A stretch of 58,246 nt of DNA from Fulvivirga sp. M361 (GTDB taxonomy: Bacteria > Bacteroidota > Bacteroidia > Cytophagales > Cyclobacteriaceae). Location of the stretch: NCBI RefSeq assembly GCF_007097395.1, contig NZ_VKDC01000037.1, positions 1-58,246 of the forward strand, written 5' to 3'. The notes beneath the pieces are model-generated. The model was not told where the DNA came from. It saw only the letters and a list, made by a program, of their open reading frames with translations, and did no database searches. Positions 1-58,246 of this stretch are shown here, piece after piece. Each line of letters begins with the position of its first letter. The first letter of the stretch is position 1. The translations under genes and the position numbers were made by a program.

Positions 1-217
1 AAAAGCTATTTTCAGCAAAATCAATATGTTATTTTCTCAAAGATTATCTGAAATATCTTCAGGGGTGGCTAAACAACTCCTCAGTACATTCTATGTTTTA
101 TCTAAAATCAGATTTCTTAACCCAATGAATAATGCGGGTTAAGACTGTTATAAGTTCTTTCCCGCGTGAGATGAAATTGATTTAGTTCACGTCTAAAAAA
201 GAAATAAGGTATACAAA

Positions 218-273
218 AATAGCGACCTGTTTCACTCAAGCCAAATGGTTATAAAGTGAAACAGGTCGCTATT
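218..273 (-). terminator. Rho-independent terminator, 19-bp stem
   Basis: Perfect inverted repeat: 218-236 pairs with 255-273 (19 bp, core AGCGACCTGTTTCACT), loop of 18 nt. Read on the minus strand the stem is followed by TTTTTG, the U-tract of an intrinsic terminator; on the plus strand no T-run follows. It probably ends transcripts of the minus-strand gene at 416-637, leaving a 3' UTR of about 140 nt. Nothing else is recognised in 1-415. Confidence 0.75.
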
Positions 274-415
274 GGTAGTATCTGATTTTCAGATATAATG
301 ATTTTTTGAGAGCTCTTTTTTGATGATATAGAGAATTTAAAGAGGCCTCACACTCAGGTTTCCATACGACTTAAAACAACCTGAAAGGATAAAATTGTAG
401 CATCTTTACATTTTT

Positions 416-637
416 TTATGTTTTAGAGCTATCCTTTTCGTCTTTAGCAGGCGCTTCTTCGGGAGGTTCAGAAACGATATTTCCATTTTCATCAATATAG
501 GCCATCATATCTGCCAAATCGCTACCTTTATCATTATTCTCCTGTCGTAACTTCTTACGCTCTTCTTTCGCCTTCTTCTTCATCTGCTTCTGTTTTTCCT
601 TTTGCTTCTTGATAAAGCTATTTTGCGATCTTGCCAT
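416..637 (-). CDS. Small basic protein like the N-terminal extension of Bacteroidota cold-shock proteins
   Basis: A 73-residue protein with a very lysine-rich first half (MARSQNSFIKKQKEKQKQ) and an acidic tail around MMAYIDENGNIVSEPPEE. From memory of the family, Bacteroidota cold-shock-domain proteins often begin with just such a Lys-rich helix followed by an AYVDENGNI-type motif and then the OB-fold; here the protein stops before any OB-fold, so no RNP1 or RNP2 motif is present. It starts at an ATG. The gene sits downstream of a DEAD-box helicase gene, a normal cold-shock neighbourhood, with about 230 nt between them, so it may have its own promoter. A role in RNA binding or ribosome association is inference only. 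The reading frame itself is convincing because of the composition and conserved central motif. Confidence 0.7.
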   Translation of the reverse strand: MARSQNSFIKKQKEKQKQMKKKAKEERKKLRQENNDKGSDLADMMAYIDENGNIVSEPPEEAPAKDEKDSSKT

Positions 638-773
638 AGTATAAGTGGGTTAGTTAAAAAAAGATTTAAACCTGGGAAACAGGTAATGAGAGATCATTCT
701 GATGCACATAAACCACCAACTGGCTTGTCAGTGGGATCTCATAAAGTGCAAGTATATCACTGCCACCCAATTG

Positions 774-781
774 CAAATATA
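774..781 (-). promoter_or_regulatory. Possible -7 element (TATATTTG)
   Basis: Minus-strand TATATTTG matches the Bacteroidota -7 consensus TAnnTTTG. It lies about 137 nt upstream of the start at 637, which would give a long 5' leader, as is common for cold-shock messages. No TTG -33 box at the usual 19-21 nt spacing is seen, so this is a weak call. Confidence 0.35.
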
Positions 782-866
782 CACCCTTGAAGTCAAAAAG
801 CCCATCAAGGAACAATTTTCTTAACCTTTAATGGGTCATGGGTCAAAAAAAGCATGTGCCACTTAA

Positions 867-2561
867 TTAACGTCTTCCTCGACGTGAACGGCTAAATTGC
901 TGTCTGGGCTTTTGACGTTTATCTTTTTTCCGGCCGTGTGACTGGTGTTGCGAACGCTTACTACCGCCACCGCTGTCATCTCTATTTACACGTATACTAC
1001 GGCCCTGGATCTCGATATCATCAAAATTATTAGCCATACCGGAAGCCTGACTCTTATCTACTTCAAAAAAAGAATAGCTTTTTTGCATGGTAACCTCACC
1101 AAAGAGTGTACGCTCTACTCCCGAAACGTCTGAGAGAAAATGAATAAGGTCACCTTTAGTCAGCCCATCCATCATACCTACATTGATAAAATATCGGAGC
1201 ATGTTGCCATTTGACTGAGTATTGGATGAACCATGCTTCTCATTTAAATCCGCCGGTTCACTTGCCTGTGTAGACAAGTGATCCAGTTGTGTAGTGATCA
1301 ATCGCTTAATGAGATCCTCTTTACTCAACCCTGCAAATTGCTTTTCTACTTCACTGGCCAGTATATCAGCCTGTGCATCAACGGTAGTATTTTGAATGAG
1401 GTTAGCCCAGTTCTGAACCCGAATAGAAGTCAATGCCTCTTTTGTTGGCACTTCTACACGTTCAAATTTCACCTTGATCTTACCTTCGAGTTCTGAAATG
1501 CGTCTACTCTCTCTTGGATTAATAAAAACCAGTGAGATACCTTTATTCCCCGCCCGACCGGTACGCCCACTTCTGTGGGTATAACTTTCCAACTGGTCAG
1601 GAAGCGTATGATGAAAGACATGGGTCAGGTCATTTACATCAATCCCTCTCGCCGCTACATCAGTGGCAATGAGTAACTGCATGGACCTGCTCTTAAAACG
1701 TTTCATTACTGCATCCCGCTGACCCTGTGAGAGATCTCCATGAAGTGCCTCGGCACCGTAACCTTTTTCAGTAAGTTCATCCGAAATCTGTTGTGTTTCC
1801 CTTTTTGTCCGGCAGAACATTATGCCACGCATGTCTGGCTGAATGTCCAAAAACCTCCGGAGTGCAGCCAGTTTATTGCTGCTTTTGGTCATCACATATT
1901 GATGGGTAATATCCTTGTTACTTTTTTCCCTGGCATTAATGCTTACCTCTTTAGGGTGCTGCATATACTTTTTTACGATCCTTCTAATTTCGGACGGCAT
2001 AGTCGCCGAAAACAGCCAGGTCACACGGTCTTGCGGTGTATACGAAAGAATATCATCAATGTCCTCTTTAAAACCCATGTTGAGCATTTCATCGGCTTCA
2101 TCCAGCACCACATATTGCACGTTTTCAAGACTAATGGCCTTTCGTTTAATCAGGTCAATCAAACGCCCTGGCGTTGCTACAACGATCTGTGTGGTTTTTT
2201 TCAGGGCTTTGATCTGGGTTACGATATTAGCCCCCCCATAGACGACTTCTACATTCAGCGCCTTATTATTGCTTGTAAAGTCTATCAACTGCTTAGCTGT
2301 CTGCTGACTTAGCTCACGGGTGGGTGACATTACCAGGGCCTGAACGGCTGTATCTGACGTATCGATCAAGTCAATCAAAGGCAGTCCGAATGCCGCCGTC
2401 TTACCTGTACCCGTCTGAGCCAGTCCTATAAAGTCAGTAGGATCTTCCTGCAGCAAGATAGGAATGGCCTTTGTTTGTATATCCGTAGGGCGTTCAAAAC
2501 CAAGTTTTTCAAGGACTTCAAGGACTGACGATGAGAGACCTAAGGTGTGAAAATCTGTCAA
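867..2561 (-). CDS. DEAD-box ATP-dependent RNA helicase with DbpA-type RNA-binding domain
   Basis: A 564-residue RNA helicase that unwinds or remodels RNA duplexes in the cytoplasm. Motifs in order: Q motif in the first 30 residues (FHTLGL...PTDIQTKAIP), Walker A AQTGTGKT (48-55), DEAD near 155, SAT, RGID and the HRSGRTGR motif VI. After the RecA-like pair comes a linker and, near residues 460-530, a DbpA/CsdA-type RRM (VGMMDGLTKGDLIHFLSDVSGV), then a basic Ser/Arg/Lys tail. The start is TTG: no in-frame ATG lies close upstream and the Q motif begins three codons in, so the protein cannot start much later. Architecture fits the CsdA/DeaD group used in ribosome assembly and cold adaptation; the exact substrate cannot be read from sequence. 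Confidence 0.95.
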   Translation of the reverse strand: MTDFHTLGLSSSVLEVLEKLGFERPTDIQTKAIPILLQEDPTDFIGLAQTGTGKTAAFGLPLIDLIDTSDTAVQALVMSPTRELSQQTAKQLIDFTSNNKALNVEVVYGGANIVTQIKALKKTTQIVVATPGRLIDLIKRKAISLENVQYVVLDEADEMLNMGFKEDIDDILSYTPQDRVTWLFSATMPSEIRRIVKKYMQHPKEVSINAREKSNKDITHQYVMTKSSNKLAALRRFLDIQPDMRGIMFCRTKRETQQISDELTEKGYGAEALHGDLSQGQRDAVMKRFKSRSMQLLIATDVAARGIDVNDLTHVFHHTLPDQLESYTHRSGRTGRAGNKGISLVFINPRESRRISELEGKIKVKFERVEVPTKEALTSIRVQNWANLIQNTTVDAQADILASEVEKQFAGLSKEDLIKRLITTQLDHLSTQASEPADLNEKHGSSNTQSNGNMLRYFINVGMMDGLTKGDLIHFLSDVSGVERTLFGEVTMQKSYSFFEVDKSQASGMANNFDDIEIQGRSIRVNRDDSGGGSKRSQHQSHGRKKDKRQKPRQQFSRSRRGRR

Positions 2562-2584
2562 AAAGTTTTTATTAAAATGAGTTG

Positions 2585-2592
2585 CAAAGTTA
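2585..2592 (-). promoter_or_regulatory. Probable -7 promoter element (TAACTTTG) of the helicase gene
   Basis: Minus-strand TAACTTTG matches TAnnTTTG and lies 24 nt upstream of the TTG start at 2561, predicting a 5' leader of roughly 17 nt. A clear -33 TTG is not seen. Confidence 0.45.
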
Positions 2593-2694
2593 GAATAACA
2601 ATTGTTGAATCATGCAGAGATTTAATAAATTATAGCATTGCATGAATTTCCGATCATCTAACCAGAAGCAACCCAAAGAAATACGACGTATTGA

Positions 2695-3951
2695 CTATTG
2701 AGAAGCTACCTGCATAAGGAGTCCACATAACCATGCTCCATACGTACCTAATGCGTATCCCAAAACTGCTAATAATACACCCACAGGTGCTAAAGACGGG
2801 TGAAAGGCAGCGGCAATAACAGGCGCAGATGCCGCGCCACCGATATTTGCTTTGCTACCTACTGCCAAAAAGAAATAAGGAGCCTTAATAAGTTTTGCCA
2901 CAATTACCAACAGCGTTACATGGATAGCCATCCAAATCAATCCGACCAGAAAAAAACCGGGGTTATCAAAAATGGCTAAAACATCCATCTTCATTCCAAT
3001 GGTAGCTACAAGAATGAAGATAAAAAGTGAGCCCACTTTAGAAGCCCCTGCTCCTTCCAACGTCCTGAATCTGGTGAACGACAGGATAACACCCAGTGTG
3101 GTAGCTACGACTATAATCCAGAAAAAACCGCTGTCTAAACTAAACTTGCTAAGGTATGGCGCATTATCACGAATATAAGGAGCTACGATATCGGCTACAA
3201 AATGAGAGAACCCGGTAACACCAAAACCCACCCCGGCAATTAACATAAAATCAGTAGTACTGGGTATACGAGCAATACTTTTACTGTAAGCTTCTATCTT
3301 ATCCTTTAATGAGGTTATGGATGTAGTGTCCGCTTTGAAAAAGCCGTCTATCTGCGCTGATTTCCCTATTCCTAATAATAAAATTGTCATCCATATTTCA
3401 GCTACCAAAATATCCACCGTAATACTCATGGAATACAACTCATCAGAGGGTTTAAAGACCTCATACATCGCTGCCTGGTTAGCCCCTCCGCCTATCCAGC
3501 TCCCGGCTATGGTTGACATTCCACGCCATACTTCATCCGGTCCGGCCCCGCCAACAAAATCGGCATTCATAAAAGAAACGATCCAGATCGCTAAAGGGCC
3601 TCCTATGATCACTCCAAAAGAAGCCGTAAAAAACATGATCAACGACTTGGGTCCCAGCCTTATAATCTCTTTGAGATCCACGCTGATGGTAAGCAGCACT
3701 AAACATGCTGGTAAAAGATAACGTGACGCCACAAAATACAATTGTGAGCTTTCTACATCTACCAGGCCAAAAGTGTTAAGAAGGGATGGTAAAAAATAAC
3801 TAAGCAAAATGATAGGAACGTACTTATAAAATTTTTTCCAAAAAGGACTTTCACTGGCGGCGGTTTTAAAAATAGCCGCAAGCATTAACATCAGAATTCC
3901 GAAAATTACAGCGTCGTTAGTGAACAGTGGTTGCAGGTGTTCTTTCTCCAT
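2695..3951 (-). CDS. DUF819 family integral membrane protein (YjcL-like)
   Basis: A 418-residue polytopic inner-membrane protein with about ten hydrophobic segments. Recognised as DUF819 by overall pattern and by its conserved glycine-rich stretches such as WRGMSTIAGSWIGGGANQAAM (approximate) and a second one, SKANIGGAASAPVIAAAF, in the C-terminal half; the two GG-containing re-entrant-like repeats suggest a transporter fold related to glutamate/sodium or CPA-type carriers, but no substrate is known. I start at the ATG at 3951 (MEKEHLQPLFTNDAV); a longer frame exists only from a TTG and would add 17 residues of no recognisable kind. No transport partner gene is adjacent. Confidence 0.85.
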   Translation of the reverse strand: MEKEHLQPLFTNDAVIFGILMLMLAAIFKTAASESPFWKKFYKYVPIILLSYFLPSLLNTFGLVDVESSQLYFVASRYLLPACLVLLTISVDLKEIIRLGPKSLIMFFTASFGVIIGGPLAIWIVSFMNADFVGGAGPDEVWRGMSTIAGSWIGGGANQAAMYEVFKPSDELYSMSITVDILVAEIWMTILLLGIGKSAQIDGFFKADTTSITSLKDKIEAYSKSIARIPSTTDFMLIAGVGFGVTGFSHFVADIVAPYIRDNAPYLSKFSLDSGFFWIIVVATTLGVILSFTRFRTLEGAGASKVGSLFIFILVATIGMKMDVLAIFDNPGFFLVGLIWMAIHVTLLVIVAKLIKAPYFFLAVGSKANIGGAASAPVIAAAFHPSLAPVGVLLAVLGYALGTYGAWLCGLLMQVASQ

Positions 3952-4054
3952 TTGATAGTAGTTGTAACTGGAAAAGTACTGAATCGAAGATAGAATTACC
4001 AAACAGAGACCTGGCTATTCGAAACACCTGATATTATTCATGTTCAGTACGTTG

Positions 4055-4708
4055 TTACACGGTGGCACCGGAATCCCTGACTACAGCAATGAACTCACTT
4101 AACATCATAGCTGTGGCCCCCCAAACAACTTTATCAAAGACATCAAAATAAGGTACTTCTTTAAGTACGTTATTTCCCACTAACAGATCCTTATGTTTTA
4201 TAGTAGCATTAGAAAGCAGAAGCGACAAGGGAACCTCAATGAGCTCCTTTACCTCATAACTGTCCATGACAAACCTAGGCTCTATCTCGATAAAACTAAC
4301 CGTAGGCACTACATTGAAATTACTGACAGGCACATACAATGAAGACAATGCCCCTAATAATTTGACATGGTCCGGAGCGATGCCCACTTCTTCCTGGGCT
4401 TCTCTCAAGGCAGTAAATTCAATATTAGGATCTGTTACTTCCATTTTACCCCCCGGAAAACTTATCTGTCCACTGTGCACACCGCCATAGTCATGTCGCA
4501 ATGTAAGGGGTATATGCCATTCACCATCTTTCAAATAAAGTGCGATCAAAACACCTCCCAAGCGGGCAGATTTTATTTTTTCCTGGTCAATACTATACTT
4601 CATTCTGTGCAATGGCATCATTAGTCTGTGTGCATCCACCCCCGGAAGAGGTAGCATCAACCTGCTTTCTAATGCCTCGATAAGATCATGGGATTGTTTT
4701 AAAGACAT
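4055..4708 (-). CDS. Nudix hydrolase, CoA pyrophosphatase type
   Basis: A 217-residue cytosolic hydrolase. The Nudix box runs from GGK at 87-89 to REAQEEVGI at 102-110, preceded by GQISFPGG, the sequence that marks the NUDT7/NudL group cleaving coenzyme A and CoA derivatives to phosphopantetheine and 3',5'-ADP. The glutamates of REAQEEVG bind the catalytic metal. The length is normal for the family. ATG start. A gap of 103 nt separates it from the DUF819 gene downstream, so co-transcription is possible but not shown. Substrate assignment rests on the motif next to the Nudix box and is inference. Confidence 0.9.
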   Translation of the reverse strand: MSLKQSHDLIEALESRLMLPLPGVDAHRLMMPLHRMKYSIDQEKIKSARLGGVLIALYLKDGEWHIPLTLRHDYGGVHSGQISFPGGKMEVTDPNIEFTALREAQEEVGIAPDHVKLLGALSSLYVPVSNFNVVPTVSFIEIEPRFVMDSYEVKELIEVPLSLLLSNATIKHKDLLVGNNVLKEVPYFDVFDKVVWGATAMMLSEFIAVVRDSGATV

Positions 4709-4758
4709 ATATTAAATTCACTGACGATATTTAAGAAATGAGTAGACCATTGCAGCTT

Positions 4759-4766
4759 CAAATTTA
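4759..4766 (-). promoter_or_regulatory. Possible -7 element (TAAATTTG) of the Nudix gene
   Basis: Minus-strand TAAATTTG fits TAnnTTTG, 51 nt upstream of the Nudix start codon. No -33 TTG at standard spacing. The rest of 4709-5115 is AT-rich, with no other gene or structure that I recognise. Confidence 0.35.
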
Positions 4767-5115
4767 CATGACCTGATCCTGTTTTATTAACGCGTCCTCA
4801 CATTATCCTATTATAAGATCACTATTAATCAATCATTGTTTTTTTTCTTTCTTTGCTCAAACTCAACTAATATAATAATTACGTGTATCTCAGAATTCAA
4901 ATATCCCGGACGAGCACTCTTTCGATTATTTAAATTACTAAAAATCAAATACTTAAATTGAAAATTATGTTCTGAATTATTATCAACTATTGGAAAATCC
5001 ATTACAATTAAACTAACGAGAATTACATCCTTGTTACTTAAATGATATAATTAAGGAGCATTTTTCCTGTAGAATGCATAATTTGCTTACGTTTGCCAGT
5101 AAACCAACTATTCCC

Positions 5116-5430
5116 ATGAAAAAAACGTGTGTTTTTTTTGTAGTCCTGTTGATCCTATCAAGCTCAATATCGCTGCACTCTAAAAGTGTTAATGTATGTG
5201 GTAAAATTACACATGCCAGTACTGAAGAAGGCATTCCCGGGGCCAATGTCGTCATTAAGGGCACTTCGTATGGCACCATAACGGATAAAGACGGGAATTA
5301 TTCATTAGAAGTAGAATTTGGCCAAACACTTGTAATATCTTTCGTAGGTTACCGTACCGAAGAGGTTCTGGTAAAAGCATGCAGGATCGATGTTTCCCTT
5401 CGGGAAGATGTCATCAGCCTGGAAAAATGA
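5116..5430 (+). CDS. Orphan CarboxypepD_reg-like domain, SusC N-terminus without receptor
   Basis: A 104-residue exported protein: signal peptide (MKKTCVFFVVLLILSSSISLHS), then one complete carboxypeptidase-regulatory-like beta-sandwich with the SusC pattern V.GKIT.AST.EGIPGANVVIKGT, DKDGNYSLEV and ISFVGYRTEEV. The frame stops at DVISLEK, exactly where a SusC receptor would continue into LEEVVVVGYG and the plug domain. I start at 5116; an ATG 42 nt earlier is in frame but would put 14 polar residues ahead of the signal peptide. It is either a domain remnant of a lost TonB-dependent receptor or a genuine stand-alone periplasmic domain. The open frame and intact signal peptide favour a functional small protein. 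Confidence 0.65.
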   Translation: MKKTCVFFVVLLILSSSISLHSKSVNVCGKITHASTEEGIPGANVVIKGTSYGTITDKDGNYSLEVEFGQTLVISFVGYRTEEVLVKACRIDVSLREDVISLEK

Positions 5431-5449
5431 GTTTCCGTTAAGGCATCGT

Positions 5450-6451
5450 TCAGAGGCAAGAAAAACTTAAAGACTCTTTTACAGTTAAGGACGCTGCTTC
5501 CTTACAGGCCTGGTCTTTTTTTCCATCTGCCCAAAAGGTTTCAGCTAAAAACAATCGCCCTTTATCTACATAAGGATCTAATTTCAAAGCCTGTTGTAAT
5601 AAACGGGCGGCCTCATCATACTGACCCGATAAATAATAATACCAGGCTTTATTGCGATAAGCCCAGGCATTGGCAGGGTCAAGGGTGATACTTCTGTCTA
5701 TGTCTTCACGGCCTTTTTCCAGTTCTCCCGTCAATAAGAGTATAAAACCCCTGTTATTTAAAAAATAGGCCTGCCCCGGCTCAAAATCAAGCGCTTTATT
5801 CACAAGATTGAGTGCTTCATTATAGCGCTCTCGTTCTATTTCGAGCAATGCCAGCGCATTATATGCATTTGGCTCAAAAGCATCTATTCCAAGGGCGTGA
5901 TCAAGATCTTGCCTGCTCAAGTCAAATTCCTTTTGGTAGTAGCGTATAGTCCCCCGGTTTATCCATATTTCGGCATTTCCACTATCCAATGAAATGGCTT
6001 TATCGAAAGAACTCACCGCTTCATCATAGTTGCGCATCTTCGCATGTACCAGTCCTTTCATAAAATGAACGGACGACGAATCCGGTTGCTGCCGTTCTAC
6101 AAATTCGAGATCATCCAACGCCCGGTATAATTCATTCAACTCGTAAAATGCATTTGAACGGTTCATGTAGGCGTCCAAATTGTCTGGTTCACAGATCATG
6201 GCCTTTTCGTACTCTAATACGGCTTTACTGTATTGACCCAGCTCATATAAGGTAATACCAAGATTGTTCAATGCAGCAGCGTAACATGGGTCAAGCTCAA
6301 TTGCCTCACTGTAAAATCGCCTTGCTTCCTGGTAACTCTGTTGTTTCAACGCCTCGTTTCCACGGATCAAAAATCGTTGCTTTTGCGTATTAACATCATT
6401 GCCACAAGCTAACATGAATAAAAGCCCAAATACTATCACCCCATTCTTCAT
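5450..6451 (-). CDS. TPR-repeat lipoprotein
   Basis: A 333-residue protein with a lipoprotein signal (lipobox LACG, Cys16) followed by about eight tandem tetratricopeptide repeats with the usual AxxxxxxALxLDPxxAxAxxNxG spacing (for example AIELDPCYAAALNNLGITL and ALKLDPYVDKGRLFLAETF). TPRs form a superhelical scaffold for protein binding, here anchored in a membrane and facing the periplasm. No enzymatic domain is present. It converges with the 104-residue plus-strand gene and is divergent from the PadR unit, sharing the palindromic control region at 6532-6596. Function beyond protein binding cannot be assigned. Confidence 0.85.
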   Translation of the reverse strand: MKNGVIVFGLLFMLACGNDVNTQKQRFLIRGNEALKQQSYQEARRFYSEAIELDPCYAAALNNLGITLYELGQYSKAVLEYEKAMICEPDNLDAYMNRSNAFYELNELYRALDDLEFVERQQPDSSSVHFMKGLVHAKMRNYDEAVSSFDKAISLDSGNAEIWINRGTIRYYQKEFDLSRQDLDHALGIDAFEPNAYNALALLEIERERYNEALNLVNKALDFEPGQAYFLNNRGFILLLTGELEKGREDIDRSITLDPANAWAYRNKAWYYYLSGQYDEAARLLQQALKLDPYVDKGRLFLAETFWADGKKDQACKEAASLTVKESLSFSCL

Positions 6452-6531
6452 TCAGCAAATCTAATTGAGAATGATCACCTACCCTACTATGAGTCCTTAA
6501 TTAAGCCTTTCCGTAAAATGAAAAAATTAGT

Positions 6532-6596
6532 TATCTATTTGCATAACAAATACAATATTCTTTAGCTATCTTAGTTATTAGTTATGCAAATAGATA
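6532..6596. promoter_or_regulatory. Long perfect inverted repeat in divergent control region (candidate PadR operator)
   Basis: TATCTATTTGCATAAC at 6532-6547 recurs as its exact reverse complement at 6581-6596: 16-bp arms separated by 33 nt. It lies between the divergently transcribed TPR lipoprotein (start 6451) and padR-type gene (start 6646), in a very AT-rich stretch. Two symmetric sites facing each other are what a dimeric winged-helix repressor such as PadR would need for autoregulation; equally, each arm could be part of one of two divergent promoters. No T-run follows, so it is not a terminator. Confidence 0.6.
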
Positions 6597-6645
6597 TATA
6601 ATAGAATATACTTTTATATATCGCATTATATCATCAGTTAGTCAT

Positions 6646-6978
6646 ATGAAAGGAACAAATCTCGGTGAATTCGAAGAGCTGGTATTACTGGCCGTAGCTG
6701 CAATGCAACATGAGGCTTACAGCCTGGCCATTACCAAGGAGATCAATCGCATTACTGAACGTAATATTACCTTTGGGGTGGTACACTCAGCTTTGAACCG
6801 CCTGGAAACTAAAGGGTTTGTAGAATCGGAAATGGGTGGAGCAACGAAAGAACGCGGAGGACGAAGAAAGCGAATATTCAATATTTCTACAGAAGGAAAG
6901 AAGGCGTTGGTCATAGTGAGACAGCAACGTGAAACATTGTGGTCAATGATCCCCAAATTTGTTTTCGAAAAGTCATGA
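6646..6978 (+). CDS. PadR family transcriptional regulator
   Basis: A 110-residue winged-helix repressor of the short PadR-s1 type: LGEFEELVLLAVAAM at the N-terminus, recognition-helix region TFGVVHSALNRLETKGFV, wing RGGRRKRIFNISTEGKKAL, and a short C-terminal dimerisation helix. It begins at ATG and overlaps the next gene by the ATGA arrangement, so the two are translationally coupled. PadR genes are regularly placed in front of orphan FtsX/MacB-type permeases, and the repressor presumably controls this unit in response to an unknown ligand or envelope stress. The palindrome at 6532-6596 is its likely operator. Confidence 0.92.
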   Translation: MKGTNLGEFEELVLLAVAAMQHEAYSLAITKEINRITERNITFGVVHSALNRLETKGFVESEMGGATKERGGRRKRIFNISTEGKKALVIVRQQRETLWSMIPKFVFEKS

Positions 6979-9572
6979 AAAAGGAAGACTGCACACCACC
7001 GGCCTGGGCGGATGCATTACTGGAATGGTATTGTTCTCCTGACCTTCTGGAAGACCTGCAGGGTGACCTATACGAGCGGTACCATCAGCATGTACAGGAC
7101 TATGGGCCATTTCGAGCCGCCATACTTTACATATGGGGAGTGCTACGTTTTATCCGGCCCTACACGATAAGAAGAAGGAGTACGCACTCTAAATCTAAAG
7201 CAAACCCATTCTTTCTGATTCCCAGCTACTGCAAAACGGCTTATCGCAGTTTGAAGAGGCAGCAACTCAACACTTTGATCAACATTTTAGGCTTATCTCT
7301 GGGATTATACTCATTTATTTTAATCTGTCTTTTTGTGAACGACGAGTCGAAATACGATCGGTACCTCTCTAATGCCGACCGTATTTATAGAATTACATTC
7401 AGCTATACCTCCCTTTCTTCTGCCGAACATTCAGCCTGGGTAGGGCCGGAAGTCGGAGAAGCACTAAAAGCAAATTACCCTGAAATTGAGGCGCATGTAG
7501 CATTGGTCAATGAAAAAGTGACCGTAAAAAATGGAAAGCACTCTTTCAGAGAAGAATACTTTTATTATAGTACTCCCAGCTTTTTCGATGTGTTCCCATA
7601 CGAATTCAGGTCTGATAGCAGGGCACAATCCTTCTTACCGGGTAGTGTTATGCTTACTGAAAAAACAGCCAAAAAATATTTCCAAAAGTCAGATCCTACC
7701 GGCCAATCGCTTGAGATAGAAAATAAGCTCTATAAAGTAGCCGGTGTTTTGAAAGATATTCCTACCCATACCGATCTGAAATTTGATGCCCTGGTCTTAA
7801 TAAAGCCAGAAAATCTGAAGTCCATCTCATGGTGGACCTTTAACTACGTTCTTTTTAAAGAGAAAACCTCTCCCCAACATTTTCAGCCTAAACTAAATGC
7901 CACCTATCAACAAGTATCGGCTCCCGAATTTGAAGAGCTGGGAATAGAGGGTCGTTATCATATGGAGGCATTGCCCGATGTACACTTCGGTGAAAAGAAG
8001 CTCTACGACACACCAAAGAGCAGTAGGTTAAATCTGTACATTTTTTCTACTGTAGCGCTTTTGGTCTTGTTAACAGCGGCCATTAACTACATCAATACTT
8101 CCCTGGGCAGTGCTGCTAAAAGGCAAAATGAGGTCGGGGTCCGTAAATCTGTTGGTGCACAAAACGGACAACTTAAAACACAGTTTTTGTTTGAATCTTT
8201 CATTATATGCCTATCCAGCCTTCTCATAGCGATAGTATTGGCCATATATAGCCTGCCTCACCTAAACTTACTTACCCAAAAAAGCATTCCTTGGTACGAG
8301 GTGACGTCACCATCAATGCTAACATTTTTGCTGGGAGTTACACTGGCCATATCACTTATTTCAGGCAGTTACCCGGCCTTTTACTTGTCATCAGTGAAGC
8401 CGGCAGACATTTTAAAAGGTAAAATGTTACTGCCTGGCAAAACACTCTTACGCAAAACACTTGTGGTGGTGCAGTTTTCAATTTCCATTGCCCTTATTAT
8501 CTCAACCTTACTCATTTTCAGGCAAATGGAATTAATCCAACGCACTTCTCATGGATATATAAAGGATCAGGTCATAGCTATTGATATCCCCAGGGAGCGT
8601 ACATTGAACACCACGTTACACTCATTTAAACACCAGGTAGAGACTTATCCATTTGTAAAATCAGCCTCTATGGTGGGTTTCAATTCCTGGCCTACTGCTG
8701 ACAGAGCTGTAGAAGTTTATGAAGTTAACTCCAATCAAAAATGGCAGTTGAAGCCATTGAATGAAATATATGTTGATCAGGACTATTTTGATGTGTTAGG
8801 TTTATCATTAAGCGACGGCAGGACATTTGAAACAAGAGAAGTGCGGGAAGCTGAGCCAGTCGTAATTGTGAACCGGGCCTTATCAGAAAGCCTGGCCTGG
8901 AAAGACCCGCTCCTGCAAGTAGTAAATGATGAAGATGGCTACGAATACCAGGTAATTGGGGTATTAGAAGACTTCCATTTCAATTCTGTCCATGGCAAGG
9001 TAGAACCTATGCTGATCTTTCCCGGTTTGGATTATCCTGAAAAGCTGATGATTAGCCTTGAAGCAGATGATATAATTCAGACGGTCGAACATATAGAGCA
9101 GCTATGGAAAGAGAGCATACCAGAACAGCCATTTGTTTTTGAGTTCCTCGATCAATACTTCCAACAGCAATACAGTCATGAAAACCGCCTTAAACAAGTG
9201 TTTTTATTCTTCATGCTGATGGCAATTAGCATCGCATGTTTGGGGCTATTTGGTTTGATGGCGCTGATCATGAATCAAAAACTAAAAGAAGTGAGTATTC
9301 GAAAAGTATTCGGAGCCGATAAAAAACAGCTGTTAGTCGCATTATCCAAAGACTACATCTTGCTTATTCTCATTGCAATAGGTATCGCAAGTCCGCTGAC
9401 AGCCTGGATAATGGATCGCTGGTTGGATGGGTTTGCATACAAAACTGCTCTTTCGTGGGATGTATTTATGCTCACCGGCGCACTTGTCCTTACTATGGCC
9501 ATGATCACCATGTCCTATCATGTGCTAAAGGCTTCTTTTACCAATCCATCCTCTATCTTAAAACATGAATAA
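6975..9572 (+). CDS. FtsX-like ABC permease with permease-prefix domain (ADOP-type orphan permease)
   Basis: An 865-residue inner-membrane protein. Residues 1-70 carry the permease prefix domain (PPAWADALLEWYCSPDLLEDLQGDLYER is its signature, given here in part: PPAWADALLEWYCSP). Then two MacB-PCD plus FtsX units: the first membrane segment near residues 95-115, a periplasmic domain, four-helix FtsX region with RKSVGAQ, a second PCD, and a second FtsX region with the matching RKVFGADKKQL motif near the end. This duplicated layout without an ATPase is the Acidobacterial Duplicated Orphan Permease type. The start is the ATG overlapping the padR stop; a GTG 36 nt upstream gives no conserved residues. 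No ATP-binding subunit is encoded nearby, so it must borrow one or act differently. Probable role: mechanotransmission across the envelope. Confidence 0.92.
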   Translation: MKKEDCTPPAWADALLEWYCSPDLLEDLQGDLYERYHQHVQDYGPFRAAILYIWGVLRFIRPYTIRRRSTHSKSKANPFFLIPSYCKTAYRSLKRQQLNTLINILGLSLGLYSFILICLFVNDESKYDRYLSNADRIYRITFSYTSLSSAEHSAWVGPEVGEALKANYPEIEAHVALVNEKVTVKNGKHSFREEYFYYSTPSFFDVFPYEFRSDSRAQSFLPGSVMLTEKTAKKYFQKSDPTGQSLEIENKLYKVAGVLKDIPTHTDLKFDALVLIKPENLKSISWWTFNYVLFKEKTSPQHFQPKLNATYQQVSAPEFEELGIEGRYHMEALPDVHFGEKKLYDTPKSSRLNLYIFSTVALLVLLTAAINYINTSLGSAAKRQNEVGVRKSVGAQNGQLKTQFLFESFIICLSSLLIAIVLAIYSLPHLNLLTQKSIPWYEVTSPSMLTFLLGVTLAISLISGSYPAFYLSSVKPADILKGKMLLPGKTLLRKTLVVVQFSISIALIISTLLIFRQMELIQRTSHGYIKDQVIAIDIPRERTLNTTLHSFKHQVETYPFVKSASMVGFNSWPTADRAVEVYEVNSNQKWQLKPLNEIYVDQDYFDVLGLSLSDGRTFETREVREAEPVVIVNRALSESLAWKDPLLQVVNDEDGYEYQVIGVLEDFHFNSVHGKVEPMLIFPGLDYPEKLMISLEADDIIQTVEHIEQLWKESIPEQPFVFEFLDQYFQQQYSHENRLKQVFLFFMLMAISIACLGLFGLMALIMNQKLKEVSIRKVFGADKKQLLVALSKDYILLILIAIGIASPLTAWIMDRWLDGFAYKTALSWDVFMLTGALVLTMAMITMSYHVLKASFTNPSSILKHE

Positions 9573-9577
9573 CGCAA

Positions 9578-10849
9578 ATGAAAATACGTACTGACTTTAG
9601 CGTCATATCCATTCCTTTCGGCTTGCTCGTTATTTTAATGCTATATTCTCTGAAGGTTGCATCCCAAGACCGGCTAACCATACAAGGGATGGTAATAGAT
9701 AAGGTTTCGAATGAACGACTTCCGTTCGCATCAATAGCTTTAAAAAATTTGCCTTTGTCCACGGTTGCTAACCTGAATGGTGAATTCACTTTTCATATTT
9801 CTCCTAAACACCGTGAAGATACTTTGATGATCTCAATGCTGGGATACAAACAAAAAGAGATCCTTTTAAATGTTTTAACCTTTAGGCAAAAACAACGATT
9901 CTCCCTGAGTCCGTCTGAAAAAGTCCTGGATGGCATTGTGATAAAGGATAGCCTTACCGCTAATGAAATCATAAAATTAGCCATCAAACGTATCCCTGTT
10001 AATTACCCGAGCTATCCCGTATCAATGCAAGCCTTTTATCGAGAGAGTCAGTCGGTCAATGGCAACTATGTTTCGCTTGTGGAATCCGCCATCACCATGT
10101 ACAATGAAAACCGTTTCAAACGCAATACCTTTTCAGGAAAAACCCGTGTAAGAGTGGATGAGTTGAGAAGAAGCTTCAGCCATGTACATAAGTACAACGA
10201 TTTTTGGGATACGGAAAACCTTTTGTTACACGCATTGAACCTTAACCCTGTCCCTAACAACTCCAAAGCTCTTGAAAAAGGAAATTATCAACGAGAGCCT
10301 AACACAACCATGGATGGAAAAACAGTTTATGTACTTCGGGATACCGTTATGAGAATTGGGATCATGCGTTTTTTCGTTGAATCGCATTCTTATGCCGTTA
10401 TACGTATCACTAATTCGTACAACGCAGACAATATGCCTAAAGTGACATGGGAATATGACGATTATGACTCAATGGTCATTCATCCAAAGCACAGAAACCT
10501 GGTGATCAGCTTCAGGAAATACAATGAACGTTATCATTTGAATTATTTATCCATGGATCACGCTCATCATTATGTCATTAACGGAGAAAATCGTGATGTT
10601 TTTGGAATTAAGCAAGACATTATTATCAACCAGATCAACACGAAAAACCCGGTCAAAATCGATAGAAAGGTAAAAGCCAGGCTCAACAAAACCCTGGAAA
10701 GCCATCAATATGATTTTAACAGGGAGTTCTGGAGTTCTTACAATATGCTTAAAGAAACACCCCTGGAGAAGAAACTAGTAGAAGATCTTGAAAAAGAGGT
10801 TTCTCTTCAAGACCAGTTCGAGCAACAGAGTACTAAAGAGAAGCAATAA
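9578..10849 (+). CDS. Exported protein with CarboxypepD_reg-like domain
   Basis: A 423-residue protein with an N-terminal hydrophobic signal, a carboxypeptidase-regulatory-like beta-sandwich at about 32-115 (IQGMVIDKVSNERLPFASIAL, then NLNGEFTF and MLGYKQKE), and a C-terminal region of about 290 residues resembling the periplasmic part of DUF5686-like proteins (ANEIIKLAIKRIP...FYRES). It starts 5 nt after the permease stop codon and is surely in the same transcript as padR and the permease. It may be a periplasmic or outer-membrane partner of the permease; that is inferred from position only. No catalytic residues are evident. Confidence 0.8.
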   Translation: MKIRTDFSVISIPFGLLVILMLYSLKVASQDRLTIQGMVIDKVSNERLPFASIALKNLPLSTVANLNGEFTFHISPKHREDTLMISMLGYKQKEILLNVLTFRQKQRFSLSPSEKVLDGIVIKDSLTANEIIKLAIKRIPVNYPSYPVSMQAFYRESQSVNGNYVSLVESAITMYNENRFKRNTFSGKTRVRVDELRRSFSHVHKYNDFWDTENLLLHALNLNPVPNNSKALEKGNYQREPNTTMDGKTVYVLRDTVMRIGIMRFFVESHSYAVIRITNSYNADNMPKVTWEYDDYDSMVIHPKHRNLVISFRKYNERYHLNYLSMDHAHHYVINGENRDVFGIKQDIIINQINTKNPVKIDRKVKARLNKTLESHQYDFNREFWSSYNMLKETPLEKKLVEDLEKEVSLQDQFEQQSTKEKQ

Positions 10850-10859
10850 TATGAATGAA

Positions 10860-10907
10860 GAGAAATGATGACGGACTATTCAATTTAATAGTAAGCTATC
10901 ATTTCTC
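10860..10907. terminator. Hairpin between convergent genes
   Basis: GAGAAATGAT at 10860-10869 pairs perfectly with 10898-10907, loop 28 nt, in the 87-nt gap between two convergent genes (ends 10849 and 10937). The stem is AT-rich and no clear T-run follows, so it is at best a weak or factor-assisted terminator. Confidence 0.35.
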
Positions 10908-10936
10908 AACCTGTTTAAGCGCTCAAATTAAAACGG

Positions 10937-12250
10937 TTAAAGCAAAGCTTCTACCACTGGTCTCCCGGTATTTACTGTTGCTTTGATGTCATTTAAAAGA
11001 TTATACAACCCAAAATACGTCCGGTTCACATAAAGTCCGTGCCTGTTCCCTCTGGCCGTCTTGGAATTACGGATCTCCTTCATTTTGGACACTCTGTCCC
11101 CTACTTCAAATATCTTTTGAAAATACGTATCATCCCCGAAATTAAACGCATTACTTCGAAATGGTCTACCTAATAGTTCGATCATCTCCGTAAAAATATC
11201 CATGAAGAAAGCTTTCTCTTTTTTAGTATCCTGCACACTTAAAAAGCCTAATTCCAGGAATAGTGCTTCCAGATCATATTCTGCGTCCAGAATATCACTT
11301 TCCATCAACTTGAAATACTGTCCATAGAAATCATCAGGGATGACTTTGACACATCCAAAATCAATAATCCCCAGTTGATTGTCCGGGGTTATAATGAAAT
11401 TACCCGGATGAGGGTCAGCATGGACCTGCTTCAGCACATGGATCTGGAAGGCATAAAAATCCCATAAGGCCTGACCTATTTTATCTTTCTCTTTCTGAGA
11501 TGGGTTCTGTGCCAACCACTCTTTAAGATGTACTCCCTCTATCCAATCCATGGTCAGTACGCGTTCACAACTGAACTCAGGATAGTATTTTGGAAAAGCT
11601 ACATGTGCTATATGGGCACTTTTGGAGGTCAGATCTATGGATCTTTCAAGCTCCAGGCTATAATTGGTCTCTTCAATCAGCTTTTGTTCCACTTCTCCTA
11701 TATACTGTTCGAGCTCAGAAGTATTGACTTTAAACATCCGTGCGGCGATGGGCCTTACCATCTTCAGATCAGAGCTAATACTATCTGATACTCCAGGGTA
11801 TTGTATTTTTACAGCAAGTCTCTTTCCATTTAGAACGGCCTGATGTACTTGCCCAATGGATGCGGCATTAACTGCTTTTTTAGAAAATGAGTCGAATATA
11901 TCCTCCGGAGATTTGCCAAAATAGTTTCGAAATGTTTGCACGACCAACGGATAAGACAAGGGAGGAGCGCTGTATTGTGAAAGCGCAAACTTATCCTGGT
12001 AAGCAGTGGGTAATACATTTTTATCCATGCTCAACATCTGAGCAACCTTTAAAGCGCTGCCTTTTAATTCACTGAGCGAATTATAAATATCTTCAGCATT
12101 TTCCGCATCCAGTTCATCTCTGTTGAGTTCAGGGTTAAGGAGTTTTTTACTGTAATGTTTGATGTAGTTACCGCCTACTTTGGCCCCGGTTTTAATAAAT
12201 TTAGACGCACGTTGTACTTTGGAAGTAGGTATTCTTATCTGCTCTTTCAT
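10937..12250 (-). CDS. ABC1/UbiB-family atypical kinase-like protein (AarF)
   Basis: A 437-residue member of the UbiB/COQ8/ADCK family. Family marks present: the KxGQ-region GSALKVAQMLSMDK near residue 65 (here KVAQ, not KLGQ), the Ala-rich loop AASIGQVH with the VAIK-like lysine in RLAVKIQYPG, HADPHPGNF as the catalytic loop and IIDFGC as the metal-binding DFG. In other bacteria such proteins support isoprenoid quinone biosynthesis or lipid homeostasis through an ATPase activity. No quinone genes are nearby. It follows the TetR-like gene by 8 nt, so the pair is one transcription unit; this pairing recurs in Bacteroidota as far as I recall. Confidence 0.9.
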   Translation of the reverse strand: MKEQIRIPTSKVQRASKFIKTGAKVGGNYIKHYSKKLLNPELNRDELDAENAEDIYNSLSELKGSALKVAQMLSMDKNVLPTAYQDKFALSQYSAPPLSYPLVVQTFRNYFGKSPEDIFDSFSKKAVNAASIGQVHQAVLNGKRLAVKIQYPGVSDSISSDLKMVRPIAARMFKVNTSELEQYIGEVEQKLIEETNYSLELERSIDLTSKSAHIAHVAFPKYYPEFSCERVLTMDWIEGVHLKEWLAQNPSQKEKDKIGQALWDFYAFQIHVLKQVHADPHPGNFIITPDNQLGIIDFGCVKVIPDDFYGQYFKLMESDILDAEYDLEALFLELGFLSVQDTKKEKAFFMDIFTEMIELLGRPFRSNAFNFGDDTYFQKIFEVGDRVSKMKEIRNSKTARGNRHGLYVNRTYFGLYNLLNDIKATVNTGRPVVEALL

Positions 12251-12258
12251 TTCTTCAC

Positions 12259-12933
12259 TTACCTGCTTTGATATAAAAATTTAGCGAAATCCACCATCAT
12301 ATCCAGCGGACCCCGACCCATTAATTCTATGGAAAGGTTTACCGTTTTTTCTATGGCAGCATCTGTTTGTTGAAAATTAGTGGTATCATCCCTCAGCCAA
12401 AAGTTAACAATAAAAACAAGTTGTATCCATAAGGCATCATGGTATCTGTCAGACAATATCGGCCGTTTTATAATCTCTTCTGAATCCAGACCCTCTGCGA
12501 TAAGGTCGTGGATATAATCCTGGTACTCCTCTTTAAAGCTTTTCAAAAAAGAAGGTGAAAGCTCAGGCTTTTTAACACCTTTAAAGGAGTACATGATATA
12601 GCTTCGGTCTTTTTTCAACACCTCCATTAAGGTATAGTAAAAGGCCAGTAGTTTCTCCCTGACAGTATATTCCTGGTAGGCATTATCGTTTTTAAGTATC
12701 TCTAATGTGTGTATCATGTACGCTTTCCATATATGGGTTTTTATAGTTTTGAAAGACCCAAAATATTTGTAGAACTCTTCTTCAGGAAGTTTAAGGCCTT
12801 TCATGAATTGAAAAACCGAAGCAGGTTCTGAACCATTTGTCAAAACATAGTCCTTATAAGTATCCATGATCTTATTTCGACTGTCTGGTTTCTTTGTTTT
12901 AGTCGTTTTACTTGTTGCTTTTACAGTAGCCAT
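12259..12933 (-). CDS. TetR-like regulator paired with UbiB-like kinase
   Basis: A 224-residue protein. After a Lys/Thr-rich start, residues 20-75 look like a diverged TetR DNA-binding region (SVFQFMKGLKLPEEEFYKYF then GSFKTIKTHIW), and the remaining 150 residues are helical as in TetR ligand domains. Databases usually describe this group as TetR C-terminal domain-containing. ATG start. It is the first gene of a two-gene unit with the UbiB-like kinase (8-nt gap) and diverges from the SIMPL gene across 124 nt. It may repress its own operon or may have become a non-DNA-binding partner; the sequence does not decide this. Confidence 0.75.
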   Translation of the reverse strand: MATVKATSKTTKTKKPDSRNKIMDTYKDYVLTNGSEPASVFQFMKGLKLPEEEFYKYFGSFKTIKTHIWKAYMIHTLEILKNDNAYQEYTVREKLLAFYYTLMEVLKKDRSYIMYSFKGVKKPELSPSFLKSFKEEYQDYIHDLIAEGLDSEEIIKRPILSDRYHDALWIQLVFIVNFWLRDDTTNFQQTDAAIEKTVNLSIELMGRGPLDMMVDFAKFLYQSR

Positions 12934-13057
12934 ATTGATAAACTTGATTAAGTATATAACAGTTAAACGTCAGGGTGTTCTAAATGAAGTTAAAAAAAGG
13001 AAAAACTTTTATGGAAATTTGCAGCTCACAACATCCCAATTCTAAAAGAAAAGAATT

Positions 13058-13747
13058 ATGAAAAAGATATTGATTTTAGCCTTCATCGCCGTTTCCTGTT
13101 TTTCCTATGGGCAGGAACAAACTTCAAAAAAGAAAATTGAGGTAAAAGGTAGTTCAGAGAAAGAAATTATTCCTGATGAGATCTATTTAAGGATCACGCT
13201 CAAAGAGTACAAAGAAGGAAGCAAGAAGGTAACCATGAACCGATTAGAAGAGGGGTTGGTGAAGGTAGCATCACAGCTTGGCCTTCCCGAAGAAAGTGTC
13301 AAAGTGGATAATATATATGGCTACAACTGGAACTGGAAAAAGAAAAAATCCGAGGAGTATTTGGCGACTAAAAGTTTTCAACTAAAGGTTAGCGATGTAA
13401 AGTCGATCAACGATCTGGTGGATAAGCTAGACCCCAAAGGTATTAATAGCATGAATGTGGCCAAGCTAAGTCATTCCAAACTGGAAGAGCTAAAGTATGA
13501 ACTAAAAGCTGACGCGCTTAAAGCAGCCAAAGCCAAGGCTAAGTATCTGCTGGACGCCATTGATGAAAAGCTTGGGGGCGCTTTGGAAGTACAGGAAGTG
13601 GATTATGGATATCAACCACCGATATATGCCCGTAGCGCATCTTTTGATGAATTTGAGTCAAAGGCTGCGGGAGGTTATCAATCACAATTAGACTTTAAAA
13701 CCATCACCATTAAAGCAGAGTTTAGGGTAGTTTTTGAAATTGAATAG
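13058..13747 (+). CDS. SIMPL domain-containing periplasmic protein (DUF541)
   Basis: A 229-residue secreted protein: signal peptide MKKILILAFIAVSCFSYGQ, then a SIMPL/DUF541 domain starting with KKKIEVKGSSEKEIIPDEIYL, the conserved opening of this family, and ending with TITIKAEFRVVFEIE. Family members such as BP26 form ring-like oligomers in the periplasm or outer membrane; no enzymatic activity is established. ATG start with A-rich leader, typical for Bacteroidota. It is monocistronic: a strong terminator follows 16 nt after the stop codon and the neighbour upstream is divergent. Confidence 0.92.
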   Translation: MKKILILAFIAVSCFSYGQEQTSKKKIEVKGSSEKEIIPDEIYLRITLKEYKEGSKKVTMNRLEEGLVKVASQLGLPEESVKVDNIYGYNWNWKKKKSEEYLATKSFQLKVSDVKSINDLVDKLDPKGINSMNVAKLSHSKLEELKYELKADALKAAKAKAKYLLDAIDEKLGGALEVQEVDYGYQPPIYARSASFDEFESKAAGGYQSQLDFKTITIKAEFRVVFEIE

Positions 13748-13763
13748 GTGAAACAATATAAAA

Positions 13764-13799
13764 AAGGGTGGTCTTCAACGTTGAAGGCCACCCTTCTTT
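13764..13799 (+). terminator. Rho-independent terminator, 15-bp stem
   Basis: AAGGGTGGTCTTCAA pairs with TTGAAGGCCACCCTT (13764-13795; one G-U pair) around a two-base CG turn and is followed by CTTTATT. It ends the SIMPL gene and, being nearly symmetrical, may also serve the convergent peptidase gene. Confidence 0.85.
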
Positions 13800-13852
13800 A
13801 TTGCTGACATATCAGAGCAGTGGTTAACATAAACCTTGTTTAAGTTTTACGC

Positions 13853-16800
13853 TCAATGCATCACGATAAACCTTAATTGTACATTTCGGCTCACTAAAGG
13901 AAGGTTTAAAAAATAAATGCCCCTATCAAAATGGCTCACATCTAATACGGTGGTGTTCGCACCTGCTTGTACATGGTGAGAATAGATCCTCTTACCGTGC
14001 AATGACCAAATGGAAACGTCATCACCGGAAAATGTGATACTTCCCGACGTAATATTTAGTGAATGATCTGTCGGATTCGGGTATATCATCACATCATTTA
14101 CTGACAATAGATCTAAAGACGTTACTTCAGTTATATTCAAATTGAATGTATCGTTCGCATTATCACAATGGTTGTCAAATGCCTCAATAGTAATATTGAC
14201 TGTCCCTGGGCCAATAGGACGTAAGCTTAAAATATCTTCATTTAATGCTAATTCGACCAGGCCGGTTGGATCAGCATAAACATTCCACGTGAGCTTTTCA
14301 TCAGAGACAAAAACATCCTTCAGATCAATCCTTATCTTCTCATCCGTTAGTGTCATAGTTGCATCATCCGTTGGATTAACTACAATTGATGGGTTTGAAG
14401 ACCCATCTCCACATACCTCCAGAGTAACCGGAATTTTAATCACAGGTTTTTGCGGGTCATTTGAGTGTAGGGCCAAACTATCACTATATGTGGCTCCAAA
14501 TAGCCCGTGCGCATCAAATGACAGTGTTATTTCCTGGCTCGACCCAGGGGTTATAATAGCTTTTTCGGGCTCAAAACTTAACCAGTCATTTGCACCCGGA
14601 CTGACTCGGGCTACTCTTGGCCCCTGCAACAAACCAAGGTCCAAATCAATTTCATTACCAACTGCTAAAAGTCCGTTTATATCTTCCTGTGATGCTACAG
14701 GATAAATTTGGTAAAAGGATATTCCTTCAGTGCCTATTTCATCGATAAGTATTTTTGCAAAACGCTCCTTCCGGGTAATCACCACCAGAACATCTCCTTC
14801 TTCAACCGTCACTCCCCGTGAATATCCGACTACAGGCACAGGAGATGAGTCAAAATCAACTTGCCCCATGTTCAAAACGCCCCTACCCCAGGGAAAGATA
14901 AAGAAGTCTTCTATTTCGAGACTGAAATCAGCTTGATTTTCAATGACTACCTGGATTGAATTCTCAGGTGTCATTTTCCGAAGTCCAAAATTCCAACCTA
15001 AAAATCCACTTGTAACCCCATCCGTTATACTATGAGGTCCGGAGAAATTCTCACTATCCAGTTTCAGCTCGACTACTAAATCACTCCTTCCCTGGTTTGA
15101 TACCACCAGAAGCTGTTCAGAAGTTTCTCCAGTATCTAGATTTTCAACAAAAGCATCCTCACTTAGCGTCAAGGCTGGCGGTATGAGGCCGTTTCCTGAA
15201 ACAGGTAGCTGTATTAGCCCATTATTAGGGTCATTACTGGTAACGCACAGCGTGTCGCTTATACTTCCGGGAAACAACGGGTTGAAAGATATTCCAATTA
15301 AAGCACTTTGGGATGGATCCAGTGATACACGATCGACGTTCACCTTGTATTCTTCTTTTGTAAATATCAAATCTGTAATGTTCAATGTCTCATCGCCGGT
15401 GTTTTTAACAGTGAAAAACAAACTATCCGTGGTATTTATATACTTATCACCAAAATCCAGGTTTTCAGGTGTGATTTGAATATTTGGAGCGCTGGTGACA
15501 GTTAATGTTGTAGATAGGGTTACCAATGGATCAGATAGTGCATTACTGGAAATTATAATATCATTCAAATACATATCCGGATCGGTGTCTCTCGCATTAA
15601 ACAATACATTGATGGATTCAGTCTGTCCTGTGGCAATTTCTCCATTTAATTTCTCTAAATATAAGTTTGGGTCTTTGTCGATCACCTCAATGAAAGCAGA
15701 CATTATTGACCCTGTAGTGTTGTTGTCAATATATCTTGCATTTTCACCAGCATACCCTGCGTATAACAAGTAGTAAATTCTGGAGATATCCGAAAGGTTG
15801 CTAATTTCGTGATAATCGTTATCGGTGCTAGTGGCAAACTTATGATTGACCGTTCCATTGTCCTCAACAACGATCATATGATTGATAGAAGGATCCTCTG
15901 TGTCATAAACACGCTTCACAAAGGCTACATAAGACTTCTCTCCTTTTTCCATCCTCAAAACAGATGTATCCATTGAACCTCGCCTATCTGCCCCCAGGTT
16001 ACCGGTTATTCTAAAATAATTTACGCCTTGCGCCAGGTCTGCTCCCAAAACAAATAATCCGGGGAATTTAGCCGTGAAGTAAGCCGCATCGTTAAAAGCT
16101 GAGCTGTTAGAAAGCTGGTTATTTGTATAAGGAATGAAGTCACCAAGGTTTGTACTTAATATATTGCCTCTGTCATACATGTCATTGCCGCCGTCGGAAA
16201 TATTTGTTCCGGAGAAACCTCCTGAAAAAAGATATTTACCCGGAATCAAAGAAGTAATGTCTTCATAAAACCCGGAAAGAGCATTAAGGTCATCCTGCAA
16301 CTTTGAAACTGACTCGGACAGGAGTTTATTTGATCCGGCCTTCGACAATAAAACCTCAGAATCAGTAGCTGTTTCCAGTGAATATTCAAGAATACCATCA
16401 CCTGTATTTGTTATGTCAAATTGTTGTACTGATGTTTCGCCGGTAAAGAGAGAAACCTCCAGGTTAGGGGGGCTTACCTCAATATCCGATAGATCAGAAG
16501 TAATGACAGACACTACGTTAGAGATGGTAGAGGTATTGCCGAAAAAATCATCCGACCTTAAAGCAAAAAAGTATTGTGTTACCGGCATAAGGCCAGTAAT
16601 CAGCCTTAATTCCATAGTCCCTGCTGACCTTGCGGCTTCAGTTGCTACTAACCGGGCCAATTCAAAGTTGTTGTCATCAATAGGAGTATTACTCATTCTG
16701 ATTTCATAAGAACCGGATAAAACATTATCCTTATCGCCGGGAGCCGTCCAGGTAAGTTTCAGCCGATCCTGACTGATCTCAACCGCCGACAGGTCCGTAA

Positions 16801-18358
16801 CTCTGTCAGGTGGGATCCCTACATCCGTTACTAAAGAGGCATAAGCATTTACACGACCAGCCCCCAAAAGTCCTGCAAAAGACGGATTACCGGCATCGAT
16901 ATTATCTGCATTTTCCATTAACCGGGAACGCACCTGATCCGGTGTAAACCCTGATCCTCCAAATTGTGATACAATCAAGGCCACTATGCCGGAAACATGC
17001 GGACAGGCCATTGAAGTACCTTGTAGGAATCCATAAGTATCATTGGGTAGTGTGCTTAAAACCCCTCGAGCATCATTAATCCCCAGGTTTACTACGCCTC
17101 CCGGAGCTGAAATATCGACCCAGGCCCCATAGTTTGAATAGCTTGCTTTAACATCGTTATGGTCAGTGGAAGCCACGGCCAAAACCGGATCATAATATGC
17201 AGGATAACATTCTTCGTCGGTATGACTATTCCCTGCTGCAAAAATAACAATGCCGCCCTGCATTGGCCCGACAGGATTTCCTTCAGCATCATACCCCGCA
17301 TGGGCTATAAAGTAATCGATACCGTCTAATACAGATTGCTCATAAACTCCGGGCTCAGGATATCTCCAGCTATTTTGAGAAATAACTGCTCCATTATCCG
17401 CTGCATAAGCATAAGATTCTGCCCAACCGGTGGTACCAGGTGTATCGGTAAGTATCTGGCAGGACATAAGTCTGACACCATCGCCCGTGCCGCTCCCTCC
17501 TGCAATGCCACTAACTCCTATCCCGTTATTACTTACTGCGGCTATGGTACCGGCCACATGTGTCCCGTGCCTGTCCGGAAGAATATTACTTGTATTGTCG
17601 GCTAAATTGTACCCATGTATATCATCAATATAGCCATTACCATCATCATCAACACCTGCTACACCGTTTAACTCTGCGGTATTTGTCCACATGTTTTTGG
17701 CCAGGTCTATATGATCAACATCGATCCCCCGATCATGGATGGAAACAATTACCTGGTCGCTTCCTCTTTGTATTTCCCAGGCTTCCTGTAAATCAATATC
17801 CGCATCTACCGTACCTCCACTTTGACCGGTATTATGATAATGCCATTGTTCACGGTAACGCGGATCATCAGGAGTAGAATTCAACCCCGGGTAAGTATAA
17901 CTCATACCTCCTCTGATATCCGTTTTTAACTGCGTAAAGTTATTTTTTGGTATGTAATCCAGTTGCTTCTCCCGAAGCTGTTCTACCCGTTGAAAGGACT
18001 TATTTTGTGCATAATCTACTATAAGTTGTTGGATACCCGGAGACTTATCAGCATCAAAGGTTATTTCATACCATAAATGTAAGCCAAACGCTCTGCGGCG
18101 TTTGGCATACTTTCCTCCATCAGAAAATATTCTCTTAAAAGTTAGCGCTCCACAACGTGCATTAAGGACATCAATGGAAGGCACCCCTACCTGTACATAA
18201 TTATCCGCCGTGCGAGTGAATAAAGATTGAGATACTCGAGAAGCAAAACTCTCTCTAAATTTAACCCTGATCACATTTTTTACAGGATTCTGTTGAGCGA
18301 AGAGACCCGTTGTCAGCAATGCAAGAATTACAGATAATAATGAATGTTTGGGGGACAT
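13853..18358 (-). CDS. Giant subtilisin-like serine protease with T9SS sorting domain
   Basis: A 1501-residue secreted S8 peptidase. Signal peptide 1-23 (ALLTTGLFAQQ), propeptide-like region, then the catalytic triad: Asp in VSIHDRGIDVDH (about 208), His in RHGTHVAGT (about 266), Ser in LQGTSMACPHVSG (about 448). A fibronectin type III domain follows (about 530-625), then several repeats of the HYDIN/ASPM type found in choice-of-anchor proteins (for example ITPENLDFGDKYINTTDSL and FFTVKNTGDETLNI), and a C-terminal T9SS type A sorting domain beginning VMIYPNPTDHSLNI. It is therefore predicted to pass the Sec and T9SS machineries and stay on the cell surface or be released. I start at the ATG at 18358; the frame also opens at a TTG 30 nt earlier but the signal peptide begins at the ATG. 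Substrate unknown. Confidence 0.93.
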   Translation of the reverse strand: MSPKHSLLSVILALLTTGLFAQQNPVKNVIRVKFRESFASRVSQSLFTRTADNYVQVGVPSIDVLNARCGALTFKRIFSDGGKYAKRRRAFGLHLWYEITFDADKSPGIQQLIVDYAQNKSFQRVEQLREKQLDYIPKNNFTQLKTDIRGGMSYTYPGLNSTPDDPRYREQWHYHNTGQSGGTVDADIDLQEAWEIQRGSDQVIVSIHDRGIDVDHIDLAKNMWTNTAELNGVAGVDDDGNGYIDDIHGYNLADNTSNILPDRHGTHVAGTIAAVSNNGIGVSGIAGGSGTGDGVRLMSCQILTDTPGTTGWAESYAYAADNGAVISQNSWRYPEPGVYEQSVLDGIDYFIAHAGYDAEGNPVGPMQGGIVIFAAGNSHTDEECYPAYYDPVLAVASTDHNDVKASYSNYGAWVDISAPGGVVNLGINDARGVLSTLPNDTYGFLQGTSMACPHVSGIVALIVSQFGGSGFTPDQVRSRLMENADNIDAGNPSFAGLLGAGRVNAYASLVTDVGIPPDRVTDLSAVEISQDRLKLTWTAPGDKDNVLSGSYEIRMSNTPIDDNNFELARLVATEAARSAGTMELRLITGLMPVTQYFFALRSDDFFGNTSTISNVVSVITSDLSDIEVSPPNLEVSLFTGETSVQQFDITNTGDGILEYSLETATDSEVLLSKAGSNKLLSESVSKLQDDLNALSGFYEDITSLIPGKYLFSGGFSGTNISDGGNDMYDRGNILSTNLGDFIPYTNNQLSNSSAFNDAAYFTAKFPGLFVLGADLAQGVNYFRITGNLGADRRGSMDTSVLRMEKGEKSYVAFVKRVYDTEDPSINHMIVVEDNGTVNHKFATSTDNDYHEISNLSDISRIYYLLYAGYAGENARYIDNNTTGSIMSAFIEVIDKDPNLYLEKLNGEIATGQTESINVLFNARDTDPDMYLNDIIISSNALSDPLVTLSTTLTVTSAPNIQITPENLDFGDKYINTTDSLFFTVKNTGDETLNITDLIFTKEEYKVNVDRVSLDPSQSALIGISFNPLFPGSISDTLCVTSNDPNNGLIQLPVSGNGLIPPALTLSEDAFVENLDTGETSEQLLVVSNQGRSDLVVELKLDSENFSGPHSITDGVTSGFLGWNFGLRKMTPENSIQVVIENQADFSLEIEDFFIFPWGRGVLNMGQVDFDSSPVPVVGYSRGVTVEEGDVLVVITRKERFAKILIDEIGTEGISFYQIYPVASQEDINGLLAVGNEIDLDLGLLQGPRVARVSPGANDWLSFEPEKAIITPGSSQEITLSFDAHGLFGATYSDSLALHSNDPQKPVIKIPVTLEVCGDGSSNPSIVVNPTDDATMTLTDEKIRIDLKDVFVSDEKLTWNVYADPTGLVELALNEDILSLRPIGPGTVNITIEAFDNHCDNANDTFNLNITEVTSLDLLSVNDVMIYPNPTDHSLNITSGSITFSGDDVSIWSLHGKRIYSHHVQAGANTTVLDVSHFDRGIYFLNLPLVSRNVQLRFIVMH

Positions 18359-18448
18359 GAGTGGTTTAAAATTCAGAATTAATGACAATTATAAAGCACA
18401 TCCTCTAATGCTACTGTTTCAACGTAAATTTAGTTTCGTTTTATCTTT

Positions 18449-20680
18449 TCATTCCATCTTATAACGAAAACCGACGTAAGTCATCCTGCCAAATACTGGC
18501 CCCCAAATCAATGAACTATCAAAGTAAGGGCTAAAGGGCTGATCAGCGGAAATAATAGGATCATCCTGCCGATAGTTGGCAAGGTTTTCCATACCCACGT
18601 AAAATGCCCAGCCTTTTTTCAACGTTTTAGTTACCTGCGCATTCATTAAGGCAAAATCCGGTGATTCGCCTTCTCTTTGAAATTCCTCCAGGTTTGATAA
18701 GGTCTGCGGTATACGCTGTACTCCTGTCCACTGTAAGGTCCAATCGAAGTCCCATGCGTTCTTGGTTTCATACGCCAGATTTATGAATGCGCGATCTTTG
18801 GGGACAAGAGGCTTTCTTAACAAACCCTGGGTATAATCAACCTTGACATCGAGCCAGCGATAAGCAAGACGGACATCCAGCCGTTTCACAGGCTGATAAT
18901 CCAATTGTAATTGAACACTCGTGGAATAAGAATCGCCTTCCAGGCCTGTAAAAACAGCCTCCTGGGGGTCTCGGTCCAAATCCAGCACCACTTGTTCCGA
19001 AAAATCCGTATGGTATACATCAAATGACACAATTCCGTCACGATAGTTTAGCCTGAAATCATGGGAAACGTTCAACCCAAAGTTCCAGGCTTCGTCCTGT
19101 TGAAAGCCATAACCTACATTCGCTGTTTGGTTGTCAAATAAAAGCCGCCGTGATGAAGCCAGAATACTTGTATTTTCAGCAATAACATTGGCGGTTCTTC
19201 TGCCTTTACCAGCAGAAGCACGCACTACGGTACTCTCAATCGGGCTATACCGGAGATGCAATCGGGGGATGAAGAATAGTTCTTCGAACAGACTGTTATA
19301 GTCCGCTCTTATTCCGGCTATAAGCGTGAATTTTTCCTGTTCTTCAAATGTATATTCGAAAAAAGTACCGGTTACATGTTCCGTTCTGTCAAATTCCAAT
19401 TCATCCAATGACTCATCATACGTATCCAGCAAGTATGACAAACCTGTTTTAAACTTATGTCGGGTATTAGAAAATACAGATTGATAGATGACATTACCGT
19501 ACAGCGATTTTTGACGCGCCGTATAATCGACCAGTCCAAAGTAATTATCCAGTTCTTGTCGGGTCGCTGAAAATTGCATACCAACACTTTTGTAAGGTTT
19601 ACCGGGAAAAACATACCCAAGTTTCCCCCAGGCCTCATAGCGCTCTGAGTTGATCTCTAACCCATAGTTGTTTGTAGTGTTTCTATCAACTGACTCTTCG
19701 AAATCGGTTTCACCACCTTGCTTACGGTCCCTCAAAAGTTTCACCCCAAACTGTCCCAGCCAGCCTTTCTCCCCACGATAAACCCAACGATTGATCATGT
19801 TCAGCTGATTGGAAATCGGAAAATCCATAAAACCATCGTCGTTGACATCATTTTCTATGGGTCGTAAACTGCCATGAAGTAACATAGTAGTCGCCCAGTT
19901 TTTTCCCACACGTTGGCTGGTATTCAGATTTAACTCTGTTCTACCAGATTGGTTATAATACCCATTAATAAATAATTTTTCACTTTCAAACGGCTTTTTA
20001 AGCTCTACATTAATCTGACCGGCTATACTCTCATATCCGTTGATTACCGACCCTACCCCTTTGGTTACCTGAATGCTTTGAATCCACGTACCCGGGATAT
20101 AGCTAAAGCCATAATTTGTGGCTAACCCCCGAATACCCGGCATGTTTTCAACAGAGGTCATAACATTAGCTCCTGACAGCCCTAACATCTCAATTTGACG
20201 TGTTCCGGTAATGGCATCCGTAAAAGATACATCTACAGAGGGGTTTGTTTCAAAACTCTCCGACAGATTGCAACAAGCTGCTTTGAAAAGCTCATCTTCA
20301 TCCATTTCAATGGTATTGATACCTTCCAGGTAGTTCAGACCACTTGTAGGCTTCCAGCCTTCCACTACTACTTCTTCCAAAAGTCCATCAGTTTTGAGCT
20401 TCACCTTAATATTGGACTGATCTGTAATGGTTAAGGTATCAGTCTTATAACCTACAAAACTTACGATTAACTCGGTAATATCAGGTCGCCTTGGAATAAG
20501 AAAGGCACCATTAGTTCCTGTAATCGTCCCCGTATTGGTACCTGACCACACTACCACAGCCCCGGGTACGGGCACTTCCTGGCCATCAGGCTCTTCACTC
20601 ACTACTAAACCGGTCAATTGATCCTGCCCGTTGCCCGTTAGGTATACTAACGACGTTAATATCAACAATACTTTTTTCAT
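18449..20680 (-). CDS. TonB-dependent outer-membrane receptor, probably for a metal (copper)
   Basis: A 743-residue receptor: signal peptide, CarboxypepD_reg-like domain (VPGAVVVWSGTNTGTITGTNGAF), plug domain with the AACCNLSESFETNPSVDVSF motif near residue 135, and a 22-strand-type barrel ending in an aromatic residue zone (TYVGFRYKME). The CCNLSE plug motif is, as I recall, characteristic of the receptors that lie beside HMA-domain proteins in Bacteroidota. It starts 22 nt after the HMA gene and closes a four-gene operon with HMA, HYC_CC_PP and a lipoprotein. Its start codon lies in the loop of a perfect hairpin (20659-20703), suggesting translational control. Copper as the ligand is inferred from the neighbours, not from barrel residues. 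Confidence 0.88.
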   Translation of the reverse strand: MKKVLLILTSLVYLTGNGQDQLTGLVVSEEPDGQEVPVPGAVVVWSGTNTGTITGTNGAFLIPRRPDITELIVSFVGYKTDTLTITDQSNIKVKLKTDGLLEEVVVEGWKPTSGLNYLEGINTIEMDEDELFKAACCNLSESFETNPSVDVSFTDAITGTRQIEMLGLSGANVMTSVENMPGIRGLATNYGFSYIPGTWIQSIQVTKGVGSVINGYESIAGQINVELKKPFESEKLFINGYYNQSGRTELNLNTSQRVGKNWATTMLLHGSLRPIENDVNDDGFMDFPISNQLNMINRWVYRGEKGWLGQFGVKLLRDRKQGGETDFEESVDRNTTNNYGLEINSERYEAWGKLGYVFPGKPYKSVGMQFSATRQELDNYFGLVDYTARQKSLYGNVIYQSVFSNTRHKFKTGLSYLLDTYDESLDELEFDRTEHVTGTFFEYTFEEQEKFTLIAGIRADYNSLFEELFFIPRLHLRYSPIESTVVRASAGKGRRTANVIAENTSILASSRRLLFDNQTANVGYGFQQDEAWNFGLNVSHDFRLNYRDGIVSFDVYHTDFSEQVVLDLDRDPQEAVFTGLEGDSYSTSVQLQLDYQPVKRLDVRLAYRWLDVKVDYTQGLLRKPLVPKDRAFINLAYETKNAWDFDWTLQWTGVQRIPQTLSNLEEFQREGESPDFALMNAQVTKTLKKGWAFYVGMENLANYRQDDPIISADQPFSPYFDSSLIWGPVFGRMTYVGFRYKME

Positions 20681-20703
20681 AACTTATTCAGTATTGTTGA
20701 TAT
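20659..20703 (-). promoter_or_regulatory. mRNA hairpin that encloses the receptor start codon
   Basis: ATATCAACAATAC (20659-20671) is the exact reverse complement of 20691-20703: 13-bp stem, 19-nt loop. In the minus-strand message the 5' arm begins at the last base of the HMA stop codon, the loop holds the receptor AUG (20678-20680), and the 3' arm is receptor codons 4-8. Such a structure would control access of ribosomes to the receptor and could couple it to translation of the HMA gene. Confidence 0.6.
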
Positions 20704-21086
20704 CAATGCTTTAACCTTGACTCAGAAGTATGCGGATCATGGTCTCTAAAGAGACAACAAAATGGTAAATGTGTATATACCGAATCCTGTGCTTTAATGA
20801 GTTCCGTATCGTGCCCTACTTTGGCTATACTTTGATGGATCTGTTGCTCTGATATTTTATCCGGACGATAGGCAATAAAAAGGTTTTTGGTGGAAACATT
20901 CCAGTCCACCATTTTCACCCCCTTTTGTTCAATAAGGCTTTTCTCAATCCGCCTTTTGCACATAATACAGTTTCCGTAGACTTTAATACTATCTTCTACA
21001 ACCTTGACCTTACTTTGCGCTGATACTTTACTACTATTAAAAGCTAATGCTGTTGTTACAGCTAAGATAATTCCTAAAATTTTCAT
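20703..21086 (-). CDS. Exported heavy-metal-associated (HMA) domain protein
   Basis: A 127-residue periplasmic protein. Signal peptide about 1-23 (cleavage after VSAQ), then a ferredoxin-like HMA fold with metal-binding GNCIMC (Cys40, Cys43) and the following KRRIEKSLIEQKGV helix; a second cluster of potential ligands, LPFCCLFRDHDPH, lies in the tail and is not part of a standard HMA domain. It likely binds Cu(I) or a similar soft metal and hands it on. It is third in the operon lipoprotein, HYC_CC_PP, HMA, receptor. ATG start. The stop codon overlaps the 5' arm of the hairpin in front of the receptor gene. Confidence 0.88.
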   Translation of the reverse strand: MKILGIILAVTTALAFNSSKVSAQSKVKVVEDSIKVYGNCIMCKRRIEKSLIEQKGVKMVDWNVSTKNLFIAYRPDKISEQQIHQSIAKVGHDTELIKAQDSVYTHLPFCCLFRDHDPHTSESRLKH

Positions 21087-21152
21087 TGGTTAATCGTTTA
21101 AAAGTTCAAAATCACTGTAGTGCCATATTAATGACAAGGAAATGAACCCGTA

Positions 21153-21548
21153 TTAACCGTAAAATGTAAAAGAAGAGTGAAGGATATAAATAGGAGTTTT
21201 ATCAGGGGGAGGCAAGTCATAGGCTATGCCAGCACTATCTTTGACTGCCTTATTGCTAATTGAAAAAGGTAAAAGTTGATAAGCAGGAATAAAAGGGAAA
21301 GGAGTTACATCATTGATTTTATGAAACGTTGACAACGAGTGCTCATCGTCTAACTGCAAAACTTCAGTTTCATCTGAGCAACAACCTTTCATGTCACGGT
21401 CCGCCTCACCTTCAAAGCACTTCTTAGCCTCTTTAGCAAAGTATGCCACACTTTTCACCTTTCCCATACAATGGTGCTCACTTTTAAAAACACCTATAGA
21501 GAGGATAACATATAGAAGGGAAAACAGTATGACAGTGACTTTTTTCAA
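21153..21548 (-). CDS. HYC_CC_PP family protein
   Basis: A 131-residue protein of a small Bacteroidota family named for three motifs: here H-H-C (HHCMGK, residues 25-30), CC (GCC, 55-57) and PP (DLPPPDKTPIYILH near the end). It has one N-terminal hydrophobic segment, a signal anchor or signal peptide. His and Cys pairs suggest metal binding, and family members are usually found next to HMA proteins and TonB receptors. The start is TTG: the frame has a TAG stop five codons upstream and no ATG, and the MKK plus hydrophobic stretch begins at that TTG. It starts 12 nt after the lipoprotein gene. The first motif is HHC instead of HYC. Confidence 0.8.
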   Translation of the reverse strand: MKKVTVILFSLLYVILSIGVFKSEHHCMGKVKSVAYFAKEAKKCFEGEADRDMKGCCSDETEVLQLDDEHSLSTFHKINDVTPFPFIPAYQLLPFSISNKAVKDSAGIAYDLPPPDKTPIYILHSSFTFYG

Positions 21549-21560
21549 GGATAATGGCAG

Positions 21561-22076
21561 CTATTCGCTTTTACAAGTGGCTACTTTCTTACGTCCGGTG
21601 CTCAGGTCATTTTGATTGATCCCAATGTTACCTCCTGCTATTACAATATCAGCATCGGTACCTGTCGCTCCTAAATGGACTTTAACACTTCCATCAAATT
21701 CCTGTAACATATCAAAAGTAAACGTACTTTCGTCTGATAAGGTTTTAACTACTGTTACACTCTCTCCATCAGAACCTTTGAGGTCATTTAAAAGAAATGC
21801 TATATCAGCATCAGGCACATTAATATCACCATAATGCAGGTGAACAGGGTGGAAAACGTTTCCGTCCGTCCCATTCAACATAACGTCTACTTCCACTGCG
21901 TTATCCGTGCGCTCTTTGAAAGTAACATTACCGGAGATAGGAAAATCAGACGTTTGAAGGAGGTCATAAACTATTTCTCTGCCGGTGTATAAATCCTCCT
22001 CATCCTGAGATGATTTATTATCACATGACCAAAGCCCCAGAGAACAAAAAATAACTAATACGCCAAAATTTTTCAT
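21561..22076 (-). CDS. Lipoprotein with CHRD/Cu-Zn superoxide dismutase-like beta fold
   Basis: A 171-residue lipoprotein (lipobox LWSC, Cys18). The body is predicted all-beta, with ISGNVTFKERTDNAVEVDV, the His-rich strand FHPVHLHYGDI and a closing VHLGATGTDADI. The HPVHLHYGD element resembles the copper-ligand strand GFHIHEFGD of Cu-Zn superoxide dismutase and the related CHRD domain; however the remaining SOD ligands are not evident, so metal binding without dismutase activity is more likely. It is the first gene of the metal operon (12 nt before HYC_CC_PP), anchored at the outer membrane or periplasmic face. Fold assignment is tentative. Confidence 0.65.
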   Translation of the reverse strand: MKNFGVLVIFCSLGLWSCDNKSSQDEEDLYTGREIVYDLLQTSDFPISGNVTFKERTDNAVEVDVMLNGTDGNVFHPVHLHYGDINVPDADIAFLLNDLKGSDGESVTVVKTLSDESTFTFDMLQEFDGSVKVHLGATGTDADIVIAGGNIGINQNDLSTGRKKVATCKSE

Positions 22077-22212
22077 ACAATCAAAACGAATTTTAAGCTT
22101 TACCAGTTCATAAACTTACGGCTTTTTGACTAAAAAAAAGGTTTAAATAATGCTATGAGTTCGCTTGACTGATTTAAAGACTATGAATGTATGATATATC
22201 ACATATTATCGA

Positions 22213-23997
22213 TCAGGGGAAAAGGCGACTTATGCGTCGAGTGATTTGATCCAGTTCATTCGTGGCAGCCGCCATCATATCAATTATGCCGTCCCTGTCA
22301 GCTTCTTTTATAGTGCCTTTTTCAAGCGATAAAATATGTATGAGCCCTATTAATCTTGTCACAGGCGCACGTACCTGATGTGAATTAGAATAGGAATATC
22401 TAATCAGCTTTTCATTTTGAAGTTGAATCTCCTTTGTGCGTTCACTAACCGTCTTTTCAAGAGATAAATTCATTGTACGAATTTCTTCATTTGCCTGTCT
22501 CAATGCATCAGCCTGAGATTTGATTTTTTCGCTTTGATCAATTATTTCTCTGTTAAGTTCTTCCAGTGATCTATGAGCGTTTTTTTTATCTCTGTAAAGC
22601 CTGTATACAAAATAGGCCACACAAGCAATGATTAACAGTAGTGCAAGCGCCGAATACAAAATATAGTTTTGCAACTCTAATTTTGCATGACTTTCTTCCA
22701 GTCTCAGTGCCTTCAACAGATTATCTTTTTGAAGCAATTCGTTTTCTTGATTTATTCTGTCTAACTCATATCGGGACTCTATTTTTGCAATCTCCTTTAT
22801 CTTGTTTTCATTCAACAAACTGTCATTATAGCTTTTATGCAGCAATAGATATTTTAATGCTTCCAGGCTCTTGTTAAGGCCATTATAGTACTCATAGATG
22901 AACCACGAGACTTCGGCTGCATCCTTTTTATTTCCAACCTGAGTGAAGATACCCAAACTCCGTTCCGCGAAAATTATGGACAGCTTGGCATTTTCTATTA
23001 ATCTATAAAGTTTGGCCAGATAAAAATAAGAAGTAGCCGCACCATTATTTTCATTGATTTGCAACTTAATTGTCAAAGCTCTGTTAAAATATTTATGAGC
23101 AGAATCGAGTTCATTTTTAGCAAGAAACACTCTCCCGATTTCGTTTAACACGTCAGCCACACCCGTTCGGTTATTGATCTGTTGATGAATGCTTAACGAC
23201 TTCCGGAATTCTTCGTAAGCAGATTCAATGGAATCCTTATTAAACAGTATCACTCCAATATTTTGATAATCAATAGCAATGCCTTTTTGATCATTAATTT
23301 CCAAATTAACTTCTAAAGATTCCCTATAATAACGCTGGGCCTCTTCATATTCACCCAGTTCTGACTTTAACCTACCCAGGTTCAGATATGTCCTGGACAA
23401 TCCGTTTAAATTACCAGAGGATTTTTTAGCCTCAATCGCCTCTAAATAAGTTTTTAATGCCTCAACATAATTGCCCATACTTTGATAAATAAGACCAATA
23501 TTATTGAGGGTCATGCCCACACCTTCATTCGTGCTTAACTGTCTTTTGATCTCAAGAGATTGTTGGTAATATTCCAGCGCCTTAGGATAGTCTCCCAGGT
23601 TACGGTATACAATACCGATATTATTAAGTGCCTTATGTTTTCCCCTCAGGTCACCAACACGCTCCATGATTTCCAAAAACCTTCCATAGTGAATGAGAGC
23701 AGTTTCATAATCAGATTGAGAATAAGCGATAATGCCAAAGCTGTTATGGCTGCTACCTATTCCGTGTTCATAATTAAGCTTAGTTGCCAGACCCATAGCT
23801 TTATCTGCATAGGATCGCGCCGAATCAATGGAGCTTCTATAATACTTGAATGCGAGTTTATTCAATACGATCACGCTCATTGTATCATTGTCCAACCCCT
23901 CGAGTACAATTTTTAAACTATCTATCTCCCTTGTTTGAGCATAGTTTGGATGCAACTTTGAAGACAATATCAACAGAACCATTACTACGCAACGCAC
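22213..23997 (-). CDS. TPR sensor protein ending in a histidine-kinase DHp domain without ATPase
   Basis: A 594-residue protein: signal peptide, some eight TPRs (about 40-390; e.g. GKHKALNNIGIVYRNLGDY), a long helix, one membrane segment (YILYSALALLLIIACVAYFV, about residue 450), a coiled coil, then a HisKA-like helix pair with H-box SNSHQVRAPVTRLIGL and a final helix ending RRISRLFP. There is no HATPase_c domain in frame or in the sequence downstream. Similar DHp-only proteins occur in Bacteroidota and may act as phosphotransfer partners or dimerisation decoys. The start is GTG at 23997; an ATG at 23982 is an alternative but leaves a signal peptide without the basic residue. Input ligand unknown. 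Confidence 0.82.
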   Translation of the reverse strand: MRCVVMVLLILSSKLHPNYAQTREIDSLKIVLEGLDNDTMSVIVLNKLAFKYYRSSIDSARSYADKAMGLATKLNYEHGIGSSHNSFGIIAYSQSDYETALIHYGRFLEIMERVGDLRGKHKALNNIGIVYRNLGDYPKALEYYQQSLEIKRQLSTNEGVGMTLNNIGLIYQSMGNYVEALKTYLEAIEAKKSSGNLNGLSRTYLNLGRLKSELGEYEEAQRYYRESLEVNLEINDQKGIAIDYQNIGVILFNKDSIESAYEEFRKSLSIHQQINNRTGVADVLNEIGRVFLAKNELDSAHKYFNRALTIKLQINENNGAATSYFYLAKLYRLIENAKLSIIFAERSLGIFTQVGNKKDAAEVSWFIYEYYNGLNKSLEALKYLLLHKSYNDSLLNENKIKEIAKIESRYELDRINQENELLQKDNLLKALRLEESHAKLELQNYILYSALALLLIIACVAYFVYRLYRDKKNAHRSLEELNREIIDQSEKIKSQADALRQANEEIRTMNLSLEKTVSERTKEIQLQNEKLIRYSYSNSHQVRAPVTRLIGLIHILSLEKGTIKEADRDGIIDMMAAATNELDQITRRISRLFP

Positions 23998-24215
23998 AAC
24001 AAACTCCGTTTACTCATTCTTTTGAAAATTTATTAAGACTAGAATATATTGAATTATGCGATAAATATAAACTTGTTCATTATGAATATTACGAGAGAAT
24101 TATAAAAAAAAGGTTGTAAATTAAGCTTTAAAATAAATCTTACACAAGAAAGATAATGTAGCTTAAACATCGATTACTACATCACATTTTCCACAAAAAA
24201 TGAACCTACTAAAGC

Positions 24216-24755
24216 ATGGCCTACATTGCACTATTGAGAGGCATTAACGTTAGCGGCCAAAAAATTATTAAGATGGCCGAACTCAAGCTAAACTTCGAAA
24301 AATGGGGTTTTAAAAAGGTGAAAACTTACATACAAAGTGGGAACATTATTTTTAATGCCACAGACAACGATCCAAACCAGCTTGCGGTAATGATAGCAGA
24401 AAAAATTTTAGATACGTATGGGTTTGATGTAAGTGTAGTGGTGAAAAGCCCATCAGACCTTGCCAAAATTATCCACGAAAACCCCTTTGCCAATGATGCT
24501 GACAAAGAAACGCACAGAGTGTATTTCACACTCCTTGCTCAGCCCCCCTCTGAAGGTAATATTCAAAAACTGAGTGAATATGATTTCAGCCCGGAGCAAT
24601 ATATTTTACAAGGAACGGTAATCTACTTTTACTCTCCCAAAGCTTACGGAAAGGCCAAAATGAATAATAATTTTTTCGAAAACAAGCTAAAGGTTGCTGC
24701 CACCACGCGCAATTTCAAGACCCTGAACAAGCTGATTGATATGACCAGCGAATAG
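24216..24755 (+). CDS. DUF1697 family protein
   Basis: A 179-residue cytosolic protein that opens with the family signature MAYIALLRGINVSGQ and KVKTYIQSGNIIF, followed by the ENPFAND region (residues about 89-95). DUF1697 is widespread and of unknown function. It is monocistronic, divergent from the TPR sensor gene (218-nt gap) and convergent with the lactonase-fold gene. ATG start. Length is normal for the family. Confidence 0.92.
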   Translation: MAYIALLRGINVSGQKIIKMAELKLNFEKWGFKKVKTYIQSGNIIFNATDNDPNQLAVMIAEKILDTYGFDVSVVVKSPSDLAKIIHENPFANDADKETHRVYFTLLAQPPSEGNIQKLSEYDFSPEQYILQGTVIYFYSPKAYGKAKMNNNFFENKLKVAATTRNFKTLNKLIDMTSE

Positions 24756-24827
24756 ATCCAATACGCAAATATGTTGTCATAAATAACTTATAATCATATA
24801 TTTATCAGCACTTACTTCAAATTCATA

Positions 24828-25877
24828 TCAATCAGCTATAAGAATACAACTCGGAGAGAACACGGAATCAACGGTCTTTAAGTAAGTCATTTTACCAGAA
24901 TTATTATTCAAGCCATACATACTTATTGTGTGGGAATCCATTCCTGCCACCACGAGCACTTTACCTTCCGGGTCAATAGTAAAATCCCTTGGGGTCTTAT
25001 CCCTGATCTTTTCGATCGCCAGCAGATCTAATTTTCCGGAAGATGTTAACTCGAATAGTGTGATTGTATCACACCCCCGGTTAGACACATATAGAAATTT
25101 ACCGTTGGGGTGTATTCGAATGGCTGCTCCGCTGGGAGTTGAGTTATAAGAAGGAGGCAGAGAGTTAACCCTATGAAGCAAAGTGGGATGATCAGCGGAT
25201 ATATTGAAGGTATAAATATCTCCTGTCAATTCACAAAACACAAATACGAGTGGTTTATCGGGATGCGCCACCATATGCCTGGGTCCTGAACCTGGATCCA
25301 TATTCAGATCCCATTCCGGGACAGGCTTTAGTCCATTCGACGCCGTCAACGCGTAGGCTTTACAACTATCTATTCCCAAATCAACTACGTAAATCAAATC
25401 AGTTCGTACAACACAAATCATATGGGCGTGTGGACTTTCTTGCCTTGACAAGTTTGGCCCTACTCCCCGGTGCCTGACTTCATGACTTTCAGGTAGTATT
25501 GCCCCGAATGCATCAATAGGGAATACCAACACGTTCCCCGACCCATAGTTAGCCACCAGCAAACAGTTATTATGAACCGTTAAATGACACGCCAGGGAGC
25601 CCCGGAACTCCCGGGAGTTGATGAGTGTTAACCCTCCCTGGTCATCTACTTTATAGGCATATATTTTTGGGTTTTCATCAGAGAAAAGTTCTTCTGCAGC
25701 GTAAAGAAACCGGCCATTTTCTGAGCGTGTGATATAAGCCGGGTTACGCTGAAAGATAGTGCTCAGGGGCCTTAGTTCCTGCAGCCGCTCATCGATATCA
25801 TAACATTGGATCCCCTTACCCCTACCTACTATTTCCTCTGATAATTTCTGAGTATAACTTCCGATATAGATTTTCAT
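24828..25877 (-). CDS. Lactonase-family seven-bladed beta-propeller (6-phosphogluconolactonase type)
   Basis: A 349-residue protein with MKIYIGSYTQK at the start and repeats of the LACHLTVH, GPRHMVAHPDKPLVFVFCEL, AAIRIHPNGKFLYVSNRG and DFTIDPEGKVLVVAG type, which place it in the YbhE/Pgl propeller group (PF10282). Members hydrolyse 6-phosphogluconolactone or act on muconolactone-like compounds. No signal peptide is seen, so it is cytosolic. It stands alone between a convergent DUF1697 gene and the PUL. A lactonase would fit with sugar oxidation, but there is no direct link to the downstream genes. Confidence 0.88.
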   Translation of the reverse strand: MKIYIGSYTQKLSEEIVGRGKGIQCYDIDERLQELRPLSTIFQRNPAYITRSENGRFLYAAEELFSDENPKIYAYKVDDQGGLTLINSREFRGSLACHLTVHNNCLLVANYGSGNVLVFPIDAFGAILPESHEVRHRGVGPNLSRQESPHAHMICVVRTDLIYVVDLGIDSCKAYALTASNGLKPVPEWDLNMDPGSGPRHMVAHPDKPLVFVFCELTGDIYTFNISADHPTLLHRVNSLPPSYNSTPSGAAIRIHPNGKFLYVSNRGCDTITLFELTSSGKLDLLAIEKIRDKTPRDFTIDPEGKVLVVAGMDSHTISMYGLNNNSGKMTYLKTVDSVFSPSCILIAD

Positions 25878-26066
25878 GACAACTATAAATAGATATACCT
25901 TAACCGATGATCATGTTTTGAACGTAACTAAGATGATAAGGCCCTCAAAGAATACCTAATACTTCCCAGAATAATTTGTGAATTCGCTCTGTTCTTCAGG
26001 ACCAATTCATTGAACCAGAAATATAGACATGATCCTTGATTGACCACTTATCTTTTCTTTTTTAAT

Positions 26067-26114
26067 GGTCCTTGAAGCAAAGTGTATCTAATCAGGGGTT
26101 TTGCTCCAAGGGCC
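26067..26114. repeat. Imperfect inverted repeat between lactonase and GH3 genes
   Basis: GGTCCTTGAAGCAAA (26067-26081) pairs with TTTGCTCCAAGGGCC (26100-26114), 15 bp with two G-U pairs, loop 18 nt. On the plus strand TTTT follows, as in a terminator, but the only nearby plus-strand gene ends more than 1.3 kb away. On the minus strand it lies downstream of the last PUL gene, where it could stabilise the message 3' end. The rest of 25878-26212 holds no gene that I recognise. Confidence 0.45.
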
Positions 26115-26212
26115 TTTTAGGTTTCAAAAGTGAATACGTGAGCATTCAACACTCATTAGCATAATGAATGCCAGATATTTCTTTTTGCTGCTACAGAAAA
26201 ATATCTCTTTAT

Positions 26213-28489
26213 TCATTCTTGATAATTAAAGGTACTGCTCAGGTCAGCAATGAGGACCTCAAACTCGCCTGGTTCAGTTACCCATTCATTGTTGAGCCCG
26301 ACAAAGGATAGATCTTTTTTCGTTAATGAAAAGGTTACTTCTTCTGTGGCATTGGGTTCCAGATAGATCTTCTTAAATCTTTTGAGCTTTTTATTACTTG
26401 GTGTGACAGAAGCATACTGATCTCTCAAATATAGTTCTACTGTGTGATGCCCGCCTACCTTTCCGGCGTTGGTGACTTTTACACTGGCTCTGATGGTGTC
26501 ATTTTCAGACTGTATGAATTCTTTATTTAGCTTAAGGTCCGAATAGTTAAAAGTTGAGTAACTTAATCCATGACCGAAAGTCCATTGAGGCCTGTAGGCA
26601 TCTTTACCAAATAAATTAGGAATATCCTCACTTATTGTTTCTGAAAATTTATGATCGTAAAGCAATACATCACCTGTTGCCCGAGGGTAAGTAAAGGGAA
26701 GCCTGCCAGCCGGGTTAAACCGGCCTGTTACCACTTCTACCAGGGCAGATGCTCCCTGGCTTCCCGGCCGGTATCCGTATAGGATGGCATCCATCTTCTC
26801 TTCAATGGACGCGATCACTCTTGGCCTTCCCTGCAGAAGTATTAAAACAATTGGTTTACCTGTTTTTTCTGCTGCTTTAGCCAGTTCAAGCTGTCTATCA
26901 TCCAGTGTCAGATCGTCAATACCACCTGGGCTCTCGGCGTAGGCATTTTCTCCCAGGCACAAAACAATTGCATCAACCAAAGCTGCGTCTTCCAAAAGCC
27001 CCTGGGTATCATAGTTATCGTTATGATCAAAGTCTGAATGTGACCTTGAGATAATATTGGACCTGCCATAGGTATTTTCAAATGCCTCCACAACAGTCTG
27101 AGTAGATTCCGGGTACCTGCTTGCATCGTCTCCCTGCCATGTAAATGACCAGCTCCCATGCAAGGCCGGAAGGCTATTCGCACAAGGACCTGCGATCAGC
27201 AGTTTTTTATTGACGCTCAATGGAAGTACGTCAGACTCATTTTTAAGCAAGGTGATAGATTCAAGAGCAGCTTGTTTCGCTACTTGTGTATATTTTTTTT
27301 CTCCAAAGTTGTCTTGGCTGTTTTTTTCCGGAAAAGCATTTTCGAATAACCCCAGCTCGATTTTCAGTTTTAGAATCCTTCCTACCGCTTCGTCTATACG
27401 TGCGATGTCCACTTCTCCTTCTTTCACCAACTCCACCAGGTAATCATAAAAGCTATAATCATATGGGATCATGCTCATATCGACCCCCGCATTCACCGCT
27501 ATTTTCACTGCTTCTTTGAGTGTAGCAGCTATTTTATGCCGGGTATGCAAACGCTTGATGTCCTCCCAGTCTGAAACAGCAAGCCCTTCAAAACCTAATT
27601 CTTCACGTAAGATCGTTTTCAGGAAATAAGAACTGGCATGTACCGGCACACCATTGACCTCTCCTGAATTAATCATTACCGTAGAGGTACCTGCTTCAAC
27701 AGCGGCCTGAAAAGGAGGTAGAAAAATTTCTCTTAGCTGTCGTTCGGGAATGTAAGACGGTGTTCTGTCTTTTCCACTTCCCGGAACCGAATAGCCAATA
27801 AAATGCTTCATACATGAGGCTACTGCATCTATTTTATTGAGGTTATCTTTTTCATAGGCACTAATCATTTTCGCACCCATTTTGCTGGTCAGGTAAACAT
27901 CCTCCCCGAAAGTTTCCTCAAACCGTGACCACAGCGGTTCTCTTCCCATTCCCAGCACCGGGTCAAAGTTCCATCGTATGCCGGAAGCCCTGGTTTCCAA
28001 GGCCGTGATATGAGCAGTTTCACCTGCCAGATCAAGGTTTCTCGTAGCAGCCATACCAATATTGTGAGGAAAGAGTGTACCCCCCCGGATATAGTTTGAT
28101 CCATGAATGGCATCTATCCCATAAAGAACGGGTATGCTATTGGGCGTTTCTTTTGTGGCCAGCTCCTGGATCTGGCTCAGAATGTTGTGCCATTCATCCA
28201 ATGTATAAGCTCCTCCTTTTACGTTGAGAATGGAGCCTACTTTCTTTTCTATGATGGCTTTTCTGAGTTTCTGTGGGTCTAATTGTGTTGAAGAGTTATC
28301 TTTTAAAATAACATCGATAGCCACTTGTGACATTTGTCCTACTTTCTCTTCCATGGACATCCTGGAAAGCAGTTCGGTAACTTTGTGATCTATCTCTGTT
28401 TCATTTGAACTTTTGGGTGGTTGCGCCTCTGCTTCAAGGAGTATAACCAGTCCTGAAAAAAATACGATGAGTGGAAAATGGTTTAGCAT
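26213..28489 (-). CDS. GH3 beta-glucosidase/beta-xylosidase, exported (BglX type)
   Basis: A 758-residue glycoside hydrolase family 3 enzyme. Signal peptide (VILLEAEAQ), N-terminal TIM-barrel starting KVTELLSRMSMEEKVGQMSQV, with KHFIGY and the nucleophile Asp in LAVSDWED (about 308), an alpha/beta sandwich domain (LLKNESDVLPLS, LQGRPRVI) and a C-terminal fibronectin-III-like domain ending in the FEVLIADLSS strand. Same domain order and length as Escherichia coli BglX. It would release terminal glucose or xylose from oligosaccharides in the periplasm. It is the last gene of the PUL, 489 nt after GH10, so it may have its own promoter; two unusual elements lie in that gap. Confidence 0.95.
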   Translation of the reverse strand: MLNHFPLIVFFSGLVILLEAEAQPPKSSNETEIDHKVTELLSRMSMEEKVGQMSQVAIDVILKDNSSTQLDPQKLRKAIIEKKVGSILNVKGGAYTLDEWHNILSQIQELATKETPNSIPVLYGIDAIHGSNYIRGGTLFPHNIGMAATRNLDLAGETAHITALETRASGIRWNFDPVLGMGREPLWSRFEETFGEDVYLTSKMGAKMISAYEKDNLNKIDAVASCMKHFIGYSVPGSGKDRTPSYIPERQLREIFLPPFQAAVEAGTSTVMINSGEVNGVPVHASSYFLKTILREELGFEGLAVSDWEDIKRLHTRHKIAATLKEAVKIAVNAGVDMSMIPYDYSFYDYLVELVKEGEVDIARIDEAVGRILKLKIELGLFENAFPEKNSQDNFGEKKYTQVAKQAALESITLLKNESDVLPLSVNKKLLIAGPCANSLPALHGSWSFTWQGDDASRYPESTQTVVEAFENTYGRSNIISRSHSDFDHNDNYDTQGLLEDAALVDAIVLCLGENAYAESPGGIDDLTLDDRQLELAKAAEKTGKPIVLILLQGRPRVIASIEEKMDAILYGYRPGSQGASALVEVVTGRFNPAGRLPFTYPRATGDVLLYDHKFSETISEDIPNLFGKDAYRPQWTFGHGLSYSTFNYSDLKLNKEFIQSENDTIRASVKVTNAGKVGGHHTVELYLRDQYASVTPSNKKLKRFKKIYLEPNATEEVTFSLTKKDLSFVGLNNEWVTEPGEFEVLIADLSSTFNYQE

Positions 28490-28537
28490 ATCTGTTAATA
28501 ATTAAGTAGTTCTAAAAATTGGATCCCAGAATTCATT

Positions 28538-28693
28538 TTATGATGTATTGATATTCGCAAACTCCCCTTTTATTTGCTTAAGCTCTTTCACATATTTCTC
28601 CACCAAAAAAATCGAAGGATGTGCACGTAATGTGTGAATACTATGAACAAAGGATAATCCCAGGGAACCTGGAATGGTCGCAAAACTTAGCAT
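28538..28693 (-). CDS. Possible 51-residue ORF in the GH10-GH3 gap
   Basis: An ATG-to-TAA frame encoding MLSFATIPGSLGLSFVHSIH followed by a lysine-rich helix (FLVEKYVKELKQIKGEF). The amino-acid mix looks like real protein, with a hydrophobic start and an amphipathic end, and the frame is open for seven codons upstream of the ATG. I do not recognise a family; it could be the tail of a lost gene. It ends 48 nt before the GH3 start codon. Confidence 0.3.
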   Translation of the reverse strand: MLSFATIPGSLGLSFVHSIHTLRAHPSIFLVEKYVKELKQIKGEFANINTS

Positions 28694-28761
28694 GATCAGA
28701 AAGGTGGAAGTCTGCTATTCATATAACACACTCCCATTTATCTCCGAAGAGGAGAAACTCA

Positions 28762-28809
28762 TTTTGCTCCCTCTACCCACCGAATAGGCAGGACTAAGAG
28801 GGAGCAAAA
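28762..28809. repeat. Perfect 13-bp inverted repeat in the GH10-GH3 intergenic region
   Basis: TTTTGCTCCCTCT (28762-28774) is mirrored exactly at 28797-28809, loop 22 nt. Both strands end in an A-run rather than a U-run, so it is not a classical terminator. In the message it would form a hairpin between the xylanase and the glucosidase cistrons, a possible processing or stabilising element. Confidence 0.55.
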
Positions 28810-28978
28810 GGAATCTCACCTTTAAAAAGTCAAGGTAGCCCGGAGAGAAATTGGTCTCTTTTAAAAAAGCCGATGTATTGGATTGAACCTTCATTCAACC
28901 CGGGTGGCGTAGGTTTCTATTGATTCCATTGATAAACCCCCAGCAGAAAATGTACTGAACACGAACACACCTTCCATA

Positions 28979-30334
28979 TTATTCTAAACCTTCTAAAAAT
29001 CCGGTATGCGCTCTTTTGAAGGAAAAGTCTGCATTGTACAGTAATGGCCAATCAGGGTGTCCCCAAAATTCCAGCAGCCAGGTCTCATCATCTTTCATTC
29101 CCCAGATGGTTATCCCAAACTTACTTTCCTCTGGTATGGCATTGTAGACTTCCACCACTTCCCTAACCTTATTTTGCTGATAGTTAGCACGTTGAATTGT
29201 TAAAACCTCAAGGTCATTGGCCGGATTGGCACGAACATCCAGCTCTGAAAAGTGCAATAGCAAACCGAGGTCCGTTACTTCTTTGGCAGCCGATTCGATC
29301 GCTTCCTTAGAGGGGTTATCATGGGAGATATGCATTTGATAGCCAAACCCATCTATGGGTACCCCGCGGTCCAGGAAGTCTTTCACCATATTCAAGGCTG
29401 CTGTTCGTTTTACCGGATGAGTAACCATGTTATAGTCATTATAAAAGATCAGCACGTCGGGATCCGCTTCCCGGGTCCACCTATAGCACTTTTCGATATA
29501 GTCGTCCCCCATTTTTTCTCTAAAAACAGAGTTTCTCAACACACCACCGACATCTTCAAACGCTTCGTTTACCACATCCCATGATTTCACTTTTCCCTTA
29601 TACCGGGTCACAGTGGTTTTAATGTAGTCTTCTATCATAGTTTCAAACTCCTGATCCGTACCGCTGAATTCTTCTACCCAAGTCGGAGTAGCATTGTGCC
29701 AGATCAGCGCATGTCCGTGTACATCCAACCCATTTTCTACTGCCCAATTCACTGTTGCATCTGATTGGGTAAAGTCTAAGTTACCTTCAGAAGGATACAT
29801 AATGTTCATTTTCATTTCATACTCACTGGTAATCTGATCGTATTCCCTCAATAAGATCTCCTGATGCTGACCATTGAGTTTGTTTACCTGTACCGCCATT
29901 CCGACAGAAAATTCTGCTGCGTCTTTGAGTGGTGAACCTGGCTCTGAGCCTGAGGCATTAATGGTGGTCACACTCACAACATTGGAATTGTCAGACACCA
30001 AATCCCTCGATATCGACCTTACCCTTACGTAGTAGGTAGTGGCAGGTTCAAGGTCGGAAACGGTGAACTCTGAAAAATTGTGTCTTATTCCCTGATAAGG
30101 CTCCACAAAATCTGTGAAGGCTTCATCTCTGGCCACATCTATTTGATAACCATCAGCTCCCTCTATAAAAGGCCAGTCAACAAAAAAGGAACTGGCAGTA
30201 ACCTCAGTTGGAGCGGAAAGATTGGGAGCCATCAACACTGCTGGCTCGTCTGCACCATCACTTTCGCATGCTCCAAAAAGTATAGGTGATCCTATAGCCC
30301 CTATTACCAATAATCTAATAAGTATAATATGCAT
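28979..30334 (-). CDS. GH10 endo-beta-1,4-xylanase lipoprotein
   Basis: A 451-residue lipoprotein (lipobox FGAC, Cys23). Residues 40-125 form a fibronectin type III domain (APTEVTASSFFVDWPFIEGA), then a complete GH10 catalytic barrel: HALIWH, acid/base Glu in WDVVNEAF (about 256) and nucleophile Glu in LHFSELDVR (about 365), plus GITIWGMKDDETW near the end. It cleaves internal beta-1,4-xylosyl bonds in xylan at the cell surface. It is the defining enzyme of this PUL and sits after the IPT/TIG lipoprotein and a decayed copy of that protein's end. ATG start. There is no separate carbohydrate-binding insertion as in Bacteroides Xyn10C. Confidence 0.96.
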   Translation of the reverse strand: MHIILIRLLVIGAIGSPILFGACESDGADEPAVLMAPNLSAPTEVTASSFFVDWPFIEGADGYQIDVARDEAFTDFVEPYQGIRHNFSEFTVSDLEPATTYYVRVRSISRDLVSDNSNVVSVTTINASGSEPGSPLKDAAEFSVGMAVQVNKLNGQHQEILLREYDQITSEYEMKMNIMYPSEGNLDFTQSDATVNWAVENGLDVHGHALIWHNATPTWVEEFSGTDQEFETMIEDYIKTTVTRYKGKVKSWDVVNEAFEDVGGVLRNSVFREKMGDDYIEKCYRWTREADPDVLIFYNDYNMVTHPVKRTAALNMVKDFLDRGVPIDGFGYQMHISHDNPSKEAIESAAKEVTDLGLLLHFSELDVRANPANDLEVLTIQRANYQQNKVREVVEVYNAIPEESKFGITIWGMKDDETWLLEFWGHPDWPLLYNADFSFKRAHTGFLEGLE

Positions 30335-30402
30335 TTTAGTTTTTCAATAATTGTGGTTAGTAACTTTATTTTAAACTGTTGAGCTATTGATAAATAGTTG
30401 AT

Positions 30403-30600
30403 TCAACCAATCAATTGTGACCTTTTTGCCTTTGAACCAGGCTTAAAATCGTCCACGTAGGCATCCCCTGACCAGGCCTGATCCCGGAACCGGTGCTCAA
30501 TCACTTTGATCAACTCCCTTTTAGTCTGACAAAGGAATCTCAATATCCGCCCATTTCCCTTTTTTTATCGTGATCAAAATTGCTCACCGTGTCCGGGACC
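30403..30600 (-). pseudogene. Decayed duplicate of the C-terminal end of the IPT/TIG lipoprotein
   Basis: Directly after the stop of the lipoprotein at 30610, the minus strand again encodes its C-terminus in broken frames. ITIKKGKWADIEIPLSD (30534-30574 and below) matches VTIKEGEWVDFEIPIAD of the intact protein and then meets a stop; in another frame KVIEHRFRDQAWSGDAYVDD (from 30507) matches ITEIWFQDQGWSGTVYVD. At least one frameshift and one stop separate the parts. This is a partial tandem duplicate that has lost coding capacity, or the end of a second paralogue whose front was deleted. Confidence 0.72.
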
Positions 30601-30609
30601 AGGTTGCTT

Positions 30610-32181
30610 TTAGAGATCAAATCCCATTCGATCGACATACACCGTACCGGACCAACCCTGGTCCTGGAACCAGATTTCAGTAATTTCAGCAGGACTTCCA
30701 AAGTCAGCTATTGGTATTTCAAAATCTACCCATTCACCTTCCTTTATCGTAACTAGCATGGTATTATCGACGTCGGATTTTACATTAAGGTTCAATTGCT
30801 TACCATCGGTCCCGTCACCTCCAAAAAGTGAAAATGCAAAGACCTGGGAGCCTGCTATGGACACCGGAGATTTACCCCACGTACCTAGCTGAGCACCTCC
30901 ACCAAAACCACCTTCATAGGTCACTTTTATCGAATTTTCACCTTCTCTAGGGTTTTCTGTATTAGCAAAATCGGTAGTAGAACTCCAGCCGCCACCTTCG
31001 CTCATGGCCTCATCAATAGCGTCCACATACAGGGGTATCAACAAAGCGCCCAAACCGCTGGACGGAAGACTGATTGCCAAGCCTAAAGGGCCGCTAAAGC
31101 CATGTATCGTTGTGTAGTTGATCACACCGAGTGATGCAGCTTCCGGCAGATCAAAAACAATTGATCCGGCCGTGTGACTTGTAAAGTCAGCCGCCAGCAT
31201 TGTACCATGGCCGGGCAACTGTAAAGAAGCTACTAAATCCAAATCACTCCCCGTAATGGTAACTTCGTCTATTCCCGGTTTCTGCGTTTCGGGAGCAATA
31301 CTGGTTCCTGCGGGCAAAACAATGACAAGCTCGCCTGATGATTCCACATCCACTGGCGCTGCCTGCTTCAACGTGACCTTTCCCTGCACTGCCGTAGCAG
31401 GCACCGTCAGTTCAATAGCAGTCTCTGATTGTGCAGTAAACGAACCGCTGGTTATTGAAACGTCTTCAGAGAATATAACTTCGGTCACCAAATCCAGGTT
31501 TGCCCCCTCAATGGTGAGCGTAGATTCATGCCTTACCGCCGTTGGGTTCAATGCCGAGATCACCGGTACCAGTACTTCAAGTTGTGAATCGTGTGCAAAG
31601 ACCAAAGGTTCGGTCCCTCCGGCGCTAAAGGTTATAAACCCGGTCTGTGCCGCCATCGGTACAGTGACTTTCAATTCGGAAGAAGATTGAGTAACAAAAC
31701 TTTCCTTAAGCACTGTAATATCAGAAGAAAAAATGATGCTTTCCACCCAATTTAGTTTATCTCCGGTTACTGTAATCTCCGTGCCTGGTTTAGCAGAAGG
31801 GGTTACACTGCTTATAGTCACCGGAACTTCCAAATTGAGTATCGTTTTAGTCTCAATTTCTTGTGTAGATGTTCTCAATATGAGTGTACCGGGCTCTGCT
31901 TCCTGGGGAACAGTCACCAGAATTGACCCCGGGCTATGCTCTTTGAAGTCAGATACTTCAACTGACGGTCTAAAGAGAATAGAACTTACCTTATCAAGGT
32001 TCGTTCCGATAATGATAATATCTTCTCCGTGTCTCACACCGGAAGGACCAAAGCTTAGCACTGCCGTATCGGTACTTGCCGTATCGTCATCGCCACATGC
32101 AACCAGCATGAATTGTCCCATTACCATGAGTAACATGATAACACGAACATGTGATTTTATATAAGATATATTATTTTTCAT
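30610..32181 (-). CDS. IPT/TIG-repeat surface glycan-binding lipoprotein
   Basis: A 523-residue lipoprotein (lipobox LVAC, Cys29). Four or so IPT/TIG immunoglobulin-like repeats of 80 residues (for example VTISSVTPSAKPGTEITVTG and SIAPETQKPGIDEVTITGSD) lead to a C-terminal beta-sandwich of about 150 residues ending EITEIWFQDQGWSGTVYVDR, which resembles a carbohydrate-binding module. The layout is that of SGBP-B/SusE-F proteins, which hold glycan at the cell surface. It lies fourth after SusC, SusD and another surface glycan-binding lipoprotein in the same operon. A broken copy of its last domain follows its stop codon. ATG start. Confidence 0.87.
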   Translation of the reverse strand: MKNNISYIKSHVRVIMLLMVMGQFMLVACGDDDTASTDTAVLSFGPSGVRHGEDIIIIGTNLDKVSSILFRPSVEVSDFKEHSPGSILVTVPQEAEPGTLILRTSTQEIETKTILNLEVPVTISSVTPSAKPGTEITVTGDKLNWVESIIFSSDITVLKESFVTQSSSELKVTVPMAAQTGFITFSAGGTEPLVFAHDSQLEVLVPVISALNPTAVRHESTLTIEGANLDLVTEVIFSEDVSITSGSFTAQSETAIELTVPATAVQGKVTLKQAAPVDVESSGELVIVLPAGTSIAPETQKPGIDEVTITGSDLDLVASLQLPGHGTMLAADFTSHTAGSIVFDLPEAASLGVINYTTIHGFSGPLGLAISLPSSGLGALLIPLYVDAIDEAMSEGGGWSSTTDFANTENPREGENSIKVTYEGGFGGGAQLGTWGKSPVSIAGSQVFAFSLFGGDGTDGKQLNLNVKSDVDNTMLVTIKEGEWVDFEIPIADFGSPAEITEIWFQDQGWSGTVYVDRMGFDL

Positions 32182-32257
32182 TTTATCCTTTTTTTGTCGA
32201 TGAGATTTGGATTGACCTAACGTTCAATCCAAATCTCTAAATGTTGAACCTTATCTA

Positions 32258-33514
32258 TTATGGTTCTACAATTCGAATATTATCCACGTAAAATTCAACT
32301 TCGTTATCGCTATTTTCAGGTGACCCTAAAAGCCACATGCTAAGTGAACCTGCCGCTGCTTCTACGAAAGCCTGACCGTCCTCGTAAAACACACCTTGAT
32401 CGTCGTCATGTTCCATGAAATATTGGAAATCTGTCAGTGGTATGACCACTGTCATCCATCCACCGTCTGTATCAAACTCGGCATTCTCTTCTGCCCATGG
32501 GCCCCATATAGCCCTTGCATTCAGATTGTTGGTCCATATTTCCTGGTTATTTTGAGAATGATCGGGTGTTGAAAAACAGATGTTCAGGTATCCACCAAAC
32601 CATTTATTTACTTTCGCTTCAAATTTTAATACATGATCTCTGTAAGCACCGGAATAATCAGGATAGAAGTTCCCTGTTCTACCAGGGTCATCACCTCCCC
32701 AATAATGGAATAACATTGGTGAATTAGCAGGAGCTCCAGGTCCTTCATCTCTCACATTGGCTCCAATATTCCCTCTGAAGACATTATAGTTACCGTTGAT
32801 CTCACCATCACCCGTTTCAGGAGCACCGATCCTCCAGCCATTGGGCTGCAAATCGTCAAAATCTAAGATAATGTTCCTACTATCCCACAAGTGAAAACCG
32901 GAAACCGTCTCTCCAAAGTTTGTTGAAATGGTTACCGGGCCTTCCGTAGCCTCACCTGGTACGGTAAATTCTATTCTTTCCTGTGAAACAGATACCAACT
33001 CCCCGGTAACACCTCCGGAATACGTGATCGTGACGGGTTCAAAAAAGAAATTACCGGTCACCACAAGATTCTCTCCCGATTGCGGCCATTCGTTCACAGC
33101 TGCTTGAATTTCAGGAGCGCTAATGGATACTTCAAACGGATGTTCAAGGGTATCACTTCTATCGTCAATCAGGTATAGAATATTGGTCACAACGTTTGGG
33201 GCGTTGCTGGGAACCTGAACCACAATACTATGATTGGTCACCCAGGTTGGGCTTATGATCGCCTCCTGGTCGTTGAACCAAATGTGCCTCGTTCCTCCCA
33301 GGTTACTTCCCATAATGACCACCTCACTACCCAAATTTGCCCTGACGAGTAATGAGTCCGACTGGTCCGGGTCAGTTACACGTACATACGAGATTACCGG
33401 CGGTCCATCGGGTTCTTCCAGGCCTACGCCGTTTTCGTCTTCACATGATATGAGAACGACCGTACACAGTAGGACAATTAATTTTCCATTTATATATTCA
33501 GCTATTTTCTTCAT
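32258..33514 (-). CDS. Surface glycan-binding lipoprotein (SGBP-B type)
   Basis: A 418-residue lipoprotein (lipobox LISC, Cys24). One or two IPT/TIG domains (GPPVISYVRVTDPDQSDSLL, WPQSGENLVVTGNFFFEPVT) precede a C-terminal domain of about 210 residues starting NIILDFDDLQPNGWRIG, which matches the glycan-binding domain of SGBP-B proteins (SGBP_B_XBD type), rich in aromatic residues (FHYWGGDDPGRTGNFYPDYS). It lies 11 nt downstream of susD and therefore is co-expressed. It would present bound xylan chains to the SusCD transporter or surface xylanase. The exact ligand cannot be read from the sequence. Confidence 0.88.
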   Translation of the reverse strand: MKKIAEYINGKLIVLLCTVVLISCEDENGVGLEEPDGPPVISYVRVTDPDQSDSLLVRANLGSEVVIMGSNLGGTRHIWFNDQEAIISPTWVTNHSIVVQVPSNAPNVVTNILYLIDDRSDTLEHPFEVSISAPEIQAAVNEWPQSGENLVVTGNFFFEPVTITYSGGVTGELVSVSQERIEFTVPGEATEGPVTISTNFGETVSGFHLWDSRNIILDFDDLQPNGWRIGAPETGDGEINGNYNVFRGNIGANVRDEGPGAPANSPMLFHYWGGDDPGRTGNFYPDYSGAYRDHVLKFEAKVNKWFGGYLNICFSTPDHSQNNQEIWTNNLNARAIWGPWAEENAEFDTDGGWMTVVIPLTDFQYFMEHDDDQGVFYEDGQAFVEAAAGSLSMWLLGSPENSDNEVEFYVDNIRIVEP

Positions 33515-33525
33515 TTTCCTGGCAT

Positions 33526-35244
33526 TTATTCAAACTCGTATTCTACCGGTTCAGCCTGTGGCCTTAAAAGAGGGTTCATAACAACCTCATTTCCAGGTAT
33601 AGGCAGTGACATTCTATTAGCCGTGAATGTGACCTGAGGTTCGGTATTCTGATTAGCCGGATTGGCTGTTCCGGATTCTCCTGCTCTTACTAATTCATAA
33701 CCATCGGGATCGTTTTCCATGTTATCATTCACATCGATCCTGAAGTATTGATCCGACCGGCTTTGCGCGTTTAGCAGGTCTAATGTGCCCTGTGGATCAC
33801 GATAATACTGTCGCTTAATATCTAGCCATGCCATGGCCTCCAAACCAAACTCGATCCTTCTTTCATTGAACAGATCACGAAAGCTCATTTCATTGTCAGA
33901 AGGAGTTGCCAATCCCGCCCGGCTTCTTACGGCCAGGTAAGCGTCATATCCGGGGCCGGAGGAGAGCGAACCGTCTTGTCCCATCAAGGCTTCGGCGTAG
34001 ATCAGGTAAACATCTGCCAATCGCAGCATGTAGACATCAAACGGAGAATCCTGGTTGGATACAATGAAACCATGATCCTCCACGTTTCCAACTACATGTT
34101 TTTTCAAATTTGTCAAAGTAGGCGCCTGATTTTCGATTTCGGTCCCATTTTCATCTCTACCTATGATCTGATAGGTATACCCACCATTCACAACATTGAT
34201 ATAATCATAGAAATCACCATTCTGCATGTAGATTGCTCTTCTTCTTGCATCTTCTGCAGATTCAGCATTCGCTTGCAGTGTATTAATAAAATCAACACTC
34301 ATCGATTTGCCTCCCCCCCAGGCTTGGGGGTCACCTGTAATGATCGAATTTCTGGCGAACCGTGCTTGTTTGGCATTGCCGAACCCCCAGCCTGCATTTA
34401 TAAATCGAAGCGCAAACAGAATTTCAGGATTCTGCTCATTTTCTATCAGAAACATACTTTCATAATCAGGGAAAAGGACCAATCCGCTATTATTGATAAC
34501 GTCTGCTGCATATCCGGCCGCCGTAGTGAAGTCTTCCAGTGAGCCCACACTATTACCACCGGCAGCTCTCTGACCAAGTGTGACATGAAGCTTTGCCAGC
34601 ATCCCTTTTGCAGCCCATTCTGTCACTCTTCCTCCGGCATCTGCTTCAGGCAGGTTTTCGGCAGCAAATACGAGATCCCTTCTAATGAATTCATAGACGC
34701 TTCCCAGGGTGTTTTTAGGTAAAAACAGGTCCTGGTTCGCTACTTTTTCTGCAGGGCTTTCAATAATGGGTACTTCACCCCAGTATTCTACCAGGTAATA
34801 ATAGGCTGCCGCTCTGAAAAATCTCGCCTCACCCAAACCAGCATTAATGTCTGCGTCGCTTACACCATTTGAACCGGCAATGCCCGGCATATCATCTATA
34901 ATGAGATTGGCAAAAGAAACCACATCATAGAGGCTTTGCCAACCATTCGCTATATGCGTATTGTTCTCATTAAATGATGCGTAAAAAAACTGCCCTTCCT
35001 CGTCCCAGTTATGGAACATATCACCGGCCATCAGATCTCCGACGCACCAGCTTAATACGTCATTAAATTCAAACCAGGGACGACCATAAAGCGCTGCAGT
35101 AGCCTGTCTGATCTCATCGGCATCATTATACCAGCCATCAACCGTAGGCTGGTCTTCCGGAACAAAATCCAGGAATTCTTCACCACAAGAAGTTAATTGT
35201 ATGGCTAAAAAAACCGTCAAAATGATTCTTATATATTGTCTCAT
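33526..35244 (-). CDS. SusD/RagB family nutrient-uptake lipoprotein
   Basis: A 572-residue surface lipoprotein (lipobox LTSC, Cys20) with the SusD TPR-like fold: the ARFFRAAAYYYLVEYWGEVP motif near residue 145, LDIKRQYYRDP near 480 and the closing PIPGNEVVMNPLL. It caps the SusC barrel and captures oligosaccharide. It follows susC by 16 nt. The gene order susC, susD, SGBP, IPT lipoprotein, GH10 is that of xylan PULs. ATG start. Confidence 0.96.
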   Translation of the reverse strand: MRQYIRIILTVFLAIQLTSCGEEFLDFVPEDQPTVDGWYNDADEIRQATAALYGRPWFEFNDVLSWCVGDLMAGDMFHNWDEEGQFFYASFNENNTHIANGWQSLYDVVSFANLIIDDMPGIAGSNGVSDADINAGLGEARFFRAAAYYYLVEYWGEVPIIESPAEKVANQDLFLPKNTLGSVYEFIRRDLVFAAENLPEADAGGRVTEWAAKGMLAKLHVTLGQRAAGGNSVGSLEDFTTAAGYAADVINNSGLVLFPDYESMFLIENEQNPEILFALRFINAGWGFGNAKQARFARNSIITGDPQAWGGGKSMSVDFINTLQANAESAEDARRRAIYMQNGDFYDYINVVNGGYTYQIIGRDENGTEIENQAPTLTNLKKHVVGNVEDHGFIVSNQDSPFDVYMLRLADVYLIYAEALMGQDGSLSSGPGYDAYLAVRSRAGLATPSDNEMSFRDLFNERRIEFGLEAMAWLDIKRQYYRDPQGTLDLLNAQSRSDQYFRIDVNDNMENDPDGYELVRAGESGTANPANQNTEPQVTFTANRMSLPIPGNEVVMNPLLRPQAEPVEYEFE

Positions 35245-35260
35245 TTTTTTAAAGTATTTT

Positions 35261-38200
35261 TTACATGTCTAACTTTATTCCAACCGTATACACCCTGGGA
35301 GCAGGATATCTGCCCAAATCAATATTTTGAAGTCTAGGGTTTTGATCAAACGATCCAATCTGTGGGTCCAGGCCTGAATAATTCGAGAACGTGGCCACGT
35401 TTTGTATGTTCACATACACCTGTGCGCTCGATAGTCTTATTTTTTGCAACCACCCGGGAGGCAAAGTATAGCCCAGTCTGACGTTCTGTATCCTCACAAA
35501 AGAACCGTCTTCTATCCACCGGGTTGACATAAAATGGTTAAAGTTTTCTGCCCCGTTGTCAAACCTTGGTATGGTGGTATTCGGATCTACCAGTTCCACA
35601 TCATTGATGTTATTGAGATCCGTACCTCCTTCCACTAACCGGGTCCTGGCCCGGTTAATAATCGTCGTGGACTGATTATCAAAGTTGTTCAGCATCTGTT
35701 CGTTTCTGGCCCTGGAGTAATTCAACACATCCCCACCTATTGCTCCCATCACAAAAACATCCAACACCAAAGGCCCGTATTCAAATGTATTGTTAAGTCC
35801 AAATGAAAAGTCAGGATTTGGATCTCCAATGATGGTCTGATCATTGTTATCAATAACTCCATCACCATTAAGGTCCTTCCACTTTATGTCTCCTAACCAT
35901 AATCCGGTGGTTCTATCAATTTTGTTTACCGCAGGGTCTTCATCCGAAGGGATCTGAACGGCATGATTGACAATTTCTTCCGCAGAGGTAAAAAGGCCTT
36001 CCATGACAAATCCGAAAAATTGACCTATCGGACGCCCCGGAACCGTTGCACTGGCGGTCTGGAACCCCGTGTACCAGTATATAGGGTCAAAAAGTTGTAC
36101 CCCTCCTAAATCAACTACTTCGTTACGATTGACGGAAATATTTCCCCTGGATGACCAATTGAATTTGCCGCTTTCAATGTTAGAGGTACTCAGCGCCACT
36201 TCAAATCCCATATTTTCCATTGTACCTAAATTGGCCTGGGGGCCTTCTACCTGTCCGCCGAAAGTGGCTGGTAAGTTCACTTGAAGTAACAAGTTATCCG
36301 TTTTCTTTTGGTAGGCTTCAACTTCCAGGTTTGCTCTTCCGTTAAACAACTCCAGGTCCATTCCTAAGTTGACCATGGTAGTAGACTCCCACTGTACATC
36401 ACGGTTGGAGTATCGTGCATTGACCACCCCAGCTCCAAATTGAGTATTCAAAGGATTCAATGAGGACCCAAAAGCGTAGTTACCAATGTTTTCGTTACCT
36501 ACCAGTCCCCACCCTAATCTGAATTTCAAATCAGTAACCACATCATTTTCGGGCATAAAAGCCTCATTGGACGCTCTCCATGCTACGGCAACCGAAGGGA
36601 ACCATCCCCACCGGTTATTGGGTCCAAACCTTGAAGAACCATCTCTTCTCATGGTGGCTGTTACTAAATAGCGATCTCCATAATTATAATTGACCCTCGC
36701 AAAAGTAGAAGCCAATGAATTCCATGCTTTAAAACCTGTATTTGGAATATTTGATATATCCCCCTGATTGATCACAGGTATATCATTGGGAAGATTGGCC
36801 TTATAAGCCGTCAATCCTTCATAATTACTTCTCTGTGCTTCCGTTCCAACTAACACGGTAAAATCATGATCACCAAAACTCCTGTTATAGGTAGCGAAGG
36901 TCTTCCATAACCAGAATGAATTTTGATTGGAAAGTTGTGCCAGTTGGCTCGTATTATTGACAATTTGTCCCCACTCATAGGTTGGCAGGAAAGCACTACT
37001 ATTAAGCGTTGAAAAATCAGTTGCTAATTCAGTCCTGACTTTCAGTCCTTCGATGACATTAAGTTCGGCATACAGGTTATTAACAAATCGATAATCTAAT
37101 GCGGTGTTGTTCCGCAGCAAGGCCAAAGCCACAGGGTTGGCACCTACCTGGGCCGAAACATTCTGAGCGTCCGGCCCGGCAAATGATCCATCAAAGTTTC
37201 TAACCGGAATGTGCGGCGCCATTTGGGCAGCTTGAGCAATAACACCATCTCCACCGTCCTGAAGAACAATTCTTTCATCTTTACGGGCAATGGACATGCT
37301 GGTTCCAACGGTGAGACGATCACTTATTTTGGCGTCGATATTAAGCCTTAAGCTTAGACGCTCAAAATCAGACCCTATAACAATACCATCCTGAGCGAAA
37401 TAACCTCCGGATAACATGTACTTCACTGCATCAGTACCTCCGCTAAAAGTTAATGTGTGGCTTTGGGTCGGAGCTGTTTGATAAATGGCTTCCTGCCAGT
37501 CTGTACCCTCACCCAAAATAGATGGATCTGCAAAACTTGGATTTGGCTGAACTGATGACACTTCTTGCGCTACTTCGTTATTGTATTCCGCATACTCTCT
37601 CATGTTCATCATATCAAAGGTCTTATACACTTCCTGAACCGCGTAAAAACCATGATAGCTTATTTTACCTTTTCCTTCTGCTCCTCTTTTGGTAGTAATG
37701 ATTACCACACCGTTCGCCGCCCTGGAACCATAGATCGCAGTGGCCGAAGCGTCTTTCAGTACCTGTATACTCTCAATGTCATTGGGATTCAGAAATGCCA
37801 TGGGATTGATGTTATCACTCTGTCCGCCAGAACCTCCGGCCCAGTCAAAGCCAGCCGAGCTTTGGGCCTGACCCCCAATTTGAACTCCATCAACGACATA
37901 AAGTGGCTCACTACTTCCTGTAACAGAAGTTGTTCCACGTATCCGCACTGAAACCGCAGCACCAGGCCTCCCGGAATTCTGTGCCACATGCACACCCGCA
38001 GCCCTACCTTGAAGCGCCTGATCAACGCTGGAAGTAATGGCGGTGGTCAATTCATCTCCTGAAACCGAGGCCACAGCTCCTGTCAAATCGCTTTTCCGCT
38101 GTGTTCCATAGCCTACAACAACTACTTCTTCCAGGGATTGGACATCAAATTCCATCGATACATCAATCTCAGACTTGCTTCCAATTGGAACTATTTGTGA

Positions 38201-38509
38201 TTGAAACCCGATAAAACTAAAAGACAGTGAACTCGATGAAGGGTCCGGGACCTCTATGCTGTACTTCCCGTTGATGTCCGTAACTGTTCCGAGGGTTGTA
38301 CCATAGATAACCACAGAAACACCTACCAGCGGTTCACCCGTATCTCCCTCTAAAACTGTTCCAGTCACAATTGCTCCGTCCTGTTGTAAATCCATTCCGA
38401 ACTCTGAGGCGAGAACAGATTGGAGTTGAACACAACAGAACCCAATCAACAACACTACTATTGTAAGATAGTGTTTAGACTTGTTCCTTTCAAGTAATGG
38501 TTTTTTCAT
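35261..38509 (-). CDS. SusC/RagA family TonB-linked outer-membrane transporter
   Basis: A 1082-residue receptor. Signal peptide 1-35, CarboxypepD_reg-like domain with GEPLVGVSVVIYGTTLGTVT and FIGFQSQ, the SusC signature LEEVVVVGYGTQRKSDLTGA, plug domain (RIRGTTSVTGSSEPLYVVDG, SATAIYGSRAANGVVIITTK) and a large barrel closing with the C-terminal aromatic/hydrophobic strand (VGIKLDM). It imports oligosaccharides released at the surface, powered by TonB. It is 82 nt downstream of the GH3 xylosidase gene. Its start region is present twice: an upstream reading frame of nine codons repeats the first seven codons and overlaps the real ATG. Confidence 0.97.
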   Translation of the reverse strand: MKKPLLERNKSKHYLTIVVLLIGFCCVQLQSVLASEFGMDLQQDGAIVTGTVLEGDTGEPLVGVSVVIYGTTLGTVTDINGKYSIEVPDPSSSSLSFSFIGFQSQIVPIGSKSEIDVSMEFDVQSLEEVVVVGYGTQRKSDLTGAVASVSGDELTTAITSSVDQALQGRAAGVHVAQNSGRPGAAVSVRIRGTTSVTGSSEPLYVVDGVQIGGQAQSSAGFDWAGGSGGQSDNINPMAFLNPNDIESIQVLKDASATAIYGSRAANGVVIITTKRGAEGKGKISYHGFYAVQEVYKTFDMMNMREYAEYNNEVAQEVSSVQPNPSFADPSILGEGTDWQEAIYQTAPTQSHTLTFSGGTDAVKYMLSGGYFAQDGIVIGSDFERLSLRLNIDAKISDRLTVGTSMSIARKDERIVLQDGGDGVIAQAAQMAPHIPVRNFDGSFAGPDAQNVSAQVGANPVALALLRNNTALDYRFVNNLYAELNVIEGLKVRTELATDFSTLNSSAFLPTYEWGQIVNNTSQLAQLSNQNSFWLWKTFATYNRSFGDHDFTVLVGTEAQRSNYEGLTAYKANLPNDIPVINQGDISNIPNTGFKAWNSLASTFARVNYNYGDRYLVTATMRRDGSSRFGPNNRWGWFPSVAVAWRASNEAFMPENDVVTDLKFRLGWGLVGNENIGNYAFGSSLNPLNTQFGAGVVNARYSNRDVQWESTTMVNLGMDLELFNGRANLEVEAYQKKTDNLLLQVNLPATFGGQVEGPQANLGTMENMGFEVALSTSNIESGKFNWSSRGNISVNRNEVVDLGGVQLFDPIYWYTGFQTASATVPGRPIGQFFGFVMEGLFTSAEEIVNHAVQIPSDEDPAVNKIDRTTGLWLGDIKWKDLNGDGVIDNNDQTIIGDPNPDFSFGLNNTFEYGPLVLDVFVMGAIGGDVLNYSRARNEQMLNNFDNQSTTIINRARTRLVEGGTDLNNINDVELVDPNTTIPRFDNGAENFNHFMSTRWIEDGSFVRIQNVRLGYTLPPGWLQKIRLSSAQVYVNIQNVATFSNYSGLDPQIGSFDQNPRLQNIDLGRYPAPRVYTVGIKLDM

Positions 38510-38535
38510 AATTTTTTAAGTAATGGTTTTCTCAT
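38506..38535 (-). CDS. Nine-residue upstream ORF overlapping susC start (duplicated start region)
   Basis: Minus-strand ATG at 38533-38535 reads MRKPLLKKL and stops at TGA 38506-38508, overlapping the susC ATG (ATGA). The 20-bp block around this ATG repeats the susC start region with one mismatch (susC begins MKKPLLERN), so a short tandem duplication created it. It could act as a leader peptide that couples re-initiation to susC, or be an alternative start abolished by the stop. Confidence 0.45.
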   Translation of the reverse strand: MRKPLLKKL

Positions 38536-38591
38536 AATAGATTGGATTTTATTTTAAACATGATCAAATCACGGAATAGAAGCCGTTTCTT

Positions 38592-41240
38592 TTAATTTAC
38601 AATTATTTGTTTCATTAATGTTTGGGTATTCGGCGAATCTGCTATCCCTGAAAAACCAGGTTGTTTTCCACCAACAGATAAGAAGATCCTTCCGTCCGGA
38701 GCGACTCTCCGGCCTTTATCATCTATAATTTTCAGGTTTTCTTCAGGGATGCGGATTGTTACCTCCCGCGACTGCCCAGGTTCAAAGTATTCTTTTTGAA
38801 AGGCCACAAGTGTACGCTTTGCAGAGCCAGCCATGTCCGGAGTGGACAGGTAGACCTGTACCGTCTCCAGACCCGCAGTTTCGCTTGAATTTTCAATAGT
38901 GAGTGTAATAGCAGGACGCTCGTTGTCATCGTAAGTCATGTCTGCATACTTGAAACTTGAGTAGCTCAGTCCATGACCAAATGGAAATAGTGGTTCTCCG
39001 GTAAAGTACTTGTAGGTACGATCTTTCATGTCATATGACTTGAAATCCGGCAGGTCGTCCACCGATTTGTAAAAGGTGACCGGCAGTTTTCCGGATGGAT
39101 TCACGTCCCCAAAAAGAATTTCTGCAAGGGCAACTCCGCCAAACTCGCCCGGATACCATGCCTCTACAATGGCCTGTGCTTTATCTGCCGCATAATTAAC
39201 TGCCAGGGCACTACCATTTAACAACACCAGAACAACTGGTTTACCTGTCTTAAGAACTTCTTTCAACAACATTTTTTGTGAGGATGGCAATACAATATCA
39301 GACCGATCTCCCTTATCAAACCCTTCCATGACCACTGGCATCTCCTCTCCTTCTATATCAGGACTGAGTCCTAAACAAAGCACAGTTACATCAGCGTTTT
39401 GAACCAGTTCCAGAGCCGGAGTCAACAAGTCTTGCTCCAGTTCCGACCACAAGAGTTGGACCTGAGGGTCAGCGTGAAAATTGTAATAATCTATTCGGAC
39501 TGACACGGCTTTACCCGCTTCCAAAGTAGTGTCATGGTACTTCATTCTGGGATGGTGGTCATCCTCGAAATCCAGCACTAACTCGTCATTTAAATAAAGT
39601 TTACCAGCATTGCAAGCCCTGAGGCCAATCCGGTATTTCCCGGACCCATCCGGAAGGATCTGGCCTGTCCACCTTACTGTGAACGTGTCTGATTTCATTT
39701 CGAATGGCCTGTTTACCCAAATAAAGTCAATTTGATCATCAATTCTTTCCATAACGGGGGCACCGGACCATTTGTCATTGTTGAAATACATCCCTTTCAA
39801 ACCTTCATCTGTGCCTGAACGCAGGTTTTGACTTGGGACCGGCGCTAACAATGGCCACTCTTTGGTGATATTACATCCCTTGGCATATTTCACAGTGGCA
39901 TTCGGAAGTCTGTCGCTTATGGCCTTAAAAGGGGTGTTGTATTCTACTGAGGTACCGTGATAATTGCCGAGCAGAGGCTCCACGGCATTTGCGTTCGGGC
40001 CGATAACAGCCACCGATTTAAGGGCTGAACTTAGTGGTAAGAGATTATTATCATTTTTGAGAAGGACAATGGATTCTCTTGCCACTTGTTTGGCTAATTC
40101 CTGGTGCTCCTTACTCCTTACTACTTCATAAGGTATCTTCGACCAGGGTACGAGTTCGGGGTCATCAAACATGCCAAGTTTGAACCGGGCGGCCATGAGC
40201 CTGGTTAATGCCTGGTCAACTTCACTCTCATCTATAAGCCGAGACAGTACCGCTTCGCTCAGGTTAGGGTCGTACGTGTTTCCACAATTGAGGTCTGTAC
40301 CTGACTTAACGGCTAAGACAGAAGCTTCCGGCCCTGTTTTACTTACTCCATGTCGATCCGGGAAATAAAAATCATTGATGGCCCAACAGTCAGATACAAC
40401 GTATCCATCAAACCCCCACTCTTTTCTAAGTATTGAATCAAGCAGCACATTGCTACCACAGCAAGCCAGGTCATTGGTCCTGTTATATGCGCACATGACA
40501 GAATGAACTTTGGCATCTTTCACTGCCTTCTCAAATGCGGGCAGATAGGTTTCATTTAAGTCTCTGGGGGTCGAAATGTAATTGTCCTCGTGCCTTGATT
40601 TTTCCGGGCCGCTATGCACCGCAAAATGCTTAGCTGTTGCCACCAGCTTCAGATAGTGGTCATCATCACCTTGCAATCCCTTGATATAAGCTACTCCCAG
40701 TTCTCCCGTCAGAAAAGGATCTTCTCCATAGGTTTCCTGTCCGCGGCCCCACCTGGGATCTCTGAATATGTTAATATTTGGCGTCCAGAACGTCAGCCCC
40801 TGATAAATACCTCTTTTATTTTCTTTGACAAAACGGTGATGTTTGGCCCGGGCTTCATCTGACACGGCTACCCCCATCTTATGGATCAGGTCCACATTCC
40901 AGGTAGCTCCCATGCCTATGGCCTGAGGAAAAACGGTTGATTCTCCTGCTCTTCCCACACCGTGCAGGCATTCATTCCACCAATTGTAACGGTGTAAACC
41001 AAGTCTCGGAATGGCAGGCGCATCATAACGCATCTGTCCAACCTTTTCCTGAAGGGTCATGTGGGATACCAGATCAATGGAACGGCTTTCCGGCGAAAGC
41101 TCCGGATTCTGAAAATCGTAAGAGTATTTTTCTGTGTGTGCACAACTTCCCAGTATCCAGACTGCCAAAAGACAGATCATGAGCTGGACATTAGAAACTC
41201 TTGCAAGGGATGTATATGGATATACTTTTAAGTTATTCAT
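38592..41240 (-). CDS. GH3 beta-xylosidase/glucosidase lipoprotein with PA14 domain
   Basis: An 882-residue GH3 enzyme of the Xyl3A type: lipobox GSC (ILGSCAH, Cys33), TIM-barrel with RYNWWNECLHGVGRAGESTV, KHFAVHSGPE and nucleophile Asp in YVVSDCWAIND (about 283), then the alpha/beta sandwich interrupted at about 455-600 by a PA14 domain (GLKGMYFNNDKWSGAPVMER ... GSGKYRIGLRACNAGKLYLN), and a fibronectin-III-like end. The NWWNECLHGVGR loop is typical of xylan beta-xylosidases. It removes xylose from the ends of xylo-oligosaccharides. The start ATG overlaps the stop of a 37-residue membrane peptide (TAATG). Confidence 0.95.
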   Translation of the reverse strand: MNNLKVYPYTSLARVSNVQLMICLLAVWILGSCAHTEKYSYDFQNPELSPESRSIDLVSHMTLQEKVGQMRYDAPAIPRLGLHRYNWWNECLHGVGRAGESTVFPQAIGMGATWNVDLIHKMGVAVSDEARAKHHRFVKENKRGIYQGLTFWTPNINIFRDPRWGRGQETYGEDPFLTGELGVAYIKGLQGDDDHYLKLVATAKHFAVHSGPEKSRHEDNYISTPRDLNETYLPAFEKAVKDAKVHSVMCAYNRTNDLACCGSNVLLDSILRKEWGFDGYVVSDCWAINDFYFPDRHGVSKTGPEASVLAVKSGTDLNCGNTYDPNLSEAVLSRLIDESEVDQALTRLMAARFKLGMFDDPELVPWSKIPYEVVRSKEHQELAKQVARESIVLLKNDNNLLPLSSALKSVAVIGPNANAVEPLLGNYHGTSVEYNTPFKAISDRLPNATVKYAKGCNITKEWPLLAPVPSQNLRSGTDEGLKGMYFNNDKWSGAPVMERIDDQIDFIWVNRPFEMKSDTFTVRWTGQILPDGSGKYRIGLRACNAGKLYLNDELVLDFEDDHHPRMKYHDTTLEAGKAVSVRIDYYNFHADPQVQLLWSELEQDLLTPALELVQNADVTVLCLGLSPDIEGEEMPVVMEGFDKGDRSDIVLPSSQKMLLKEVLKTGKPVVLVLLNGSALAVNYAADKAQAIVEAWYPGEFGGVALAEILFGDVNPSGKLPVTFYKSVDDLPDFKSYDMKDRTYKYFTGEPLFPFGHGLSYSSFKYADMTYDDNERPAITLTIENSSETAGLETVQVYLSTPDMAGSAKRTLVAFQKEYFEPGQSREVTIRIPEENLKIIDDKGRRVAPDGRIFLSVGGKQPGFSGIADSPNTQTLMKQIIVN

Positions 41241-41353
41241 TAGCTAATGGTCTTAATAATCAACACAAGAAGCGCTACCAGAAGAAAAACTATGATAGAC
41301 TCTAACCATATAAATTTCTTAGGCAGGCGATATTTTGTGTTCTTTGTTTTCAC
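41240..41353 (-). CDS. Putative 37-residue single-pass membrane peptide coupled to the GH3 gene
   Basis: Frame from GTG at 41353 to TAA at 41240-41242, which overlaps the xylosidase ATG by one base (TAATG). The product has a basic N-terminus (KTKNTKYRLPKKF), a transmembrane stretch of about 20 residues (SIIVFLLVALLVLIIKT) and no C-terminal tail, as in small regulatory or stabilising membrane peptides. The frame also stays open another 60 nt upstream (LQVNKFIV), so a TTG start at about 41377 is possible. The overlap with the downstream gene and the clear topology argue for translation. Confidence 0.5.
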   Translation of the reverse strand: MKTKNTKYRLPKKFIWLESIIVFLLVALLVLIIKTIS

Positions 41354-41425
41354 GATGAATTTATTTACCTGCAATAAAGCATCCCCGGAATTGAAGAAGT
41401 AGAAGTTTTGGAGCCTTTTGAATCA

Positions 41426-41481
41426 ATTTTGTTGCAACCTCACAGGTAATGCATCATTTGAGCTATTCTGTGCAACAAAAT
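41426..41481. repeat. Perfect 11-bp inverted repeat upstream of the PUL operon
   Basis: ATTTTGTTGCA (41426-41436) is mirrored at 41471-41481, loop 34 nt. On the plus strand TTTT follows. It sits between the decayed sorting-domain relic and the small membrane peptide, where the operator for the hybrid two-component regulator would be expected. Confidence 0.4.
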
Positions 41482-41506
41482 TTTTATTGCTAATTATCTT
41501 CGACGT

Positions 41507-41624
41507 TTACTTCTTGATGATCAGTTGAGTATTATCCACCGTTTTAAACAGATAAACTCCCGATTACAAACATTCAAAAGCGATTTGAAGCCAGATGGTT
41601 TTTCATTGGATCGACGAAAGCCTC
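41507..41624 (-). pseudogene. Relic of a T9SS C-terminal sorting domain
   Basis: The minus strand encodes, in two frames, EAFVDPMKNHLASNRF (41577-41624; recalls the VYPNPxxxxL start of type A sorting domains) and GVYLFKTVDNTQLIIKK followed by TAA (41507-41560; the usual G-Y-x-F...K ending). A frameshift, an in-frame TAA just before the second part and an internal deletion separate them. This looks like the last trace of a T9SS-exported protein, plausibly a PUL enzyme. The remaining stretch up to 41827 shows no further recognisable coding. Confidence 0.5.
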
Positions 41625-41827
41625 ATCCGGCAGTTACATGAAGGTTATGGCAGGAAGGTCTTTCAGTTTTTGATTTTAGAGGCTTTTATGCTACTAAATT
41701 GGTGTTTGGCAAGAACAATGCAATCCACCTTTATAAGGATATTTAAAGCACCTGTGCACAATCTTTGAACTAAGCAGCTGGTAATTCTCAAAAAGTAGCC
41801 TGGCCTGAGTTCCGTAAACTGTCCCTT

Positions 41828-44800
41828 TTAAGTGAGTGGTCTTTCGCTCTTTGGTAAAACACCGTATTGTTCTTTGTAGCACTTGGAAAAATAGGATGGT
41901 GAAGAAAACCCAACCTTATAGCTGATCTCATTTATATTATAATCCCCATCTTGAATTAGTAGTTTTTTAGCCTGTTCCAACCGTATTCGCCTGATAAATT
42001 CATTCACATTTAATCCGGTAAGGGCCTTTACTTTTCGATACAATTGACTCCTGCTAAGTGCCACTTCCTCAGCGATACTTTCCACACTAAGTTGTGAGTC
42101 ACTAATATGATTCTGTATGAATAAAAGTATTTTTTGCATAAAATCCCGATCTACCATAGTAGTATCAGGGGTACTATTCAGATCGCTTATGCTGTTGAGG
42201 TATTTTTCAAAAAGTACTTGCCTGCTTTTCAGCAGTTGTTTTATCTGTGCTTTCAACAGTACCATGTCAAAAGGCTTGGTAATATAGGCATCAGCTCCTT
42301 TATCCACTCCTGAGATGTGATCCTCAGGGGTACTTTTAGCAGTGAGCATAATTAATGGGATATGACTTGTTTTAATATCTGCTTTAATCTTTTCACAAAA
42401 TTCAAAACCATCCATTTCAGGCATCATTACATCCGTAATAATTACATCAGGTAAATGATGCAGCGCCATCTCAAGTCCCTCTTGCCCATTTTTGGCCATT
42501 TCAACTTGATAATGTTCTTTAAGTTCATTCTTTACAAATCTTCTTAGCTCCACATTATCATCCACCAAAAGCACAGTACTTTTTTTTCTACCATCTATCA
42601 CAGAAGCTTCTTCTAATGACGCATCTTCTGATGGTTTATCGGGCACCAAAAATTCTTTTCTTCCCGGATACTCACCCTTAACGATATCTTCTTCATTGAA
42701 GTGGTCTTTCCCAAGTGGAAAGTACAGATGAAAAGTGGTCCCTTTCCCTTCCTGACTTTCTACCTCCACCTTTCCTTTATGTAGTTCAATAAAACTTTTT
42801 ACCACCTCCAGACCAATTCCCGTACCACTGAAATACCATTGGTTCATTGGTTCGACCTGGTAAAATCGCTCGAATATTTTTTCTAAATGATCTGATGCCA
42901 ATCCCGGTCCGGTATCCGAGACAGACAGTTTGAGTGCTTCTATCTCTTCATGATCGACCAGAGGTAATAATTTACTGACTTCAGAGAGGTTAATAGTTAT
43001 AAATCCCTTTTCAGGTGTTACTTTAAAAGCATTGGAAAGCAGATTAAATAGCATTTTTTCCACTAAGCCTGAATCTACCCAAGCCGAATAATTTTCCACA
43101 TCTCCATGTACCATTAATTCGATTTCATTATTCTCTGCCTCTTCCTGAAAATATTTAGCTATCTCTTTGGTAAAACTTAGCAAATTGATCTTATGAACAT
43201 GGATCTTAAGTTTATTCGAATTTAGTTTTCGGAAATCCATCAACTCATTCACCAAACGTTCAAGCCTTCTGGCGTTTCGTTGTACTGTATTTAGCTGCCT
43301 GTTAGCCGTAATCGGGAGATCTTTCATAGTTATTAACTCCGCCAGTGGGTTCAATATCAGTGTTAACGGCGTCCTGAACTCATGAGAAATGTTGGTAAAA
43401 AATTGAAGTTTTCTTTTTGTAAGCGCTTCGTCCTGCTTGCGTCTCTCCCGCTCGTTCAGCACTTCCTGACGCTCACGAACACGCATCCTTAGTATGGTAT
43501 ACAATGTATATAATCCACTGAGGAATAAAATAATATAGACCACCAATGCCCATTTGCTTTTATACCAGGCCGGAAGGATCTTTATTTTGAGCGTTGCATG
43601 TTTTTCAGACCATTTTCCATCATTTTTAGCCGCTTTTAGCCTGAATACGTATGATCCATCTTTTAATGAAGTGTATGTAGCACTTCGTTGGTCACCTACA
43701 TAGTTCCAGTCTGATTCAAGCCCTTCTAAATAGTATGCAAATTGTATTTGCTCAGGGCGTGTAAAATTTATTCCTGTATATTCAATGGTGAAGACAGATT
43801 GATAAGCATCTAACACGATCTGATCCGTTGCTGAAAATGCTTTAGTCAGAGGGGATTCCGGCTCTCCGGGCTTTACCTCTTTATTGAATATCTTAAGCTT
43901 ATCTAAGTAAGCGTTTATCTGAGTAGAGTCAATCCTGGGCTCATCATATTTGATTTTGTTTATTCCTTCCAGGCTCCCAAAAAGAAGTACGTTATCAGGC
44001 AAACTAAGAATCGCATTATAGTTAAAGTTATTGCTCGTAAGCTCGTCTTTCTCGGTGTAATGCACCACTCTGCCTTCTTCTTCATTCAGCTTTGCTATCC
44101 CCGATTTTCCGGTAACCCATAGGTTGTTTTGATTATCTTTAGCGATGGCGCAGATAGTGTTCAGGCCCAAACTTAAAACCTGGTTATGCCATACCAGTGA
44201 GTCTGTAACCTGATGATAGCTAAATAATCCTGCCCCATCAGTACCGATCCATATCTTTTTATTTTCATCCTCATAAAGAGAAAGGATATGATTGGAATTA
44301 GGGTGTAGGTCTTTATGCGAGAATTTCGTTTTAAAATTTTGAATAAGAGTATCTTTTCCTACAATAACCATCTCATAAAGACCTAAGGTAGATCCAATCC
44401 AAATGTCTCCGTCTTGGTCTATCAGAACATCACGTATGTCCTCTTTATCTATCCATTCTCTTTTTATCCCTTCGCTTAAAACCTGTTCTATTTTGTTTTC
44501 TTTTAAAATATACTTATGAATTCCTGCTCCAAAAGTACCCATCCAAATATTCCCCTCTTTATCTTCTGTAAGATCCAGAATTCGATTGGATCTTAAACCA
44601 GAATTATCTGTATTAAAGTTTTGAAATTTTCGTTCTCCTTCAGGCAGGAAAAAAATGCCTCCTTCCCATGTACCTACCCACAGATTCCGATCTTTATCCA
44701 GCAGCATAGTTTGAACAGAAATGTTTGTTAATCCCCTGTAGCCATTTTTTGGTGTCAGATGGACAAATTGATTCTCATTGATCATGTATTTATCCACACC

Positions 44801-45931
44801 CCCTCCATCCATACCAATCCAGACAATACTATCCCCATCCTGAATCAGACTATTAACAGAATTCGCTTTTAATGAATTGTATTTATAGATATCGTGTTGG
44901 ATATGTTCAAACTTACTAAAGTCAGGGGCATACAAGCCCATTCCTTTATTATAATACCCAAGCCACAATCTGCCATCTTCATCTACTTCAATCGCCCAGA
45001 TCGAATTGGTTTCTACCGACTTCTTATCGTATGGATCTTCAATGAATTTTGAGACCTGGTTTTTCTCCATATCCCATACGAGCAAACCATCGTTTTCGGT
45101 GGCACAAAGAACCTTGCTATCTGAATAGCGATCTATGTCCATTATCCGTTTGTTCGTAATCGGAAAATGCTTTACCTCGGGATTGAATGTATGATAACCT
45201 TCAATGGATATCAAACCCTGGTCTTCCGTACCTACCCAAACGGTACCTTCGATCACAAAAATGGACTGGATAGGGCCCTGAAGTAATCGATTTTCCAATG
45301 CAATCTTAGGGGTTTCAAGTAGTTCATTGGTTTCAGAAAAAATCCGTAAACCTACATTAGTAGCCACAAACAGGTTATCAAATCGATCCCTGGCTATGTC
45401 GCTTACATTAATGTTTTGGTAGTGTGGCGTGGCGTTAATATAATTGCCTTCCGTATTCGAGCTATCTAACCGAATGATACCATTTCCACTACTACCTAAA
45501 TAGATGTTACCGGAATCATCCGCCAGAATTGAAAAGATTGACAAAAACTCCTGCGTCGGATTCTGATCATATTTAATCTTAATTCGTTGAAATTTCCTGG
45601 TTACCGGGTCGTATCGGCAGAGGCCTTTGTCGGTACCAATCCATATCCTTCCTTTGTGATCTTCTTCAAGAGAAATGATAAAATTGCTATTCACAGAACT
45701 GCTGTCATACCAATCGAATGTGTAAGGCTCATAGTTCATACCATCAAACCGATATAGCCCGGCACCAAAGGTCCCAATCCACAAGAACCCTTTATTATCG
45801 ATCAGAAAATCATTTACCGGTCGGTTAGGAAATTCTTCTTCAAAAGATTGAAATGAAAAATCCTGCGCTGCCGATTGGAAGGTAACTAACCAAACACTGC
45901 ATATACTAATTCGTATTAACCAACCACTCAT
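41828..45931 (-). CDS. Hybrid two-component system regulator (HTCS) of the PUL
   Basis: A 1367-residue one-protein phosphorelay. Signal peptide about 1-22, then two seven-bladed propellers of Reg_prop repeats (e.g. DNKGFLWIGTFGAGLYRFDG), a Y_Y_Y domain (about 715-785), one membrane helix (about 794-814), HisKA with H-box FTNISHEFRTPL (about 849), HATPase_c (SDTGPGLASD, GTGIGLEVVKSF), a receiver domain (VLLVDDN about 1120, phosphoacceptor Asp in DVIITDVMMPEMDG about 1167) and an AraC-type DNA-binding domain (about 1260-1365, VGFSSPSYFSKCYKEQYG). The periplasmic sensor usually binds an oligosaccharide released from the PUL substrate. It sits immediately upstream of the PUL on the same strand, so it most likely activates that operon. 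Confidence 0.96.
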   Translation of the reverse strand: MSGWLIRISICSVWLVTFQSAAQDFSFQSFEEEFPNRPVNDFLIDNKGFLWIGTFGAGLYRFDGMNYEPYTFDWYDSSSVNSNFIISLEEDHKGRIWIGTDKGLCRYDPVTRKFQRIKIKYDQNPTQEFLSIFSILADDSGNIYLGSSGNGIIRLDSSNTEGNYINATPHYQNINVSDIARDRFDNLFVATNVGLRIFSETNELLETPKIALENRLLQGPIQSIFVIEGTVWVGTEDQGLISIEGYHTFNPEVKHFPITNKRIMDIDRYSDSKVLCATENDGLLVWDMEKNQVSKFIEDPYDKKSVETNSIWAIEVDEDGRLWLGYYNKGMGLYAPDFSKFEHIQHDIYKYNSLKANSVNSLIQDGDSIVWIGMDGGGVDKYMINENQFVHLTPKNGYRGLTNISVQTMLLDKDRNLWVGTWEGGIFFLPEGERKFQNFNTDNSGLRSNRILDLTEDKEGNIWMGTFGAGIHKYILKENKIEQVLSEGIKREWIDKEDIRDVLIDQDGDIWIGSTLGLYEMVIVGKDTLIQNFKTKFSHKDLHPNSNHILSLYEDENKKIWIGTDGAGLFSYHQVTDSLVWHNQVLSLGLNTICAIAKDNQNNLWVTGKSGIAKLNEEEGRVVHYTEKDELTSNNFNYNAILSLPDNVLLFGSLEGINKIKYDEPRIDSTQINAYLDKLKIFNKEVKPGEPESPLTKAFSATDQIVLDAYQSVFTIEYTGINFTRPEQIQFAYYLEGLESDWNYVGDQRSATYTSLKDGSYVFRLKAAKNDGKWSEKHATLKIKILPAWYKSKWALVVYIILFLSGLYTLYTILRMRVRERQEVLNERERRKQDEALTKRKLQFFTNISHEFRTPLTLILNPLAELITMKDLPITANRQLNTVQRNARRLERLVNELMDFRKLNSNKLKIHVHKINLLSFTKEIAKYFQEEAENNEIELMVHGDVENYSAWVDSGLVEKMLFNLLSNAFKVTPEKGFITINLSEVSKLLPLVDHEEIEALKLSVSDTGPGLASDHLEKIFERFYQVEPMNQWYFSGTGIGLEVVKSFIELHKGKVEVESQEGKGTTFHLYFPLGKDHFNEEDIVKGEYPGRKEFLVPDKPSEDASLEEASVIDGRKKSTVLLVDDNVELRRFVKNELKEHYQVEMAKNGQEGLEMALHHLPDVIITDVMMPEMDGFEFCEKIKADIKTSHIPLIMLTAKSTPEDHISGVDKGADAYITKPFDMVLLKAQIKQLLKSRQVLFEKYLNSISDLNSTPDTTMVDRDFMQKILLFIQNHISDSQLSVESIAEEVALSRSQLYRKVKALTGLNVNEFIRRIRLEQAKKLLIQDGDYNINEISYKVGFSSPSYFSKCYKEQYGVLPKSERPLT

Positions 45932-45959
45932 TTAAAGCCCATTAGATGGTACTACCAGT

Positions 45960-45967
45960 CAAATATA
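45960..45967 (-). promoter_or_regulatory. Probable -7 promoter element (TATATTTG) of the HTCS gene
   Basis: Minus-strand TATATTTG matches TAnnTTTG exactly and lies 29 nt upstream of the HTCS ATG. No TTG -33 at the usual spacing. Confidence 0.5.
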
Positions 45968-46358
45968 AAGTATATATATTAGAGAGAAGATGGCAGCCTT
46001 AAGGCTTTTCATTGAAAATTGAAGCCAAAGAATTGCTTGGATAAATGAAAAATGTGGTGTTAATAGAAACAAAAGGATATTTACATTTTTGTAACTGTCT
46101 GATTTTCAGAACACAAAATCCCTACTTTACTACCTACCATAAAATTGTCCTCTCTTAAATTCAACCGGGCGGACGCGCTATACGGTTCTAGATCTTAGGA
46201 TCGCCAGGCTAGACCTACGAGTAGTTGAGGTTGGGTCATAATCCATCCCGGAAGGAGGCCTCATTAATAGTTGTCACACGGAAACCCGAACGATATCTAA
46301 GTGAGTTTAACCTCCGATATGAATTTTCATAAAAAATTATTCAAAGATCTCTTCTTTA
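45968..46358. other. Intergenic region with a GC-richer island
   Basis: No gene was recognised. Positions 46165-46310 are clearly richer in G and C than the AT-rich flanks and carry several short palindromic steps (TCTAGA-, GGATCGCC-, CTAGAC-like) but no long stem, no tRNA-like T-loop and no open frame beyond 28 codons (minus strand ATG near 46267). It might be a relic of a transferred or RNA element. Confidence 0.3.
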
Positions 46359-47516
46359 TCAAAAAAAGGCTTTTTTACTTCTGCCAACACGGTGCTTTAT
46401 CTCCTCATAAGCATCGTTAAGATGATAGAGCGTGGAAGGAATATCCTCTTCTTCCTTTAATAACCTGTGTATTGTATTGCCCAGATATTCCTGAAACACA
46501 GGCCAGTTTAAGAAACGGGGTCGGACATAGGCATGATCGAGACTATTTCTTGTATTGATAAAAAAGTCAGAGGTTAAGCTATTGGCCAGAGGATCTTCCC
46601 ATGCTTTGATGTTTCCGGGTTGTCCCTGCGCCTGTGTATAGATGCCTTTCTGAACATGTTTACTACAGATCCAGGAAGCAAAATCAGCAGCCTCTTGTTT
46701 ATTTTTACAGGTTGAAGATACCGCAATCCCTGCCCCACCTAATACCGACGTAATTCCCGGGGCATTTGAATAAACCAAACTATTTTTACGGAAACCCTCA
46801 CGAGAATAATTGGTATAATTGAACGCTAAAGGAGTGTATACTATCTCATCATGTTCAGCCATATGATCATACAATTGGATAGGATTCCAATTCAGGCTTT
46901 CAGCATAGAATTCCTCACGCATTCTTCGCATTAATTCCAGCACTTCCGTACCTGTTTTCAAATTCACTAATTCGGAAGCATCGCGGATTGGTGCGCCAAA
47001 CTGGGCGGTTAATGAAAGAAAGGTGCAAAGGCAATCTGTAGGGCATAACGCCATACCTACGAACTTGTTTTTTCGTTTTAGTCTGTCCGCCAGATCGAAA
47101 ACATCCTGCCAACCGGTTGGAACCGGTACATCCATCAGGTCAGGCCTGTAACATGCACTTTGGAAAGCTGCATCAATCGGTAATGCCCACTGGTGGCCTT
47201 GATAATGATAGCTTTCAAAACTTGGCCCGGCAGACTGAAGTTGTAAATGAGTAAAAGTATGTGGGTCTACGTATTCCTCCAGTGCCAGAACACACCTTGA
47301 TTGAGCGGCAACCCCGGAGTGGGGGTGATCGTTGATCAATAGATCAAATTTTCGAGCCAAATCTACCAGGGACTGATCTCCAAAGTCTTTTAAAGAGCGT
47401 ATCTCCCAGTTTACTTTGATTCCCGTAATCTCATAATATTTATTTGATGAGGCCACCAGCGGTTCATATCCCCGGGGATGGTCCCATGTGATCCCTTTCA
47501 GGGTTATATCATTCAT
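46359..47516 (-). CDS. Solute-binding-protein fold without signal peptide, in CoA/SDR gene cluster
   Basis: A 385-residue protein with the fold pattern of ABC-transporter family 1 solute-binding proteins (WQDVFDLADRLKRKNKFVGMA, VSSTCKNKQEAADFASWICS, PTGW-type hinge, QGQPGN). It starts with MNDITLKGITWDHPRGYEPL: no signal peptide, no lipobox and no hydrophobic segment, so it is predicted cytosolic. No ABC permease or ATPase is encoded in the window near it. The opening TWDHPRGYEPLVA and LLINDHPHSG stretches look conserved; from memory similar signal-less proteins occur beside CoA-transferases in other phyla. ATG overlaps the upstream enoyl-CoA hydratase stop by 4 nt. Possible role: intracellular ligand carrier or enzyme; unknown. 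Confidence 0.8.
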   Translation of the reverse strand: MNDITLKGITWDHPRGYEPLVASSNKYYEITGIKVNWEIRSLKDFGDQSLVDLARKFDLLINDHPHSGVAAQSRCVLALEEYVDPHTFTHLQLQSAGPSFESYHYQGHQWALPIDAAFQSACYRPDLMDVPVPTGWQDVFDLADRLKRKNKFVGMALCPTDCLCTFLSLTAQFGAPIRDASELVNLKTGTEVLELMRRMREEFYAESLNWNPIQLYDHMAEHDEIVYTPLAFNYTNYSREGFRKNSLVYSNAPGITSVLGGAGIAVSSTCKNKQEAADFASWICSKHVQKGIYTQAQGQPGNIKAWEDPLANSLTSDFFINTRNSLDHAYVRPRFLNWPVFQEYLGNTIHRLLKEEEDIPSTLYHLNDAYEEIKHRVGRSKKAFF

Positions 47517-48292
47517 GTTTTCTTCTTCAGGCTGTTTTGATAGAATTCCTGCACTTTGGTCTGCCCTTCCCTGGATTGGTAAAAACGGCTAAGTGAGGCA
47601 TTTTCAATACATAAGGCGGACAAGTCTACGCCTCCCACTCCTAGTTGGGTGAGTTGTTTTATCACTTCCAGTCTATCTGCCGGCTTACCCGTCAATTCTC
47701 TGACAAACTCTTTTGTCTTACTTTCAAATTCCTCCTTTGAATAGATATGATTAATTATCCCATGTTCATACATTTCCTCAGCCGTTACCGTGCGGCCTGT
47801 CATGATGAGTTCATTCGTAATATTGGTTCCTAGTTTTTTAGCTAGCCGTTGTGTACCGCCACCTCCGGGAATCAGGTTTAAATTGATCTCCGGCAGCCCC
47901 ATTTTAGCATATTGTCGTGCCAGGATCATATCGCATGATAAAGCTATTTCAAAGCCCCCGCCGAACGCATAACCGTTGATCGCAGCGATTATAGGTTTTG
48001 TATTTCCTTCTATAGCAGCATATAATGAACGTCCTTTAGTCTGAAAGGCTTCAAATTGCTCTTTCGTTTGTTGAGCATACTCCTTAATATCCGCACCGGC
48101 CATAAAAGCCTTCCCGTTACCTGTAATCACACACACTGCCACATCTTCACTAGCTGCAACGTTCACGAGTCCCAATGCCTGGATAATCTCATGCATCATT
48201 TGACGATTCATGGCGTTAAGCTGGTCAGGACGATTGAATTTAATCAGCCCTACCCTATCTGCTACAACGTATTCAATAAATTCAAATTCCAT
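47513..48292 (-). CDS. Enoyl-CoA hydratase/isomerase (crotonase superfamily)
   Basis: A 259-residue cytosolic crotonase. The oxyanion-hole motif AFMAGADIKEY (62-72) and YAFGGGFEIALSCD (108-121) are present, and both catalytic glutamates are where rat mitochondrial hydratase has Glu144 and Glu164, here Glu115 (GGGFE) and Glu135 (MGLPE), exactly 20 residues apart. This predicts true hydration of an enoyl-CoA double bond or its reverse. The stop overlaps the start of the solute-binding-like gene by 4 nt and the CoA-transferase lies 16 nt upstream, so these three are one translation-coupled set. The substrate is unknown; no beta-oxidation genes are near. Confidence 0.93.
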   Translation of the reverse strand: MEFEFIEYVVADRVGLIKFNRPDQLNAMNRQMMHEIIQALGLVNVAASEDVAVCVITGNGKAFMAGADIKEYAQQTKEQFEAFQTKGRSLYAAIEGNTKPIIAAINGYAFGGGFEIALSCDMILARQYAKMGLPEINLNLIPGGGGTQRLAKKLGTNITNELIMTGRTVTAEEMYEHGIINHIYSKEEFESKTKEFVRELTGKPADRLEVIKQLTQLGVGGVDLSALCIENASLSRFYQSREGQTKVQEFYQNSLKKKT

Positions 48293-48308
48293 ATTTTTCT
48301 ATGCCTGA

Positions 48309-49523
48309 TTATTCGCGTTTGGTCGCTTTCTCAACACTCATCACATTACTATCAATAAATGATTTGATCTCTTCCCTGGTATAGCCCAGTTCTTCCAGAA
48401 TTTCAGGACCATGTTCACCGGTCATGGGTGAAGGCCTGCGAATGCTCCCCGGTGTTTCACTCATGGTGAACGGGACGTTTGTTACCTTCAGCTTACCTGC
48501 TTTTGGGTGTTCTATTTCTACAAATGTGTTGTTGAAGCGGACCTGTGGATCTTTTTCCACCTCACCTTGCGCATTCACTTTTGCCACCCACAGGTCCAGC
48601 TCCAGCATGATGTCCAACCATTCTTTTGTTGTTTTTGTCACTGTTATAGCCTCTATAATACCGTGAATTTTATCCCGATCATCAAAGAGAACCTGGGGGT
48701 CATTGTATTGCATCAGTGTTTCATCTCCCAATGCTTCAACCAATTTAGGCCACGGGCTCATCGCAATGGTCAGGAACCCGTCTTTGGTTTCATACATACC
48801 GAACGGGGCTCCATTTCCCGGATGACCAATTTTTGACTCTGGCCTCTGAAAGGACGTACCTAAATTTTGAATTGTAAAATAATCCTGCATCTGAAAAGCA
48901 ATGGCAGAAGACAACAGGTTAGTTTTAATCAGTTGGCCTTTACCTGTTTTCTCACGATAATATAGTGCCGCAAGAATAGCGTATACTGAGTTTAATGCAT
49001 TTACCTGATCGCATAGGGCAGTACCAATGGCAACAGGCCCGTCTGATTTTTTACCGCTGGTCATGATAGCCCCGCTCACACTTTGTACCAACAGGTCCTG
49101 GCCCGGACGGGTAAGATAAGGTCCGTCATCTCCCCAGCCACTGGCAGAACAATAAATAATGGATGGATTGATCTTCCTGATGTCTTCATAGCCATAGCCT
49201 AATCGGTCCACCACTCCGGGTCGGAAATTTTCCAAGACGATATCCGCTTCTTCTGCCAGCTTATAGATGATCTCTTTGCCTTTGTCCGATTTCATATCAA
49301 CGGCAAGTGAACGCTTGTTACGGTTCCATGCCATAAAACAAGGGGACTCATCGCCTGCAATCCATTCATTAAAAAAAGTCATTTGCCGATAGATATCACC
49401 CGTGCCATTCCGCTCGACTTTGATCACATCAGCTCCCATATCTCCTAACATTTGAGTGGCATAAGGTCCTTGTAATAGTTGAGAAAAATCTAATACCTTG
49501 ATGCCTTCCAGCGCATATTTCAT
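48309..49523 (-). CDS. CaiB/BaiF (class III) CoA-transferase
   Basis: A 404-residue enzyme with the family pattern of interlocked dimers: N-terminal LEGIKVLDFSQLLQGPYATQ, DVIKVERNGTGD, RNKRSLAVD, and the catalytic Asp in RPGQDLLVQSVSG (Asp143, equivalent to Asp169 of formyl-CoA transferase), then GHPGNGAPFG and the C-terminal PGSIRRPSPMTGEH. It moves CoA from one acyl-CoA to a free carboxylic acid. Located between a short-chain dehydrogenase and an enoyl-CoA hydratase, it probably activates an acid formed by the dehydrogenase so that it can be hydrated or dehydrated as a CoA thioester. Acid and donor are not known. Confidence 0.94.
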   Translation of the reverse strand: MKYALEGIKVLDFSQLLQGPYATQMLGDMGADVIKVERNGTGDIYRQMTFFNEWIAGDESPCFMAWNRNKRSLAVDMKSDKGKEIIYKLAEEADIVLENFRPGVVDRLGYGYEDIRKINPSIIYCSASGWGDDGPYLTRPGQDLLVQSVSGAIMTSGKKSDGPVAIGTALCDQVNALNSVYAILAALYYREKTGKGQLIKTNLLSSAIAFQMQDYFTIQNLGTSFQRPESKIGHPGNGAPFGMYETKDGFLTIAMSPWPKLVEALGDETLMQYNDPQVLFDDRDKIHGIIEAITVTKTTKEWLDIMLELDLWVAKVNAQGEVEKDPQVRFNNTFVEIEHPKAGKLKVTNVPFTMSETPGSIRRPSPMTGEHGPEILEELGYTREEIKSFIDSNVMSVEKATKRE

Positions 49524-49573
49524 TCTACTAATTCATTTTAAATGTTACCGCATAAAGCTCACGCTTTTCTATT

Positions 49574-50350
49574 TCAATTTTCTATGTATCTGGGTAAAGC
49601 AGACAGTCCTCCATCTACTTTGATATCTTCACCTGTAATGAACCTAGACTCGTCAGAGGCCAGAAAAACAGCGGTCTGCGCCACCTCTTCGGTAGTGCCC
49701 AACCTTAGCATAGCTGCTTGATCAATACTGGCTTTCAAAAAACTTTCTCCTTCCTCTTTTTGCCTTCTTTCATTCATAGGAGTATTGATCGCTCCCGGAG
49801 AAATGGTATTGAAGCGTACGTTTTGATTGCCAAACTGCCCCGCTAACTGGACTGTCATCGCATTTATACCTCCCTTCGCCGCGGCATAGGCTGTCCAGTC
49901 ATTCCAGCTTCGTGATGCCTGTAACGATGACAAGGATATTATACTTCCCGATCGTTTTTTAAGCATGTGGGGTAACACTGTCTTTATCCCTATGAATACA
50001 CCTTTAAGGTTTACGTTCATCAATGTATCCCAATCTTCTTCCGGCATTTCAACAATATTTCCTTGCACGGCAATAGCAGCATTATTGACTAACACATCAA
50101 TTTGTTTGAAACTATTCATAACAGCTTTCACTACATTTTCCATTTGAGAGCTATTATCCACCGAACATTCAAACGGGATCGTCTCACCCCCTTTTTTATT
50201 GATCAAAGAAGACTCAGTCTCACATTTTGATAGATTTATGTCGCACATAGCCACTTTGCAACCTTCTAATGCAAACATCTGACTAATAGCAAGTCCGATA
50301 CCCTCAGCGGCACCGGTAACAACAGCAATTTTATCTTTTAGCCGTCTCAT
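49574..50350 (-). CDS. Short-chain dehydrogenase/reductase (SDR)
   Basis: A 258-residue classical SDR: cofactor loop TGAAEGIG (12-19), NNAA, catalytic Ser in ISLSSLQAS and YAAAK (about residues 150-154), then SPGAINTPMNE. CDINLS after the second strand, with an acidic residue, favours NAD over NADP. I start at the ATG at 50350 (MRRLKDKIAVVTG); a longer frame begins at TTG and only adds 11 unrelated residues inside the upstream gene. It starts 1 nt after the sugar-porter stop codon. It likely oxidises the imported sugar or sugar alcohol; substrate class is inference. Confidence 0.93.
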   Translation of the reverse strand: MRRLKDKIAVVTGAAEGIGLAISQMFALEGCKVAMCDINLSKCETESSLINKKGGETIPFECSVDNSSQMENVVKAVMNSFKQIDVLVNNAAIAVQGNIVEMPEEDWDTLMNVNLKGVFIGIKTVLPHMLKKRSGSIISLSSLQASRSWNDWTAYAAAKGGINAMTVQLAGQFGNQNVRFNTISPGAINTPMNERRQKEEGESFLKASIDQAAMLRLGTTEEVAQTAVFLASDESRFITGEDIKVDGGLSALPRYIEN

Positions 50351-50351
50351 A

Positions 50352-51734
50352 TCAGGATCTTTTAGATAACCAGTAATTTTCAATTTCTTCCAGTGTTTTG
50401 CCTTTGGTCTCAGGTATTACCTTAAGGGTGAGATAGACCGCGGGAAGTGTGCAGGCAGCAAAAAACCAAAAAGTTCCATGGGCTTTAAGGTTCTCTAAAA
50501 ACCATGGGGTCATTTGACCCACGAACGCAGTGCCCACCCATAATGCCATTGTAGCTATGGACATAGCAATACCTCTTATTCTTAAAGGATATATCTCAGA
50601 TAGTAATACCCAAATCACCGGTCCGTAAGAGAATGCAAAACAAGCAATGAAAGCCAGAATAAAAACCATCAAGAGATAAGTATTCGTTATTTCAAAGTAG
50701 AAGAGCGCGCCTACAATGATCAATGAAGAGATAATACCTATAACCCCCGTAAGGAGTAGTGTTTTCCTTCCCAGACTGTCTATTTTCCAAATAGCGATAA
50801 GGGTAAATAATACATTGACAATGCCAATAATAACCTGTCCGCCCAAAGCTTCTCCTATCTGCAAACCTGCCTCTTCCAGGATCTTTGGCCCATAATATAT
50901 AATGGCATTAATACCACTTACCTGGGTCAAAAAAGCAAAGGCTATCCCCATGATCATAGCCACTTTAAAACCACCTGAGAAGGCCATTTTCAATCCGCCG
51001 GACTCCTTAGTTAAATTAGTTTCTATATCATTTATTTCCTTTTCTGCTTCTTCCGGGTCTACAAATCTCAATAAAACCTTCCGGGCCATTTCTTTTTGTC
51101 CATTCATCATTAACCATCGAGGGCTCTTAGGAACGGTAAAAAGCAGTACAAGAAAGGTCAGAGCCGGTAAAGTTTCACTGCCCAGCATAGCTCTCCATAC
51201 TTCCGCTACCACAATTTTATTGATCAACCCGGTATTCCCTGCTAAAGCCTCAGATTGTGACAGGCCCAACAAGTAGGCATTTGAAAAATAGGCAAAGAGA
51301 ATACCTATCGTAATAGCAAATTGATAAAGCGCTACTAATCTGCCTCGCTTACCGGCAGGAGCTATCTCGGAGATATATAACGGAGATAACATCGAGGCTA
51401 TTCCAACACCTACCCCACCAATCAATCGATAAATAACCAATTGGTTAAAGTTTGCTGATAACATACATCCCAAAGCAGAAAGTCCAAAGAACAATCCTGA
51501 CAGTATGAGTACTTCTTTCCTTCCAAACCGATCGCTAAGTATCCCGGCAACCAAAACACCTGCAATAGTCCCTACCAACGCTGAACTCACATACCAGCCC
51601 TCAAGAACGGTATCTAATGTAAATTGCCCGGTAACAAAACCAATAGTTCCGGAAATAACTGCTGTATCATACCCAAAAAGGAAACCCCCAAGGGATGCTA
51701 TTACAGCTAGTCTGGTGACATATCCGCTTTTCAT
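50352..51734 (-). CDS. Sugar porter family MFS transporter (proton symporter)
   Basis: A 460-residue major facilitator with twelve predicted membrane helices. Family marks: GGFLFGYDTAVISG in helix 1, DRFGRKEVLILSG after helix 2, IYRLIGGVGVGIASMLSPLY, PKSPRWLMMNGQKEMA ahead of the central loop, VSGINAIIYYGPKI in helix 7 and PETKGKTLEEIE at the C-terminus. These place it with XylE/GalP-like sugar symporters. The start is the ATG at 51734. It lies 16 nt downstream of the GH47 gene, so a monosaccharide released by exported hydrolases is a natural substrate; xylose, glucose, or mannose cannot be told apart. Confidence 0.95.
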   Translation of the reverse strand: MKSGYVTRLAVIASLGGFLFGYDTAVISGTIGFVTGQFTLDTVLEGWYVSSALVGTIAGVLVAGILSDRFGRKEVLILSGLFFGLSALGCMLSANFNQLVIYRLIGGVGVGIASMLSPLYISEIAPAGKRGRLVALYQFAITIGILFAYFSNAYLLGLSQSEALAGNTGLINKIVVAEVWRAMLGSETLPALTFLVLLFTVPKSPRWLMMNGQKEMARKVLLRFVDPEEAEKEINDIETNLTKESGGLKMAFSGGFKVAMIMGIAFAFLTQVSGINAIIYYGPKILEEAGLQIGEALGGQVIIGIVNVLFTLIAIWKIDSLGRKTLLLTGVIGIISSLIIVGALFYFEITNTYLLMVFILAFIACFAFSYGPVIWVLLSEIYPLRIRGIAMSIATMALWVGTAFVGQMTPWFLENLKAHGTFWFFAACTLPAVYLTLKVIPETKGKTLEEIENYWLSKRS

Positions 51735-51750
51735 CAATATTCGTTTTTGA

Positions 51751-53187
51751 TTAGTAGCCTAACCTGGTTTTAGCTAATTCAGGATCAAAGCTATCTTTTC
51801 TAAAAGTATGTGCCTCAGTATTGAAAACATGCTGATCGAAGTCAAATATATCTTTCCCTGCAAAAGCGATGTAAAAATATTTCAATGTTTCAGCAAAAAA
51901 ATATGTCGCCAGATAATCATTCTCTTCCATGGTCCGGACATCTTTTATGGAATGATACGCCACTTCACTTCTACAACACGTATTGATGTCCACCCAGTAT
52001 TTTGTGATCATATCAAGGTATTCAGCTTTTCCGGTGATCTGATGTAAGTAATAAGCAGATTCAATAATCTCGGGATTCAATTCGGAGTTGGCATATTCTA
52101 CGGTGTCCGCTCCATAATGATAGCGGGTAGGAAGCAACCCATATTTGTCCCATAACCAATCCCAGGTCTGCTGATTTTTTTCTGCAGCATCAATCTGCCC
52201 ACTTACCGCCTGAATAGCAGGGAAAAATGCATCATACAATGACACCGACCTTTTTAATATTTCTCCGGTGTGCATGTCAACAATGGTGTAGTATGCACGT
52301 CCTTCGTACTCGTCCAATAGGTATTCATTGATCTTTGCACTGCTATAATCCCAAATCTCCCTGATCTCAGGGTCAGGAAAGATCATCCAGCTTTTGTACA
52401 TATACTCGTAATAGGCATCCACTCCAGCCTGCAGGTGGTGCCATTGCGTGCCGATCCACTCGCCTGTCTCGACATTGATATGTTCACCGGGAAGACCTAT
52501 TTCGGATTTTCTCTCAAAAATTGCCTTCGTAGCCCTCTTAGCAGCCTGATAGTATTTGGGGTCTTCTGTGTAATAACTCAGTATACCAAATTCGAATAAA
52601 TAGGTAGCGGCCTGGGCCACGTTGATGATATCCCCCTTACCTTCCCCTTTGTTGCCGGCTGTTTTGCCTGTGTGTAGGTTTATAGAGTGATAAGGGATAC
52701 CCGTAGGCGAATCAAAAGCGGGTAAGATCCGGTCTCCAAAATCCCTCACTTTTTCCAGGATATTCGGATTCCTGGTATATTCATACATAGCTAACAGCCC
52801 ACCGAGGATCCGGATGTTAACTTCAAAAACCTGCACATAGACGTCTTTATCCCAATTTTCTTTGAGCGCGTATTGTTCAATCTCATGGGCTTCTTCATCA
52901 AAACCCATCACTTTCAACGTACTGTAAGCATCGTATGGCGATATACCCAGGGTCTCATCATACCAGTTAAACCCTTTTTTAGAAAGAGGCAATAAAACAT
53001 CATATCCCCAGGCATGTTGCTTATAACCTTTCCAGGAACGAAGCGTTTCCTCCTTAACCTGTTGAGCAAGTTCTTCCCTGGTTTTAACATTATCCATTCC
53101 TTCTGTTTTTTCTTTTTGCTTCTCGGAAGATGATTGGCAAGCAAGAAGAAAAGTGATAATAACGATTAGACTATAGCCTATTTTCAT
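51751..53187 (-). CDS. Lipoprotein of glycoside hydrolase family 47 type (alpha-mannosidase class I)
   Basis: A 478-residue lipoprotein (lipobox LLAC, Cys17). It begins with the family pattern YKQHAWGYDVLLPLSKKGFN followed by DAYSTLKVMGF, and closes with NPEIIESAYYLHQITG, YFFAETLKYFYIAF and FNTEAHTFRK. The Thr in NTEAH is the residue that coordinates calcium in GH47, and the Glu of NPEIIES fits the conserved acidic position. GH47 enzymes cut alpha-1,2-mannose; they are mainly eukaryotic ER/Golgi enzymes with rarer bacterial members. It is the first gene of the six-gene unit, upstream of the sugar porter. Mannosidase activity is inferred from family membership. Confidence 0.8.
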   Translation of the reverse strand: MKIGYSLIVIITFLLACQSSSEKQKEKTEGMDNVKTREELAQQVKEETLRSWKGYKQHAWGYDVLLPLSKKGFNWYDETLGISPYDAYSTLKVMGFDEEAHEIEQYALKENWDKDVYVQVFEVNIRILGGLLAMYEYTRNPNILEKVRDFGDRILPAFDSPTGIPYHSINLHTGKTAGNKGEGKGDIINVAQAATYLFEFGILSYYTEDPKYYQAAKRATKAIFERKSEIGLPGEHINVETGEWIGTQWHHLQAGVDAYYEYMYKSWMIFPDPEIREIWDYSSAKINEYLLDEYEGRAYYTIVDMHTGEILKRSVSLYDAFFPAIQAVSGQIDAAEKNQQTWDWLWDKYGLLPTRYHYGADTVEYANSELNPEIIESAYYLHQITGKAEYLDMITKYWVDINTCCRSEVAYHSIKDVRTMEENDYLATYFFAETLKYFYIAFAGKDIFDFDQHVFNTEAHTFRKDSFDPELAKTRLGY

Positions 53188-53568
53188 GTGATTGTTCTTT
53201 GTAAAAGCATAAAATTGTTCAAGGTGTTATTTCGAACGACGATCATTCATTGACCTGATCTCAACTGAAACCGATTGAATATCCCTTGATTAAGACTTCA
53301 GTAAAGTTATGAGTAATAGCTATTGATTATACGACCTTATTATACCATTAAGTGCATATTTATTATGGTATTGCGACATCACAAATGTATAGATCTATAA
53401 ACCCTGAAATAAATCTGACACCACATAAATAATAGACTCATTGTTTTAATATAAAAGCATATAGAGTCATGTTAGCAAAGAAAATTATTCTTGCGCAAGG
53501 TCTACATGGGGAGATATAAGGAAAATCCCTAAGTTATTTTTTAAAAGCCGAAGGAAAAGATGCTGTAC
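53188..53568. other. Intergenic region upstream of the GH47 gene
   Basis: 381 nt without a recognisable gene. A minus-strand TACATTTG (53392-53399) fits the -7 consensus and could start the GH47-sugar-porter operon with a leader of roughly 200 nt. A CTTGCGCAAG palindrome lies near 53490. Nothing else seen. Confidence 0.35.
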
Positions 53569-56500
53569 CTATTTTATCAGTTCGTGTTTTAGAGGCTGGT
53601 CTTTTGCTATATATTTTTCAAGCTTCCCATTATTCATTTTCAAGACCCTGTCCGCCAAATGAAAATAATGATCATCATGTGTTATTGCTAACACTATTTT
53701 ACCTGTTCGCTTCATTTCTGGTAACAATGTGTTATAGAAAAATACACGATATTCCGGATCTTGATCGGCCGCCCATTCATCAAACAGAAAAATGGGGGCA
53801 TCTTCCAGGTAGCATTGTAACAATGCCAATCGCTTTCTTTGACCGGTAGACAGGTTCACAGTACTATATCTATTTCCTTTTATGGTCACCTTTTGATCCA
53901 GATCGAGGAGTTTCAAATAGCTGAGCAACGCGTCTTTTTTTTCTATGAGGTTGATGTCGTAGAGCTTTTCAAAAACGTAAGGCGGGCTAAATACAGCAGA
54001 AAAATACTCGCCTAACGCAGCATTTTTTTGTGGTTTATCATTTATACGGATAGTGCCTTCCTGAACCTCGTATAATCCTGTAATAATTTTAGCCAATGTG
54101 GTTTTACCACTACCGTTACCTCCCACAATAAATATGATCTCACCTGCCTTAGCCTCAAAATCAATCGGACCAATAGAAAAGTGTCGTTCACCGTTTTTGT
54201 TTTCATATTCATATTTTACACCTTTCATGGTAAAGGATTTAATATGAGGAATAACTGGTTCCGTTACTTTCTGTAAATCGAGGTTAGCTGGTATTTCTGC
54301 CAAAAACTGCTGTATGCGATTCCATGATACTCTTAAATTCATGATAGAAGGCACAGAAGTCAATATACCGTTTATAGGACCTATCAGATAGAGTAATACG
54401 ATGACAAAACTCATCAAGCTATACGACTTTATAGTAGGAAATACTTCCGGCATACCAAATGCCACCGCTCCCAGTAACACCACTAATAATGACTCAGCAA
54501 CTAAAAATGCATTGACAAAACTTACGTCTGCGGTTGAGGACTTTTGCCTATACCTGTCGGCACTTTGGGAAACATCATCCTTGTATTGCAATTTCTTATT
54601 ATGCCTTAGACTGATCTCTTTGTAGCCATCAACCATGCCACTTACCAACTGCATAAATGTGGTACGTTCATCGCGGGCTTTTTCAAAATACTGTTCCGTT
54701 CTTTGTGCTACTACTGCATATACCACTGCTAAGATGATAATCAACAGCACTGTCAATGCTGTTGCCCAAAAAGCAATAGAAGCGAGGTAAACGAAGGCAC
54801 CTAATGCTGTAATTACACTTGTTATCAATAACATGACAATATTCGTAGATTCTCCTATAGTGTTAATATCATCATTCAAAACGGTATAGACCCGGCCCCT
54901 GCTAATCTTTTCAAATTTTTGATAGGAAGTTGAAAAGATTTTTTCGATCATCTTAACACGTAGATCAAATACAAGTCCACGAGCAAATCGGATCAACTTA
55001 ACCTGAACGAATCGCCGTCCAAAAAGGTAGATTCCTAATATTAAAAGATAATAGAATGTCAGGTACTTCAGTTCAACTGCGGTCTGTAACGATGAAGTCA
55101 CCATCACAATAATAACAACATTCGCCAGTCCTGATAAAATACTAAACAATATAACCTGTGGGGCTATTCGTTTATACTCATTAGCTTCTACATAAAGTAA
55201 ACTGATCAAATACGTCAGGTAACTTAGAGCTACAGCTCCTGCGATGCTATACAGGAGTATTTCAAAACTCATCGGTGACCATACCAGCATGGCCACCCAT
55301 GTAAAACCTGCCAAAGCCCGAGGCAGGATGTAAAGCCCAAAGATAAAAGGCGCCAGATTTACCAATGCCAAAAGGAAGCTTTTTATCTTATGCCTATTAA
55401 AGGCTTCAAAATTCCTTTGTCCCCGAATTGCTCCGATAATAATGTGGATCAGTAAGGCGATAACAATAAGGCTATAAAGAACTACTGCTATAGAGAAAAT
55501 AGAGTACGTTCGATCTATATTGTCTGCCGGGTCTGAGCCATTGGAAGTTTCTTCTTTCTTAGCCAGGTAATTCATCAATACATTTGCAATCTCAGATGTA
55601 TACGTACTATTAGCATTGGCTAATACGGCTACACCCAACTTCGGTCCGGGTCTAAAATTTATGTGTGAAGTAAAATTTGGATTCAGGCCAGCGTGGTAAA
55701 TCTCACCCGTTCCATTCAGTGACACTTCCCAACCCGCAGCATAAGAGGACAAGCCATGTAACGTAACAGATTCATCTCTTTGATGAGTCTTCCGGATCAA
55801 ATGGTGAAAGTTTCCCTTTTCATATAGCCCCATCTGAATTTGCAGCCATTTAGCCATGTCTTCGGCATTGGATATCACATAGCCGGCAGCATTGTTACCC
55901 CTGTATATGGGGGCCTGATACTGACGTGCAGTGAAAAAGCCTATCTTATGCCCTTCTGACATAAGTGCTCTATTTTTTGGACTTCCTATCGAAGTGTATC
56001 GAAGATCCAGCGGGTCTAATATATTAGCTTGCAAATATGATTCAAAGGGTTGCTTTGCTACTGTTTGGATGATTAAGGCTAATACATCATAGTTAATGGT
56101 AGCATACTCAAATTCTTGCCCCGGAATATGATTAAGTTCCTGTGCTTGTAATCTCCTAACAGTTTGCTCCAACGCATCAGAGGCATCTGTTTCAGGAATT
56201 TTTGCAATAGTATTCCAGGGAATACCGCTGGTATGATGGAGTAACTGCCTGATAGAAACGGCAACACCCTTACCATTATATCTAAATGTAAGCCAGGGAA
56301 TATACTTTGAAACGCTATCATCTAAGGATGCGTTTGTTGTTGTTACCAAATGCATAGTTGCCAATGCGGTAAAGGCCTTACTACACGACCCCAGTTCAAA
56401 CAACGTTTTAGAGGTAACTGATCTGGTACTTTCAACATCTTTAAATCCATAGCTTTTGATGTATGTATGTTTCCCATCGATTAAAACCAGGCTTAAGCCA

Positions 56501-56661
56501 GGAATGTCTCCTTCATACATCAGTGTTTTAACCTTCGCCTCCATTTTATCCCAACCTGGTATGGTTGTAACTTCTTTTGAAAAAGAAAAAAAGTTATAGA
56601 ACAACAGCGGCAATGCTATAATCAGAGACTTTACAAGCAAACTGAACGGGGTGGATTTCAT
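53569..56661 (-). CDS. Serine hydrolase (beta-lactamase class C-like) fused to cyclic-peptide ABC exporter
   Basis: A 1030-residue fusion. Signal/anchor 10-28, then an exported serine-hydrolase domain with the SxxK nucleophile motif SCSK (Ser92, Lys95), YATINYD in the place of the Tyr-x-Asn motif (the Asn is Thr here), and HAG near residue 330 as third motif. About residue 400 the chain enters the membrane; the ABC membrane domain (six helices, about 475-790) and an ATPase domain with Walker A GGNGSGKTT (about 850), signature LSTGQ and Walker B IFLFDEWAAD (about 960) follow. Such fusions of hydrolase and SyrD/PvdE-like exporter occur in NRPS loci. The gene starts 5 nt after the NRPS stop; it likely exports and perhaps trims or releases the peptide. 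Confidence 0.9.
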   Translation of the reverse strand: MKSTPFSLLVKSLIIALPLLFYNFFSFSKEVTTIPGWDKMEAKVKTLMYEGDIPGLSLVLIDGKHTYIKSYGFKDVESTRSVTSKTLFELGSCSKAFTALATMHLVTTTNASLDDSVSKYIPWLTFRYNGKGVAVSIRQLLHHTSGIPWNTIAKIPETDASDALEQTVRRLQAQELNHIPGQEFEYATINYDVLALIIQTVAKQPFESYLQANILDPLDLRYTSIGSPKNRALMSEGHKIGFFTARQYQAPIYRGNNAAGYVISNAEDMAKWLQIQMGLYEKGNFHHLIRKTHQRDESVTLHGLSSYAAGWEVSLNGTGEIYHAGLNPNFTSHINFRPGPKLGVAVLANANSTYTSEIANVLMNYLAKKEETSNGSDPADNIDRTYSIFSIAVVLYSLIVIALLIHIIIGAIRGQRNFEAFNRHKIKSFLLALVNLAPFIFGLYILPRALAGFTWVAMLVWSPMSFEILLYSIAGAVALSYLTYLISLLYVEANEYKRIAPQVILFSILSGLANVVIIVMVTSSLQTAVELKYLTFYYLLILGIYLFGRRFVQVKLIRFARGLVFDLRVKMIEKIFSTSYQKFEKISRGRVYTVLNDDINTIGESTNIVMLLITSVITALGAFVYLASIAFWATALTVLLIIILAVVYAVVAQRTEQYFEKARDERTTFMQLVSGMVDGYKEISLRHNKKLQYKDDVSQSADRYRQKSSTADVSFVNAFLVAESLLVVLLGAVAFGMPEVFPTIKSYSLMSFVIVLLYLIGPINGILTSVPSIMNLRVSWNRIQQFLAEIPANLDLQKVTEPVIPHIKSFTMKGVKYEYENKNGERHFSIGPIDFEAKAGEIIFIVGGNGSGKTTLAKIITGLYEVQEGTIRINDKPQKNAALGEYFSAVFSPPYVFEKLYDINLIEKKDALLSYLKLLDLDQKVTIKGNRYSTVNLSTGQRKRLALLQCYLEDAPIFLFDEWAADQDPEYRVFFYNTLLPEMKRTGKIVLAITHDDHYFHLADRVLKMNNGKLEKYIAKDQPLKHELIK

Positions 56662-56666
56662 ATATT

Positions 56667-58246
56667 TTATAGTGAAGGTAATGTTGGTTCCATTTGGTTT
56701 TCACTGGCGTCCGGGGAAAGGAAAAGTAGCAATTTATTTACCACCTGAAGTACATGTGGTAGTTTCATAATACTGAAATGATCTCCGTCCAGGGTTTCAT
56801 GAAGCACTTTCTTTGTAAAGAATTGATTTAGCGAATCCACTTCGTCGTTCGATCCATCCACTCCGAGGTAAACCAATTGTGCGTCAAGTTTAAAGGAAGG
56901 CGATGGCCTTTTCACGGAACCCAGACTTCGGATCACATTGACTTGTTTAACGAAACCTGTCAGGTCCTCGTATTCGGTTTCCGGGAGCATCACCAGAACT
57001 TCATCAGGAAGTCGTTTTCTTAATTCTTCCGTTGTAACATGATTTTCATACAGCTCTGCCATAGCCTGCTTCCACAACTCTTCCATATTTTTGTATTCTT
57101 TATCATCCATCGCTAAACTCAAATGGTTTTGTAACAGGCTTTTTTCTGATGCGATAGAAAAATGCATATTTTCCTCATCCGCTGGCAGATAACTGTCGAT
57201 AGCTATCAAAACATCTACTTTATCTCCATCCAATTCTAACTGTTTAACTATTTCTATACCTAGCACGCCACCAAGACTCCAGCCCAGCAGAGTATAAGGT
57301 CCGTTGGGTTGCACTTTTTTCATTCGTGCGATATAAGTTGATGCCATCTCAGACAGGCCAGGAGATTCCGGGGCAAGTTTATTAGCAGCGGGATATTTTA
57401 AGCCCCATATATTGATATCGTCTATTAGTGACGTCAGTTCACGATATCCATATAATTCTCCACTACCATCATGAATAATAAAAAGATTCTTCATTGATTT
57501 AGCCCTTTTCAGTAATATGGTAAACTCATCAAAGTCATCTCTGTACTTTTCAAATTTTGATAGTTGCTGACTGAACCCATGAATGGTGGGATATTGAAAA
57601 ATGGTAGCAAGAGGAACGTCGAAGTTTAATTGTCTGGACACTTTGTTCACCATGGCTGTCGCTCTAAGTGAGTGCCCGCCTAACTCAAAAAAACTTTGGG
57701 TTACGCTGATCTGTTCCCGATCCAACTTCAATACTTCCGACCAGATATGGACCAACTGTTCTTCCAGCTCATTTCCTGCAGGAGTATAAGAGGATGTAAG
57801 TGTCAGATCAGGTGCCGGAAGCGCCTTACGATTGAGTTTACCGCTTGCCGTCAAAGGCATTTCTGCCAGATGAACGTACGCCACCGGGACCATATAGTCT
57901 GGCAAACGACTCTTCAGATACTCCTTCAAATTATTTTCATCCTGCTGCTCATCAGAAAGATAATAAGCCACCAGTTGTAACTCATCCTGGATCTCGCGGG
58001 TAACTACACTTACCTCGTGCAATGAGGGATGGCTCGCCAGTTGCTGGGTAATTTCCCCCAGCTCTATGCGGAAACCCCGGATCTTGACCTGGTCATCACA
58101 CCGCCCCAAAAACTCCAGGTTGCCATCGGGACGCCATTTCACCAGGTCACCCGTACGATACATCTTTTCCCCTTCAAAAAACGGGTCAGGAAGAAAACGC
58201 TCCGCCGTCAATGCTGCATTGTGAAGGTAGCCTTTTGCCAGGCAGG
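56667..58246 (-). CDS. Non-ribosomal peptide synthetase, terminal module (partial, runs off window)
   Basis: The last 525 or so residues of an NRPS; the gene continues beyond the window edge. In order: end of an adenylation domain (CLAKGYLHNAAL TAERFLPDPF in part, YRTGDLVKW, GRCDDQVKIRGFRIELGEI in part), lysine motif A10 region (PLTASGKLNRKAL), a peptidyl carrier protein with the phosphopantetheine Ser in ELGGHSLRAT, and a type I thioesterase with nucleophile Ser in LLGWSLGGVLG and His in DGDHFSIM. The thioesterase ends the assembly line, so this is the final module, releasing a linear or cyclic peptide. It is directly followed by the exporter-hydrolase fusion. Specificity cannot be predicted as the A-domain binding pocket is outside. 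Confidence 0.95.
   Translation of the reverse strand, partial: CLAKGYLHNAALTAERFLPDPFFEGEKMYRTGDLVKWRPDGNLEFLGRCDDQVKIRGFRIELGEITQQLASHPSLHEVSVVTREIQDELQLVAYYLSDEQQDENNLKEYLKSRLPDYMVPVAYVHLAEMPLTASGKLNRKALPAPDLTLTSSYTPAGNELEEQLVHIWSEVLKLDREQISVTQSFFELGGHSLRATAMVNKVSRQLNFDVPLATIFQYPTIHGFSQQLSKFEKYRDDFDEFTILLKRAKSMKNLFIIHDGSGELYGYRELTSLIDDINIWGLKYPAANKLAPESPGLSEMASTYIARMKKVQPNGPYTLLGWSLGGVLGIEIVKQLELDGDKVDVLIAIDSYLPADEENMHFSIASEKSLLQNHLSLAMDDKEYKNMEELWKQAMAELYENHVTTEELRKRLPDEVLVMLPETEYEDLTGFVKQVNVIRSLGSVKRPSPSFKLDAQLVYLGVDGSNDEVDSLNQFFTKKVLHETLDGDHFSIMKLPHVLQVVNKLLLFLSPDASENQMEPTLPSL

Follow-up and report, generated by a model that had tools for sequence, protein, structure and literature searches.

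The window analysed here, a stretch of 58,246 nucleotides from Fulvivirga sp. M361, carries five adjacent minus-strand genes (46359-51737 in the list of open reading frames) that encode a sugar porter, an SDR, a class III CoA-transferase, a crotonase and a signal-less MalE-type solute-binding protein, hereafter SBP1 (Table 1). Counted from the ATG starts, the gaps are 1 nt between the porter and SDR genes, 50 nt between the SDR and CoA-transferase genes and 16 nt between the CoA-transferase and crotonase genes, and the crotonase and SBP1 genes overlap by 4 nt, in agreement with the tight packing described in the initial annotation. A GH47 gene ends 13 nt upstream of the TTG, or 16 nt upstream of the ATG, of the porter gene and is probably the first gene of the run. 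Open reading frames and Pfam matches between 38592 and 58211 include no ABC importer gene, as had been claimed for the surroundings of SBP1; the sole ABC-type gene there (53569-56661) encodes a beta-lactamase/exporter-like fusion. By the same means, neither an acyl-CoA dehydrogenase nor a thiolase was found among the genes of the run, a context that speaks strongly against ordinary fatty-acid degradation.

Table 1. Features of the gene run and its surroundings in the window. Pfam matches of the five run genes (SBP1 to porter) all exceed their cut-offs.
Feature	Position	Strand	Evidence
SBP1, signal-less CUT1/MalE-type solute-binding protein, 385 aa	46359..47516	-	PF13416 46.6 bits, PF01547 30.0 bits
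Crotonase-family (enoyl-CoA hydratase/dehydratase) protein	47513..48292	-	PF00378 182.3 bits; Glu115 and Glu135
Class III (CaiB/BaiF) CoA-transferase	48309..49523	-	PF02515 365.6 bits (cut-off 23.3); Asp143 in PGQD
SDR dehydrogenase, candidate aldose or aldonate dehydrogenase	49574..50383, likely ATG at 50350	-	PF13561 230.8 bits
Sugar porter family MFS transporter	50352-51737, ATG at 51734	-	PF00083 375.5 bits; TIGR00879 375.9 over 237.8
GH47-family glycosidase, lipoprotein-like leader	51751..53187	-	PF01532 321.9 bits; hydrophobic N-terminus then Cys
7-bladed beta-propeller lactonase without leader	24828..25877	-	PF10282 287.3 bits

SBP1 matches the SBP_bac profile and is predicted, from a fold search against the PDB, to adopt the two-lobe MalE-type fold. 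The absence of an export signal was judged from hydropathy and from the reading frame upstream of the start codon. In the window protein, the 11-residue hydropathy peaks at 0.10, compared with 2.7-3.5 in four window proteins with export-like leaders, and the frame 5' of the ATG is closed by a stop 24 codons upstream, with no hydrophobic stretch found in it. No N-terminal export signal was seen at any of 40 homologous SBP1 loci (hydropathy at most 1.44), and the 120 best relatives stay at or below 1.61, compared with 2.0-3.5 for seven leader-bearing controls. The upstream frames are closed within 25 codons at 27 of the 40 loci and open for 35-71 codons at the other 13; a start codon occurs in four of these open frames, and the extensions from it never rise above 1.36. 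One further extension (L044) is hydrophobic (2.98) yet lacks a start codon. A missed signal peptide or a wrongly placed start is thus ruled out, and the claim that the protein lacks a signal holds for the window and for its homologs alike.

Identity to the window protein ranges from 28 to 58% across the 40 loci. In an alignment of 41 members (the window and the 40 loci, some of them near-copies), 34 positions are invariant, including W11, H13 and R15 (residues 10-16 of the window protein form the motif TWxHxRG) as well as D63, D115, R124, Y234, Y237, Q299 and R332. The SBP1 proteins form a single long-stemmed branch apart from transport SBPs (support 100/100; present in 100% of 200 bootstrap trees), although the tree program flagged long branches between the SBP groups, and the junction of SBP1 with the transport SBPs is unsure. 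Among the nine ABC-linked SBPs in the tree, six have a full leader, two (L070 and L075) have a shortened one and one (L067) has none as annotated. Judged from its sequence and predicted fold, SBP1 has the MalE-type architecture but probably works in the cytosol and not in transport.

A linked ABC transporter had been named in advance as an observation that would count against cytosolic action, and such linkage does occur in Pseudomonadota. However, no permease and ATPase belonging to SBP1 itself were found, and the ABC systems near it in Pseudomonadota come with SBPs of their own. Since SBP1 in these genomes is signal-less and separate from those proteins in the tree, the linkage does not refute cytosolic action. 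Public records label SBP1 proteins as extracellular or as ABC transporter substrate-binding proteins, labels that are misleading because the proteins lack an export signal and are accompanied by CoA enzymes.

The association of SBP1 with the CoA-transferase is conserved well beyond one genus, as the initial annotation had required. Of the 47 loci read, which span Bacteroidota, Pseudomonadota and Actinomycetota, 45 have a CoA-transferase gene no more than 3 kb from SBP1: 28 of the 29 in Bacteroidota and 17 of the 18 plasmid loci in Pseudomonadota/Actinomycetota. Among 394 genomes of the phylum, the 19 with SBP1 all fall inside the 87 with the CoA-transferase (P = 6e-14, a value that treats genomes as independent, with one genus supplying 9 of the 19). 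The 8.1-Mb genome to which the window belongs has five CoA-transferase genes, four of them at its three SBP1 loci. CoA-transferase, SBP1 and crotonase occur together in Sinorhizobium, Pseudosulfitobacter, Variovorax, Azospirillum and a Streptomyces, and an SDR was seen in the same stretch in all of these genera but Azospirillum. Weak matches to ordinary SBPs came from ten genomes, and none of the four such loci fetched (L059-L062) has a CoA-transferase. These linkage counts and the recurrence of the gene set across phyla rule out chance adjacency. SBP1 lacks a nearby CoA-transferase in Microvirga and in one further genome (G286), so that its role may not depend on CoA; in Microvirga, two UxuA dehydratases adjoin SBP1 where the CoA-transferase and hydratase otherwise stand. 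In Methylobacterium nodulans, an AMP-ligase gene adjoins the MaoC, CoA-transferase and SBP1 genes. At a Roseibium locus (L063), one annotated thiolase lies nearby, in a separate divergent operon.

The catalytic residues of both CoA enzymes had been described as intact, and they are: the crotonase retains Glu115 and Glu135, which we take to be the catalytic pair of a crotonase-type hydratase, and the CoA-transferase retains Asp143 of PGQD, presumably the catalytic aspartate of class III enzymes, which is aligned in 46 of 46 cluster CoA-transferases. The best PDB matches are a succinate-hydroxymethylglutarate CoA-transferase (9br6, 217.5 bits) for the CoA-transferase and a 3-hydroxypropionyl-CoA dehydratase (5zai, 174 bits) for the crotonase. 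The crotonase also scores 181 bits with the enoyl-CoA hydratase model PRK07658, although the 25 models listed, out of 72, are all under cut-off. Neither enzyme reaches the carnitine equivalogs (156.5 of 413 for the L-carnitine CoA-transferase model NF002914 and 122.9 of 500 for the crotonobetainyl-CoA hydratase model NF002936). In a sister type of the module, the crotonase slot is filled by MaoC, and such a swap of two hydratase folds in one slot suits hydration or dehydration of a CoA ester. Where a CoA-transferase is present, one or the other hydratase is present in the stretch fetched for all 28 Bacteroidota loci and for 14 of the 17 Pseudomonadota/Actinomycetota loci; none was seen in the stretches fetched for three loci (S. 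meliloti/medicae; L065, L069 and L070).

The SDR scores 221.6 over 215 with a glucose 1-dehydrogenase subfamily model (NF005559), and the other 24 models listed, out of 231, are all below cut-off. The best-scoring curated model for the porter is XylE (NF007484), at 379.5 under a cut-off of 608, so that the porter is not assigned to that equivalog. D-xylose, suggested by the XylE-like porter and by xylan genes in the window, is only one possibility, as a sister locus in the same genome (C105) has GH38, GH92 and GH130 genes; the sugar is not pinned down by GH47 and xylan genes in the window versus mannosidases at the sister locus. The window lactonase is 39% identical to a lactonase at another locus (L001) whose gene overlaps SBP1, and two of the three such lactonases in the genome lie within 21 kb of SBP1/crotonase/CoA-transferase loci. 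It is possible that the window lactonase provides the partner step from lactone to aldonate.

Across loci, the neighbors of the module (sugar dehydrogenases, lactonases, L-fucose genes and FAH enzymes of the 2-keto-3-deoxy-acid type) indicate sugar-acid catabolism, bearing out a sugar rather than a fatty-acid context. Because lactonases, FucP, L-fucose dehydrogenase or such FAH enzymes accompany the module, an aldonate is the most plausible substrate. Three loci (L043, L046 and L050) are L-fucose clusters in which FucP and L-fucose dehydrogenase score over their cut-offs. FAH enzymes of ~380-400 aa accompany the module in Variovorax, Pseudosulfitobacter, Azospirillum and two Streptomyces (L073, L085, L086, L088 and L089); the Variovorax enzyme (L086), the only one matched, scores 65 bits with 2-keto-3-deoxy-D-arabinonate dehydratase (2q18) and 427 bits with 9kkt, an entry named merely FAH family protein. 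The window genome yielded no FAH gene of ~400 aa; its open frames measure 287, 208, 202 and 439 aa.

One genome (G343, a single contig) suggests a gap that the module might fill. Its fucose cluster encodes L-fucose dehydrogenase (356.7 over 300) and FucP (354 over 280) together with lactonase-like (271 under 400) and FAH (368 under 500) proteins below cut-off. No assignable fuconate dehydratase was found in this genome, although both the fucose cluster and the module are present: its enolase-superfamily matches are DgcA-like, MenC-like (124.5, cut-off 130.55) and enolase-like, it has one IlvD, and its single UxaA lies in a galacturonate locus beside tagaturonate reductase and glucuronate isomerase, both over cut-off. 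Two UxuA-family genes in G343 count against such a gap, and candidates in other genomes of the same genus weaken the argument. G170 has a UxaA in a galacturonate-type locus and a second UxaA beside FAH-like and SDR-like open reading frames (L104 and L106, judged by eye), G021 has an enolase-superfamily match of the size of a sugar-acid dehydratase, and G202, G222 and G316 each have a second IlvD, so that the argument from a missing dehydratase rests on G343; a single UxaA is present in G021 and likewise in G202. In Alphaproteobacteria, fucose clusters that carry the module also have a gene annotated as L-fuconate dehydratase (or else two UxaA genes), which rules out the module as a simple replacement of one dehydratase everywhere. 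The window genome has, ~14 kb from the SBP1-crotonase-CoA-transferase set of C105, a gene resembling UxuA (183 bits), and its fucose cluster on C69 (L105) has a UxaA-family dehydratase without the CoA module; going by that cluster, UxaA may hold the fuconate step.

We propose, with somewhat less than an even chance of being right, that an aldonate is dehydrated as its CoA thioester by the CoA-transferase together with the crotonase or MaoC, while SBP1 binds the aldonate in the cytosol. The porter would import a monosaccharide freed by the neighboring glycosidases, and, going by family and linkage, the SDR and lactonase would convert it to an aldonate. The CoA-transferase would then shift CoA from the dehydrated product onto fresh aldonate, and the aldonyl-CoA would lose water on the crotonase or, in the sister type, on MaoC; onward transfer of the CoA would leave a 2-keto-3-deoxy acid. 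SBP1 might bind the aldonate, or else the corresponding lactone or keto product, and hand it to the CoA-transferase and hydratase. A CoA route for a sugar or sugar acid with a cytosolic SBP had been suggested from the window alone; its cytosolic SBP and sugar context stand, its substrate can be narrowed to an aldonate, and the pathway and the role of SBP1 take the conditional form given here. In a broader form that we consider doubtful, the module would be a CoA-dependent sugar-acid dehydratase system of at least three phyla, made up of a class III CoA-transferase, a hydratase that can be either crotonase or MaoC, and a cytosolic MalE-type SBP as an obligate delivery subunit or catalyst.

It is rather unlikely that SBP1 is itself a novel sugar-acid enzyme (a dehydratase, lactonase or isomerase) and that the CoA-transferase and hydratase work on an intermediate that arises later or in parallel. 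Such a role would fit the 34 positions kept invariant despite low identity and the occurrence of SBP1 without a neighboring CoA-transferase in Microvirga and G286, and enzymes derived from SBPs are described in the available part of PMC7683729. Cleavage of the carbon chain appears improbable: here the SDR and a Gfo/Idh dehydrogenase, which are recurrent neighbors, would produce a 3-keto-aldonate, the CoA-transferase would activate it and the crotonase-fold enzyme would cleave the 3-keto-aldonyl-CoA. Hydrolases with a crotonase fold exist, and the part of PMC9007349 available mentions glyceryl-CoA as an intermediate of deoxyribonate oxidation. Against cleavage, both hydratase glutamates are retained, modules of the sister type have MaoC instead of crotonase, the FAH enzyme suits a 2-keto-3-deoxy acid and the window run lacks a thiolase gene. 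We find it decidedly improbable that SBP1 serves the pathway from the cytosol as a sensor, a buffer or a regulator by allostery, with no direct part in catalysis; it retains the SBP fold, and several loci have annotated LacI or IclR regulators, but Pfam finds no DNA-binding or signaling domain in it, its constant partner is the CoA-transferase, and stop/start overlaps with the CoA-transferase or crotonase gene occur in the window and at several loci. That the crotonase and CoA-transferase belong to ordinary breakdown of fatty or aromatic acids and have an SBP neighbor by coincidence, as the PRK07658 score might suggest, has a negligible chance given the linkage in 45 of 47 loci of three phyla and its absence from all four weak-match loci.

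A signal-less sugar-binding protein beside CoA enzymes in distant bacteria points to an undescribed route of sugar breakdown. Among the open-access literature matches listed, judged by title and the start of the abstract, none describes sugar catabolism in which an SBP is combined with a CoA-transferase and a hydratase. Should aldonyl-CoA prove to be the intermediate, the oxidative breakdown of sugars would include a branch through CoA thioesters that has yet to be assigned, the missing L-fuconate dehydratase would be filled in some Bacteroidota, and the module would be a clear example of a transport binding protein recruited to cytosolic metabolism. If the SBP is obligate, the system would put the transport SBP fold to a new use in sugar catabolism and add new aldonate chemistry. 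As homologs of SBP1 are present in Sinorhizobium meliloti 1021 and Zobellia galactanivorans, the question can be tested in tractable strains.

Unlike the SBPs of CUT1-type ABC systems (MalE3, LpqY and SmoF/SQBP), SBP1 has neither a signal peptide nor a permease and ATPase of its own, and it falls on a separate long-stem branch. It resembles SBP-derived enzymes in that a binding-protein fold appears to have been recruited, as described for catalysis in the available part of PMC7683729, but SBP1 belongs to the MalE-type class, is predicted to be cytosolic and is tied to CoA enzymes, with catalysis only a candidate function. The dehydrogenases, lactonases, FAH enzymes and transporters of the module clusters are those of non-phosphorylative L-fucose and pentose pathways, but those pathways, as far as the main texts of PMC10444878 and PMC12911387 present them, have no step for a CoA-transferase, hydratase or SBP1, and the terms CoA transferase and CaiB are absent from both main texts. 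A further likeness may be to CaiB/CaiD carnitine dehydration in enterobacteria, in which CoA is cycled between product and substrate during dehydration of a hydroxy acid (available part of PMC2131755). By analogy, the class III CoA-transferase and crotonase studied here might cycle CoA in the same way, and an acyl-CoA ligase in one relative (L077) recalls CaiC, which primes CaiB/CaiD. The module nevertheless differs from CaiB/CaiD in its equivalog scores below cut-off, its sugar-acid context, its MaoC alternative and its constant partner, the signal-less SBP1.

The minus-strand cluster proposed in the initial annotation is real and comprises genes for a sugar porter, an SDR, a class III CoA-transferase, a crotonase and SBP1, a signal-less MalE-type solute-binding protein of 385 aa. 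With ATG starts assumed, the five genes are spaced by 1, 50, 16 and -4 nt, and the porter is preceded by a GH47 gene whose end sits 13-16 nt before it. All five proteins exceed their Pfam cut-offs, and the catalytic residues said to be intact (Glu115 and Glu135 of the crotonase, Asp143 of the CoA-transferase) are indeed in place.

Coordinates of features in the window and in two compared loci
Feature	Location	Remarks
Five-gene run	window 46359-51737 (-)	
SBP1	window 46359-47516 (-)	
Hybrid two-component regulator	window 41828-45931	downstream of the five-gene run
Xylan-type polysaccharide utilisation locus with regulator	window 24828-45931	also downstream of the five-gene run; GH10, two GH3, TonB-receptor/SusD pair, surface glycan-binding protein
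Beta-propeller lactonase, leaderless	window 24828-25877	part of the xylan-type locus
Subtilase, 1511 aa	window 13853-18388	Ig-like domains and secretion-system sorting tail
Beta-lactamase-family domain fused to ABC transporter-type membrane and ATPase part, and the adjacent protein	window 53569-58211	adjacent protein is probably a peptide synthetase end (AMP-binding C-terminal domain, carrier domain, thioesterase domain)
SBP2, second signal-less solute-binding protein	L043:11186-12442	adjoins CoA-transferase pair
AMP-binding acyl-CoA ligase, Methylobacterium nodulans	L077:10176-11723	directly follows MaoC-CoA-transferase-SBP1

One or two class III CoA-transferases adjoin SBP1 in 28 of the 29 Bacteroidota loci read (the window, L001-L004, L038-L058, L066, L074 and L090), and a CoA-transferase lies within 3 kb of SBP1 in 17 of 18 plasmid loci from Pseudomonadota and Actinomycetota, read out of 145 matching plasmid records; the association holds in distant phyla, the 47 loci representing fewer than 47 independent cases as they include near-copies (nine from one genus, three from S. 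meliloti/medicae). The single plasmid exception is Microvirga, where two UxuA dehydratases stand in for the CoA-transferase. In the Bacteroidota exception, genome G286 (loci L054 and L094), SBP1 is first in an operon whose ORFs resemble, as judged by eye, genes for an L-rhamnose isomerase, a kinase and an aldolase; at a distance of ~60 kb this contig also bears two paired CoA-transferase genes, accompanied by MaoC-, Gfo/Idh- and SBP2-like ORFs. No CoA-transferase was found in the four control loci of weakly matching ordinary solute-binding proteins (L059-L062, from ten such genomes).

Among 394 genomes of the phylum, SBP1 has matches in 29 (19 strong, E <= 1e-60; ten weak and partial) and the CoA-transferase family is present in 87, which include all 19 strong-SBP1 genomes (hypergeometric P = 6e-14, genomes treated as unrelated). 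Four of the five CoA-transferases of the window's own genome are located at its three SBP1 loci. A Cytophagales MAG holds an SBP1 75% identical to that of the window, and only 2 of 38 close relatives carry the gene, a patchiness indicating that the module is mobile or often lost.

SBP1 loci take two forms. Type II, the window form, has a single CoA-transferase with a crotonase. The whole window set recurs in a Flavobacteriaceae MAG (L001; porter, SDR, CoA-transferase, crotonase and SBP1 75, 57, 83, 78 and 58% identical, respectively), where a lactonase gene overlaps SBP1 by 4 nt. Sinorhizobium and Pseudosulfitobacter share the order Gfo/Idh, TIM-barrel isomerase, DUF4432 'aldose epimerase', SDR, CoA-transferase, SBP1, crotonase (domain profiles from L072). 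CoA-transferase-SBP1-crotonase-FAH is common to Variovorax, Azospirillum and Streptomyces NBC_00841, and Streptomyces ITFR-6 has SBP1-FAH followed by CoA-transferase, MFS and MaoC.

Type I loci have mostly two CoA-transferases, together with MaoC and Gfo/Idh, and form part of clusters of the L-fucose/L-rhamnose type that also encode FucP or RhaT. Where such clusters were profiled (three cases), the family cut-offs are exceeded by FucP and L-fucose dehydrogenase but not reached by the lactonase and FAH enzymes. At 212 bits, MaoC of type I matches PDB 4ffu, an entry named only 'oxidase'. Many Bacteroidota type I loci also encode SBP2 (375-418 aa), which adjoins the CoA-transferase pair in 14 loci besides L043, carries an RxFxxFE motif near its start in 14 of 15 rows and forms one branch in the tree (support 99/99). 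In alphaproteobacteria, MaoC-CoA-transferase-SBP1 or CoA-transferase-SBP1 flanks a fucose regulon that has its own ABC importer.

The module (SBP1, CoA-transferase and hydratase) is usually accompanied by an importer of aldoses, an enzyme that oxidises aldoses, and either a lactonase or a 2-keto-3-deoxy-acid-type enzyme. The own genome has only three PF10282-type lactonases, two of them no more than 21 kb from a type II locus, and the FAH enzyme of the Variovorax module matches 2q18 (2-keto-3-deoxy-D-arabinonate dehydratase) and 9kkt (an unnamed FAH protein). This company and these matches suggest that an aldonate is probably the input and a 2-keto-3-deoxy acid probably the output, and the module may act at the step between them. 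The exchange of MaoC for crotonase, with both crotonase Glu residues retained, fits a hydratase/dehydratase step. An RraA-like protein with UxuA-family, SDR and lactonase genes also occurs near SBP1 in Microvirga (L071) and the own genome (L107).

G343, a Bacteroidota genome on one contig (99% complete), was used to look for a gap at the dehydratase step; its fucose cluster contains the module along with FucP (354 over 280), L-fucose dehydrogenase (356.7 over 300) and lactonase-like and diketo-hydrolase-like proteins. The enolase-superfamily matches of this genome are DgcA-like, MenC-like and one weak match that, judging by its length and its counterpart in genome G170, is enolase; other dehydratase-family genes are one IlvD, one UxaA within a galacturonate locus and two UxuA-family genes. 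Against the dehydration reading, a fuconate dehydratase or UxaA pair accompanies the module in alphaproteobacterial clusters, a UxuA-like gene lies ~14 kb from SBP1 on own-genome contig C105, and sister species of G343 have more dehydratase candidates. Dehydration of an aldonate as its CoA ester by the module is therefore a tentative reading, somewhat short of probable, and three rivals are kept: that SBP1 is itself an enzyme, that the carbon chain is cleaved, or that SBP1 is a sensor. Elsewhere in the own genome, on contig C69 (L105), an L-fucose-type oxidation cluster includes a UxaA-family protein (PF20629/PF04295) that apparently occupies the L-fuconate dehydratase slot.

Open-access full text yielded no account of the SBP1/CoA-transferase/hydratase module, and the words CoA transferase and CaiB are absent from the main texts of papers on L-fucose use in Variovorax (PMC12911387) and on SAR202 (PMC10444878). 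The initial observation holds up and is still surprising: in three phyla, a binding protein of the transport type has turned into a cytosolic partner for sugar-catabolic CoA enzymes. In carnitine metabolism, as described in PMC2131755, CaiB and CaiD dehydrate via CoA esters with CoA cycling; the same kind of CoA-ester dehydration is proposed for the module, here on an aldonate, the placement of the M. nodulans ligase is CaiC-like, and the enzyme logic of the module is plausibly a new variant of CaiB/CaiD chemistry.
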